Below are positions 1 to 46,165 of a stretch of DNA of 46,165 nucleotides, one piece after another. Source of the DNA: Alphaproteobacteria bacterium (GTDB taxonomy: Bacteria > Pseudomonadota > Alphaproteobacteria > Rhodospirillales > Magnetovibrionaceae); the NCBI GenBank assembly GCA_015231605.1, contig JADGBG010000012.1, positions 1 through 46,165 on the forward strand, given 5' to 3'. The position numbers were made by a program, and so were the translations under genes. The notes beneath the pieces are model-generated. The model saw nothing but the letters and a program-made list of their open reading frames with translations. It was not told where the DNA came from and made no database searches. Position 1 is the stretch's first letter. Every line of letters begins with the position of its first letter.

Positions 1-48
1 GGCCTTGAGGGTGGGGTTGTCGTGTTCGGCAAGCACAAGTCGTCGCAT
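1..48 (-). CDS. etfA: Electron transfer flavoprotein subunit alpha, N-terminal fragment (window edge)
   Basis: Only the first 16 codons are inside the window. They read [16 protein letters not shown], which matches the usual EtfA start (a VLxxAEHDN-type strand followed by LK). EtfA is the FAD-binding partner of EtfB in the soluble heterodimer that passes electrons from acyl-CoA dehydrogenases to ETF:ubiquinone oxidoreductase. The start codon shares one base with the etfB stop codon (TGATG on the minus strand), the usual tight etfBA arrangement. The rest of the gene lies outside the window. Confidence 0.85.
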   Translation of the reverse strand, partial: MRRLVLAEHDNPTLKA

Positions 49-797
49 CAGATCACCTTCGCCTCGTCCGCAAGCTTTTCCACCAGTTCGGCCACGCTGG
101 ACACCATTCGCCCCGCCGGGCGGACCGCCGGTCCTTCCACGCGCAGGACGTCCAGGCGCGGCGCCGGATCGACGCCCACGTCCCCCAGGCCCAGCACGTC
201 GATGGGCTTCTTTTTCGCCTTCATGATGTTGGGCAACGAGGCGTAACGCGGTTCGTTGAGCCGCAGATCCGCCGTCACCACGGCGGGCAGGGTCAGGTCT
301 AGGGTTTCCAGGCCGTCGTCCACTTCGCGCACGACGCGCAGCCCGCCGTCCAGGATCTCCACGGACGACGCGAACACGCCCTGGGGCCAGCCCAGCAGCG
401 CCGCCAGCATCTGTCCCGTCTGGTTGGAATCGTCGTCGATGGCCTGCTTGCCCAGCAGCACCAGATCGGGCTTTTCGCGCTCGCACACGGCCTTGAGCGC
501 CTTTGCGGCAGCCAGCGGTTCCAGCTCGGCGTCGGTTTCCACCAACACCCCCCGGTCCGCGCCCATGGCCAGCGCGGTGCGCAGGGTGTCCTGCGCCTTA
601 GACGTACCGATGGACACCGCCACCACCTCGTCCGCCTGGCCGCGTTCCTTGAGGCGCACGGCTTCCTCGACGGCGATTTCGTCGAACGGGTTCATGGACA
701 TCTTGGCGCCGGCGGTGTCGACGCCGGACCCGTCCGCCTTGACGCGGATCGCCACGTTGTAGTCCACCACCCGCTTGACCGCGGCCAAAACCTTCAT
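48..797 (-). CDS. etfB: Electron transfer flavoprotein subunit beta
   Basis: This 249-residue protein has the normal length for EtfB. It carries the family N-terminus [15 protein letters not shown], the stretch [17 protein letters not shown] near residues 35-51, and the beta-subunit AMP-binding region around [16 protein letters not shown]. It forms a cytoplasmic heterodimer with EtfA and carries electrons from dehydrogenases toward the quinone pool. A good ribosome binding site (AGGAAGAG) precedes the ATG. The gene is a housekeeping neighbour and marks the left border of the polysaccharide locus. The 249-aa, KRVVDYNV-type form is typical of proteobacteria, including alphaproteobacteria. Confidence 0.95.
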
Positions 798-863
798 GTC
801 GATGATTCTCTTCCTGGATTCTCGTCAGCCGCGAGTTTGACACCTCGTCCCGCCCGCCGCAAG

Positions 864-2774
864 TCAGCGCGCGCGCATCCACGCCAGCATCATCAGCGCG
901 GGCCACAGATCGCCTTCCAGAGACGCGCCCTTTTGGTGGTCGGTCCAGCGTTTGGCGATGCGCTGGCGCTCCAGCCATTGGTCCGCCAGCGGATTGTCCC
1001 CGAACACCAGTTCGTCGCCCCAGGCCTTGAGATCGCCCCGCAACCACTGACGAACGGGCACGTCGAAGCCCATCTTGGGCCGTTCGAACAGTTCCGCCGG
1101 CACATGGCGGGCCAGAAGTTTGCGCAATACGATCTTCAAGCCATGTTGGGCTGGGTCGTACAGCGCAATCGGCAACGACCACGCGAAACGCGCCAGGTCG
1201 GCGTTGAGGAACGGGGTGCGCACCTCCAGGCTGGCGGCCATGCTGGCGCGGTCGACCTTGACCAGAATGTCGTCCGGCAGATAGAGCATCGCGTCCAGCA
1301 CCTGGAACCGTTTGACGTCCGGCGCGCCGGGCAGGTCGAGGGCGGGCGGGACGAACAGCTCGCGCTCCAACCGCCCGACGCCCTTCACCGGAACGCCGTC
1401 CCGCCAATAGCCGGACGCGAACTGGAAGAATTCCTCGGCCCGCCCGCTGGAACCATCGAGCAGCCGCGCCAGCATCTTGCGCCCCAGCTTGCCGGGCTTG
1501 CCGCGCAGACCGTCCAAGGCATCCAGCGCGTCCACCGGCAGCACGCCCGCAAGACCGCCCAGCGCCCGGCGCAACGCCCCGGACCGGCCACCGACGGATG
1601 CCCAGCGGCGAATTTCCCGGTCGTAACGGCCGTAGCCGCAGAACAGTTCGTCCCCCCCGTCCCCGGCGATCGCCACGGTGACGTGCTCGCGCGCCTTGGC
1701 GCACAGCAACGCGGTGGGCAATTGCGACGGGTCGGCGAAGGGTTCGTCGTACATGGACGGCAGGCGTTTGACCACGGCCAGGGCGTCGCGTTCGCTGACG
1801 ATCATTTCGGTGTGGTTCGCGCCCAGGTGATCGGCGACTTGGCGGGCAAAGGGCGCTTCGTTGAAATGCTGTTCGGCAAAGCCCACGGTGAAGGTGTTCA
1901 CCGCCCGGCCCGACGCCTTTTGCGCCAGGGCGACGGTGAGCGACGAATCGATGCCGCCGGACAAAAACGCGCCCAGCGCCACGTCGGATTCCAGACGCCG
2001 CGCCACCGAGGCCGTGAGCAGGCGCTCGGCCTCAATCAGTGCATCGTCGAAGGTTCCCGCGAACGGCCTGCCCATGGCGGCGCGGGCCTCGGCTTGCGGA
2101 TCCCAGTACCGCCGCACCTGGACGTCTTGTCCTTTGAGCCGCAACACCCCGCCCGCCGGAAGCTTGTGGTAATGGGCGTAGATGGAGCGTTCCCCCGGAA
2201 CGTAGCGATAACGGAAGAACAGCGCCAACGCAGTTTGGTCCAGGTCGTCCCGGAACCCCGGCAGGGCGCGCAGCGCCTTGAGTTCCGAGCCGAACACGAA
2301 AGCGCCCTCGGACCGGCCGTAATAGAGCGGCTTTTCCCCGAAGCGGTCGCGCGCCAGGGTCAGGCTGTCATCGCGCGTGTCCCACAGCGCGAAGGCGAAC
2401 ATTCCGTCGATGCGCTCCAGCGCCGCGTCCACGCCATGGCGGCGGATCAGCTCCAGCACCACTTCGGTGTCGGAATGGCCGCGCCAGGCATGCGGCTGTT
2501 CCCGGTCCAATTCGTCCCGCAGATCCCGGAAATTGTAGATTTCGCCGTTGAAGACGATGACCATGCGGCCGTCCGACGAGACCATGGGCTGGTGGCCGTT
2601 GGCGCTGAGATCCAGGATCGAAAGGCGGCGGAAGCCGAACCCGGCCCGCCCGCCCTCGGCCAGCCAGATGCCCCCGTCGTCGGGCCCCCGGTGACGGATG
2701 GTCTCAGTGGCCCGCTCCAGCGCGTCCGCGTCCGCGAACCCGCTCCCGGCCACGAAACCGACGAAACCGCACAT
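864..2774 (-). CDS. asnB: Asparagine synthase (glutamine-hydrolysing) type amidotransferase 1
   Basis: The 636-residue protein has the two AsnB domains. The N-terminal class II glutaminase starts MCGFVG with the catalytic Cys2 and keeps HRGPDD (28-33) and VFNGEIYN (74-81). The synthetase domain has the PP-loop SGGIDS at 272-277. The family uses glutamine and ATP to convert a carboxylate to an amide. One of four such genes in this window, it stands beside glycosyltransferases, so amidation of a glycan uronic acid is as plausible as free asparagine synthesis. It lies upstream of etfBA on the same strand, with a 66-base gap, and is divergent from the DUF616-like gene. The family call is firm; the acceptor is unknown. 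Confidence 0.9.
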   Translation of the reverse strand: MCGFVGFVAGSGFADADALERATETIRHRGPDDGGIWLAEGGRAGFGFRRLSILDLSANGHQPMVSSDGRMVIVFNGEIYNFRDLRDELDREQPHAWRGHSDTEVVLELIRRHGVDAALERIDGMFAFALWDTRDDSLTLARDRFGEKPLYYGRSEGAFVFGSELKALRALPGFRDDLDQTALALFFRYRYVPGERSIYAHYHKLPAGGVLRLKGQDVQVRRYWDPQAEARAAMGRPFAGTFDDALIEAERLLTASVARRLESDVALGAFLSGGIDSSLTVALAQKASGRAVNTFTVGFAEQHFNEAPFARQVADHLGANHTEMIVSERDALAVVKRLPSMYDEPFADPSQLPTALLCAKAREHVTVAIAGDGGDELFCGYGRYDREIRRWASVGGRSGALRRALGGLAGVLPVDALDALDGLRGKPGKLGRKMLARLLDGSSGRAEEFFQFASGYWRDGVPVKGVGRLERELFVPPALDLPGAPDVKRFQVLDAMLYLPDDILVKVDRASMAASLEVRTPFLNADLARFAWSLPIALYDPAQHGLKIVLRKLLARHVPAELFERPKMGFDVPVRQWLRGDLKAWGDELVFGDNPLADQWLERQRIAKRWTDHQKGASLEGDLWPALMMLAWMRAR

Positions 2775-2856
2775 CCGTTGAACGCCTCCTTACCCCGAAG
2801 TCGAGCCCCCGCAAAACCGTTGGCGGGACCGCACCCACAGTCTATAAACGATCCCC
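2775..2856. promoter_or_regulatory. Divergent intergenic region, probable promoters for asnB 1 and the DUF616-like gene
   Basis: These 82 bases separate two divergently oriented start codons, so promoters in both directions are expected here. I could not assign convincing -35/-10 boxes by eye. No clear hairpin or operator was seen. Confidence 0.35.
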
Positions 2857-3570
2857 ATGAAACGCGCCATTTATACCGTCATCGTCGACGGCTACGACCG
2901 ATTGATCGAGCCGCAGGCTTTTGCGGGGTGGGACTACATCTGCTTCACCGACGGCAAGCGCGCCGGGCTGAAGGCGCGCATGGGGCTGTCGAAATGGCAG
3001 ATCCGCACGCTCGACCCCGAAGGGCTCGATTCGTGGCGCCACTCCCGCCTGCCGAAAATCCTGCCGCACCGGTTTTTGGCGGATTACGACTACTCCGTCT
3101 ACATCGACGGCAACGCGCGGCTGCTGACCGATCCGGCCAAACTTCTGGACGGCCTGGGCTGGCCCGACATGGCGGTGTCGGAACATCCGTTCCGCGACAC
3201 GGTCTTTGAAGAAATCGCGGAGTGCATCGCCCAAAACAAGGCCCCGCGCCACCTTCTGGAACGCCAGCGCGAGGCCTACCGGGCCGCGGGTCTGCCGGAC
3301 GACACGGCGCTGTTGGAAAACAACTTCCTGCTGCGCCGCCACAACGCGCCCCAGGTGATCGCTCTGATGGAGGCCTGGTGGGAACAGCTTAACACCCACA
3401 GCCACCGCGACCAGTTGAGCCTACCGTTCGTGGCGTGGAAGCTGGGCTTCGACATCCGCACGTTCGGCCAAGACCTCAAACGCACGGTGTTCGCCACCAA
3501 GGCGCATTACCGCTCGCCGTGGGCGCGGTGGAAACGGTCTTTAAAGAAGCGAATGGGTAAACTGGCCTGA
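2857..3570 (+). CDS. DUF616/TOD1-like glycosyltransferase-domain protein
   Basis: The 237-residue protein has no signal peptide or membrane segment and should be cytoplasmic. It looks like the bacterial DUF616 group, related to TOD1/MUCI70-type glycosyltransferase domains. The features are an N-terminal YTVIVDGYD strand, WDYICFTDG (about 27-35), RLPKILPH (65-72) followed by the DxD-like VYIDGN (81-86), and a late NNFLLRRH and SHRDQLSLPF segment. Such proteins probably transfer a sugar from a nucleotide donor; substrates are unknown. A GT2 gene follows after 31 bases and then a GT-C gene, so the three may form a small plus-strand operon. Family assignment rests on recalled motif pattern, not on a search. 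Confidence 0.7.
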   Translation: MKRAIYTVIVDGYDRLIEPQAFAGWDYICFTDGKRAGLKARMGLSKWQIRTLDPEGLDSWRHSRLPKILPHRFLADYDYSVYIDGNARLLTDPAKLLDGLGWPDMAVSEHPFRDTVFEEIAECIAQNKAPRHLLERQREAYRAAGLPDDTALLENNFLLRRHNAPQVIALMEAWWEQLNTHSHRDQLSLPFVAWKLGFDIRTFGQDLKRTVFATKAHYRSPWARWKRSLKKRMGKLA

Positions 3571-3601
3571 GGCCGCCCGCCCGGAAGGATCGGAACGATC
3601 G

Positions 3602-4618
3602 ATGAGCAAAGCCAAAGCCCCGCCCCCGGAACCCCGGATTGCCGTGGTCATTCCGTGCTACTGCGTGACCCGCCATATCGCCGGCGTCATCGCCGCCGTA
3701 CCGGACATGGTCTGGCGGATCTACGTGGTCGACGACAAGTGTCCCGACGGCAGCGGCGCGTTCGTCGAGGACACTGTCCGCGATCCCCGCGTCCGGGTCC
3801 TCTATCACGACGCCAATCAGGGCGTCGGGGGGACAACGCTCACCGGCATGCGCCAGGCCATCGCCGACGGCGCGGACGTGATCGTCAAGATCGACGGGGA
3901 CGGCCAGATGGACCCGGCGCTTCTGCCCGCTTTCGTCAGTCCAATCCTGGCCGGACAGGCGGACTGCGCCAAGGGCAACCGATTCTTCGAAATCGACAGC
4001 CTGCGCGCCATGCCGAAAATCCGTCTAATCGGGAATGCGGGCCTGTCTTTCATGGCGAAACTGTCCACGGGATATTGGCATATCTTCGACCCCAACAACG
4101 GCTACATCGCCCTGCATGCCAAGGTCGCGGCCCTGCTGCCGTTTGACAAGATCGCCAAGGGATACTTTTTCGAGAGCGACTTGTTGTTTCGCCTCAACAC
4201 CATCCAGGCGGTGGTGACGGAAGTGCCGATGGCCGCCGTTTATGGCGACGAGGTCAGCAACCTCAACGTAGGGCGAGAGACGCTCACGTTTGCGGCAGGA
4301 CATGCCCGGAATTTTTTCAAGCGCCTGTTTTATAACTATTATCTGAGAAACTTCTCAGTGGCGTCCCTGGAAATCGTCGTCGCCGCCGTCGGCCTGGCGT
4401 TCGGCGTCGGCTATGGCGGCGTGATGTGGCGTCAATCCATCGTCAGCGGCGGAGCCGCGGCGTCGGGTGTCGTCATGTTGGCGGCGTTGCCGGTGATCGT
4501 CGGCATGCAGTCGCTATTCGCGTTTCTCAACCACGACATCAACAGCGTGCCGTCCACCCCGCTCCACACGCGGTTGCAAAACTGGCCGGGAACCCCGCCC
4601 AAGAAGGATGAGCGATGA
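3602..4618 (+). CDS. Family 2 glycosyltransferase, polyprenyl-phosphate type, with C-terminal membrane anchor
   Basis: The 338-residue protein starts with a GT-A domain: AVVIPCYCV near residue 14, VVDDKCPDGSG, and the donor/metal motif KIDGDGQMDP near residue 97. This resembles DPM1/GtrB-like enzymes that load a sugar onto polyprenyl phosphate. A conserved DPNNGYIALH segment follows, and two hydrophobic helices (about residues 255-305) anchor the C-terminus, with the active site expected on the cytoplasmic face. Its stop overlaps the start of the next gene by ATGA. That gene is a GT-C protein that could use polyprenyl-phosphate-linked sugars, a logical donor/acceptor pair. The exact sugar is unknown. 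Confidence 0.85.
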   Translation: MSKAKAPPPEPRIAVVIPCYCVTRHIAGVIAAVPDMVWRIYVVDDKCPDGSGAFVEDTVRDPRVRVLYHDANQGVGGTTLTGMRQAIADGADVIVKIDGDGQMDPALLPAFVSPILAGQADCAKGNRFFEIDSLRAMPKIRLIGNAGLSFMAKLSTGYWHIFDPNNGYIALHAKVAALLPFDKIAKGYFFESDLLFRLNTIQAVVTEVPMAAVYGDEVSNLNVGRETLTFAAGHARNFFKRLFYNYYLRNFSVASLEIVVAAVGLAFGVGYGGVMWRQSIVSGGAAASGVVMLAALPVIVGMQSLFAFLNHDINSVPSTPLHTRLQNWPGTPPKKDER

Positions 4619-6027
4619 CGCCTGATCCCCAATCTCCGACGCGCCGGCCATCCGCGCGGGAAACCTGGGTCGCGGCCCTGGTCTGCATTCTGGTGACGGG
4701 CGCGGCGTTCCTTCTCAAGCAATCTCCGCGTCCGCCCTTCGCCGACGAATTCGCCTATCTGGCCCATGGATACAGCCTGTTCGCTCACGGGGTGTTCGGA
4801 TACCTGGTCGATCCCGCCATCGCGCCGCAGTCCGAGATGTTCTTTTTGCCGCTTTATCCGGCATTTCTATCCCTGCTCATGTCCCTCGACCAGACCTTTG
4901 CGTCGAGCGTCCAGTGCATCCTCTCCAACATGAACACGGACGGCCCTCTGCACGCCGACCCCGGATGCGCGCCCCAATACGGTCTCGCCATTCCGGTCCA
5001 GGTCCTTCTTGCCGGACTGACGTTGTTTTTCGTGTGGGGCACGGCGCGCCGATTGAGCGGCTCGGCCAAAGTCGCCGCCCTCGCGGCGATCCTGGCGCTC
5101 CTCACCAAGTCCTACATCCATTACGCCAACCAGTTCCTCACCGAGGTGCTGACCCTGCCGCTGGCCGCCGCGCTGGGCTGGGCGATGATCGCCGCTTGGC
5201 AGGATCGAAGTCTCAAGGCCGCCGCCCTGAGCGGCTTGCTGTTCGGGCTTGTGACGCTCAACCGGGCCGGATGGAGTTACGCCGTCCTGGTGATCGCGCC
5301 GGTGTTCCTGTGGATGGGGATCCGCCTGTGGCGCGAACGCGGCCCGCGTGCCTTCCTCCCCGCCGTGATGTTCCTCGGGGTTTCGGCGGCCGTGGTGGCG
5401 CCGTGGCTGGCGCGCAACGCGGCGCTGTTCGACAAGCCGGCCCTGACCAGCGGCTACGACGACATGATCCTGGTCCAACGCCTGTCGTACAACCGCATGA
5501 CGCCCGATGAATTGGCGGCGTCTTTCGTTTATTGGCTGCCGGATTTCGGGGACGCTCTCGCCGCCAAACTGTTTCCCAAGGAAAGCTACGCGCGTCTGGA
5601 TTTCGGGGAACCGGGCGGCTTCTATTCCGGCGCGCTGGAAACCTACAAGGCGGAGGTGGACGCAAAACGCGGCGCCCAGCCCCGGTTCGCGTATCTGATC
5701 GAGCACGAACTTCTGGGCAACCTGGACAAACACGTGGCCGTCACCTTCGCCATGGTGTGGCGGGGCATGTTCGTCGGCAAGGTTTGGGGTCTGGTGGCCT
5801 GGGCGATGTTCCTGCCGCTTCTGGTCTGGGCGGCGGTCCGAGGATGGGGCGCGCTCGTCGTGCTGGCCCTGCCTCCGGTGTTCCTGTTGGGCCTGAACGC
5901 CTTCGTTTCCGTCAGCATCCCGCGCTACAACCTCGCCCTGATCCCCGTGCTGTCCTTTTCGGCGGCCCATGTCTTGAGCCTGGGCGCGGCGTGGGCAAGG
6001 GCGCGTTGGCGGGGCGCTAGGGCTTGA
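4615..6027 (+). CDS. GT-C (ArnT/PMT-like) membrane glycosyltransferase
   Basis: The 470-residue protein is strongly hydrophobic with about 10-12 predicted transmembrane helices. After the first helix comes an acidic periplasmic loop, FADEFAYLAHGYSL, of the kind that carries the catalytic Asp/Glu in GT39/GT83 (PMT_2/ArnT-type) enzymes. Such enzymes use polyprenyl-phosphate sugars to modify lipid- or glycan-bound acceptors in the periplasm. The start overlaps the upstream GT2 stop (ATGA), so translation is probably coupled. The 3' end overlaps the convergent methyltransferase gene by 11 bases. A hypothetical membrane protein without activity cannot be excluded. Confidence 0.75.
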   Translation: MTPDPQSPTRRPSARETWVAALVCILVTGAAFLLKQSPRPPFADEFAYLAHGYSLFAHGVFGYLVDPAIAPQSEMFFLPLYPAFLSLLMSLDQTFASSVQCILSNMNTDGPLHADPGCAPQYGLAIPVQVLLAGLTLFFVWGTARRLSGSAKVAALAAILALLTKSYIHYANQFLTEVLTLPLAAALGWAMIAAWQDRSLKAAALSGLLFGLVTLNRAGWSYAVLVIAPVFLWMGIRLWRERGPRAFLPAVMFLGVSAAVVAPWLARNAALFDKPALTSGYDDMILVQRLSYNRMTPDELAASFVYWLPDFGDALAAKLFPKESYARLDFGEPGGFYSGALETYKAEVDAKRGAQPRFAYLIEHELLGNLDKHVAVTFAMVWRGMFVGKVWGLVAWAMFLPLLVWAAVRGWGALVVLALPPVFLLGLNAFVSVSIPRYNLALIPVLSFSAAHVLSLGAAWARARWRGARA

Positions 6028-7129
6028 CCGCCACCAGGGACCATAGGGTGCCATTGGTGTTGACGAGGCGCCGCGTCCGCAGTCCGGCCGAGGCCGACAG
6101 CCCTTCCACCTCCGCCTTGCGAAAATGATACGACACCGGGGCGTGGAGCAGATCGAAAATCGACAGCCACAACACGGAAAAGGGAAACTCGCTCCAAAAG
6201 CGCATGTGCTCGAACAACGGCAGGCGGCACCCCACGCCCGGCGCAAACCGACCCAGCGGCGCGTACAGACCGCGCGTCAGGGCGAACACGGCCAACGCCA
6301 AGGGCAGGGCCAGGACACGCTGTCCCTTCAGCGGTAGCCGGTGGATCAGTTGTTTCGACGGCTCGACCATGTGGGTCATGATCGCGTTGTTTTCCCAACT
6401 GTAGACGCAGATGATCACTTGCCCGCCGGACCGGGCCTTGGCGGCCAATTCCTGAAAGGCGTCGACATGGTTGGGAATGTGCTGCAAGGCGTGATCGCAA
6501 ATCGCGATGTCCGCCACCCCGGGCCCAAGCGGCAAATGGCAGGCGTCGCTGCGCAACAAGATCAGTTTGTCGTCGGCTCCGGGAACGTTCTTTCGGATCT
6601 TGTAGATCTCGACGCCGATTTCATTGACCATCACCTCCGCCGCGCCGGCGTCCACGACATGACGGGCTTCGCGCCCAAGCCCGCCGCAGGTGACCAGGAC
6701 CTTCTTGCCCAAGACCTCTTGCGGTTCGATTTGGACGAAGTTCCAAAAGGCCTTGGCGGAAAGCAGTCCGGGACCGGCGAAGTCCTCGGCGCGCCAATCG
6801 TCGGCCAGGACGTCCCACTGATAGGCCCAGTTGTCGGCGACGCTTTTCTGCGCGGCGTGCCATTGGGCTTTCCCGCCCCCCCTGGAGACGAGACAATCGT
6901 TCCACCCTTTGGCGGTGATGAAATCGACTTCGCGCTGGGACAGGTAATCCAGGACGACGTCGTCGCGGAAACACACCGCCACGGTGTCGATGATCGGATA
7001 GGACCGCCCGCAGTCCTGGCAAACCAGGCGGCCGCAATCGACCACGTCTCCGACGAAGACGGCATTGACCAATTTCAGCGCGCCGGTACAATCCACGCAC
7101 CGCAACAACGGGATGTGTTCGGCCTTCAT
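6017..7129 (-). CDS. Class I SAM-dependent methyltransferase with Trm112-like zinc-ribbon N-terminus
   Basis: The 370-residue protein begins with a Trm112-like zinc knuckle: C11-x2-C14 and C37-x2-C40, followed by GRSYPIIDTV. The Rossmann SAM-binding motif I is VLVTCGGLGR at about 144-153, and ICDHALQHIPN is the later motif (about 220). A hydrophobic C-terminal stretch around LPLALAVFALTRGLY could touch the membrane. Proteins of this build are common in polysaccharide loci and are thought to methylate sugars or lipid carriers; the acceptor is unknown. It overlaps the convergent GT-C gene by 11 bases. It is preceded on the same strand, 18 bases upstream, by the O-antigen ligase-like gene, so the two may be cotranscribed. 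Confidence 0.85.
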   Translation of the reverse strand: MKAEHIPLLRCVDCTGALKLVNAVFVGDVVDCGRLVCQDCGRSYPIIDTVAVCFRDDVVLDYLSQREVDFITAKGWNDCLVSRGGGKAQWHAAQKSVADNWAYQWDVLADDWRAEDFAGPGLLSAKAFWNFVQIEPQEVLGKKVLVTCGGLGREARHVVDAGAAEVMVNEIGVEIYKIRKNVPGADDKLILLRSDACHLPLGPGVADIAICDHALQHIPNHVDAFQELAAKARSGGQVIICVYSWENNAIMTHMVEPSKQLIHRLPLKGQRVLALPLALAVFALTRGLYAPLGRFAPGVGCRLPLFEHMRFWSEFPFSVLWLSIFDLLHAPVSYHFRKAEVEGLSASAGLRTRRLVNTNGTLWSLVAVKP

Positions 7130-7147
7130 CGTTTTCTCCGGCCGATT

Positions 7148-8494
7148 TCAGCCATTCACCGCGTCCTCGCGCCCGGCCAGAACGATCGCCGACAAAATGA
7201 GAAACGTCAGCTGCCACCACACGGCCCAGATCGAAAAACTGAACAAGGCGCTGGCCCAGAACCCGGCCATCAGCAACGCGGCGGCGAAGCGCGCCTCGTC
7301 GCCAGTGGCGAGGAAGCGTCTTGCGAGCGTCCAAAACAGAACGCCCAACGCCGCCACCATCGGCGCAAAACCGAGCAGCCCCGTTTCGGCAAGAATTTCG
7401 AACGCCCAGTTGTGGGGATGGGAGGGCATCACATGAGAGGTGCTCTCCAACCCCGGCACCGGCTGATTGGCGCCGGGAAGATTGTTGAGCTGGTCGATGC
7501 CGTTCCCCACCCAGGGATGATCGAGAAAGCGGTCAAAGGCGAATTTCCAAATGTACTGACGGTGGGGATCGACAATCCATTCCGGAACATACGGCCCCCT
7601 CGTCGTATAAGTGATGCCCTGCGTCCGCACGGCCTCTTCCATCTCATCGACCCAGGCCATTTCCTTGGCGTGCACCCACGCCATGCCGCCCACGACACTC
7701 AACACCACGAAAACGCTGAGAACCTTTCCGTAAACGTGCCTGGTCAGAAGCAGCAGCACGGATGCAACCGCCCCCATGGCAAGCAGACCGGCAATGGCGG
7801 ACCGGTTATAGGTCAGCAGCATCACGGCCATGGCCAAGGGCGCGAAAGCATGGCCCATCCATCGCCAGCGACCGCCCAGACGGCGGCCAGCCCACACCAC
7901 GACCGGCAGCATGCACATGACGGCGACGGCGAAGGCCTTGAAGGCGAATACCGGACGCTCGACTTCGATCGCTCTGAACTTCATGGCCGACAGCACCCCG
8001 GGCACCCCGACAAGCGACAGCACGGTCAGGCCCGCGAGCCCCACGGCAAGAACGACCAGGGATTTCAACGCCAACCGGTGCGCCTGTTCATGGGGACGCA
8101 GCGCCGCCCACACCAACACGATCGACGCCACGAACAACGCCGTGCGTCCGCCGATTTTCAGCGACCCCCTCGGATCGAATGAAAACGGCACCGTCACCGC
8201 CCATGCCGCGAACACACCGCCAACCAGGACCCCCATGCGCGAGGTCACGGCCGAAACGACATGGTCACGGGCTTCCCGGCTGAACGCCAGAACGACGAGA
8301 GCGCAGAGCAAGGCCAGGGCAAGGGCCCCTTGCATCGGGGCGACCCCGATTGCGCGCAACGGCGCCGCGCCCCCCACCGACACGGCCAGCAAGGCGAGCG
8401 CATAACCAGAACGTGCGGAAGACAAGCGTAAATTCATGGACGGGCGAAAGTATCGAAAGGTGGTTTTCGTCACCAAAATCGGCAATTTTGGCAT
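7148..8494 (-). CDS. O-antigen ligase/polymerase family membrane protein (WaaL/Wzy_C)
   Basis: The 448-residue protein has about 10-12 hydrophobic helices. A large periplasmic loop contains RQYIWKFAFDRF, then HPWVGNGIDQLNNLPG and HPHNWAFEILAETGLLG. These are hallmarks of the O-antigen ligase domain, with the conserved His near the C-terminal side. Such proteins either ligate the polymer to lipid A-core or polymerise repeat units. The start at 8494 is supported by a strong AGGGAGG site about 12 bases upstream; a later ATG at 8437 (MNLRLSS) lacks one but would give a more usual N-terminus. A second protein with this domain lies at 19271-21466, so the two may divide ligase and polymerase roles. 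Confidence 0.85.
   Translation of the reverse strand: MPKLPILVTKTTFRYFRPSMNLRLSSARSGYALALLAVSVGGAAPLRAIGVAPMQGALALALLCALVVLAFSREARDHVVSAVTSRMGVLVGGVFAAWAVTVPFSFDPRGSLKIGGRTALFVASIVLVWAALRPHEQAHRLALKSLVVLAVGLAGLTVLSLVGVPGVLSAMKFRAIEVERPVFAFKAFAVAVMCMLPVVVWAGRRLGGRWRWMGHAFAPLAMAVMLLTYNRSAIAGLLAMGAVASVLLLLTRHVYGKVLSVFVVLSVVGGMAWVHAKEMAWVDEMEEAVRTQGITYTTRGPYVPEWIVDPHRQYIWKFAFDRFLDHPWVGNGIDQLNNLPGANQPVPGLESTSHVMPSHPHNWAFEILAETGLLGFAPMVAALGVLFWTLARRFLATGDEARFAAALLMAGFWASALFSFSIWAVWWQLTFLILSAIVLAGREDAVNG
8473..8491. repeat. Perfect 7-bp inverted repeat at the 5' end of the ligase gene
   Basis: CCAAAAT at 8473-8479 and ATTTTGG at 8485-8491 enclose a 5-base loop. It lies within the first codons of the ligase reading frame if 8494 is the start, or in its leader if 8437 is used. 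An operator or a translation-affecting hairpin is possible. It may be chance. Confidence 0.35.
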
Positions 8495-8627
8495 TATAAC
8501 GATTTACCTCCCTTCGGCTATGTCTAAGTGCGGGTCGATTCACGCCTTGATCGCCGCCGCCGAAGATGAGACATAACGGCAATTTCCTATCGTTCTCGTC
8601 GCTCCTTTTTTCGTTTTGGTCTACTCC

Positions 8628-9347
8628 ATGGCTTATGATCCGTCGTTTATGAACTACGCCTCCAAGATCAATGCGTATTCCGCCCACGTGGTGACGAAAC
8701 TCGTCAGCGACGTGTTCCGGCCCAAAAGCGTCGTGGATTTCGGCTGCGCGCTCGGCGGATGGCTGATGGCCTGGAAAAACAACGGGGTCGAAACGGTGCA
8801 AGGAATCGACGGCGACTATGTCGATCTGAACGCGCTGCTGATCGAACGCGGTGAATTCCTGCCCGCGGATTTGAGCCGCCCCGTGAAACTTCCGGAATGC
8901 TATGACGTCGCGCAGAGCGTCGAAGTCGCCGAGCATCTGCCACGAGCGTCGGCGCGGGTGCTTGTCGAAGGCCTGTGCACGCGCGCGCCGGTCGTTCTGT
9001 TTTCCGCAGCCCCACCAGGGCAGGGAGGGCGCGGCCACGTCAACGAACAGCCCTATGAATACTGGCGCGACCTGTTTGCCGAACAGGGCTTCTCCCTCTA
9101 TGACTGGGTGCGTCCGCAAATCCGTGGCGACCACGGCATCCAACCCTGGTACCGCTATAATCTATTGCTGTTCATCCGTGACGGTTTCGATGTTCCCGAA
9201 GCCGTCCGCGCCACCCGCGTACCCGTCAGCGGTCCGGTTCCCGACGTGTCCCCGCCACTGTTCCGGATCCGCAAGGCGATGGTCAACCTGATCCCGGGAA
9301 AGGCGCAGGACATCATCAGCATTGTCCTGGCCCGATTGCACGGCTAG
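8628..9347 (+). CDS. Class I SAM-dependent methyltransferase
   Basis: I chose ATG 8628 (MAYDPSF, 239 residues) over the in-frame TTG at 8616. Motif I is VVDFGCALGG at about residues 35-44, followed by the acidic GIDGDYVDL strand and the SVEVAEHLP segment typical of Methyltransf_11/23-like enzymes. A late GHVNEQPYEYWRDLF region resembles methyltransferases found in polysaccharide and rhamnan loci. It probably methylates a sugar or glycan chain in the cytoplasm; the substrate cannot be told. The gene is divergent from the ligase gene, and its stop lies 2 bases from the stop of the convergent radical SAM gene. Confidence 0.85.
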   Translation: MAYDPSFMNYASKINAYSAHVVTKLVSDVFRPKSVVDFGCALGGWLMAWKNNGVETVQGIDGDYVDLNALLIERGEFLPADLSRPVKLPECYDVAQSVEVAEHLPRASARVLVEGLCTRAPVVLFSAAPPGQGGRGHVNEQPYEYWRDLFAEQGFSLYDWVRPQIRGDHGIQPWYRYNLLLFIRDGFDVPEAVRATRVPVSGPVPDVSPPLFRIRKAMVNLIPGKAQDIISIVLARLHG

Positions 9348-9349
9348 GG

Positions 9350-10972
9350 CTATTTTTTTCCGGACTTCAGAAAGGGCAGCCGCCGTTTGAGCGCGTCGCC
9401 GATGCGGTGTTCGAATACGGTTTCCGCGATGTCGCCGCGTTTCCAGTTCCGAAATGTTCTGAGAATCCGTTTCGGATACAGGACGTAGCTCAAGAAATAG
9501 CAGCTGAGAATCAACAGCAACCGGTACACCGAAAGCTCGCGCGGCCCCATGTGTTCGTTGAAGGTCAGCGGGTTTAGGCTGAAATAATCGCTGTTGAGCG
9601 AAGTCAGCGCGAGGAAATACTTGTCGTTCACCTGCAACGCGCCGGACGCCTTCAGGGTCTGGAATATTTCGGAGCCGGGGTAGGGGGAAAAGATGTTGCT
9701 GGACACCTCGTCGACGCCCTTGGCCGCCATTTTCAGACCGAACCACGCCGTTTTCAACACGTCCAAGCGCGTTTCTCCCGGAAATCCGATGATCAGGTTG
9801 ATCCGCAGCACCAAACCCTGGCGGCGCGCCTCCATCACGGATTTCTCCAGATGCGGCAGCTTGACCTGTTTCTTGATGGCCTTCAACACGCGATCCGACC
9901 CGCTTTCCGGGGCGTAAACGAGATAATGACACCCCGTCTTTTTGATCAGCGACAGGGTTTCCTCATCCAGGATTTCGCTACGCGTGCCTTGCGGAACAGA
10001 CCATTTGAGATCGATCCCCTCTTCCAACAGACGCTGCCCGAATTCGAGGATCCATTTTTTCTTGGTGATGGCCGTCAAGTCGTACAACTGAACGCTGGTG
10101 ATGGCGTACTTGTCGACATACGCCTTGATTTCCCGGATCACGTCCTCGACACCGCGCAGCACGTAGCGGGTGGTCCACATGTTGGGCGAGGAGCAAAAGG
10201 CGCACTGGAACGGACACCCCCGGGAAATGGTCATCGGCATGTCGCGATCGGTCAGCACCCCCGCGGAACACCGGTCGGCCCAGAATTTTTCCAGATACCC
10301 TTCCGGCCAATGGGGCCAGGGCAGGGTGTCGGCGTCGCGCACCCGCGTCAGGGGCGAGGTTTGGCGAAACGCCCCCTCGTCGTCCAGGAACGCCACGCCG
10401 TCGACGGCTTCCAACGCGCTGCCAAGGCGCAGGGCCTCCAAGGTGTCGCACAGGATACGTTCGCCCTCGCCGCGCACGATCACGTCCAATCCCGGACAGT
10501 CGCGGAGCGAAAATTCCGTCAACGCGGTGACGTGCTCCCCACCCGCGATGACCAGGGCACCGGGAAAACGCGCACGCAACTTTGTGACCAGTTCGCGCGT
10601 GACGGGCCATTCTCCGGAAAACATGGCGTTGACGGCGATCACGCCGGTGTGCGTGGGAACGCGCGAAACGATTTCGTCCAACGTCAGTCCCTGGCACTGG
10701 TATCCGGGAAACGCGTCGAGGGGATGGAAACGGCCCAGGCCTTCGTATATGGCGTCCACCCAGGAAAAAGGATAGCCGGCTTGGTGGATCGCGGAGGACA
10801 GGTAAGCCAGGGAAATCGCCGGCACCGGCTCGTTGTTGACGGAGCCGAGGCTGGCGACGATCGGACCGCGAATGAACGTGACGTGGGGAAAAGCCCCCTG
10901 CCCTATCCATTCCACATGCAGCAACGATTTCAGTTTGCCCAAAACTCTGCCTCGACTATTGTCTGTGCTCAT
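9350..10972 (-). CDS. B12-binding-domain radical SAM protein 1
   Basis: The 540-residue protein has an N-terminal cobalamin-binding-type Rossmann domain (about 30-180, with AGGEHVT at 143-149 but no DxHxxG lower-ligand motif). A radical SAM domain follows with the cluster motif C253-x3-C257-x2-C260. The GGE-like APESGSDRVL and LIIGFPGET segments are typical of the BchE/P-methylase/MiaB-like superfamily. Such proteins perform methylations, ring closures or other radical reactions on unactivated carbon. Two further members lie at 14826 and 39023. The 3' end abuts the convergent methyltransferase. The reaction and substrate are unknown; a role in modifying the locus's glycan or lipid carrier is inferred from context only. 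Confidence 0.88.
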   Translation of the reverse strand: MSTDNSRGRVLGKLKSLLHVEWIGQGAFPHVTFIRGPIVASLGSVNNEPVPAISLAYLSSAIHQAGYPFSWVDAIYEGLGRFHPLDAFPGYQCQGLTLDEIVSRVPTHTGVIAVNAMFSGEWPVTRELVTKLRARFPGALVIAGGEHVTALTEFSLRDCPGLDVIVRGEGERILCDTLEALRLGSALEAVDGVAFLDDEGAFRQTSPLTRVRDADTLPWPHWPEGYLEKFWADRCSAGVLTDRDMPMTISRGCPFQCAFCSSPNMWTTRYVLRGVEDVIREIKAYVDKYAITSVQLYDLTAITKKKWILEFGQRLLEEGIDLKWSVPQGTRSEILDEETLSLIKKTGCHYLVYAPESGSDRVLKAIKKQVKLPHLEKSVMEARRQGLVLRINLIIGFPGETRLDVLKTAWFGLKMAAKGVDEVSSNIFSPYPGSEIFQTLKASGALQVNDKYFLALTSLNSDYFSLNPLTFNEHMGPRELSVYRLLLILSCYFLSYVLYPKRILRTFRNWKRGDIAETVFEHRIGDALKRRLPFLKSGKK

Positions 10973-11047
10973 GTCCGCGGCCCACGCAGGGGGCCGTCGG
11001 ACGGCACGGATTGTATAAAGCTTCCCGGGCGAAAACGATAGGGCACG

Positions 11048-12562
11048 ATGCGCATGCGGGACAATTTATCGCCGTATTCCCCACACCAAATCGCCCTGAG
11101 CATCGGCGTCTTGGTGGTGGTCGTCGTCAAAATCCTGTTGATCTGGCGCTACGCGCCGATGGCGATCGGGGACAACCAGGGCTACATCGATGCCGCCGCC
11201 GAGATTCTTTCGAGCAGCGCATGGCTGCATGACGCCGGGGTCGACGACAGCCCATATCCGCCCACGCTGTGGCGTCCTATCGGCTACTCCCTGATCGTCG
11301 CAGCCGCCAAGGCGGTGTTCGCCGATCATTGGTCGGTCGCGCTCGGCGTCCTGCAATCCACGCTCAGCCTGGTCACCGGGTTGTTTTTGTACCGGCTGTG
11401 TCTTCGGGCCAAACTGCACCCATACGCGGCGCTGGCCGTCTTCGTGCTGTATGAATGGTCCGCCCCCATGTCGACGGACGTTTTGATCATGGAGGACGCC
11501 CTCACCGGCGTCCTGGGCATGGCGGCCCTACTGGCGTTGCTGTTCCCCATCGTGGACAACCGAATTCCCGATGTTGGCCGGTTCGCCTTCGCCGGGTGCG
11601 TCACGGGCCTGGCCTTCTTCCTGCGCGATGTCTATCATTTCGTCATGCCCATTCTAGCGGTTCTGACCCTGATCGCGGTCGGCAGGGTCCGCGGGTGGAA
11701 AGCGGGCGCGTCGTCCGCCGCCGTTTTGATCGCACCCGTCCTGATCGCGTCGGCGTTGCTGCAGGGCTGGAATCTGCACCGCGCCGGCGCCCCCGTCACC
11801 GCGACCGCCGGGCAAAGCGCGTACCTGTTCGGAATGTTGCGCGCGGCGCGCTTTGACGACACCATCCTGTCCGGCGACGACGTCTTCCTGAAAACCGTTC
11901 GCCAGCACAACACGACGTATCAATATACGGACGTGGGCAAAATCACCATTGCCCTCTATGAAGAGCACGGCATGAATTCCATCGCGCAGTTGCGCGCCGC
12001 CAGCACGCTGTTTTGGCGCACCTTATTCACCAAACCGCTGCCCATGATCCGCGCCGCCCTGCACCGGGTGCGCCCGGTCCAGCAAGGCACGCTGTTTGCC
12101 GGACCCGTCACCCGCATCGATGATTTGGACTGGTGGGCCAACGCCGCCAACGCCGAAAAATTCTATAATCAGGGCTGGCGGGCCAAGGCCCAGAAGTTCC
12201 GCGAAACCCTCAATCCGGCGGACCTGACGCCGGAAGTCTTTTTGCATTTGTCCCTGCGCACGGTGCTGCGCGCCGTTGGCGTCGCCCTGTTGGCGGTCTT
12301 TTTGATCGGCGCGCCCTGGCTATGGCTGAAACGACGGGCCGAATTGGGCGGTCCGGCGCATTTCGTCATGACGACATGGGGGCTCTATGTCCTGTGGGTT
12401 TGCATGTACATCCCGGTCAGTTTCGAAGTGCGCTACCTTTCGCCGTTCGTCGGCCCCGTGCTGGTCGCGCTGGCCATCCTCGTACAGCATCGCGAGGCTT
12501 GGCTTCCGGCCCGTCTCAACGCGCTGTTCCATTTTCGCTTTCGTCGATCGTCGGCAGGCTGA
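11048..12562 (+). CDS. Polytopic membrane protein, GT-C glycosyltransferase-like
   Basis: The 504-residue protein has about 10 hydrophobic helices. After the first helix comes a loop with DNQGYIDAAAEIL and, later, YPPTLWRPIGYSL. This arrangement is reminiscent of GT39/ArnT-type GT-C transferases, in which acidic residues in the first periplasmic loop are catalytic. A second long periplasmic segment lies around residues 265-400. It would use a polyprenyl-phosphate sugar in the periplasm. It has only weak resemblance to the GT-C gene at 4615, so the two may add different residues. Its last 47 bases overlap the end of the convergent flippase-like gene. ATG 11054 is an equally possible start. Confidence 0.6.
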   Translation: MRMRDNLSPYSPHQIALSIGVLVVVVVKILLIWRYAPMAIGDNQGYIDAAAEILSSSAWLHDAGVDDSPYPPTLWRPIGYSLIVAAAKAVFADHWSVALGVLQSTLSLVTGLFLYRLCLRAKLHPYAALAVFVLYEWSAPMSTDVLIMEDALTGVLGMAALLALLFPIVDNRIPDVGRFAFAGCVTGLAFFLRDVYHFVMPILAVLTLIAVGRVRGWKAGASSAAVLIAPVLIASALLQGWNLHRAGAPVTATAGQSAYLFGMLRAARFDDTILSGDDVFLKTVRQHNTTYQYTDVGKITIALYEEHGMNSIAQLRAASTLFWRTLFTKPLPMIRAALHRVRPVQQGTLFAGPVTRIDDLDWWANAANAEKFYNQGWRAKAQKFRETLNPADLTPEVFLHLSLRTVLRAVGVALLAVFLIGAPWLWLKRRAELGGPAHFVMTTWGLYVLWVCMYIPVSFEVRYLSPFVGPVLVALAILVQHREAWLPARLNALFHFRFRRSSAG

Positions 12563-13529
12563 CGGCCTTGGGCCCCAGGTGCAGCATCACCTTGGACATC
12601 ACGCCGATGATCAGGATTGCCCCCAATTCCACCGCATGCATGGCCACGGCGGCGACGAGCGCTTCGTCCTCGCCCCGTCCGTGTTGCACCAGAAACAGCA
12701 CCACGGCGGCTTCGTAAAGTCCGAGGTTGCCGGGCGTCACCGGAAACAAACTGGCGAGGACGATCATCACCATCACCGTGGGGCCGGCCACCCATGTCAG
12801 TTCCGGAAAGAACGAGGCCAGAAACAGGGAGTATCCGCACGCCGCGGCACCCCAGATCAGTATGGTCAGAAGCGCCTGAACCAGGAATTCACGGCCCTCG
12901 CGGATCGCCGCCACGCCCCGCGACATCAATGCCAGCCGCGTCAGAAACCCGCTGTTGGCGCGCTCCGCCCACTGTTCAATCCAGCCATGCCAAGGCCTGA
13001 TGAACACCATCATGGCGCCATAGCCGACCATCCCCGCGAGCAACACCGCCGTGGCGGTGAACCGCATCCCCTGGGCCAACTGCGGTTGCGCCGCAACGAC
13101 CAGGGCCGCCGCCAACAACACCAAGGCAAGATCGTTGATCCGTTCCAGAACCTGAGCCCCCAGCGCCCCAAATCCCGGCCCGCCTTGGCGCTTGACCCAT
13201 ATCGGGCGGATGGATTCCCCCAACCGATACGGCAAAAACGCCGCCAAGAAAAACGACCAGCCGTAGACGCCCACCGCGACGGGCGTGGAAAGCGGAAAGA
13301 ACTGCGTCATCAGGCGGCGCCAACGCAAGCTTCGCAATATCGTGGCCATCACCATGCAAACGAAGAAAGCGAAAACCGCATCAAGGTGCTCGGGGTTGAA
13401 CGCCACCGCCCATTGATCCAGGCGCGGCCACTGATCCCACGCATACACGAATGCGGTCACCGTCAACGCCAGCAGAACGGCGGACAAGAACAAACCCAGG
13501 TGACGCCTGGAAGGTAATGAAGGCTTCAT
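12516..13529 (-). CDS. Flippase-like/LPG_synthase_TM (UPF0104) integral membrane protein
   Basis: The 337-residue protein has about eight hydrophobic helices and the family landmarks. These are RSLRWRRL near residue 67, FLPYRLGESIRPIWVKRQ near 95, LERINDLALVL near 127, and VTPGNLGLYEAAVVLFL near 270. The family includes the membrane half of lysyl-phosphatidylglycerol synthase and proteins tied to lipid-linked sugar transfer or flipping in archaea and bacteria. In a polysaccharide locus it may translocate lipid-linked intermediates or support a polyprenyl-phosphate glycosyltransferase. A related domain forms the N-terminal half of the protein at 19271-21466. The 3' end overlaps the convergent GT-C gene by 47 bases. 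Confidence 0.82.
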   Translation of the reverse strand: MKPSLPSRRHLGLFLSAVLLALTVTAFVYAWDQWPRLDQWAVAFNPEHLDAVFAFFVCMVMATILRSLRWRRLMTQFFPLSTPVAVGVYGWSFFLAAFLPYRLGESIRPIWVKRQGGPGFGALGAQVLERINDLALVLLAAALVVAAQPQLAQGMRFTATAVLLAGMVGYGAMMVFIRPWHGWIEQWAERANSGFLTRLALMSRGVAAIREGREFLVQALLTILIWGAAACGYSLFLASFFPELTWVAGPTVMVMIVLASLFPVTPGNLGLYEAAVVLFLVQHGRGEDEALVAAVAMHAVELGAILIIGVMSKVMLHLGPKAVSLPTIDESENGTAR

Positions 13530-13686
13530 TGCGCAACGCCATCCATGAAAGAGGCCGACAGTGACGGGAGAGGCGGTCCGCTCAACGTGTACGCCGCTTC
13601 AAACCGCAAAAAATACTGAGAGATCATGCCGAAAATGTTAAACCCTTTCCCTCGGACCGGACCCGGGACATGGCAGGATACGTTTT
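13530..13686. promoter_or_regulatory. Divergent intergenic region
   Basis: These 157 bases separate the flippase-like gene and the SGNH-like gene, which are divergently transcribed. It is the most likely place for the promoter of the plus-strand module that runs to 19261. I did not find convincing promoter boxes or a regulator-binding palindrome by eye. Confidence 0.35.
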
Positions 13687-14775
13687 ATGCACAATCGCCC
13701 CAATAAAAAGATCGTTTTCTGGTTCGTCCTGTCCCTGATCCCCGTGGTGTTCTGCCTGGCCGTGCTGGAAGGCTGGTACGCCTATGGCAAATGGACCTTC
13801 ACGTCCCACTTCTGCTCCCGGTTTTCTCAGCTCGACGATGAAATCGGCTGGACGCACAAACCCAACGTCAGCAGTTGCATGGGAACGCACGGAAAGTTCA
13901 TTCGCAGCCACGTATACCACGAAAGCCCCGTGTTTACCGACGTGAATGGGTTTCGAAGCGCCGAGCCCGGCGGAGAAAGCGCCAAAAACGCGGTGATGTT
14001 CATCGGCGATTCCCATACCTTCGGCTACATGGTGCCCTATGAGGATTCCTTCCCCGGCTGGTACGGCAGGCTGACCGGCCAACCGGTGGTCAATCTCGCC
14101 AGCCCAGCATACAGCAGCGCCCAAGCCATCCTCATGGCGCGGCGATGGGTCGATGAACTGGCGCCCAAGGCGCTGGTTTATTTCGACATGGGGTTTTGGG
14201 AACGCGGGGTCTGCACCGGTTCGGCGCGCCCCACGGCGATCCTGAAACCCTGTTATTGGGTGCGCCCCGGCCAGGAAACGGAACTGATCTTGCCGCCCGC
14301 CGGTCACGTCCGATCCATGGCGCGGTTCGGATTGCGTCCCGGCGGCATGGTGGGCGCCGGCGAGGACACCTGGTCCTATTTCCTGATCTCAAGACCGGTT
14401 TCCAAAATTCGCCAGATGTTCGTGCGTCTGGGTCTGGCGAGCGGCATGGGCAACGATTTCAGATCCACCGCGCAAGATTCCAAAGTCGTCCCCCACGCGG
14501 TGATGTTGGATTTGCTGACCATCGCCGCCCACCGCAAAATTCCCCTGGTATTCGTGGAGGCCCGTGAAAATTACACGGAAATCCTCAACCAAATCGATCC
14601 GCGTCTGCGCAAATGGCTCATCTTCATTGACTTCCCGACCTGGCAGGGCAAGATCGTGGAGGTGGCCGAACATCTTCCCGAGGGTCAATTCATCGTGCCG
14701 CATGACGGGCACTACGCCTCGGGGACCTACAAATTGCTCGCCGAATTGATCGCATCCAGACTGCCTCTCCAATAG
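13687..14775 (+). CDS. SGNH/GDSL-hydrolase-like protein with N-terminal membrane anchor
   Basis: The 362-residue protein has one N-terminal hydrophobic helix (about 9-28), so the main domain should face the periplasm. The SGNH block I is FIGDSHTFG, with the candidate nucleophile Ser109. The C-terminal block is HDGHYASGTYKLLAE, providing the Asp and His of a catalytic triad. Proteins of this type in exopolysaccharide loci act as O-acetyl transferases or esterases on the glycan. It heads a plus-strand run with a radical SAM protein, an AsnB and a GT2. The fold assignment is from motifs; whether it acetylates or deacetylates is not decided. Confidence 0.78.
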   Translation: MHNRPNKKIVFWFVLSLIPVVFCLAVLEGWYAYGKWTFTSHFCSRFSQLDDEIGWTHKPNVSSCMGTHGKFIRSHVYHESPVFTDVNGFRSAEPGGESAKNAVMFIGDSHTFGYMVPYEDSFPGWYGRLTGQPVVNLASPAYSSAQAILMARRWVDELAPKALVYFDMGFWERGVCTGSARPTAILKPCYWVRPGQETELILPPAGHVRSMARFGLRPGGMVGAGEDTWSYFLISRPVSKIRQMFVRLGLASGMGNDFRSTAQDSKVVPHAVMLDLLTIAAHRKIPLVFVEARENYTEILNQIDPRLRKWLIFIDFPTWQGKIVEVAEHLPEGQFIVPHDGHYASGTYKLLAELIASRLPLQ

Positions 14776-14825
14776 CCGGACCGAATACGTTTGGAACTTT
14801 GCAACGAAATTGCTATCTGGATCCC

Positions 14826-16367
14826 ATGCGCAAGAAACACGTCATCATGGTTTACCCGTATCAGGGTTTTTCCGGCACGTACGCCAAGCACATGCCGTTG
14901 AGCCTGTTGTACGCCTCCGCCGAACTGGTCAAGGCGGACTACGACGTGGTGATCCTGGACACCCGCGTCACGCCCGGCGACTGGCGCAAAAAGCTGACGG
15001 ACCTGATTGACGCAGACACGCTGTGCGTCGGCGTCAGCGCCATGTCCGGCGCGCCGATCGGTCATGCCCGGGAAATCGGGCGCATCGTCAAGGCGGCGAA
15101 TCCCGGCGTGGCGGTGGTGTGGGGCGGGCCGCACGCGACCTTTTATCCCGAATCCATTCTGCGCGACGAATGGAGCGCCGACTACGCCGTCAGCGGTTAT
15201 GCCTCGAAGATCTTCCTCGATTTGTGCGAGGCCCTGAGGGAAGGCCGCCGGCCCGTCGACATTCCCGGCATCACATGGCGCGACGGCGATCGCATTCACG
15301 TCAATGGCGGCAACGACAAATCGTTCGAATACATCGATTACCGCGACATCCCCTATCACCTGATCGAGGACTACAGCCCCTACGGCCAGCTTGACCAGGA
15401 CCGGCGGATCTTTTCCATGTACAGCGCCCTGGGCTGTCCCTACCAATGCACCTTCTGTTCGTCGCCCGCGCAGTACGCGACCATCGACGGCAAGAAATGG
15501 GTGGCGCTGAAAACGATTGAGGTCGTCGACCACATCGAGCACGTGGTGAAAACCTACGGCGCCAATTACATCTATTTCATCGACGACGACAGCTTCCCGA
15601 GCCTCAAGCACGTCGAGGACATCATCGACGCCATCCATGAACGCAAGCTGCCGGTCAAACTGGGTTTTCGCGGGGCGCGCATCAACGAAATCAAGAAAAT
15701 GTCGGACGCGTACCTTGCCAAGCTGGCCCGGGCGGGCACCGACATCATGCACATCGGCGCGGAATGCGGGTCGGACCGGCTGCTGCAACTGCTCAAGAAG
15801 AATTGCACCGTCGACGACATCGTCGAATGCAACCGCAAATTGGCCCGGCATCCGGAAATCACCGCCGCCTACAACTTCATCATGGGCCTGCCAACGGAAA
15901 CCCTGAACGAACTCAAGTCGACGCGGGATCTGATGCTGCGCCTGGTCGACGACCACCCCAACTGCCTGATTTTCCCGCCCAACAAGTTCCGTCCCTTGCC
16001 GGGAACTGAATTGTATGAAGTGGCGCAGAAGGAGTGGGGGTATTCCATGCCCAACACGCTGGACGCCTGGTCGGCAATCGAGGTCGAGGGGGAAATTTCC
16101 GACCAATGGTACGAAAAAGGCATGGCGGAATTCTGCAATCTGATGCTGATCAGTTCGTACTTCATCGACAACAAGGTCGAGAACCTCACCGAAGGCACGA
16201 CCCTGTTCTACAAGGTGCTGCGCCTGATCAACAAACTGTACCGCCCGATCGCGCGCTATCGTCTGCAAAACGGCTTGACCCAGGTGCTGGTCGAATACTG
16301 GGCCTATCGCGTGCTGACGGGCGTGCTGTCGAAACTTCAGGCCCGGTTCAACAGGATCAGCGCCTGA
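14826..16367 (+). CDS. B12-binding-domain radical SAM protein 2
   Basis: I chose ATG 14826 (MRKKHVIMVYPYQG, 513 residues); the frame also opens at TTG 14799. The N-terminal domain resembles B12-binding Rossmann folds, with the segment WGGPHATFYPE near residues 99-109. It is followed by C204-x3-C208-x2-C211 of the radical SAM cluster and by GAECGSDRLLQLL and FIMGLPTET. The family carries out difficult C-centred chemistry using S-adenosylmethionine and often cobalamin. It is the second gene of the SGNH-rSAM-AsnB-GT2 module; 67 bases separate it from asnB 2. It is only distantly similar to the copy at 9350, so recent duplication is unlikely. The substrate is unknown. Confidence 0.88.
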   Translation: MRKKHVIMVYPYQGFSGTYAKHMPLSLLYASAELVKADYDVVILDTRVTPGDWRKKLTDLIDADTLCVGVSAMSGAPIGHAREIGRIVKAANPGVAVVWGGPHATFYPESILRDEWSADYAVSGYASKIFLDLCEALREGRRPVDIPGITWRDGDRIHVNGGNDKSFEYIDYRDIPYHLIEDYSPYGQLDQDRRIFSMYSALGCPYQCTFCSSPAQYATIDGKKWVALKTIEVVDHIEHVVKTYGANYIYFIDDDSFPSLKHVEDIIDAIHERKLPVKLGFRGARINEIKKMSDAYLAKLARAGTDIMHIGAECGSDRLLQLLKKNCTVDDIVECNRKLARHPEITAAYNFIMGLPTETLNELKSTRDLMLRLVDDHPNCLIFPPNKFRPLPGTELYEVAQKEWGYSMPNTLDAWSAIEVEGEISDQWYEKGMAEFCNLMLISSYFIDNKVENLTEGTTLFYKVLRLINKLYRPIARYRLQNGLTQVLVEYWAYRVLTGVLSKLQARFNRISA

Positions 16368-16434
16368 ACTGGACACCTTGCGCTCCCTTTGCTAGGTTAG
16401 GCGTTCGTATCCCATTGATTTCAGGCGAATAATC

Positions 16435-18336
16435 ATGTGCGGCATCGCCGGCATCGTTTCTTTCAGACCCGGCGCGCCCACGGCGCCGTCCGACGCCATC
16501 GCGGTGATGACCGACATTCTGGCGCATCGCGGCCCGGATGACCGGGGCGTATGGTCGGGCGACGGCGCGCACCTCGGCCACCGCCGGCTGAGCATCATCG
16601 ACCGTGAACACGGACATCAGCCCATGCGCGGCGACGCGGGCCGCGTGATCGTGTTTAACGGGGAAATCTACAACTACCGGGAAATCCGCGAGACGTTGCA
16701 GGCCAAGGGACGCCGTTTTTCCACCGACACGGACACCGAAGTTCTGCTCCACGCTTTCGCCGAATGGGGGGAGGAGTGCGTCGAACGGTTCAACGGCATG
16801 TTTGCGTTCGCCATCTGGGACCAGGAGCGCAGAAAACTTTTCATCGCCCGCGACCGGCTCGGCAAAAAGCCCTTTTTCTATTATTGCGGCGCGGATTTCT
16901 TTGCCTTCTCCTCGGAGATGAAGGCACTGCTGACCATCCCCGAGGTCAAGGAGCGGGTGGAAATCGATCCCCGCGCGTTGAGCGACTACCTGTCGCTGGG
17001 CTACATCCTCAGTCCCAAAAGCATCTTCAGGCCCATTCTCAAGCTGCCCCCGGCAACCCTTGGCTGGGTCTGTCCCGAGAGCGCGCGGCTGACCACCCGG
17101 CGCTATTGGATGCTGGAGGATTTTTACCTCGCTCCCAAACATCCCGATAGCCCCGAGACCGAAGCGCGGTTCGCGGAGTTGTTCCACGACGCTGTGAAAA
17201 TCCGCATGCATGCCGACGTGCCGCTCGCGGGGTTTCTGAGCGGCGGCATCGATTCGGCCGCCGTGCTTTCGGCGATGATGAAGGAAAGTCCGGAGACGAC
17301 GCGGGGCATCTGCATGGGGTTCGCCGAGCGCAGTTTCGACGAAACCGCCCGCGCGCGCGTCACCGCCGGGCACCTCGGCGCGCCGCTGGACACGCTGGAC
17401 CACCGCCATACCAACAAGGAGGGCTTGGCGCACCTGATCTGGCACATCGACGAACCGTTCGCCGACACATCCATGCTGCCGACGTTTCAACTGTGTCAAA
17501 CGGCGAAGGAACGCATTACCGTGGCGCTGTCGGGGGACGGGGCCGACGAGATTCTGGCCGGATATTCGATCTACAAGGCGGATGCCCTTTATGACCGTTA
17601 CCGTCATTTGCCCATGGCGGTGCAGCGGATGCTCCTGGCCGGGGCCCGTAAATGGCTGCGCCCAAGCTATCGCAAGGTCAGTTTCGATTACAAGGCGCGC
17701 CAGTTTCTGGGTTCGGTCGGAATGTCCCGGCGCGAAGCGCATTATTGGTGGCGCAACATCTTCTCCGAAACGGAAAAGTGCCAGCTCCTGTCGCGGGAAC
17801 TGTTGGAGGAGATCGGGGACTACACCCCGTTCCAGGTTTTCGACCAATATCACGACCGCGTGGCGGAGGCGGGGTTCCTCGACCAATGTCTTTACGTCGA
17901 TGCGCAGACGTGGCTGGTCGACGACATCCTGGTCAAGACGGACCGCATGAGCATGGCCAATGGGCTGGAGGTCCGCTCGCCGTTCCTGGATTACCGTCTG
18001 GTGGAATTCGCCGCGCGTCTGCCGCTGCACCTGAAATTCGACGGAACGACGTCGAAGGTCTTGATGCGCCGCGCGTTCCGGGACGTTTTGCCGCGCAAGA
18101 CCATCACGGGACCCAAGCGTGGATTCAATGCGCCGGTGAAAAAATCGGCGCGCCTGAATCTCAAGGACCGCCACGACCGCGCCTTGTTCAACCCGGACTT
18201 CACCTTGCATCCGGACAAGGAGGACGTGACGTTCAAATCATTTGTGTTGAGTGGATTGGACGCCTGGATGAGAATGGAGCGCCATTACACCTTTTCGAGC
18301 AGTTGGACACATGACGTCAAAGACCATGCCGAGTAA
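16435..18336 (+). CDS. asnB: Asparagine synthase (glutamine-hydrolysing) type amidotransferase 2
   Basis: The 633-residue protein starts MCGIAG, so the Cys2 glutaminase nucleophile is exposed once Met1 is removed. HRGPDD is at 31-36, FNGEIYNY at 74-81 and the ATP PP-loop SGGIDS at 269-274. The synthetase half keeps ALSGDGADEILAGY and LVKTDRMSMANGLE. It should hydrolyse glutamine and transfer ammonia to an ATP-activated carboxylate. The next GT2 gene starts 26 bases inside this gene's 3' end, so the two are coupled. Its place in a glycan module argues for a sugar or lipid-linked acceptor, but no residue visible here proves that. Confidence 0.9.
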   Translation: MCGIAGIVSFRPGAPTAPSDAIAVMTDILAHRGPDDRGVWSGDGAHLGHRRLSIIDREHGHQPMRGDAGRVIVFNGEIYNYREIRETLQAKGRRFSTDTDTEVLLHAFAEWGEECVERFNGMFAFAIWDQERRKLFIARDRLGKKPFFYYCGADFFAFSSEMKALLTIPEVKERVEIDPRALSDYLSLGYILSPKSIFRPILKLPPATLGWVCPESARLTTRRYWMLEDFYLAPKHPDSPETEARFAELFHDAVKIRMHADVPLAGFLSGGIDSAAVLSAMMKESPETTRGICMGFAERSFDETARARVTAGHLGAPLDTLDHRHTNKEGLAHLIWHIDEPFADTSMLPTFQLCQTAKERITVALSGDGADEILAGYSIYKADALYDRYRHLPMAVQRMLLAGARKWLRPSYRKVSFDYKARQFLGSVGMSRREAHYWWRNIFSETEKCQLLSRELLEEIGDYTPFQVFDQYHDRVAEAGFLDQCLYVDAQTWLVDDILVKTDRMSMANGLEVRSPFLDYRLVEFAARLPLHLKFDGTTSKVLMRRAFRDVLPRKTITGPKRGFNAPVKKSARLNLKDRHDRALFNPDFTLHPDKEDVTFKSFVLSGLDAWMRMERHYTFSSSWTHDVKDHAE

Positions 18337-19261
18337 GCCGAAATCCGACACGTGGGGAATTTCCTATGTCATTCCGGTCTACAACGAGGAACGCGCCATC
18401 GTGTCCACGATCGAGCGCGTCCGCGCCGTTCTGGAAAGCTTGAAGCGGCCCTATGAAATCATCGTCGTCGATGACGGATCGGGTGACGCATCCGCGGAGC
18501 GGGCGAAGTCCTGCAAGGGCGTGACCGTCATCCGCCATCCGTCCAACGCCGGTTACGGCGCGTCGCTCAAGACCGGCATCACCCATGCCCGATACGATTT
18601 CATCGGCATCGTCGACGCCGACGGATCGTACGAGATCGAAAAAATCGCGGAGCTGGCGACATATCTGGACGACGGATTCGACATGGCGGTCGCCACCCGC
18701 AGCAACGTGTTCGATCACGACGGCTTCTTCAAGAAGATTTCCCGCAAGATCTATATCGAGGCCATCCGCCTGCTGGTCAACCGTCAGGCCCAGGACCCCA
18801 ACAGCGGGCTCCGGATGTTCACGCGCTCCTTCGCGCTGCGTTTCTTCCCGTTCCTGTGCAACACGTTTTCCTTCACCACCAGCCTGACCGTGTTCGGCCT
18901 GGGCGACGCGCGTTTCGTCAAGTACATCCCCAGCGATTACCAGGCCCGCGAGGGCAAGTCCAAGGTGCGCCACTTCCGCGACACCTTGCGCACGATTCAA
19001 TTGATCGTCCAGGGCGTCACGTTTTTCAATCCGGTGAAGATCTTCATCCTTTTGGCGTTGGCGCACGTGGTGTTGGTCGCCTTGCCCAGCCTCGCGCTGA
19101 TGGCCTGCGTGCCGACCGGATATGCCTGGATCTACTTCCTCACGGGAACGGCCGGGTTCGGGCTTCTCGGCATCGGGGCGTTGGGCGACATCATCCGCAT
19201 TTCCGCCATGCGCAACCGCGAACTCCACATGGCCTCGCCCTTCGACGCGACGGACGAATGA
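18311..19261 (+). CDS. Family 2 glycosyltransferase, polyprenyl-phosphate type, with C-terminal helices
   Basis: The 316-residue protein has a GT-A domain with SYVIPVYNEE near residue 18, IIVVDDGSGD near 51 and VDADGSYE near 99. Then comes DPNSGLRMF, characteristic of DPM1/GtrB-like transferases. Two hydrophobic helices lie at about 240-290. It probably attaches a sugar to polyprenyl phosphate on the cytoplasmic side. The ATG at 18311 overlaps asnB 2 by 26 bases; ATG 18326 is an alternative. It ends the plus-strand module and faces the convergent flippase-ligase fusion gene 9 bases away. Sequence similarity to the GT2 at 3602 is limited to family motifs. Confidence 0.85.
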   Translation: MTSKTMPSKPKSDTWGISYVIPVYNEERAIVSTIERVRAVLESLKRPYEIIVVDDGSGDASAERAKSCKGVTVIRHPSNAGYGASLKTGITHARYDFIGIVDADGSYEIEKIAELATYLDDGFDMAVATRSNVFDHDGFFKKISRKIYIEAIRLLVNRQAQDPNSGLRMFTRSFALRFFPFLCNTFSFTTSLTVFGLGDARFVKYIPSDYQAREGKSKVRHFRDTLRTIQLIVQGVTFFNPVKIFILLALAHVVLVALPSLALMACVPTGYAWIYFLTGTAGFGLLGIGALGDIIRISAMRNRELHMASPFDATDE

Positions 19262-19270
19262 TATTTTTCC

Positions 19271-21466
19271 TCAAGGGGACTTGGTCGAAGGTTCCTCTCC
19301 CGGCTGGAGCACCCAGCGGCTCGACGCCAGCAAACCGATGAAGAACCACAACGCCCGCTGATAATAGATTTCGTGGAACAGCGAAAACGAAAACGCCCCC
19401 AGCAAACACAGCAACAGGGCGGCGTCTTCCCATGCCACCCGGCGCAGGCCGTTGCGCGCCGCGTACGACACCAGCGCGACCGGCAGGAACAGCCACATCA
19501 TCAAACCCACGCCCCCCATTTCCGCCATCACCCACAGAACCGTGTTGTGAATCACCAAGGGGTGGTCCTGGCTGCTGATGAACGCGCCCAACCCGCCTCC
19601 GAACAACGGGTTTTCCCGCCACATCCGGAGCGCGCCGATGTAGCTGTAGATGCGTTCGTATTGCATCTCCAGCATATCGATATTCGCCAGATGCCCCACC
19701 AAGTTCTGATCTCTGGGCGTTGAGTGGACCATCCGGGCGATGGGTTCCATCAGGACGTGTCCGCCCCACTCAATCGTCACGAAGAGCGCGACAAGTCCGA
19801 CGACCCTGAGAACGGATCGCCATTCGATGGTCCGAAGAACGAAAGCCGCGGCGCTCATCAGCGCAATGGCCAGAATTCCCGAACGCGACCCCGAGGCGAG
19901 AATCAAAAACGCCACGCCGGCAAGGGCCATATCCCTGATCAGGGACTTCGATGATCGCGGCGCGGAAATCAGCACCGCGAACACCATCACCATCTGAAAG
20001 GCGAAGGCGTTTCTGTTGAAGGCGAGCCCGGAGAACTGATGGGGATACCAGTTCATCCCTTCGTTCCAATTGAACGGGTAAATCTGAAGATTGAGCGCGA
20101 TCCAAAACAGAAGATAGGCCGTGGCGCTGATGAAGAACATCACCCGCAGAACCACGAAAATACTCCGGCGACCAAAAAATGCGGTGAACATCGCGCCGGA
20201 AGCCAGGTAGGACATCACGAACACCAACCCAAATCCCCGGTTGACGCTCGCCCAGGACCCCGAACCATAGCTCGCAAATCCCCACAGCCAGCCAAGCAGA
20301 ATCATCGCGGCGAAAAGACCCAGGCCGAGAGACATGTACGGGATGCGCCAAATGGCATTGCCCTTGTGCCAAAAATACCAAAACGCCATGAACGTCAAAC
20401 CGCCGATCAAGGCGAAGGGATCGGCCAAGTTGACGGTCATCTTGCTGGTCGCCGTGGCGATCTGGGTCTGACTGCCGATCAGCAACGCCACCGCGGTGCC
20501 ACAGATGAACGCGATCAGCCTTTCGAAATGGAATTTTTCGTGTCCTTCGGAAGATTTGGCGAAAGACGTCACCTTCTCGTTCTTCAGCACGGTGGTGCAA
20601 AGCAGCCCATGAGCCACCACCGCAAGCAGGGAAATCACCCCGACCAGCCCCGCCACGACCACCCCAATGGCCGGGTCCAGGGACAAGGTCGAAAACACGA
20701 AACCGGCCGTCAGTTCACGCACCCCCCACCCCGCAAAGCTGATGGGAAAGGCCGCCCCCAACATCACCACCGTAAACGCGGCGGTCAGCAAGGGCAGGGA
20801 GACTTCCGGCAAAAACGCATGCGCGATCAGAACGTAGCCGGCCAGAGTCAGCCCATGCACGACGGCGCTCGTCAAGGTGATGAAGCCGAAACGGACCTTA
20901 AGCACGAGCGCGAACGAGCGGCGCAGATAACGGCGCTCGCTCGGCGTCATGCCGCGCATCCCGATGGGTACGAGGCTGATCGCCACGGCCGTCAAGATCG
21001 TCAGGATCGGCCCCAATGATACCAGGTCGACATGGATCGTGTGCACGATGCTGAAGGCGCCGACGATGGCGATCACGAACAGACTGAGAAACGAGGCACC
21101 CTTTTCCAGGAAGGTCAGCAACACCATGCGCTGCGGATTGGCGGTGTAGAACGAACTGATCCCGGCGCGGGATATCACCTGCCCCAGCGTCTGAAACATC
21201 ACGATCCCGGAGACGTAGGACATGATGTTGATGAAATGCGCCGATTTGAAGGACAGCGAAAATGCGAATTGCCGGGTCAGGGCGTAAAAACGATAGCTCG
21301 CCACGACGAACGAGGCGAAAATCGCCAACGCCGGCAGCATCAGATGGGATGCGCTGATCCGGCTCAGGGTCTCGGCGATATATCCCTCTGGGATATAGGC
21401 ATAGACGACCCCCAGCAGCAGCAACGAGATGATGTGTTTTACATACGTCCTCTGCATCACCAGCAC
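19271..21466 (-). CDS. Flippase-like (LPG_synthase_TM) and O-antigen-ligase-like fusion membrane protein
   Basis: This 731-residue protein is about twice the length of either component family. Residues 1-300 look like an LPG_synthase_TM/UPF0104 domain: ASFVVASYRFYALT near 51, FLEKGASFLSLF near 119, and the hallmark PISFAGWGVREL at 241-252. A hydrophilic linker near 297-313 follows. The C-terminal 400 residues are polytopic and end with a Wzy_C/WaaL-like loop, ENPLFGGGLGAFISSQDHP then VIHNTVLWVMAEMGGVGL. One chain would therefore join a putative lipid-linked-sugar handling domain to a polymerase or ligase in the inner membrane. The reading frame is continuous with no sign of a frameshift. It is the last gene of the long minus-strand run. 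Confidence 0.8.
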   Translation of the reverse strand: MLVMQRTYVKHIISLLLLGVVYAYIPEGYIAETLSRISASHLMLPALAIFASFVVASYRFYALTRQFAFSLSFKSAHFINIMSYVSGIVMFQTLGQVISRAGISSFYTANPQRMVLLTFLEKGASFLSLFVIAIVGAFSIVHTIHVDLVSLGPILTILTAVAISLVPIGMRGMTPSERRYLRRSFALVLKVRFGFITLTSAVVHGLTLAGYVLIAHAFLPEVSLPLLTAAFTVVMLGAAFPISFAGWGVRELTAGFVFSTLSLDPAIGVVVAGLVGVISLLAVVAHGLLCTTVLKNEKVTSFAKSSEGHEKFHFERLIAFICGTAVALLIGSQTQIATATSKMTVNLADPFALIGGLTFMAFWYFWHKGNAIWRIPYMSLGLGLFAAMILLGWLWGFASYGSGSWASVNRGFGLVFVMSYLASGAMFTAFFGRRSIFVVLRVMFFISATAYLLFWIALNLQIYPFNWNEGMNWYPHQFSGLAFNRNAFAFQMVMVFAVLISAPRSSKSLIRDMALAGVAFLILASGSRSGILAIALMSAAAFVLRTIEWRSVLRVVGLVALFVTIEWGGHVLMEPIARMVHSTPRDQNLVGHLANIDMLEMQYERIYSYIGALRMWRENPLFGGGLGAFISSQDHPLVIHNTVLWVMAEMGGVGLMMWLFLPVALVSYAARNGLRRVAWEDAALLLCLLGAFSFSLFHEIYYQRALWFFIGLLASSRWVLQPGEEPSTKSP

Positions 21467-21534
21467 TCATTCAGCGCAATCAAACCGCTTTTTACAACGC
21501 GCCTTGTTATACGATTTGCGGCAATCCGGTTCAC

Positions 21535-22065
21535 TTATTTTCGCCAATCCGGATAGGAAGCGTCGCGCCCGTTCATGATTCTGGGCTGTTCGGGCCAGAC
21601 GATCCCGAAGGCCGGATCGTCCCAGCGCACGCCGCGGGCCAGATCGGCATGATAGGTTTCGCCCATCAGATAGATCACGTCCGTGTCGTCGGCCAGGGTC
21701 AGGAATCCGTGCGCGCAGCCGGGGGGGATGAACAGCCCCTTGCGGTTGTCCGCCGTCAACTCAACGCCGAACCACTGGCAATAGGCCGGGGAATCCGGCC
21801 GCAAATCCACCGCCACGTCGAAAATCGCCCCCCGCCCGCAGGTCACCAGCTTGCGATCCGGGTGGGGCTGGTCCTGATAATGCATGCCCCGCAGGGTGCC
21901 CTTGAGCCGGTTGCCCGACACGTTGGTCTGCAGGATGTGGATGTCCACGCCCGCCTCGGCGAATTCCCGTTCGCAATAGGTGCGCGCGAAAAATCCGCGT
22001 TCGTCCTCGATCTTCTGCAACGAGGTCACCAGAACCCCCGGCAATGGCGTCTTCTCGATCAACAT
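21535..22065 (-). CDS. dTDP-4-dehydrorhamnose 3,5-epimerase family (RfbC-like) sugar epimerase
   Basis: The 176-residue protein starts at ATG 22065 (MLIEKTPLPGV); the open frame extends further upstream but only as a shadow of the methyltransferase gene. The cupin core is clear: DERGFFARTY (21-30), LRGMHYQ with the catalytic His62, FIPPGCAHGF, and the late GVRWDDPAFGIVWP signature. The family epimerises C3 and/or C5 of NDP-4-keto-6-deoxyhexoses. Here it overlaps the C-methyltransferase stop by one base (TGATG). No rmlA/B/D genes are near, while rfbF and rfbG are in the same run, so a CDP-linked or C-methylated 4-keto sugar is the likelier substrate than dTDP-rhamnose precursors. Confidence 0.9.
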   Translation of the reverse strand: MLIEKTPLPGVLVTSLQKIEDERGFFARTYCEREFAEAGVDIHILQTNVSGNRLKGTLRGMHYQDQPHPDRKLVTCGRGAIFDVAVDLRPDSPAYCQWFGVELTADNRKGLFIPPGCAHGFLTLADDTDVIYLMGETYHADLARGVRWDDPAFGIVWPEQPRIMNGRDASYPDWRK

Positions 22066-23288
22066 CACCACACCTCGATCCCGGGAATGGCCACCACGAA
22101 CCGCCCGCCCCAGTCGCGGATGCGGGTCAGCTGCCCGGCGATTTCGTCCCGCAGATTCCACGGCAGGATCAGGACATAGTCCGGCTTGGCCTGATCGATA
22201 TGATCGGGGCTCAAGATCGGAATGCGGCTGCCCGGCAGGAAGCGTCCCTGCTTCCAAGCGTTGGCGTCGGCCACGAAATCGATACTGGCGGCGTCCAGGT
22301 CGCAATAATTCAGCACCGTGTTGCCCTTGGCCGCCGCGCCGTAGCCGACCACGGTCTTGCCGTCGGTTTGGGCCGCGTCGAGGAAGGCCAAAAGCCCTTC
22401 GCGCACCGCCTCGACCCGTTCGGCGAAGCCTGCGTAGGCCGCCGTCCCGTCCAGTCCCGCCGCCGCCTCCTTGGCGCGCACGGCCGCCAAACCCGGACCC
22501 TCGCCGTGACGGCCGGAACCGGCCAGACAGGCGAATACCCGCAGCGATCCGCCATGGGTGGGGATTTCCTCGACGTCGAACACACGCAGTCCGTGGGCCT
22601 TGAACACGACCTCGACCGACAGCAGGGACAGGTAGAAATAGTGTTCGTGGTAGATGGTGTCGAACTGCACCCCCCGCAGCATGTTAAGCAGATGGGGGAA
22701 TTCCACCGTCAGCACGCCGTCGTCCTTCAACAGCTGGGCGAACCCGGCGACGAAACCGTTGATGTCGGGCACGTGGGCCAGCACGTTGTTGGCGGCGATG
22801 AGATCGGCCGCGTGTCCTTGCGCCTTGAGGTCGCGGGCGGTGTCGGCGCTGAAGAACAGCTCGACCGTCTCCACCCCCTTGTCGCGCGCCGCCTGAGCGA
22901 CGGAGGCGGAAGGTTCGACACCCAGCACCGGCACCCCGGCCTTGACGAAATGCTGCAACAGATAGCCGTCGTTGCTGGCGGCCTCCACGACCTTGGAGGT
23001 TCCGTCCAGGCCCAGCCTAGCGATCATCTTGTCGGCGTAGGCCTTGGCGTGCGCCACCCAACTGGCGGAGGTCGACGAGAAATAGGCGTAATCGCCGTGA
23101 AAAATCTCACCCGGATCCACGGTGGTGTCCAGTTGCGCCAAATGGCAGGCACCGCAGACCATGACCCTGAGGGGATAGAGCGTTTCGTCCTGATCCGCCG
23201 ATTTGAGATAGCTGTTGGACGGCGGCTGTTCGCCCAGGTCCACCAACACGGTTTCCAGCGGCGCATGGCAAAAACGGCAGGCGGTCAT
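22065..23288 (-). CDS. NDP-4-keto-sugar C-methyltransferase (NovU/TylC3/TcaB9 type)
   Basis: The 407-residue protein has the full three-part architecture of sugar C-methyltransferases. The N-terminal zinc-binding domain has C4-x2-C7 and C45-x2-C48. The SAM-binding motif is VVEAASNDGYL at 100-110. The active-site motif YHEHYFYL lies at 213-220, and the C-terminal domain has GYGAAAKGNT near 320. In TcaB9-like enzymes the YHEH motif carries the base that deprotonates C3 of an NDP-4-keto-sugar before methylation. Overlaps of 4 bases with the GT2 upstream and 1 base with the RfbC-like gene downstream tie it to them. The product is probably a 3-C-methyl-6-deoxyhexose donor; the nucleotide (CDP) is inferred from rfbFG. 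Confidence 0.9.
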   Translation of the reverse strand: MTACRFCHAPLETVLVDLGEQPPSNSYLKSADQDETLYPLRVMVCGACHLAQLDTTVDPGEIFHGDYAYFSSTSASWVAHAKAYADKMIARLGLDGTSKVVEAASNDGYLLQHFVKAGVPVLGVEPSASVAQAARDKGVETVELFFSADTARDLKAQGHAADLIAANNVLAHVPDINGFVAGFAQLLKDDGVLTVEFPHLLNMLRGVQFDTIYHEHYFYLSLLSVEVVFKAHGLRVFDVEEIPTHGGSLRVFACLAGSGRHGEGPGLAAVRAKEAAAGLDGTAAYAGFAERVEAVREGLLAFLDAAQTDGKTVVGYGAAAKGNTVLNYCDLDAASIDFVADANAWKQGRFLPGSRIPILSPDHIDQAKPDYVLILPWNLRDEIAGQLTRIRDWGGRFVVAIPGIEVW

Positions 23289-24214
23289 GCGGCAGACTCC
23301 GGTCTGGCTCTCGTCGTGGTCTTGGACGCGGGTACGCCCAACAGATACGCCAACGAACCCATGAAGCGGGCGCGGTCCCGCATCCCTTTGCGCTTGTTGA
23401 ACGAAAGCGTGTAAAGCCCCCCCTTCAGACCATAACGAAAGGCCTGTTTCAACCCCAAACGAAGGGCCGAGGGCGGCGAAACGTACTTGGCCTCGAAATA
23501 CAGGCGCGACCAGGCCATGTGGTAGTACTTTTCATAAAACTTGTCCCACCCCGTGCCGACGGATCCGCCGACGGCGTGGGTGGCTTCGGCGCGCGGGTCG
23601 ATTTGCACGGTGTAGCCCGCCCTCATCAGGCGCATGCACAGATCGTCGTCTTCGTAATAAAGAAAAATCGCCCGATCAAAATAACCGATTTTCCTAGCGG
23701 CTTCGTGGCGCAGAAGATTGACCGCGCCGGAGATACACCAGGTGCAGAACGGGCCTTCGGGACGAGGTTCGTCGTCGCGGCGCGACGGCATCCGGCTCCG
23801 CCATTCGAACGGGCCGTTCCAGGACCGGTCGTACCCTCCTTGCGGCAACGGCAACAAGGGACCGATCATGCCGATGCTCCGATCGGCGTCGGCGTCCGCC
23901 ACCAGACGTTCGATGGTCCCCGGTTCGAACACCGCGTCGGGATTCATCATCAGGGCATATTCCGTTTCCACCAGCTCCAATCCCTGGGACGCCGCGGTAC
24001 CGTACCCGAGCCCCACCGGGTTGTGGATGATGTGAGCCTGAGGCGCCTTGGCGCGCACGATGTCCAGCGTGTTGTCGTGGCTGGCGTTGTCGACAAGGAC
24101 AATGCGCTTGTCCGTCCCGAACACGTCCAGACATTCCCCGATCACGGCCGAGGAATTGTGCACGACGATCACCACCGTGACGCGGTCCCAGGTGTTGTCC
24201 GGGGTATCGGTCAT
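23285..24214 (-). CDS. Family 2 glycosyltransferase (rhamnosyltransferase-like)
   Basis: The 309-residue soluble protein has the GT-A pattern of WbbL/rhamnosyltransferase-like GT2 enzymes. The motifs are VTVVIVVHNSS near residue 8, VLVDNASHDNT near 35, MNPDAVFEPG (the DxD-equivalent NPD) near 92, and YYEDDDLCMRL near 183. It should transfer an activated sugar, possibly the C-methyl deoxyhexose made by the next genes, to a lipid-linked oligosaccharide on the cytoplasmic face. The start overlaps the aminotransferase stop by ATGA, and its stop overlaps the methyltransferase start the same way, indicating coupled translation. Confidence 0.87.
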   Translation of the reverse strand: MTDTPDNTWDRVTVVIVVHNSSAVIGECLDVFGTDKRIVLVDNASHDNTLDIVRAKAPQAHIIHNPVGLGYGTAASQGLELVETEYALMMNPDAVFEPGTIERLVADADADRSIGMIGPLLPLPQGGYDRSWNGPFEWRSRMPSRRDDEPRPEGPFCTWCISGAVNLLRHEAARKIGYFDRAIFLYYEDDDLCMRLMRAGYTVQIDPRAEATHAVGGSVGTGWDKFYEKYYHMAWSRLYFEAKYVSPPSALRLGLKQAFRYGLKGGLYTLSFNKRKGMRDRARFMGSLAYLLGVPASKTTTRARPESAA

Positions 24215-25323
24215 AACGCCTGCACAGCCTCTATGATCTTGTCCTGGGTCGCGGCATCCAAATACGGATGCATCGGCAAGCTCAGGACTTCCCCTGCCAA
24301 ACGCTCGGAAACGGCGACGCCGGCGGGTGCTACGGGGCAGTCCCGATAGCCGCCCTGACGGTTCAGTGGCAAGGGATAGTACACCGCGCTGGGCACGCCG
24401 GCGGCCTTGAGGCGCGCCTGCACGTCATCCCGATTCTTAAGCGTTAGTGTGTATTGCGCCCAACTGGACAAAGCCCCTTCGCGCACCACCGGAACCGTCG
24501 CCACGTCGTGAAGCGCTTCGGTGTAACGCGCCGCCACCCGGTTGCGGGCGTCGATTTCGTCGCCGAAGATGCGCAGCTTTTCGATCAGTACCGCCGCCTG
24601 TAGCGTGTCCAGACGGCTATTGAGACCGATGCGCACGTTGTCGTATTTCTCGGTCCCCTTGCCGTGCTGGGCCAGCGATTTGATCAGCGCAGCCTTGTCC
24701 GCGTCGTCGCACAAAACCGCGCCGCCGTCGCCATAACACCCCAAGGGCTTGGCGGGGAAGAAGCTGGTGGTGGTGTAATCGGCCAGTGTCCCCACCCGCT
24801 TGCCGTTCATCTCGCCCCCCAGGCCCTGGGCCGCGTCGGCCACCATGACAGCACCCGCGTCCCGCGCGATGGGGGTGAGCGCGGCATAGTCGGCGGGCTG
24901 GCCGAACAGGTCCACCGCCACCACCATTTTGGGCCGTAAGCCGCGAACCCTGGCGTCGACGATGGCGGCCTTGAGGCTTGCCGCGTCCATGTCGAAGGTA
25001 TCGGGCAGGACGTCCACGAAATACGGCGTCGCGCCCAGAAGCGAAAATGCCTCCGCCGTGGCGACGAAGGTGAAGGAAGGCACGAACACCGCGTCGCCCA
25101 CGCCCACGCCTTCGGCCATGCCGACCAGGGTGAGCGCATCGGTTCCGTTGGCGCAGCTCAGCACATGCCTGGCGCCGGTGAACGCCGCCAGGGCGGCCTC
25201 GAACTCGCCCACCTCGCGGCCCTGGATGAAATCGCCGCGTTCCAGAACCCGGCCGATGGCTTCGGTGATGGCCGGCTCCAAACGTAGGCGCTGGGCCTGA
25301 AGGTCGATGAACGCGATGCCCAT
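24211..25323 (-). CDS. wbpE: DegT/DnrJ/EryC1/StrS aminotransferase, WbpE/WlbC-like
   Basis: The real start is ATG 25323 (MGIAFIDLQAQ), giving 370 residues, the family norm. PLP-enzyme landmarks are CANGTDAL (58-65), ADAAQGLGG with the pyridine-binding Asp near 163, and SFFPAKPLGCYGDGGA with the Schiff-base Lys192. The NH2-terminal FIDLQAQ and this Lys motif are typical of WbpE, which aminates C3 of UDP-2-acetamido-3-keto-glucuronate. It lies between the acetyltransferase (2-base gap) and the GT2 (4-base overlap), the same order as in wlb/wbp loci. The sugar specificity is inferred from the neighbours. Confidence 0.9.
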   Translation of the reverse strand: MGIAFIDLQAQRLRLEPAITEAIGRVLERGDFIQGREVGEFEAALAAFTGARHVLSCANGTDALTLVGMAEGVGVGDAVFVPSFTFVATAEAFSLLGATPYFVDVLPDTFDMDAASLKAAIVDARVRGLRPKMVVAVDLFGQPADYAALTPIARDAGAVMVADAAQGLGGEMNGKRVGTLADYTTTSFFPAKPLGCYGDGGAVLCDDADKAALIKSLAQHGKGTEKYDNVRIGLNSRLDTLQAAVLIEKLRIFGDEIDARNRVAARYTEALHDVATVPVVREGALSSWAQYTLTLKNRDDVQARLKAAGVPSAVYYPLPLNRQGGYRDCPVAPAGVAVSERLAGEVLSLPMHPYLDAATQDKIIEAVQAL

Positions 25324-25325
25324 GG

Positions 25326-25910
25326 TCAGTCCGCAGGCTCCAAGAGGTTGTCCGTGTTGAGGCGATAGCGCGTGCCGTCGATCGGGCACACCAGGTCGTC
25401 GCCCAGCTTGCCCCCGGCGCGGCTCATCCAGCCGATGCGCTTGGCGGGAACCCCCGCCATCAGGGCGTGGTCCGGAACGTCCCCCGCCACCACCGCCCCC
25501 GCCGCGATGAAGCAGTATGCGCCCAGAGTGTGGCCGCACACGATGGTGGCGTTGGCGCCGATGGTGGCGCCCCGCTTGACCAGGGTTTCGCGGAACTCGT
25601 CCTTGCGTTCGATCTCGGCACGCGGATTGTTGACGTTGGTGAACACGCACGACGGCCCGCAGAACACGCCGTCTTCCAACGTCACGCCCTTGTAGACGCT
25701 GACGTTGTTCTGGATCTTCACCTTATTGCCGATGGTGACATGCGGGCCCACCACCACGTTCTGCCCCAGCACGCACTCTTGACCGATCTGGGTGTTCGGC
25801 AGAACGTGGGCGAAATGCCAGATCTTGGTCCCCGCGCCGATCACGCAGGGTTCGTCCACGTAGGCGCTTTCGTGGATGGTCACCCCGTCGATCTGCGGCG
25901 CGCGGCCCAT
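25326..25910 (-). CDS. wbpD: UDP-2-acetamido-3-amino-glucuronate N-acetyltransferase-like, WbpD/WlbB
   Basis: The 194-residue protein starts at ATG 25910 ([10 protein letters not shown]), 5 bases after the dehydrogenase stop. It is a left-handed beta-helix acyltransferase with repeated hexapeptides such as [23 protein letters not shown] and [12 protein letters not shown]. It also has the characteristic loop [12 protein letters not shown] and the PAKRIGW ending of the WbpD group. It should transfer acetyl from acetyl-CoA to the 3-amino group made by the WbpE-like enzyme. A short C-terminal tail ([10 protein letters not shown]) resembles the zinc-less end seen in many WlbB proteins. Trimeric cytoplasmic enzyme by family knowledge. 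Confidence 0.92.
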
Positions 25911-25915
25911 GACAT

Positions 25916-26857
25916 CTATCCCTTGCCCTGGACGAAGGGGTGCTGTTCGCCGCGGCCCGGCTCCAGATCGCAGGTGCGGATGTTGGACACCAACTCGATC
26001 GAGGGACGCACCACGTCGATGCCGAACCCGCCGCCGTTCAGGACGTCCTGGTAGCTCAGCGTGTGCAGATCGGTGAAGCCGCCGGAAAACTCCACCTCGT
26101 TCCCGTCCACGGTGATGGAGCGGTAGGTGGTCTGGCCCTTGGGCGTGTGCGGCGGCAGATCGTTGCGATCCACCGACAGGAACCAGCGCACGCGGGCGCG
26201 CTGGTATTCCAGATAGCCCGCCGCATGGCTGGGCGTGCGCAGATGCACATGGCTGGCCTGGAGCGGACCGAACACGAACGACAGCATGTCGTAGAAGTGC
26301 ACGCCGATGTTGGTGGCGATGCCGCCGGACTTGGATTCGTCGCCCTTCCACGAAACGAAATACCAACCGCCGCGCGACGTGATGTAGGTGAGGTCCACCT
26401 CGAACATCTTGTCTGCGGGTTCCACGTCGATGCGTTCCTTGAGCGCCAGGATGGCCGGGTGCAGACGCAGTTGCAGGATGGTGTGCACGCGCTTGCCGGT
26501 CTGGCGTTCCATGTCCTGCAGGCCGTCCAGGTTCCACGGGTTGAGGACCAGCGGCTTTTCGCAAATGGCGTCGGCTTCCGAGCGCAGCGCGAAGCGGATG
26601 TGCGCGTCGTGCAGGTAGTTGGGCGAGCAGATCGACACGTAATCGGCCTTGTTCCCGGCGCGCCGGATCTTGTCGATGTGGCGGTCGAACCGTTCGAATT
26701 CCGTGAAAAAGCGCGCGTCGGGGAAGTGGCTGTCGATGACGCCCACGCTGTCTGACGGATCGTAGGCCGCGACCAGATCGCCGCCCACTTCCTTCATGGC
26801 CTTCATGTGCCGGGGCGCGACGTAGCCCGCCGCGCCGATCAAGGCGAATCTGTTCAT
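25916..26857 (-). CDS. wbpB: UDP-N-acetyl-2-amino-2-deoxyglucuronate 3-dehydrogenase-like, WbpB/WlbA
   Basis: I chose ATG 26857 ([13 protein letters not shown], 313 residues), not the in-frame ATG 26878, because the Rossmann strand then starts at residue 4. The Gfo/Idh/MocA fold shows [16 protein letters not shown] (76-85), EKPL (100-103) and the WlbA hallmark LQLRLHP (128-134). The enzyme oxidises C3 of UDP-GlcNAc-uronate with NAD, the first step before WbpE and WbpD. It leads the wbpB-D-E order seen in wlb/wbp clusters. UDP-GlcNAc 6-dehydrogenase (wbpA) and the 2-epimerase (wbpI) are not found in this window. Confidence 0.92.
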
Positions 26858-26914
26858 GTGTTCATGCCCTTCGAACATGAGTGTTGTCCGGGGCCACGAC
26901 GGCCCCGTGCCTGT

Positions 26915-28036
26915 TTACGCCTGTTGCTCCAAAACGTGAAGCAAAAGCTGATGCGTATCCCGCGCCCGGGCGCGCCAGGAATGCTCCTCGACCGCGACGC
27001 GGCGGGCGTTTTCGCCCATTTCCCGGCGCTTTTGCGAATCCTTCGCCAGTTCGGCGACGCACGCCGCCAACCCGGCGGGATCGCCCGGGGGGACAACGTA
27101 GCCGCAAGCGCCACCCCGGACAACCTCCGCCTGGAACGGCATCTCGGTGGCGATCACCGGCACCCCCGACGCTAGGCTTTCGAACAGCTTCAACGGAGCT
27201 AGGCCGGTGCTGGCCCGCCCTTCCAGGTTTTCCGTGCACACGAACGCCCCTTCCGCCCGCGCCACCACGGCGGGCAGGGATTCGTAAGGCACGCGGCCCA
27301 GGTAATGGGCGTGGCCGAGCCGGGCGCACACGGCTTCCACCGCCGGGCGCTCCACCCCGTCGCCGGCGAACACGGCGTGCACGTCCTTGGGCCATACATC
27401 CTCATCCAGGGCGGCCAAAACGGTGCGGATTCCCTGCCACGGTGCCATGGTTCCGAAAAACACAATGAACCGGCCGGGAAGGTCGCGGGTATTGTCGTTG
27501 CCGATCTTGGCGGCGTTCGGGGAAAACAGGTCTGTGTTGGCCCCGTTGGGGATGGTGGCGACGGTTTTTTCCGGCCCGGCGATTGTTCGGCACATGCCCT
27601 GAAGGCCATCGGTGACGGCAACCACGGCGGATGACCACCGCAACTGAACCGTCATGATCCATGTGAACACGGTTCTCATCCGCCGGGTAATCGGCCAGGC
27701 GATGAACAGATCGTCGACAGGGCCATTCACCTCGATCACCATCGGAATTCGACGCAACCTGCCCCACAGCGCCACGGGAAAGGATGCCGGATGCCAGCGC
27801 ATGTAATACGCGTCGGGGCGCGTCGCCAAGATCGCGCGCAGGATGGTCGCGAGAATCCCCCAAAGGCGATGCAGCACCCCCGGCAACCGGCTACCGTCAT
27901 ATTGGGGGCTATACAAATCCACGCTCCACCCCTCTTGCCCAAGACCGTTGATGATTTCGTGGACGTGAGTGAAGGAGGCATGGCCCTGGCGCTTGGGCTC
28001 CGGGCTGAAGTACATCAGCTTGCGCGATGCGCTCAT
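26915..28036 (-). CDS. Family 4 glycosyltransferase (GT-B)
   Basis: The true start is ATG 28036 (MSASRKLMYFSPEP), giving 373 residues; the longer open frame upstream is a shadow of asnB. The GT-B C-terminal domain shows FVCTENLEG, then LFESLASGVPVIATEMP with the donor-binding Glu, and GYVVPPGDPAGL. GT4 enzymes transfer a sugar with retention from a nucleotide donor on the cytoplasmic face. The start overlaps the asnB 3 stop by ATGA, so an amidotransferase and this transferase are made together. A 57-base gap separates its stop from the wbpB start. The sugar is not identifiable. Confidence 0.88.
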   Translation of the reverse strand: MSASRKLMYFSPEPKRQGHASFTHVHEIINGLGQEGWSVDLYSPQYDGSRLPGVLHRLWGILATILRAILATRPDAYYMRWHPASFPVALWGRLRRIPMVIEVNGPVDDLFIAWPITRRMRTVFTWIMTVQLRWSSAVVAVTDGLQGMCRTIAGPEKTVATIPNGANTDLFSPNAAKIGNDNTRDLPGRFIVFFGTMAPWQGIRTVLAALDEDVWPKDVHAVFAGDGVERPAVEAVCARLGHAHYLGRVPYESLPAVVARAEGAFVCTENLEGRASTGLAPLKLFESLASGVPVIATEMPFQAEVVRGGACGYVVPPGDPAGLAACVAELAKDSQKRREMGENARRVAVEEHSWRARARDTHQLLLHVLEQQA

Positions 28037-29958
28037 GGATCGAACCTCACATCGTAAAGCGCGGCCCAACGCGCCAGATTGACCCAGCGCCATACGTCCC
28101 CGGTCAAGCGCCTGCCGCCGGATCGAACCGCCTCGATTTCCTGGCTCATGGCGCGCGAATCGAAGGCGGGAATCGCGTTCATCATATCGCTCGACAGCAC
28201 GCCGTCCAACCATTCTCCCGCCTCCGCCAGCCACGTTTCCTCGGGCGCGGCGAAACCGATCTTGTCGCGGCGGTCCAGGATCGCGTCCGGAGCCAATCCG
28301 CGCGCGGCCCGGCGGAACACGGCCTTGGTCACGCCTTGATCCGATATCAGGAACGCCTCGGGCAGGCTGTATAGGAATTCGACCAAGGCCGTGGTCAGGA
28401 ACGGCACCCGGCTTTCCACCGAATGGGCCATGGAATTGCGGTCCTGATAGCGCAGCAGGGACGGCAGGACCCGGTCGGTGAGGCTCTCCGCCAGCTCATG
28501 GCGGAGCACGTCCCCTCGCACCGGCTTTTGCGGAGCGACGGGGCGCACGCCCTGCCTGGCGAACCACGACACGTCCATCCAGCCCGGCATTAGCCCTTCC
28601 CCCACCAGGCGCCGCGCGGGGCCTTGCAGGGCCTGGGGCAGCACGAACCGCATGGCGCGGAGCGCGACGCCCGTCTTTGCGTCGAGACCGCGCCAAAACC
28701 GCAGCGCGCGGCCCCATTCCCCGTCCTGCGCCATGGTCGCCAGCCGCGCCGCCAGGAACGGGGTGTAACCGGCCAAAATCTCGTCCGCGCCCTGGCCGTC
28801 CAGCGTAACCTTGATGCCGTTTTGCCGCGCCAGGGCGAACACCCGGTTTTGCGCGAAGATCGAGGTGCTGCCGAACGGTTCGCCCTGGGTCGCGATCAGG
28901 GCGTCCAGGCCGTCCACCAATTGCCGGCCGGTAAGGCTGACCTTGTGTGGCGTGGCATGGGCGGCATCGGCCGCCATGTCGGCCCAGGCCTCTTCATTGA
29001 TGTTCGATCCCGCGGCGACGAAGGTGAAGGTGTGCAGATCCAATCCGTCCCCTTCCAGCGCGCGCATGGCGCCGACCACGGCGGAACTGTCGATGCCCCC
29101 CGACAACGCCGCGCCCACCGGAACGTCGGAACGCAGGTGCAGGCGCACGCTGTCCAGGAACAACCGGCGCAGCTCGGTTGCCGCCTCGTCGAATCCGATG
29201 TCCAGGGTCGGGCCGAGTTCCGCGCGCCAATAGCGCCGGGGCACAATCTGATCCGGCCGGGTCAGGTCCACCACCGCGAAATGCGCGGGCGGAAGATGTT
29301 CGATGCCCGCGAACAGGGTGCGCGCGCCCCGGTCCGTCAGACCGAAGCGCAGATAATCGTAGAGCGCGGAGGGCTCCACCCGGCGACTGACGCCGGATAC
29401 GCAGAGCAGCGAGGCGATTTCGGATGCGAACGCCAAGCCGCCCTTCACGCGGGCATAGCTCAATGGCTTGATGCCGAACGGGTCGCGCGCCAGGGTGAGG
29501 GTGCGGTTCGCCGTGTCCAGAAGGGCGAAAGCGAACATGCCGGTGAGACGGGGCAGCGCCCTTTGCACGCCCCACTTGGCCAGGGCCTGGAGCAGAACCT
29601 CGGTGTCGGAATGGGTGGCGAAGGCAACGCCCTCGCCCTGCAACTCCGCCTTCAGTTCGAGGTAATTGTAGATTTCGCCGTTGAATACGATGGCGAAGCG
29701 GCCGTCGGCGGTGGCCATCGGCTGCCAGCCGCCCTCGCCCTCGTCGATGATGCTGAGGCGGCGATGCGCCAGGGCGAGGCTGGCTTCGCCGACGGCTTCG
29801 AGCGGATCGCGGGACAGGGCTACTCCGGCCTCCGGGCTCCATCCCAGGTATCCCAGGTCGTCCGGCCCGCGATGCTCCATCGCCCCCGACATCAGCTTGA
29901 TGTCCAAGGCCGCCACCGTGCGCCCCGACGGCGCGATGATCCCCGCGATCCCGCACAT
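28033..29958 (-). CDS. asnB: Asparagine synthase (glutamine-hydrolysing) type amidotransferase 3
   Basis: The start is ATG 29958 (MCGIAG, 641 residues), which exposes the required Cys2; the upstream extension of the frame would bury it. HRGPDD lies at 29-34, FNGEIYNY at 92-99 and SGGIDS at 286-291. LDGQGADEILAGY and RYQDRNSMAHSVESRVPF are conserved synthetase segments. It is sandwiched between two GT4 genes (4-base overlap on one side, 2-base gap on the other). This intimate pairing with glycosyltransferases fits amidation of a sugar carboxyl. The synthetase segment has LDGQGADE where other copies have SGDGADE, a small difference in the ATP/substrate loop. Confidence 0.9.
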   Translation of the reverse strand: MCGIAGIIAPSGRTVAALDIKLMSGAMEHRGPDDLGYLGWSPEAGVALSRDPLEAVGEASLALAHRRLSIIDEGEGGWQPMATADGRFAIVFNGEIYNYLELKAELQGEGVAFATHSDTEVLLQALAKWGVQRALPRLTGMFAFALLDTANRTLTLARDPFGIKPLSYARVKGGLAFASEIASLLCVSGVSRRVEPSALYDYLRFGLTDRGARTLFAGIEHLPPAHFAVVDLTRPDQIVPRRYWRAELGPTLDIGFDEAATELRRLFLDSVRLHLRSDVPVGAALSGGIDSSAVVGAMRALEGDGLDLHTFTFVAAGSNINEEAWADMAADAAHATPHKVSLTGRQLVDGLDALIATQGEPFGSTSIFAQNRVFALARQNGIKVTLDGQGADEILAGYTPFLAARLATMAQDGEWGRALRFWRGLDAKTGVALRAMRFVLPQALQGPARRLVGEGLMPGWMDVSWFARQGVRPVAPQKPVRGDVLRHELAESLTDRVLPSLLRYQDRNSMAHSVESRVPFLTTALVEFLYSLPEAFLISDQGVTKAVFRRAARGLAPDAILDRRDKIGFAAPEETWLAEAGEWLDGVLSSDMMNAIPAFDSRAMSQEIEAVRSGGRRLTGDVWRWVNLARWAALYDVRFDP

Positions 29959-29960
29959 GG

Positions 29961-31037
29961 CTAACGCACCAACGCCTTCATGCGGGCCTCGACCAGGCGC
30001 GCCTGGGTTTCGAAATCCGCCTTGTCGCGCACCAGCGCCATGCCCCGACCGGACAGGCGGGCACAGAGCTCCGCGTCGTTCAACAGCGCCATCACGGCCC
30101 CGGCCACGGCGCCGGGCTCGGGCTTCGCGAACCACGCGGTTTCGCCGTGGGTGAACAACGCCTTGAAGCGCTCCAAGTCGGTCAGCACCACCGGCGCGCC
30201 GCAGGCCATCGCCTCCATCACCGATTGGGGCGTGCCGTCGCTGGGCGGCAGGCTCAATACCACGTCGGCGGCGCTGTAGCTGGCGGCCATTTCGGCGGTG
30301 CTCACGGCCGGGACGAAGATCACGCGATCCGCGACGCCCAACGCTTGCACCTTGTCCTCGACCTTGGCGCGGTAGGCGGCGTCTTCGTTATACGTGCTGA
30401 TCACCAGCGTGACGCCGGGAACCCGCGCCAGGGCCTCGACCATCACCATTTGGTTATAAAGCGGCTTGAGCATGCGCGGACTGAACGCCACCCGGTCGTC
30501 CACGGACACGCCCCATTCGGCGCGGCGGCGCGCAGCGCCATCCGGGTCGGGGCGAAACAACCGCGCATCCACCCCCCACACCACGTCGAGGATGCGCTCG
30601 CGCGCCACGCCCCAGCGGGCCACGACCTCTCCCAGCATCGGCGATTTGACCGTCACCAGATCCGCGCCCAACACCGCGCGCCGTGTCAGCCAGCGGCCGA
30701 TGGGGCCGAGGGACCCTTGCTCGTCGAACAGCACGTCGCCGCCCATCACCGTGATCACCAGGGGCCGCTTGCCCAACAGCCACGCCATCCAGGTCGTCAG
30801 TTCGGCGGCATAGTGGGCGTGGTACACGTCGGCGCGGGCGGCCTTGACCGCCCCGAACACGGCTTTCAGCCATCCCAGACGCCCCCGCCCCTGGCGCGCG
30901 CAGGTGACGACGGGCAGACCCTGGGCGTCTCCCGGCGCAGGGGTGATCAACGTCACCGCGTGGCCGAAATCCGCGAACACCTTGGCCCGTGCGACAACGT
31001 GGGCGCTGGTGGCGGCGCCGAGCGCGCAAATCTTCAC
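29961..31037 (-). CDS. Family 4 glycosyltransferase (GT-B)
   Basis: I place the start at GTG 31037 (VKICALGAATSAHV, 358 residues). It overlaps the asnB 4 stop as GTGA and puts the first strand at the N-terminus; the longer frame upstream is a shadow. GT-B features are YHAHYAAELTTW and TVMGGDVLFDE in the N-domain and SPRMLKPLYNQ. The donor-site segment MEAMACGAPVVLTDLERF and then THGETAWFAKPE follow. It should add one sugar of the repeat unit in the cytoplasm. It is flanked on both sides by AsnB genes. It is only family-level similar to the GT4 at 26915. Confidence 0.88.
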   Translation of the reverse strand: MKICALGAATSAHVVARAKVFADFGHAVTLITPAPGDAQGLPVVTCARQGRGRLGWLKAVFGAVKAARADVYHAHYAAELTTWMAWLLGKRPLVITVMGGDVLFDEQGSLGPIGRWLTRRAVLGADLVTVKSPMLGEVVARWGVARERILDVVWGVDARLFRPDPDGAARRRAEWGVSVDDRVAFSPRMLKPLYNQMVMVEALARVPGVTLVISTYNEDAAYRAKVEDKVQALGVADRVIFVPAVSTAEMAASYSAADVVLSLPPSDGTPQSVMEAMACGAPVVLTDLERFKALFTHGETAWFAKPEPGAVAGAVMALLNDAELCARLSGRGMALVRDKADFETQARLVEARMKALVR

Positions 31038-32971
31038 CGTCCCCCTCCCATCCAGTGATCGCGCCAAGACTGGTACATCAGCACGGTCCACAGTTTGACT
31101 TCGTTGTTCACCCGCCCCGTCAGGTGCGCGTCCCAGGCGGCGCGGATGGGTGCGGCGTCGAGCAGACCGTCGCACTCCAGCTTCGCCGGATCCAAAAGGT
31201 CCTCGGCCCAATCGCGCAACGGGCCGCGCAACCATTCCCCGATGGGAATGCCGAACCCCATCTTGGGCCGTTCGAACAGTTCCCGCGGCACCCGGCGCGA
31301 CAGAACTTCGCGCAGGATCCATTTGCCCTGGCCGTCGCGCACGCGCATGTGGCGCGGCAAACGATAGGCGAATTCGGCGATGCGGTGATCCAGCAAGGGC
31401 ACGCGGGCTTCCAGGCTCACCGCCATGCTGGCGCGGTCCACCTTGGCGAGGATGTCGTCGGACAGGTATGTCAGGCCGTCCATCACCTGCATGCGTTCCT
31501 GGAACGGCGCGATGTCGGCGGCCAGGGATGCGTCCCACAACACCCCATGGGGTTCGGACGCCCCCGCGACCAGGGTTTCGGGATCTTCCCATACGGTGAC
31601 GAGACGGCGGAACAACGCGCCTTCGTCTTCGATCGCCAGAAGATCCGCCGCCTTGTGCGCCTTGATGCCCAACAGGCGCGGACGCATGCCGGACGGCAGC
31701 AGGCCACCCAGCGCGTCCCACTGGCCGGGACTCAGCGCCCGGATGCCGCCCGCCAGGGCATGCTTGACGAATCCCGGAAGCAACGCCGTGCGCCGGCGCA
31801 GCCGTTCACCCCAGAAATAGCGATTGTAGCCACAAAACAGTTCGTCCCCGCCGTCTCCGGACAGGGACACGATGACGGATCGGCGCGCCAGTTTGCTGAC
31901 CAGAAACGTGGGAATTTGCGAACTGTCGGCGAACGGTTCGTCATAAAAGGTGGGCAACGCCGGGATCACCGCCCGCGCGTCGTCGGGGGTAACGTAAAGC
32001 TCCGTGTGCTCGGTCCCCAGATGGCGGGCGATGGCCTTGGCGTGTTGCGCCTCGTTATAGCCCGGCTCGCCCATGCCGATGGAAAAGGTGTGGACCGGCC
32101 CCGTGCTTTCGGCCTTCATGGCCGCGACCACGGTGGAGCTGTCGATGCCACCGGACAGAAAGGCCCCGACCGGCACGTCGGCGACCATGCGCCGGCGCAC
32201 GGCATCGCGGATCAGGCGGTCCAGTTCATCCACCGCCTCGCCGTCGCCAAGATCGAACGGGTTGGCCAGCCCGCGCTTCGCCACCTCGCGCAACGACCAG
32301 AACGTCCGCTGCTTTCCCCTGCCGTCCCGCCATTCAAGCACGGTTCCGGGCGTCAGTTTGCGCACACCCCTGAAGATCGAATGCGGCGCGGGCACGTAGT
32401 TGAAGCGCAGGTACGACGCCAGGGCGTCCCGGTCGATTTCGCGCCGCCATCCTTGCAGCGCCATCAGCGCCTTGAGCTCGGAACCGAACACCAGCTTGCC
32501 GTCCACCTCGCCCCAATACAACGGCTTGATGCCAAAACGGTCGCGCGCCAAGGTCAGCGTGCGCGTCTCGCGATCCCACAACGCGAAGGCGAACATGCCG
32601 ATCAGCTTGCCCACCGTGGCCTCGACGCCCCAGCGCGCGCAGGCTTCCAGGATCACCTCGGTGTCGGAATGGCCGCGCCAGGAGATCCCGTCCAGGTCGC
32701 GGCGCAGTTCCTTGGCGTTGTAGATTTCGCCGTTGTAGACGATGACATGACGCCCCGCCGCGCCGACCATGGGCTGATGCCCGGCCGGGGACAGGTCGAT
32801 GATGGACAGGCGGGCCTGCGCCAGCGCCACGCCGGATGGGGCGTCCACCCACACGCCGCGGTCGTCCGGGCCGCGATGGGTCATGGCGCGGGCCATGGCG
32901 TCGGCGTCCCGTTCCAACGCCCCCGCGTCGGTGGACGCGATCAAATCCAGATAACCGGCGATACCACACAT
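31034..32971 (-). CDS. asnB: Asparagine synthase (glutamine-hydrolysing) type amidotransferase 4
   Basis: The 645-residue protein starts MCGIAGYLDL with catalytic Cys2. HRGPDD is at 32-37, YNGEIYN at 79-85 and the PP-loop SGGIDS at 273-278. SLSGDGGDELFCGYNRY and LAKVDRASMAVSLEARVPLLD are the conserved synthetase segments. It most resembles asnB 1 by eye (both have SGDGGDELFCGYxRY, VKVDRASM-type segments and RPKMGF), and less the copies at 16435 and 28033. This suggests two subgroups among the four. It stands 8 bases after a methyltransferase and overlaps a GT4 gene by 4 bases. The family is certain; the acceptor is not. Confidence 0.9.
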   Translation of the reverse strand: MCGIAGYLDLIASTDAGALERDADAMARAMTHRGPDDRGVWVDAPSGVALAQARLSIIDLSPAGHQPMVGAAGRHVIVYNGEIYNAKELRRDLDGISWRGHSDTEVILEACARWGVEATVGKLIGMFAFALWDRETRTLTLARDRFGIKPLYWGEVDGKLVFGSELKALMALQGWRREIDRDALASYLRFNYVPAPHSIFRGVRKLTPGTVLEWRDGRGKQRTFWSLREVAKRGLANPFDLGDGEAVDELDRLIRDAVRRRMVADVPVGAFLSGGIDSSTVVAAMKAESTGPVHTFSIGMGEPGYNEAQHAKAIARHLGTEHTELYVTPDDARAVIPALPTFYDEPFADSSQIPTFLVSKLARRSVIVSLSGDGGDELFCGYNRYFWGERLRRRTALLPGFVKHALAGGIRALSPGQWDALGGLLPSGMRPRLLGIKAHKAADLLAIEDEGALFRRLVTVWEDPETLVAGASEPHGVLWDASLAADIAPFQERMQVMDGLTYLSDDILAKVDRASMAVSLEARVPLLDHRIAEFAYRLPRHMRVRDGQGKWILREVLSRRVPRELFERPKMGFGIPIGEWLRGPLRDWAEDLLDPAKLECDGLLDAAPIRAAWDAHLTGRVNNEVKLWTVLMYQSWRDHWMGGGR

Positions 32972-32979
32972 GTCCGGGG

Positions 32980-33972
32980 TCAGTCCTCGGGTCTGTTGGC
33001 CGTGCCGACCACGCCGTTGGGGCCGAGCCGCACGTCGATATTTTCCAACCCTGCTTCTTCATGCCAGCGTTGGAAGGTTTCGGGCGTCTGGGGAATGTCG
33101 AATCGGGGCGACAGCATGTCGAAGGTGTCGAGATACGCCCATTCCTTGAGCGTGGCGTCGTCGGCGTCGGGCATCTGGGTGGAATAGTCGGCGATCAGCA
33201 GGCGCCAGTTGATGGCTTCGCCCACGCGTGGGATGCGGCGGATCACCCGCGCCAGCGGCCACATCAGATTGATCCAGCCCTTGCACAGGCGATAGAGCTT
33301 TTGCGGATCCATGGTGCGCGTGAACGGCCGCACCCAATAGCGGGTGTTGAGGTAGTAGCGCTTGAAGGTCTTGAGATAGATGTCGGTCGCCAGCTTCGCG
33401 CCGGGCTTCAGCATCCGGGTCAGGGCCAGAAAAGAGGCGTGCGGGTCAGGCGTGTGTTGCAGCACGCCGAAACAGAACACCTTGTCGAAGGACGCTTGCA
33501 CGAACGGCATTTCATAGATGTTGGCCTGCACCAGAAGCAGGTTGTCGTGTCCACCATTGGACGCGTAGTTCGGTTCCACCGCCTGGGAATAATCGAACGA
33601 CACCACCATCGCGCCGGTGCCCAAAAGATGCTCGGTAAACCGTCCCGAACCGGACCCAGCCTCCAGGATCACTTGGCCTTCCAACTCGCGGTCCCAACCG
33701 CTGACCCCGAACACCCGCTCCTCGGACATTTTGTGGTTGGCGTCGGCGTCGAACTGGGTGCGGGCATGGACCTGCCATTCGAAGCCGAAATTGGCGGCGT
33801 AGTTGTCGGCGTCGACGAAGCGGGGAATGAAATTGACGATGGGATAGGTGAAGCCGGACCGCGTGAGCAGTTGCCCGGACTTCACGTGGTCGTTCTCCAT
33901 CACCGCGTCGAACAGATGCAGTTCCACACCGCTTTTGGGACAGCGCAGGTATTTCAAGTGTTCCAAACGCAT
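32980..33972 (-). CDS. Class I SAM-dependent methyltransferase with degenerate Trm112-like N-terminus
   Basis: The 330-residue protein starts with a Trm112-like segment (LKYLRCPKSG, then FTYPIVNFIPRFV), but only one cysteine (C11) of the zinc site remains. SAM-binding motif I is a textbook VILEAGSGSGR at 101-111, followed by VSFDYSQAVE and CFGVLQHTPDP. Enzymes like this are frequent in O-antigen loci and probably methylate a sugar hydroxyl or carrier-linked oligosaccharide. The gene is 3 bases downstream of the SDR and 8 bases upstream of asnB 4 in the same run. Loss of the zinc cysteines sets it apart from the methyltransferase at 6017. Confidence 0.87.
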   Translation of the reverse strand: MRLEHLKYLRCPKSGVELHLFDAVMENDHVKSGQLLTRSGFTYPIVNFIPRFVDADNYAANFGFEWQVHARTQFDADANHKMSEERVFGVSGWDRELEGQVILEAGSGSGRFTEHLLGTGAMVVSFDYSQAVEPNYASNGGHDNLLLVQANIYEMPFVQASFDKVFCFGVLQHTPDPHASFLALTRMLKPGAKLATDIYLKTFKRYYLNTRYWVRPFTRTMDPQKLYRLCKGWINLMWPLARVIRRIPRVGEAINWRLLIADYSTQMPDADDATLKEWAYLDTFDMLSPRFDIPQTPETFQRWHEEAGLENIDVRLGPNGVVGTANRPED

Positions 33973-33975
33973 GGT

Positions 33976-34974
33976 TCAGTCCGCCGTTCTTACATGTTCG
34001 ACCAGGTCCTTCAAGGCGTCCTCCAACGGGCGTGGGGTCCAGCCCAGAACTGTTCGCGCCTTGGTATTGTCGCCAAACGACACCATGGTTTCGCCGGGGC
34101 GCATGCCCCGTGCCCCAAAGTCCAACAATGCCCGGTCCGCACCGACGGCGTCAGCGAGGCCTTCCAACAAGGTCTTCACCCGCGTCGCCGCACCGGAACA
34201 GATGTTAAAGACGTCAAATGTTTGGCGGTGGAAGTCGTCCGCCAGCTTGACGTAAGCATTGCACAGATCCCTAATCCCTAAGAAGTCGCGCTTCTGCTCA
34301 CACGGCGACAGCCCCGCCGTCTTGCCCGCGACCAGTTGCCGGGTCACGAAATCCATCAGCTTGCCCGGCGCGTCCAGGGGCCCCACCGGAATGTACAGCC
34401 GCGCCACCCGCGTGGCCACGCCGTACTGGCACGCCAAGCGGTGCGCCTCGACCGTTTCGGCCAGCTTGGACACGCCGTAGGGCAGGTCCGGCCAGCACAC
34501 GTCGTCTTCGCGGTTGGCGGCGTCGGAGGCGCTGTATTCCATGCTGGACCCAGTGACGATCACGCCGCAGCCGCGTCCGTACAGGGTGCGGTACAACGGC
34601 TCCAGCGCCACCACGTTCAACGCCAGGGATTTTTCCAGGTCGTAGTCCCGGCTGGCGTAATTGTCGGCGTAACCCGCGTGCTGCACCCACAAAACGGGCG
34701 CGTATTCGTCTACCAACACCGCCGCCGCATCCGCGTCGGTCAGGTCGCACACCGCGAACGCGACACGCCCTGCGATGAAGTCCAGCCGTTGGGCGCGGAT
34801 CCCGTCGTAAGTTTCGCGCGCACGGCTGGTCACCGCCACCACGGCCCACCCGGCGTCGGCGTAGGCGCGCGCCAGATGGCAGCCGACGAAGCTGCTGGCG
34901 CCCGTGACGATGGCTGTGCGTTCAGGAGGCTGGGCACGCCCCACCATTTTGCGGTAGGGCCTTTCAATTGCCAT
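33976..34974 (-). CDS. NAD-dependent epimerase/dehydratase (extended SDR), possible CDP-4-keto-6-deoxyhexose reductase/epimerase
   Basis: From ATG 34974 the protein has about 332 residues; ATG 34947 (MVGRAQPPERT) is a slightly shorter alternative. The Rossmann motif is VTGASSFVGCH and the catalytic YxxxK is YGVSKLAE, with SSMEYS providing the Ser. RPGETMVSFGDNTKAR near the C-terminus is typical of GDP/NDP-sugar SDRs. It sits directly after rfbG, overlapping it by 11 bases with the longer start. A reaction on CDP-4-keto-6-deoxyglucose, such as C4 reduction, is therefore a reasonable inference. Other sugar nucleotides are possible. Composition here looks GC-rich, unlike rfbG upstream. Confidence 0.82.
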   Translation of the reverse strand: MAIERPYRKMVGRAQPPERTAIVTGASSFVGCHLARAYADAGWAVVAVTSRARETYDGIRAQRLDFIAGRVAFAVCDLTDADAAAVLVDEYAPVLWVQHAGYADNYASRDYDLEKSLALNVVALEPLYRTLYGRGCGVIVTGSSMEYSASDAANREDDVCWPDLPYGVSKLAETVEAHRLACQYGVATRVARLYIPVGPLDAPGKLMDFVTRQLVAGKTAGLSPCEQKRDFLGIRDLCNAYVKLADDFHRQTFDVFNICSGAATRVKTLLEGLADAVGADRALLDFGARGMRPGETMVSFGDNTKARTVLGWTPRPLEDALKDLVEHVRTAD

Positions 34975-36031
34975 CAGCCATATAGCCATTGATCTGTTGC
35001 GATGTGACGGTTTGAGGGTCCACGCCTTCCGCGACCAACTTGTACCAAGACAGGGTCTTGTCGACCGCCGTATTGAAATCCCATCTTGCACGCCAATCCA
35101 ACTTACGCTTTGCTTTCTCACTGCTCAACGTGAGCAACTGCGCCTCATGCGGTGCGTTCGGATCGACCTTTTCCACCACGCGCGCCCCCCCCCAGCTTGC
35201 TGCCGCCTGGAATGCCAACTCACGGACAGGGCGGACATCCTCATTGTCGGGCCCGAAATTCCATGCGCCACACGCATTCTCGTCCCCGCCGAGAAGACGC
35301 TGCGCAAGTAACAAATAGCCTGACAAGGGTTCGAGAACATGCTGCCAGGGCCTTACAGACAACGGATTACGCACGACCGCATCTTCCCGAGCCATAAATG
35401 CACGGACACAATCAGGAACGATCCGATCTTTTGACCAATCGCCGCCACCGATGACGTTCCCAGCCCGTGCTGAAGCCGCACCGAAATCGGACCGCCCCGC
35501 CCAAAAAGACTTTTGATAACCTTCGAAAACGATTTCTGCTGCCGCCTTGGAGGCGGAATAGGGGTCATGTCCGCCCAGCTCGTCATTCTCCCTGTAACCC
35601 CAGTCCCATTCCTTATTCCGATAACACTTATCGGTGGTGACGAAAATTAAAGCCTTGACGTCTGGGCACAGGCGAATGGCCTCGAGCAAATTCACACTGC
35701 CTCCGACATTTGTGTCAAACGTGTATTTTGGCTGAACATAGCTTTCCCGAACCAGCGACTGAGCCGCCAAGTGCATCACCACTTCCGGTTTCTCAGCCTC
35801 CAGCACCGATTGAACGGCGTCCAGTTCCCGGATATCACCGTCATGATGCGCAATCCGGTCACGTAACCGCAATTGATCAAACAACGGGGCGTCCGGTTCA
35901 GGAGGCAAGGAGAACCCCGACACTTCCGCCCCCAGGTTCAACAGCCATTCACACAGCCAGCTTCCCTTGAAACCGGTGTCGCCAGTGACCAGGACCCGCC
36001 GTCCCTTGAAAACCGTATAATTCATGGGCAT
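34964..36031 (-). CDS. rfbG: CDP-glucose 4,6-dehydratase
   Basis: The 355-residue protein matches RfbG/DdhB in length and motifs. NAD binds at VTGDTGFKGSW (15-25), the catalytic Tyr158/Lys162 pair lies in DPYSASKAAAE, and VTTDKCYRN is at 131-139. MHLAAQSLVRESY is also typical for this enzyme rather than RmlB. It converts CDP-glucose to CDP-4-keto-6-deoxyglucose, the common precursor of 3,6-dideoxy- and branched sugars. Start and rfbF stop share one base (TAATG). No RfbH (C3 dehydrase) is found in the window, so the pathway probably branches to a 6-deoxy or C-methyl sugar rather than a 3,6-dideoxyhexose. Confidence 0.95.
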   Translation of the reverse strand: MPMNYTVFKGRRVLVTGDTGFKGSWLCEWLLNLGAEVSGFSLPPEPDAPLFDQLRLRDRIAHHDGDIRELDAVQSVLEAEKPEVVMHLAAQSLVRESYVQPKYTFDTNVGGSVNLLEAIRLCPDVKALIFVTTDKCYRNKEWDWGYRENDELGGHDPYSASKAAAEIVFEGYQKSFWAGRSDFGAASARAGNVIGGGDWSKDRIVPDCVRAFMAREDAVVRNPLSVRPWQHVLEPLSGYLLLAQRLLGGDENACGAWNFGPDNEDVRPVRELAFQAAASWGGARVVEKVDPNAPHEAQLLTLSSEKAKRKLDWRARWDFNTAVDKTLSWYKLVAEGVDPQTVTSQQINGYMADGN

Positions 36032-36816
36032 TACCGCTTGATCCAGGATGCCGTGTTGTTAGCAACGAGAGAGTTGAGAAATTCAAAATCCCTATACGTA
36101 TCCATGCACTGCCAAAACCCGTTGTGACTATACATCATCATTTGACCATCCCGGGCTATGCTGCGCATGGGATCATTCTCCAATGTCTGATCATCACGCC
36201 CCGGCGCTAGGTAGTCGAAGAGCTCACGCTGGCAAACCATGAACCCACCGGAAATGCGCCCGCCCGTGGCCTGAGGTTTTTCGTTGAATTCTACAATCCG
36301 CCCCTCTTCGTCATGGTCCAATTCGCCGAAACGTCCGGGCGGGCGTACGCCAGAAACGGTCAGAAGCTTGCCATGTGACTTATGAAACGCCAGCAACTCA
36401 TCTAGGTTGATATCGCAAACGCCGTCGCCATACGTCAGCATGAAGGTTTCATCCTCGCCGATATGGCGTTCAACCTTTTTCACCCGCGACCCCGTCATGG
36501 TGTTCTCCCCGGTTTCAGCCAGGGTGACACGCCAGTCAATCTGTTGGTCGGCTTGCTCAAACGTGAGCTCCCGACCGTTGGCAAAGTCAATGACAAGATC
36601 GGAGACCCGAACGCGATAATTCAAGAAATAGTCCTTTATGACATGCCCTTTGTAGCCCAGACACAATATAAAGTCCTTAAAACCATAGTGGGCATAAGAA
36701 TGCATGATGTGCCAAACAATCGGATAGCCACCCACCGGGATCATCGGCTTGGGCAGGCTATCGTCGATGCCACGAATCCTGGTTCCCTTCCCCCCACAGA
36801 GGATCACAACTTTCAT
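36031..36816 (-). CDS. rfbF: Glucose-1-phosphate cytidylyltransferase
   Basis: I chose ATG 36816 (MKVVILCGGKGTR, 261 residues), because GGTGGAG lies 6 bases upstream; ATG 36822 would sit on that site. The nucleotidyltransferase motif GGKGTR is at 8-13, followed by SLPKPMIPVGG, the metal-binding YGDGVCDIN, and the WQCMDTYRD ending specific for RfbF. It makes CDP-glucose from CTP and glucose-1-phosphate and feeds rfbG directly downstream. It is the first gene after the candidate MITE, which may separate its transcription from the genes further upstream. Confidence 0.95.
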   Translation of the reverse strand: MKVVILCGGKGTRIRGIDDSLPKPMIPVGGYPIVWHIMHSYAHYGFKDFILCLGYKGHVIKDYFLNYRVRVSDLVIDFANGRELTFEQADQQIDWRVTLAETGENTMTGSRVKKVERHIGEDETFMLTYGDGVCDINLDELLAFHKSHGKLLTVSGVRPPGRFGELDHDEEGRIVEFNEKPQATGGRISGGFMVCQRELFDYLAPGRDDQTLENDPMRSIARDGQMMMYSHNGFWQCMDTYRDFEFLNSLVANNTASWIKR

Positions 36817-36943
36817 TGCCATCTCCACCTGTCCGTTCAACGCCCACGGTCACACAACGTGCTCCGGACATCCGCCTTCGGACATTTGTTTTTTTCATGT
36901 TCTCGGCCACCGGACGATAGCGTATTCCACCATTCCTTACAAC

Positions 36944-37044
36944 GCTAGTGCACTGACTCTGGCAGAAGGTTCACCGGAAACCTATTCACATCAATATGTT
37001 GACCATGTAATTGGTGAATATTCTGTTTCTGTCAGTGCACTAGC
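36944..37044. mobile_element. Candidate MITE with long imperfect terminal inverted repeats and TA flanks
   Basis: GCTAGTGCACTGAC at 36944-36957 is perfectly repeated in inverse orientation at 37031-37044. The arms continue imperfectly inward (CAGAAGGTTCACC on the left against CAGAATATTCACC read from the right, 11 of 13 equal). Between TA dinucleotides at 36946-36947 and 37041-37042 the element is 93 bases and codes for nothing. TA duplication and such ends fit IS630/Tc1-mariner-derived MITEs. It also supplies part of the stop codon of the gene at 37040-38998. A simple large hairpin terminator is an alternative reading. Confidence 0.6.
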
Positions 37045-38998
37045 CGACTAGGCGGTGCACCTTCTCCACCCCTGGGCCAATAACCGCATTGACTATAGCG
37101 CACTCATCCAAGGCCCCGACACTACCACCAACTGTCGGATCCGGGTGCCCCGCATTGCCCATGCCATTTTCAAAGAGATTTTTGAGAAGCGCCGTCAGTT
37201 CGTCAGCCGTGGCAACGCTGTTCGAGACGCTGTCCGGAACCTTGTCATATGAAACCTGACAGTCAATAGCGACGTTGATCGCTGGAATCCCGCCGACCAA
37301 TGCGTCAAATGCGACCCCTGAATTGTTGTAGAGCAACACATGCGCATTTGCCATCAGGGTACGGATGCTTTCGAACGACGCCTCATATCTATCTGCATTT
37401 TCCCCAAGGATTTCCCGCACATACCGGTCCAGACGGGACTTGAAGGCTTTGTCCAGGTGTGGGTGAAAATTAACGACCATTCGTGCGCCGGGAATATTTT
37501 TCAATGCCTCACTGGCCTTTCCGACCAAATCTGCGGATTCGTGAAAATCAACAGATGTGCCGACAAGTATACGGCGCTCACTAGCTGGCCCGGGTGAGCT
37601 TTTCACTGCACCGGCAGAGGGAACTGCATGAAAGCGCAAGCTGCCTCCCATCGTCATCCCGTCTTCAGGCACCCCATAACTGGAAAGAACGCTGAAATAC
37701 CACTTGCCCATGACAATGACGTGGTCAGGAAAGAACGCTGAGCCGACAAGCGTTCGGGAGGGAATGAAGCCGAGATAGCGTGTGGCAAACGGTGCGGACT
37801 GACAGGCCACCGCCCGCACATCCGGTAATTGCGCATGTATTCCCGCAACCAGAGCTCTTTCCAGACCTTGGTTTTCATACGGATAAACGATGCTCTTAGG
37901 AGTCAAACCATGCTCTTTCAAGAACTTGGCAATATCGCCATACGCATATGCTTGCGTGGGCTGAGGCTTCGACAAATCCTTCAACCGCTCCCAATCAAAC
38001 AGCGGTGTGATGTCGATACCTCCCAGAACGATTTTACCCTTGAGACGGCGATTCATCCGCCAGCTCTCCCAGGCGCCTCGCAAAACCGTGGAAAACGAAT
38101 ACATCTCGCAGGTCATGACGACCGGATCGTGGGCGAAACAAACATTACGCGCAATGTCCGGGAAGTGGTGCACCCAACCGAGCGGGTTTGCAATAAACCC
38201 GACATTCAGGCCTGAGCGGCGCAGGATGTCCGGCAACAAGGAAAGGTGGTTGATTCTGGCTGTTTGCTTTTCCATATTGAACGTCTCGCCATCGGTCCAG
38301 TCAAATAGCAAAACGTCGCAGGATCGCAACGCATCCCAGGGGATCGGTTTTTGCCCACGCAGCTTTTTCAGCACCCCCTGGTGTTTGAGGTGTCGGGACA
38401 TGACGCCAAGACGCACCTTGACGGCTTTCCAGTAATACCCCAACACCGATGAACTGAACCGCCCCTTCAAACCCAGTCCATTCGCATGCGCGGTCTGCAG
38501 CAAAAAATATGCGGCTTCCCGCCCCTCCACGAAAAATATATGCGCGCCACCATCCGCCAAAATGTCCCACACTGCGAGAAAGCGCGTGGCGTTCAGTTGC
38601 AGATCCCCGGCAAACGGGCTGCGGTCTGCGATCAAGCTCGCGTTCCATGCTAACGCATCAGCATCTTCAACCACGATTTGACGGTCTAAATTGACCAAAT
38701 CATCGGCGTAACGGTCCGCAATCTCATTGAACCGCGCCCCTAAAACGCCCAACGCGCCATTGTCCGGCAACATCTTCTTCAGGGATAGGACGTCCTCAAC
38801 CTCCCCACCGAGAACCCAAACGGTGAAAGGCCCCCGTTCGGCCATGCGACGGAAATCCTGTGGCGACGCCTCAGCAAGGAGCCGTATTTCCCCGTATGTG
38901 TTGGATGACTGTCTAGCTTTCGAACCTGGCACGCAGGATCTCCGTTGCCTCACCACCTCAATCAGGCTAACAACACGCCATCGTGCCGGCCACGACAT
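37040..38998 (-). CDS. Large surface-carbohydrate biosynthesis protein, function unknown (possibly TIGR04326-like)
   Basis: The 652-residue protein has no clear signal peptide or membrane helix. The N-terminal half contains WVLGGEVEDVLSLKK and a DLQLNATRF segment. The C-terminal half has a GT-B/capsule-transferase look, with SIVYPYENQGLERAL, VNFHPHLDKAF and VLLYNNSGVAFDALVGGIPAINV, resembling the donor domain of KpsS- or glycerophosphotransferase-like enzymes. I recall the family as the TIGR04326-type surface-carbohydrate protein of Leptospira, but this is not confirmed. A glycosyl- or glycerol/ribitol-phosphate-like transfer is the best guess. The start (ATG 38998, no strong ribosome site) is uncertain. 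The stop lies inside the MITE-like repeat. Confidence 0.6.
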   Translation of the reverse strand: MSWPARWRVVSLIEVVRQRRSCVPGSKARQSSNTYGEIRLLAEASPQDFRRMAERGPFTVWVLGGEVEDVLSLKKMLPDNGALGVLGARFNEIADRYADDLVNLDRQIVVEDADALAWNASLIADRSPFAGDLQLNATRFLAVWDILADGGAHIFFVEGREAAYFLLQTAHANGLGLKGRFSSSVLGYYWKAVKVRLGVMSRHLKHQGVLKKLRGQKPIPWDALRSCDVLLFDWTDGETFNMEKQTARINHLSLLPDILRRSGLNVGFIANPLGWVHHFPDIARNVCFAHDPVVMTCEMYSFSTVLRGAWESWRMNRRLKGKIVLGGIDITPLFDWERLKDLSKPQPTQAYAYGDIAKFLKEHGLTPKSIVYPYENQGLERALVAGIHAQLPDVRAVACQSAPFATRYLGFIPSRTLVGSAFFPDHVIVMGKWYFSVLSSYGVPEDGMTMGGSLRFHAVPSAGAVKSSPGPASERRILVGTSVDFHESADLVGKASEALKNIPGARMVVNFHPHLDKAFKSRLDRYVREILGENADRYEASFESIRTLMANAHVLLYNNSGVAFDALVGGIPAINVAIDCQVSYDKVPDSVSNSVATADELTALLKNLFENGMGNAGHPDPTVGGSVGALDECAIVNAVIGPGVEKVHRLVG

Positions 38999-39022
38999 CG
39001 GGGGGCGCAGTACGCATCTTCA

Positions 39023-40675
39023 TCAAGATGCGAACAACTCATCGACCGTAACAGAGCGTATCCCCAAACGCTCACGCTCGCCTTCCGTCATCAGCGCAAC
39101 GAGGCACCCGTCCGTTTCCTTAAGGGATTTCACGTGGCGTTGTTCCTCAAGAGGTCTATTGATGAAACCATCAAACATCGAGCTAAGTTTCTTGTAAATT
39201 TTATCGCCCTCAGGGGTAAATTCCTCAGCCATCCTGACCAACGCCTGGAACTCGTCCGGGAAATGAACGTACAACGGGAACGTCCGATACAATCCCTCCA
39301 GTTCAAGTTCGCTCAGTTCTGGAAGTTTGAGGATGCCGGGCTTGGACAGGTTCGTTTCACTGATGTAGGGAATTGATGGGTCCAGAAAGCCGTTTTCCGC
39401 CGCAACGTCGTAAAGTTCACACCCCCGGAAAGGCGCAAACGCCGAAATCGTCAAGCGGCTACGTGGGTTAATGCGTACAACCTCGCGGCTGAATTTGATG
39501 GTTTGGTAGACAAGATCTTTGGTCTCGAACGGAAAACCAAGAATCATGTTCGCCGATGCACCCTGTTCGCATTCATCAAGCAGTTGAAACACCTCATAGA
39601 TCACGTCGTCCTTGGTCCCGCGGCGGACAACATCACGCCGAAAATCCTGATCGCCGTGTTCAACCCCCACGGACAGCCAGTACATCCCGACCTCCTTGAG
39701 TCTTTCAATGTAATGGCGACGCAGCGTCTCCGGACGAGTCTGTATCCAGAACGGAATGCGGATATCCTTGTAGCCCTCGATGAATTCGTCAAATTCACGG
39801 TTGCTCATCGCCAAAAAGGTTTCGCTGTTGAAATAGAAGAACTCCGGACTGTACAGCGCTAAGTCCCGCTTGAGGCTTTCAAGAATGTGCTTGATGGAAC
39901 GCTTGCGGAAAAAGCCGGTGTCGTTCTGTTTCTCGAAGATCTCCTCCAACTTAGGCTCGGCACAAAACGAGCACTTATAAGGACAGCCCCGCGAAAATTC
40001 GACGGGAATGGTGCGGAACAGATTGCCGCGCATGGGGCGCAGCAGCATGCCGTCATCGATCACAGAAAAATCGGGCGGTGGCAATGTCTCCAGGTTTTCC
40101 AGACGGCGTTTGTTTTGAACCACGCCGTCGGCTGTTTTGACCCAGAGCCCTTCGACATCGTCGTAGGTTTCCCCGGCCATCATGCGCTGGCACAGTTCCA
40201 GCAGGGCGCTTTCCCCCTCGCCGACGCATATCATATCCAGCGATTGCTCCTGGATGGCGACTTCCGGGGCCAGGGTGGGAAACACACCGCCCGCAATGGT
40301 TGGAACATCGGTAACTGTTTTGGCATGCTCCATAAGTTCGACACCCCTGCCGAACACGCTTTCGACGGCACTCATACCGACCAGATTGGGCTGGAAGTTT
40401 TTGATCAGGGCCGTGAGGTCCTCCGTCACCTTGACTTCAGGGTCAAGAGGGGTCACTCCCTTTTTTGAGTAATCAACGGGAATGGTGCTTTTAAGAGTAT
40501 CCGAGCGCAGTTCGTTTTGGTCGAAATCACCTTCCATTTTGTAGCGGTATGGAGCAAAAACCTTGACCTGTATGTCGTGCGCCTTCAGCATTCCCGCAAG
40601 ACAGGCAATGGCAAGTGGAAAACCCGTCTGCATATACAAAGAGGGATAAACAAGTAACACTCTAAATGCGCTCAT
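39023..40675 (-). CDS. B12-binding-domain radical SAM protein 3
   Basis: The 550-residue protein begins MSAFRVLLVYPS, the typical first strand of a B12-binding domain. AGGVFPTLAPE lies at 128-138 and VGEGESALLELC at 151-162. The radical SAM cluster motif is C231-x3-C235-x2-C238, followed by VGVEHGDQDFR and MILGFPFET. No DxHxxG lower-ligand motif is seen. A long C-terminal extension after residue 440 could determine substrate. It is one of three family members here and is only distantly similar to the other two. It lies in a run with an epimerase and a dehydrogenase. The reaction is unknown. Confidence 0.88.
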   Translation of the reverse strand: MSAFRVLLVYPSLYMQTGFPLAIACLAGMLKAHDIQVKVFAPYRYKMEGDFDQNELRSDTLKSTIPVDYSKKGVTPLDPEVKVTEDLTALIKNFQPNLVGMSAVESVFGRGVELMEHAKTVTDVPTIAGGVFPTLAPEVAIQEQSLDMICVGEGESALLELCQRMMAGETYDDVEGLWVKTADGVVQNKRRLENLETLPPPDFSVIDDGMLLRPMRGNLFRTIPVEFSRGCPYKCSFCAEPKLEEIFEKQNDTGFFRKRSIKHILESLKRDLALYSPEFFYFNSETFLAMSNREFDEFIEGYKDIRIPFWIQTRPETLRRHYIERLKEVGMYWLSVGVEHGDQDFRRDVVRRGTKDDVIYEVFQLLDECEQGASANMILGFPFETKDLVYQTIKFSREVVRINPRSRLTISAFAPFRGCELYDVAAENGFLDPSIPYISETNLSKPGILKLPELSELELEGLYRTFPLYVHFPDEFQALVRMAEEFTPEGDKIYKKLSSMFDGFINRPLEEQRHVKSLKETDGCLVALMTEGERERLGIRSVTVDELFAS

Positions 40676-40730
40676 CGCTCACTCACCCATATCTCTGTTG
40701 CTCCGCGCCTGCCCAGCGGCCCAGTTTGTC

Positions 40731-41678
40731 TCAATTGGGGTGCACACCCATTTGTTGTTTGGCCCACGCAATCATTTGAGCCAAACCGTCATCCAGCCCG
40801 GTTTCCCACCGCCAGCCTAATTCTCTGCTGATCCTCGATGTATCAGCCACCGAACCGAATAGATCGCTTGCTGTGCCCGACTGTTCCTCAACCGGATAAT
40901 CAGAGGGCAACTGCAACCCTCGCATCAAGGCTACAATAACGCCTTCAACCGTCGTCTTTATGCCTGTCCCAACATTGTATGCCAGCGAGGGTGTCGTATC
41001 CATATCCAGAACGGCTCGAAACGCCGAAACGACGTCGGCAATGTATACAAAATCACGGTACCGTGCAAACGACCCGGTCACGGGAAGCAATTCGCCCCTG
41101 AGCAGGTACGCAAGGTAAATGCTGACCATGCCCTGGTAAATGTTTCCCAGGTTCTGTCCCGGACCGTAGACGTTATACAGACGCAACGACGTGGGACTGA
41201 GGCCATCCCCAGCCATCACGCGCAGATAATTTTCGGAGGCGAGCTTGGAAACGCCATAATGTGAAATGGGGATGCATGGCGCTTCTTCGTCGAGAGGGGC
41301 GGCGGCCTGACGTCCGTAGACGGTCATGGAGCTGGCGTACAAAAAGCGCTTCACCCCTTTCTTCAAACACCATTGGCCCAACAACATGGTCGAACCGACA
41401 TTCGCCTGCATGTCCGCATAGGGGTCCTTCTGACCGATGTAACCCGAAGACTGTGCCGCCAGATGTATGACGCCATCAAAAGCGGCATCCGGCAACAGCC
41501 CCATGCTGTCGGGCCGCGCCAGATCGCACTCGACAAACTGCGCGCCCTCAGGAATATTCGAAACTAACCCCGTCGATAGATTGTCGGCGACGACCACCTC
41601 GTGGCCATCAGCCAAGAGGCTGCGAGCTAAATGGGATCCGATGAAACCGGCGCCACCCGTGACCAGGTAAGAGCCCAC
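40731..41678 (-). CDS. NAD-dependent epimerase/dehydratase, UDP-glucose-4-epimerase-like extended SDR
   Basis: The start is GTG 41678, supported by a strong GGAGGA five bases upstream, which overlaps the end of the preceding gene. The 315-residue protein has TGGAGFIG at 7-14, HLAAQSSGY at 72-80, the SSMTVYG serine motif at 116-122 and Tyr141-x3-Lys145. LYNVYGPGQ and the RDFVYIADV segment are typical of GalE/WbpP-like epimerases acting on UDP-hexoses or their N-acetyl or uronic acid forms. It follows the oxidoreductase at 41679 directly. A C4-epimerase role for a nucleotide sugar in this locus is likely; substrate is open. Confidence 0.88.
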   Translation of the reverse strand: MGSYLVTGGAGFIGSHLARSLLADGHEVVVADNLSTGLVSNIPEGAQFVECDLARPDSMGLLPDAAFDGVIHLAAQSSGYIGQKDPYADMQANVGSTMLLGQWCLKKGVKRFLYASSMTVYGRQAAAPLDEEAPCIPISHYGVSKLASENYLRVMAGDGLSPTSLRLYNVYGPGQNLGNIYQGMVSIYLAYLLRGELLPVTGSFARYRDFVYIADVVSAFRAVLDMDTTPSLAYNVGTGIKTTVEGVIVALMRGLQLPSDYPVEEQSGTASDLFGSVADTSRISRELGWRWETGLDDGLAQMIAWAKQQMGVHPN

Positions 41679-42740
41679 TTATTCCTCCGAACCCAAGGGA
41701 AACTGCACGGGCATTCCCGTGTCATTGGACTGGTAGAGCGCGTTGAGAATTTCCACGGCCTTGCGCCCTTCGCGTCCGTCGGGCACATCTTCGACTCCCC
41801 GCCCCGTCTTCAGCACGCGCGCGACACGGCGGTACATTTCAATGTGCCCAAATCCGTAGACGGTTGGCGGTTCGTAATCGGCGGACATGACCTTCTCGTC
41901 GTCTTCTGGATCAGGAGTGGCAAAATCCCATTCCAGGATCTTGTTCATCGACTTTCCGCCAATCTTCACTGTACCCGTTTCCCCCATCAGGGTGATGCTC
42001 CCTTCTCGGTCGTCCGGATAGGTCAACACAGACAGGTCCAGATTCCCAATGACGCCATTCTTGAACTTGATGATGCCGGAACCGTGCGTTTCGACCTCCA
42101 CGGGCCGCAAACGCGTGGACATGCATGCGAAAGCGTATTCGGGGACTGCTCCAACCAGCCATTGCATCGTGTCAATGTAGTGGACGGACTGATTCGTGAA
42201 GACCCCGCCTGCCATGTCGCGTTTTCCCCGCCAACCGTTGTCTTCCGAGTAGTAATTCAGGCCCCGGTGCCAACGGACAGTCACATTGCAGGTCAGAAGC
42301 TCACCGAAGCGCCCCTTGTCCAATGCGTTTTTTAACAACAGGTTCGTCGCATTGAAACGATTCTGCATGACGGTAAACAGCCGCACCTGCTTTTCGTCGC
42401 AAAGACGGATCAACTCGTCCGCCTCGTCAAGTCGCATGCCCAGCGGCTTTTCGCACATGACATGAACACCGCGTTCAGCCGCCATCATTCCGACCTGCGG
42501 ATGCAATCCGTTCGGCACGTTAACGGTGACAAAATCCAATTCTTCATTATCCAGGAGGTCATCAACGCTGGTGTAGGCGCGTACCCCGTTCTTTGCGCCC
42601 CATTCCTCGGCGCGGCTCTTGTCGGTATCGCAAACGGCAACAAAATCGAAATCGTCATTGTCCTTGAGCGTGGAGTAATGAGCCGTCCGGCTAACGCGCC
42701 CACATCCGATAACAGCTGTGCGGATTTTCCCGTCGATCAT
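41679..42740 (-). CDS. Gfo/Idh/MocA family oxidoreductase
   Basis: I chose ATG 42740 (MIDGKIRTAVIGCGRVS, 353 residues); the open frame extends upstream but the Rossmann strand should be near the N-terminus. NAD binds at IGCGRVS (11-17), NVPNGLHPQ is at 74-82 and EKPL at 97-100, followed by the substrate domain with GGVFTNQSVHYIDTMQWLVG. The family oxidises or isomerises sugar derivatives with NAD(P); in polysaccharide loci the relatives include WbpB and KijD10-like enzymes. It is clearly different from the WbpB-like gene at 25916. It is the first gene of the long minus-strand run and is divergent from a methyltransferase. Confidence 0.87.
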   Translation of the reverse strand: MIDGKIRTAVIGCGRVSRTAHYSTLKDNDDFDFVAVCDTDKSRAEEWGAKNGVRAYTSVDDLLDNEELDFVTVNVPNGLHPQVGMMAAERGVHVMCEKPLGMRLDEADELIRLCDEKQVRLFTVMQNRFNATNLLLKNALDKGRFGELLTCNVTVRWHRGLNYYSEDNGWRGKRDMAGGVFTNQSVHYIDTMQWLVGAVPEYAFACMSTRLRPVEVETHGSGIIKFKNGVIGNLDLSVLTYPDDREGSITLMGETGTVKIGGKSMNKILEWDFATPDPEDDEKVMSADYEPPTVYGFGHIEMYRRVARVLKTGRGVEDVPDGREGRKAVEILNALYQSNDTGMPVQFPLGSEE

Positions 42741-42874
42741 GATATAACAAACCTGACTTTCATGGCTGGCAAGGGGTTGGCAATTTCTGGCAAATGCAAC
42801 AAAATCGCCCCAACTTAACGCCACCACTCATTACCAATGTTTTAGACCCCTGTAAAACTATTAAGGTGCCTTCC
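42741..42874. promoter_or_regulatory. Divergent intergenic region, probable promoter of the 19-gene minus-strand run
   Basis: This 134-base, comparatively AT-rich stretch separates the oxidoreductase and methyltransferase starts. Promoters in both directions are expected. An AAGGTG ribosome site 6 bases before ATG 42875 supports that start. On the minus strand TTGCCA and TTATAT boxes can be seen, but their spacing (19) and closeness to the ATG make them doubtful. Confidence 0.4.
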
Positions 42875-43801
42875 ATGCCTCTCCCGGCCCAGTGTCCCAT
42901 TTGTTCCGCAGAACACCACGTCCAATCCGTCGTCTCACGCCACGTATACGGCGGCAAGAAGGGACAGGCGATTTTTCATTGCGAGCAATGCGACATCCGC
43001 TACCTCCACCCAGGCCTAAGCCACGAAGAGGAGGCAAAACTTTACGCCGAAGAATTCGAGAAGTTCATGGAAAAACGCTCTTCCCATGATGCTGGATGGG
43101 AAACCCCGGAAGCACATATAGAGGCCAACGCCAGGGAGGCGGCCCGCAGAAGCGCCTTTCTCTTATCCCGTCTCCCTGCTCGCGGGAAAGTCCTGGAAAT
43201 CGGCTGCTCTTCGGGTTTCATGCTTCATGAGTTGAAGGCCAAGGGATACGACTGTGTCGGCGTTGAGCCATCGGGTGTTTTCTCCGACTACGTTAAACAC
43301 CGTGGAATCGCATGCTTCAATTCCCTGGACGACCTTCTGTTCGACCCGGCGCATGCCGACGGCTTTGATGTCGTGCTGCATTATTACGTGATGGAACACA
43401 TCAGCGAGGTGACGGAATTCCTCGATCGCCAAATTCACATGCTCAAACCTAGCGGCATCATCGTTTTCGAAGTCCCCAACGCAACGGATGCACTGAGTAG
43501 TTTATATGACATTGCCGCATACGAGAAGTTCATCTGGGTGGTTTCCCACCGATGGTACTTTTCAACCCGTTCAATGGAACACCTTTTGCGAGGATTCGGG
43601 ATGGAATTTGAGATTCACATGGATCAAAGGTATGACCTCTCGAATCATCTGACGTGGGCGATTGACGGGCGACCCGGAGGCCATGGTCGTTTCACCAATG
43701 AACTCGGCCAGGATCTTGAAGATCATTACAAACGCGCCCTGGTCGCCGCCGGCAAAGGGGACACCCTGACGGTCGTCGTTCGCAATGCGCCCTGCCCCTA
43801 A
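42875..43801 (+). CDS. Class I SAM-dependent methyltransferase with N-terminal zinc ribbon
   Basis: From ATG 42875 (MPLPAQCPIC, 308 residues; good AAGGTG site) the protein has a zinc ribbon, C7-x2-C10 and C36-x2-C39. The SAM-binding motif is VLEIGCSSG at 106-114, with YYVMEHI as the post-II motif and LKPSGIIVFEVPNATDAL later. It resembles Methyltransf_23-type enzymes of glycan loci, often found beside NDP-sugar genes. It probably methylates a sugar in the cytoplasm. It is divergent from the oxidoreductase gene. IS fragments begin directly after its stop, so it is the last intact gene on this side of the cluster. Confidence 0.85.
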   Translation: MPLPAQCPICSAEHHVQSVVSRHVYGGKKGQAIFHCEQCDIRYLHPGLSHEEEAKLYAEEFEKFMEKRSSHDAGWETPEAHIEANAREAARRSAFLLSRLPARGKVLEIGCSSGFMLHELKAKGYDCVGVEPSGVFSDYVKHRGIACFNSLDDLLFDPAHADGFDVVLHYYVMEHISEVTEFLDRQIHMLKPSGIIVFEVPNATDALSSLYDIAAYEKFIWVVSHRWYFSTRSMEHLLRGFGMEFEIHMDQRYDLSNHLTWAIDGRPGGHGRFTNELGQDLEDHYKRALVAAGKGDTLTVVVRNAPCP

Positions 43802-44080
43802 CTATGCATTCCAGAAGGGCTGTTCACCGGGGTTAGACCCTATATATCCGACATTCCCCAGATAAAACAGCATTTTACTGACATGAAATCGCGATTCTGC
43901 TATAAGAATCATGGTGTTATCGCGCGGCTTCGGTGGCCAGCAGCGTTTTTTTTGACGGTGAAGCCCCGGGCCTTCAAGGTAAGCGTCCGGTCATGGCCAC
44001 TTGTTCAGAGTGGATGCAGGAATTCGCTTGTCAGTATGGCGTTGAGTGCGGCCTCGAGGGATAGTCCCTGATAGACGCGG
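43802..44080. other. Non-coding remnant zone between methyltransferase and IS3 fragment
   Basis: This stretch holds no gene I can support. It contains a 6-bp inverted repeat (GATTCT at 43893-43898, AGAATC at 43905-43910), possibly a weak hairpin. A minus-strand open stretch at about 44006-44080 reads RVYQGLSLEAALNAIL, which follows the broken IS3 orfB and looks like the end of another, unrecognised coding sequence. Confidence 0.4.
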
Positions 44081-44206
44081 AATCCGGCGCATGATCACCA
44101 AATTCGCCGCCGAAACCGGCCGCCCCTGGTAATACACGCTGCTGCGGCTGAGGTTCAGAACCTCTGCCTGCCGCGTTACCGGCAACTGATGCTCCCGGTT
44201 GATCAT
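44081..44206 (-). pseudogene. IS3-family transposase OrfB, N-terminal fragment
   Basis: The first 42 codons (MINREHQLPVTRQAEVLNLSRSSVYY, then SAANLVIMRRI) match the start of OrfB from IS3-family elements of the IS2-like group. Homology ends abruptly after MRRI and the whole DDE catalytic domain (about 230 residues) is missing. The start overlaps the orfA stop by ATGA, the normal IS3 arrangement. The truncation means the element cannot transpose by itself. Confidence 0.8.
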
Positions 44207-44511
44207 TTCTTTACGCTCAGCAGGCCGGCCTTGCTGAGCGCGCCGGCTAAAAAATCATTTTCCAGCGCAAGCTGGCCTATCTTGGCGTGCAACACTTTCA
44301 GGTCCACCGGGGCCTCCGGCGTCCCGGCCGAGGTGCCGCCGAAAACTCCGGCCGCACCCTCCAGTAACTGCGACCGCCACGTCGTGATCTGGTTGGCATG
44401 AACATCAAACTGCTGCGCCAACTCGGCCACCGTCTTGTCGCCCTTGATGGCGGCCAATGCCACCTTCGCCTTGAAGCCCGGCGCATGGTTCCGTCTCGTT
44501 CGTTTCGTCAT
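44203..44511 (-). CDS. IS3-family transposase OrfA (HTH protein of a disrupted element)
   Basis: The 102-residue protein starts MTKRTRRNHAPGFKAKVAL and carries the HTH_Tnp_1 helix-turn-helix KTVAELAQQFDVHANQITTW. A leucine-zipper-like region follows toward ALENDFLAGALSKAGLL. In intact IS3 elements OrfA binds the ends and is joined to OrfB by frameshifting. Here orfA is complete but orfB is truncated, and no inverted repeat precedes orfA. Its ATG lies directly against an IS5-type fragment, so the left end was lost too. The element is inactive. Confidence 0.85.
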   Translation of the reverse strand: MTKRTRRNHAPGFKAKVALAAIKGDKTVAELAQQFDVHANQITTWRSQLLEGAAGVFGGTSAGTPEAPVDLKVLHAKIGQLALENDFLAGALSKAGLLSVKK

Positions 44512-44555
44512 AACCGGATCGGCAGTCCGAACTCATTGACCAGGGCATGAATAAA
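44508..44555 (-). pseudogene. IS5-type transposase fragment
   Basis: A 15-codon stretch reads FIHALVNEFGLPIRL and then stops. It resembles the KIHALxDxxGxPIRL segment near the middle of IS5/IS427-group transposases. It is bounded by the ISL3-like fragment on one side and IS3 orfA on the other. The match is short, so the call is tentative. Confidence 0.5.
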
Positions 44556-44659
44556 ATCTCCAGAACATGGGGCTCCGCATTCATGTTCAAGCGCTGGCCA
44601 ACCAACCGCCACGGCGGAGAAACGCCGAGCCCCAACGCCAATATGTCCTTCGCGTCCAT
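44552..44659 (-). pseudogene. ISL3-family transposase, N-terminal fragment
   Basis: ATG 44659 is preceded by a strong GGAGGG site. The peptide MDAKDILALGLGVSPPWRLV, then GQRLNMNAEPHVLEIL, resembles the N-terminus of ISL3-family transposases. After about 36 residues the frame runs into the IS5-type fragment, so nearly all of the transposase, including its catalytic part, is gone. Confidence 0.6.
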
Positions 44660-44891
44660 CGTCAAACCCTCCGTCGTCGTCAATAACGACAAAGGGTAAT
44701 CGATCATGCCCTATCTCACCGACTGAATTCCACGTGTTGCGTCGAGGAGCCATAAAATGCAGCACGATTAGGACAGGCGCGTTTCGGGTCCGCACAGTTT
44801 TTTGCCATTTTTCCCTTTATATGTGTGGGGATTCCAGAATAATGTCTCATTGAATTGCAGAATGCTTCCCGATGACTATTTGAGGCCGAAA
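44660..44891. other. Left side of the ISL3-like remnant and leader of the AT-rich methyltransferase gene
   Basis: The stretch from 44660 includes the probable upstream end of the ISL3-like remnant. From about 44800 it becomes markedly AT-rich. The promoter of the following methyltransferase gene should be here, but I could not fix its boxes. A GAGG ribosome site about 7 bases before ATG 44892 supports that start. Confidence 0.35.
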
Positions 44892-45782
44892 ATGCGCATT
44901 TGGTATAAATTTACAGCCGCCCCTCATAACATTGTAAATAAAGATGGCAAAAACCCGACAAAAAATGACAATGATGAATTCATACGCCACGCAACCCTGA
45001 TGGGAGGATATAACGCTGAACAGAACTACGACAGTCGCGAATCCTTTTTCGAAAGATATTTAATTCAAGAAGGTTATGGAAGAACACTTTTCTACGACAA
45101 ATTTCTCCGCGAAAATCTTACCTCAAACATGCACATTCTATCCATTGCCAGCGGCCGTGCAGCTAACGAATTGGCCCTAATTCAAGACGGTTTCGACGTT
45201 ACATGTTCAGATTTGAAAACACCGGACTGCATGACTGAAACACGAAGCCTATTTGGAGACATCGATTATCAAGAGATAAATGTATTAAACCCTCCAAAAA
45301 AAATCGGGTACGATGCAGTTATTAGCCTAAGTCTGATATATAATTTTAATGATGATGATCTTAAATGTTTTTTTTCCAATATTTCTGATACGCTCCATGT
45401 TAATGGGATTCTATTATTAGACTACGTTGCCGCGCCTGACAATATATGGTCATTCTTGTTAGATAATGTCTATCTACCGGTAGAAGCTTGTGCTTACGCT
45501 GTATTTCGAACGATTAAAGACCGCCGCTTACATACGGTCACCCGTACCTTTCATGGCTACAGAAGGTCAAATACTGAGATTGAAGCCGCGGCTGCTAACG
45601 CAGGCCTAGAGTTACGTGCATACGCTGAAGGATGTTATTTAGTTGAGTTTCATAGGGGGTACTTGTTACCCAAAATTTTAGGCAGTTCAATTTGCAAGTC
45701 GGTTTTGTCGTTCATTGGACGTAGAATGCCTTATGTTCGAATGGGGGCGTTCGTCCGCACACGCCATTTTCAGCCTGCTTGA
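44892..45782 (+). CDS. AT-rich, probably acquired class I SAM-dependent methyltransferase
   Basis: I chose ATG 44892 (MRIWYKFTAAPHN, 296 residues) on its ribosome site; the frame is open from 44802. The SAM motif is ILSIASGRAANELA at 82-95, followed by DVTCSDLKTPD and the SLSLIYNFNDDDL segment. The C-terminal part (LLPKILGSSICKSVLSFIG) is hydrophobic and may contact the membrane. Methylation of a sugar or lipid is plausible but unproven. Codon use is AT-rich (many AAT, ATT, TTA codons), unlike most of the window. IS remnants lie on both sides, so recent horizontal acquisition is likely. Confidence 0.78.
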   Translation: MRIWYKFTAAPHNIVNKDGKNPTKNDNDEFIRHATLMGGYNAEQNYDSRESFFERYLIQEGYGRTLFYDKFLRENLTSNMHILSIASGRAANELALIQDGFDVTCSDLKTPDCMTETRSLFGDIDYQEINVLNPPKKIGYDAVISLSLIYNFNDDDLKCFFSNISDTLHVNGILLLDYVAAPDNIWSFLLDNVYLPVEACAYAVFRTIKDRRLHTVTRTFHGYRRSNTEIEAAAANAGLELRAYAEGCYLVEFHRGYLLPKILGSSICKSVLSFIGRRMPYVRMGAFVRTRHFQPA

Positions 45783-45857
45783 AGAACAATGCGATCTGAA
45801 AAGTTCGGTGGACTTCGATTTCATCATAGAACGCCCAGCCATGATAACATGGGGAAT

Positions 45858-45925
45858 AGATAGTGTCCCCGGACGTGGTGTATGAGGCGGTTTGACGCCT
45901 GTCTCCGGCGGTTGGCGCCGCCGGT
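45858..45925. repeat. Candidate terminal region of the IS256 element, with two small hairpins
   Basis: Two adjacent inverted repeats are visible: AGGCG...CGCCT around 45885-45900, and CCGGCGG (45905-45911) with CCGCCGG (45918-45924), followed by TTTATT. They could act as a weak bidirectional terminator between the methyltransferase and the transposase. GATAGTGTCCCC near 45859 is a candidate element end. The other end is outside the window, so this cannot be tested here. Confidence 0.35.
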
Positions 45926-46165
45926 TTATTCCGCCGCGATTTGCAGCGTCTCGATGTCTTCAGGTTGACACAGCTCCTCGACGGTTTCCAGCGTCATGTA
46001 CCGGCGGGTGACGGCCCACTCGTCATTTTGCTCCAGCATCAGCGCGCCGACCAACCGGATGACGGCGGCGTCATTGGGGAAGATGCCGACAACGTTGGTG
46101 CGCCGCTTGATGAGAACGCCGGAGCAATAATCCCTCATTGAAGCGGCCGGAATGTCTGGTTGCGC
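45926..46165 (-). pseudogene. IS256 (Mutator)-family transposase, C-terminal part (window edge, possibly frame-disrupted)
   Basis: The C-terminal residues [20 protein letters not shown], then [21 protein letters not shown], are the classic end of IS256-family transposases. The frame continues without a stop to the window edge. However, the residues just upstream ([18 protein letters not shown]) do not match the usual NxxERxNxEI sequence, while another frame shows [11 protein letters not shown] frameshift is therefore likely, and the gene may be broken. Only the 3' part is visible. Confidence 0.75.

Follow-up and report, generated by a model that had tools for sequence, protein, structure and literature searches.

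A single reading frame joining an MprF-type lipid transport domain to a WaaL/Wzy-type glycan transferase domain in an alphaproteobacterial surface-sugar locus

The window analyzed here, a stretch of 46,165 nucleotides, is contig C49 of an alphaproteobacterial genome of 3.18 Mb (213 contigs, 99.2% completeness). It is a surface-sugar locus that encodes GT2 and GT4 enzymes, sugar-nucleotide enzymes, methyltransferases, and a PMT_2 protein, together with the following genes:

19271..21466, minus strand: whole fused gene, one open frame of 731 aa with a GTG start at 21466, the stop at 19271, and an in-frame ATG at 21457
12516..13529, minus strand: stand-alone LPG_synthase_TM protein (P0002), PF03706, 91.9 bits
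7148..8494, minus strand: stand-alone Wzy_C protein (P0003), PF04932, 57 bits, the genome's only Wzy_C match besides the fusion
867-2774, 16435-18333, 28036-30135, and 31037-32971: four asparagine-synthase-like proteins of the sugar locus
9350-10969, 14799-16364, and 39026-40675: three B12-binding radical SAM proteins of the sugar locus

Three long open reading frames (11048-12559, 13687-14772, and 37043-38998) gave no Pfam match at E 0.001. The initial annotation of this DNA had described P0002 and P0003 as stand-alone relatives of the two halves of the fused gene, and their Pfam scores confirm both. The source genome holds three LPG_synthase_TM matches, two of them within the window, and two Wzy_C matches, both within the window. 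The third LPG_synthase_TM protein, at 11723-12595 of contig C184, is the genome's strongest at 150.3 bits.

The continuous frame that had been claimed for the fused gene was borne out; it is open from the GTG at 21466 to the stop at 19271 and lies on the minus strand, which had not been given before. Its parts are as follows:

20558..21466, minus strand: N-terminal MprF-type lipid transport domain (LPG_synthase_TM / UPF0104 / "PplT"), residues 1-303, identified by a Pfam match at 20609-21430 and a fold match to MprF
20711..20746, minus strand: PISFAGWGVREL signature, residues 241-252, the motif of the N-terminal half
20528..20584, minus strand: interdomain linker, residues 295-313, with 4 K/R among its 19 residues
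19310..20533, minus strand: C-terminal WaaL/Wzy-type glycan transferase domain, residues 312-719, identified by a Pfam Wzy_C match at 19490-19924 and a fold match to WaaL 7tpg
19883..19885, minus strand: R528, aligned to WaaL Arg191
19652..19654, minus strand: R605, aligned to WaaL Arg265
19547..19549, minus strand: H640, aligned to WaaL His313, the proposed acceptor-activating residue

When the whole chain was searched with Pfam, PF03706 (LPG_synthase_TM) matched residues 13-286 at 37.1 bits (cut-off, 33.4), and PF04932 (Wzy_C) matched residues 515-659 at 44.5 bits (cut-off, 31.7). No other Pfam family appeared up to E 1, a range in which PF09924, the C-terminal aminoacyl-PG synthase domain of MprF, was likewise absent. 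The chain has no Pfam match to PF01943, PF13440, or PF03023 and so does not qualify as a Wzx or MOP flippase. A search of NCBIfam returned nothing meaningful for it. The K/R content of the linker is what would be expected of a cytoplasmic loop, given the inferred topology.

Full-length one-frame homologues were found in 10 of 385 genomes of the class and in at least 5 of 398 genomes of the phylum, the latter count being a lower bound as no more than two candidates were scored per genome. In the family, the fusion occurred in 1 of 18 genomes, the window's own. An alignment-query scan of species representatives (84,980 species, one genome per species) found 72 related loci; these class, phylum, and species-representative surveys overlap in part. 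Complete one-frame fusions made up 60 of the 72 loci, and 6 further fusions were cut by contig ends. The remainder comprised a locus cut inside the ligase half (L083), a split pair (L084), a ligase half alone (L057), and flippase halves alone (L090-L092). Judged by record title, the carriers are Alpha-, Beta-, and Gammaproteobacteria (Thalassospira, Afipia, Ferrovibrio, Pseudolabrys, Thiobacillus, Castellaniella, Pseudomonas, and others) plus one Mesoflavibacter, and the presence of the fusion across taxa is patchy. Scans of species-representative and viral contigs with the single protein, a method sensitive to close kin only, found no relative, and neither did a tblastn search of plasmids. 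With 60 complete one-frame homologues in separate records, we reject an assembly or sequencing artefact that joined two genes as practically inconceivable.

From these loci we built an alignment of 58 fusions, consisting of the window protein and 57 of the 72 loci. It omits three proteins longer than 860 aa (L037, L074, and L087), seven loci cut by contig ends (L023, L065, L069, L077, L078, L082, and L083), the split pair L084, the ligase-only L057, and the flippase-only L090-L092. The window protein and its 57 homologues served as input for AlphaFold2, which yielded a confident model of the fused protein (pLDDT 87, pTM 0.89). In a fold comparison, the N-terminal half matched MprF structures (PDB 6lvf, 7duw, 9goe, and 9j8s) with Z scores of 17.2-21.4 across 264-285 residues. 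The top match was 6lvf (Z 21.4, 277 residues), and 9j8s matched with Z 19.7 across residues 2-298; the comparison yields first and last aligned residues only, and some MprF alignments extend to residue 360-363, past the domain. The MprF relation comes from the fold alone; sequence comparison aimed at the MprF gate residues gave no alignment, and the weak debrominase matches it returned were taken as chance. Because the modeled fold matches MprF, the identity of the predicted flippase half is no longer in doubt, despite a weak Pfam match lying 3.7 bits over the cut-off. The C-terminal half (residues 312-719), which was checked by fewer fold alignments than the N-terminal half, matched WaaL 7tpg with Z 21.2 (338 residues aligned to a 403-residue chain; Foldseek E 1.5e-5). 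The SEDS proteins FtsW and RodA were further fold matches (Z 11.9-14.2), and MFS transporters also appeared at Z ~5-6, which is under the meaningful level for helical bundles.

A sequence profile of the 58 fusions, compared with PDB sequences, likewise matched WaaL (E 5.7e-7) and paired its R191, R265, and H313 with R528, R605, and H640. The sole other match of this profile was a plant subunit at E 2, a chance level, and a profile from 10 fusions had no match among PDB sequences. Arg191 and Arg265 of WaaL bind diphosphate, and His313 is proposed to activate the acceptor (PMC10920833). Thus, R528, R605, and H640 supply the two diphosphate arginines and the acceptor-activating histidine that characterize WaaL-type enzymes. 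H640 is kept as His in 57 of 58 fusions; R605 is Arg in 50 of 58 and His in 7, and R528 is Arg in 47 of 58. Two fusions fall below the Pfam Wzy_C cut-off of 31.7 (L037 at 26.6 bits and G766 at 21.3 bits). Because the WaaL residues are conserved, the C-terminal half looks like a working ligase-type enzyme. In place of the His313 of WaaL, the SEDS proteins carry Asp, and in polymerase families belonging to this clan the residue is mostly Glu or Asp (PMC10920833); a His at this position in the fusions would favor ligase-type transfer over classical polymerization.

The initial annotation had assigned the N-terminal half to LPG_synthase_TM/UPF0104 by its PISFAGWGVREL hallmark and the C-terminal half to the Wzy_C/WaaL type, and had proposed an HMM search of both halves, a structure prediction, and a survey of other genomes as checks. 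Both assignments held: the motif lies at residues 241-252, both halves exceed their Pfam cut-offs, and the model has an MprF fold (Z 21.4) and a WaaL fold (Z 21.2). The survey, which took in the neighbors as well, agreed, with the complete fusion in one frame at 60 of 72 related loci.

The two halves appear to share a history. Across 62 fusions, their distance matrices correlate with r 0.837 (0 of 2,000 permutations reached this value), 34 of 62 fusions share their nearest row between the two halves, and the ligase-half and flippase-half trees, which are quick trees without bootstrap, have many groups in common. Mean identity within the halves is 0.27 and 0.30, a similar depth of divergence. 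Agreement of this kind between matrices would be expected of jointly inherited halves, and it is silent on function. Two loci hold the halves as separate genes: in the split pair at L129:8688-10888 (G419), the flippase gene lies directly upstream with a 4-base overlap, and at L084:5009-7320, two adjacent genes overlap by 4 bases. These two pairs and the ligase-only L057 are all nested within the fused clade of the ligase tree, and thus the joined state is older than the L129 and L084 splits and the L057 loss. Altogether, these data demonstrate one continuous chain that has both folds, conserved WaaL catalytic residues, and halves that were inherited together.

Other rows of the trees bear separate mention. 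L057:8192-9565, a ligase half alone in the fusion clade, has a MurJ-profile gene at 10594-11973 of its locus. The ligase-only L014 and L018 form a pair (99) that groups with the fusion L030 (81), on branches flagged as long. The record of L074 (CP051228.1) is titled Mesoflavibacter (Bacteroidota); its ligase half, however, falls in a starred group of 9, of which 7 rows are alphaproteobacterial, and its GT4 part, described below, shares 52% identity with the GT4 parts of L037 and G396, so that a mistitled bin is possible. Its flippase half lies in a starred mixed group of 29.

The frame is longer in three genomes, where it continues past the ligase half into a GT4 glycosyltransferase as a third domain. 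L037:9830-13195 (1,122 aa) and L074:9698-13183 (1,162 aa) have a GT4 part recognized by Pfam, and G396 (L009 and L130) has the same three-domain layout in 1,100 aa, with its GT4 part assigned by similarity. Identity among the three GT4 parts is 50-52%. Compared with the genes called across the surveyed loci, each is closest to the same family, whose members are separate genes in Beta/Gamma-type loci. A cytoplasmic C terminus, as the inferred topology has it, would suit an enzyme that uses nucleotide sugars.

The neighborhoods of the fusion were surveyed by a crude ORF rule, with few genes given to Pfam and many loci cut by contig ends, and the counts are therefore approximate. Of the 72 loci, 16 have an asparagine-synthase-like gene no more than 9 kb from the fusion. 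One GT4 family is found within the same distance in 16 of 72 loci and directly downstream of the fusion in 11 of 66. Several Beta/Gamma loci have the gene order AsnB-like, fusion, GT4, epimerase, Glycos_transf_4, with a Polysacc_synt_2 protein present. Seven Thalassospira and Afipia loci have no recurring sugar-gene cluster within 9 kb of the fusion.

The initial annotation had also stated that no Wzx or ABC exporter was visible. This stands for the window contig, which has no match to PF01943, PF13440, PF03023, PF01061, or PF00664. Genome-wide, six ABC_membrane (PF00664) proteins exceed the cut-off, all on other contigs and in frames of 566-688 aa. MsbA and PglK are members of this family, and a PglK-type or other ABC flippase of lipid-linked sugars is possible in the source genome. 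Two ABC2_membrane genes also exceed the cut-off. Judged by eye, the neighbors of one are RecX- and cytochrome-b-like frames and those of the other form a nos-type operon, and because of such neighbors neither gene looks like an O-antigen exporter. The only MOP-type match of the source genome is one gene on contig C69, which scores 382.7 bits as MurJ; against PF01943 it reaches 27.1 bits, below the cut-off, and against PF13440 it reaches 23.7, just above the cut-off of 23.

Other carriers differ in this respect: at least 8 of 31 distinct carrier genomes (G661, G767, G768, G769, G777, G779, G780, and G567) have a MOP flippase no more than 25 kb from the fusion. The 31 genomes correspond to 32 handles, G669 and G773 being one by identical coordinates, and the count is a lower bound because the PF03023 search covered 21 of the 32 handles and contigs were often short. 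Five loci (L045, L046, L051, L086, and L131) carry a MOP flippase gene in the locus itself. MurJ-profile proteins of ~430-440 aa in sugar loci, at L045:1792-3087, L051:4875-6200, L086:4010-5308, and L131:14745-16037, may act as Wzx. Counting the fusion itself, between 2 and 7 Wzy_C matches at E 0.001 were obtained for every one of the 32 handles; in G777, those other than the fusion are below the cut-off. Since MOP flippases occur this close to the fusion in 8 of 31 carriers, the fused domain does not in general replace Wzx, and a simple Wzx replacement as a general rule is weakened.

We give an even chance to a reading in which the fused protein is a two-domain inner-membrane enzyme whose N-terminal half delivers a lipid-linked donor glycan to the tethered ligase. 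The N-terminal half, a predicted MprF-type lipid transport domain, would be the passive route by which the lipid-linked glycan leaves the cytoplasmic leaflet for the periplasmic one and, being tethered, would hand it to the C-terminal half. The latter, a putative glycosyltransferase of the WaaL/Wzy/SEDS kind (clan GT-C1), which would use undecaprenyl-diphosphate-linked sugars at the periplasmic face, would then transfer the glycan to an acceptor on that side. In the three-domain carriers, with GT4 at the C terminus, making, flipping, and transferring the glycan would take place in one chain. Such a coupling of delivery to ligation would fit the anatomy of the protein and a published idea: PaMprF, which needs no energy source, scrambles many lipids, and in its authors' proposal selectivity comes from proximity to the fused enzyme (PMC11980842). 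PF03706 proteins have also been predicted to be glycosylation flippases in archaea (PMC5898192). In the source organism, with MurJ as the only MOP-type flippase found, good candidates for the export flippase are the fused domain and its stand-alone relatives, and the GT4 fusions together with the lone MurJ favor donor delivery. Several observations count against it: L057 stands without an N-terminal half among fusions, 11 of 58 fusions lack R528 and 8 lack R605, two fusions lie under the Wzy_C cut-off, and seven loci are without recurring sugar-gene clusters. A bolder version, which we regard as rather unlikely, would make the protein a self-contained machine that replaces Wzx, with the MprF-type scramblase passing undecaprenyl-diphosphate-linked glycans to the tethered ligase and, where GT4 is present, one polypeptide making, flipping, and attaching the glycan. 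If true, glycans would be exported in this way with neither a MOP nor an ABC flippase.

The MOP flippases near the fusion in 8 of 31 carriers mean that donor delivery may already be provided in some of them, and these genes, together with the ABC proteins of the source genome, leave room for two further roles of the N-terminal half. In one, the half would return spent undecaprenyl-(di)phosphate from the periplasmic side to the cytoplasmic leaflet while Wzx or another flippase supplies the donor. The flippase genes just named indicate that donor delivery can be separate, and the MprF domain could work in either direction because it is a passive, promiscuous scramblase (PMC11980842). We nevertheless consider such carrier recycling unlikely, as the only MOP-type match of the source genome is MurJ and a GT4 fused on the same chain fits outward delivery better. 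In the other, the lipid that the N-terminal half brings to the periplasmic face would be the acceptor, a phospholipid or a glycolipid, to which the C-terminal half would ligate a glycan, yielding a lipid-anchored polysaccharide. This role agrees with the phospholipid transporters that are the structural relatives of the N-terminal half and with the WaaL-type histidine (H640), typical of ligases, which use a lipid-anchored sugar as acceptor; the donor could be supplied through the Wzx-type gene that some loci have. WaaL-type acceptors, however, are normally moved by other systems, and delivery of the acceptor seems improbable to us.

The N-terminal half might also have no transport activity now and merely act as a scaffold or regulator of the ligase. 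The similar depth to which the two halves diverge and the dropping of the N-terminal half in L057 agree with this reading, but the conservation of the half speaks against it. P241, G246, W247, G248, R250, and E251 are invariant across 58 of 58 fusions, R59, R100, and E121 are almost so, and R59, R100, P241, G248, and E251 are common to the fusions and four aligned stand-alone members. We therefore hold the scaffold or regulator role to be quite unlikely. RtMprF has a gate salt bridge, Glu280-Arg304 (PMC8131360); sequence comparison gave no alignment to MprF that would place the invariant E251 of the fusions relative to it.

To return to delivery of the donor, PF03706 proteins are widespread and, MprF apart, we know of few with a known substrate. 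The version welded to a ligase, with relatives that act on polyprenyl-linked glycans, makes it testable whether an MprF-type domain moves glycan-carrying polyprenyl lipids. If it does, a flippase family would be added to surface-polysaccharide assembly, which could explain genomes, like the source genome, where no Wzx is found, and would show a promiscuous scramblase gaining specificity from its partner.

The fusion kind is already known, since one clause of PMC11980842, citing Hauser et al. 2022 (bioRxiv), names "PplT," the MprF transport domain, fused to O-antigen ligase, and the present protein is a member. As far as that clause allows a comparison, the same two domains are joined in one protein; here, both lie in one continuous frame that is conserved across species. 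In the available parts of the literature on the fusion, its domains, and the WaaL residues, no paper described this protein or the split or three-domain forms, which the cited preprint may do. The fusion family, the split forms, the catalytic residues, and the GT4 extension were worked out here.

Among known systems, MprF shares the fold of the N-terminal half, whereas the partner in the fused protein is a glycan ligase instead of an aminoacyl-PG synthase. The WaaL O-antigen ligase (PDB 7tpg; CAZy GT121) shares the fold, two arginines, and histidine of the C-terminal half, and the fused protein differs in its extra transport domain. The SEDS polymerases FtsW and RodA (GT119) are more distant fold matches to the C-terminal half and have Asp where the fusions have His (PMC10920833). 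Finally, the AglD-type archaeal fusion of a glycosyltransferase and UPF0104, as PMC5898192 presents it, also joins a PF03706 domain to a sugar enzyme of a glycosylation pathway; there, the partner is a cytoplasmic glycosyltransferase, whereas here it is a membrane ligase, to which a glycosyltransferase has been added in three genomes.
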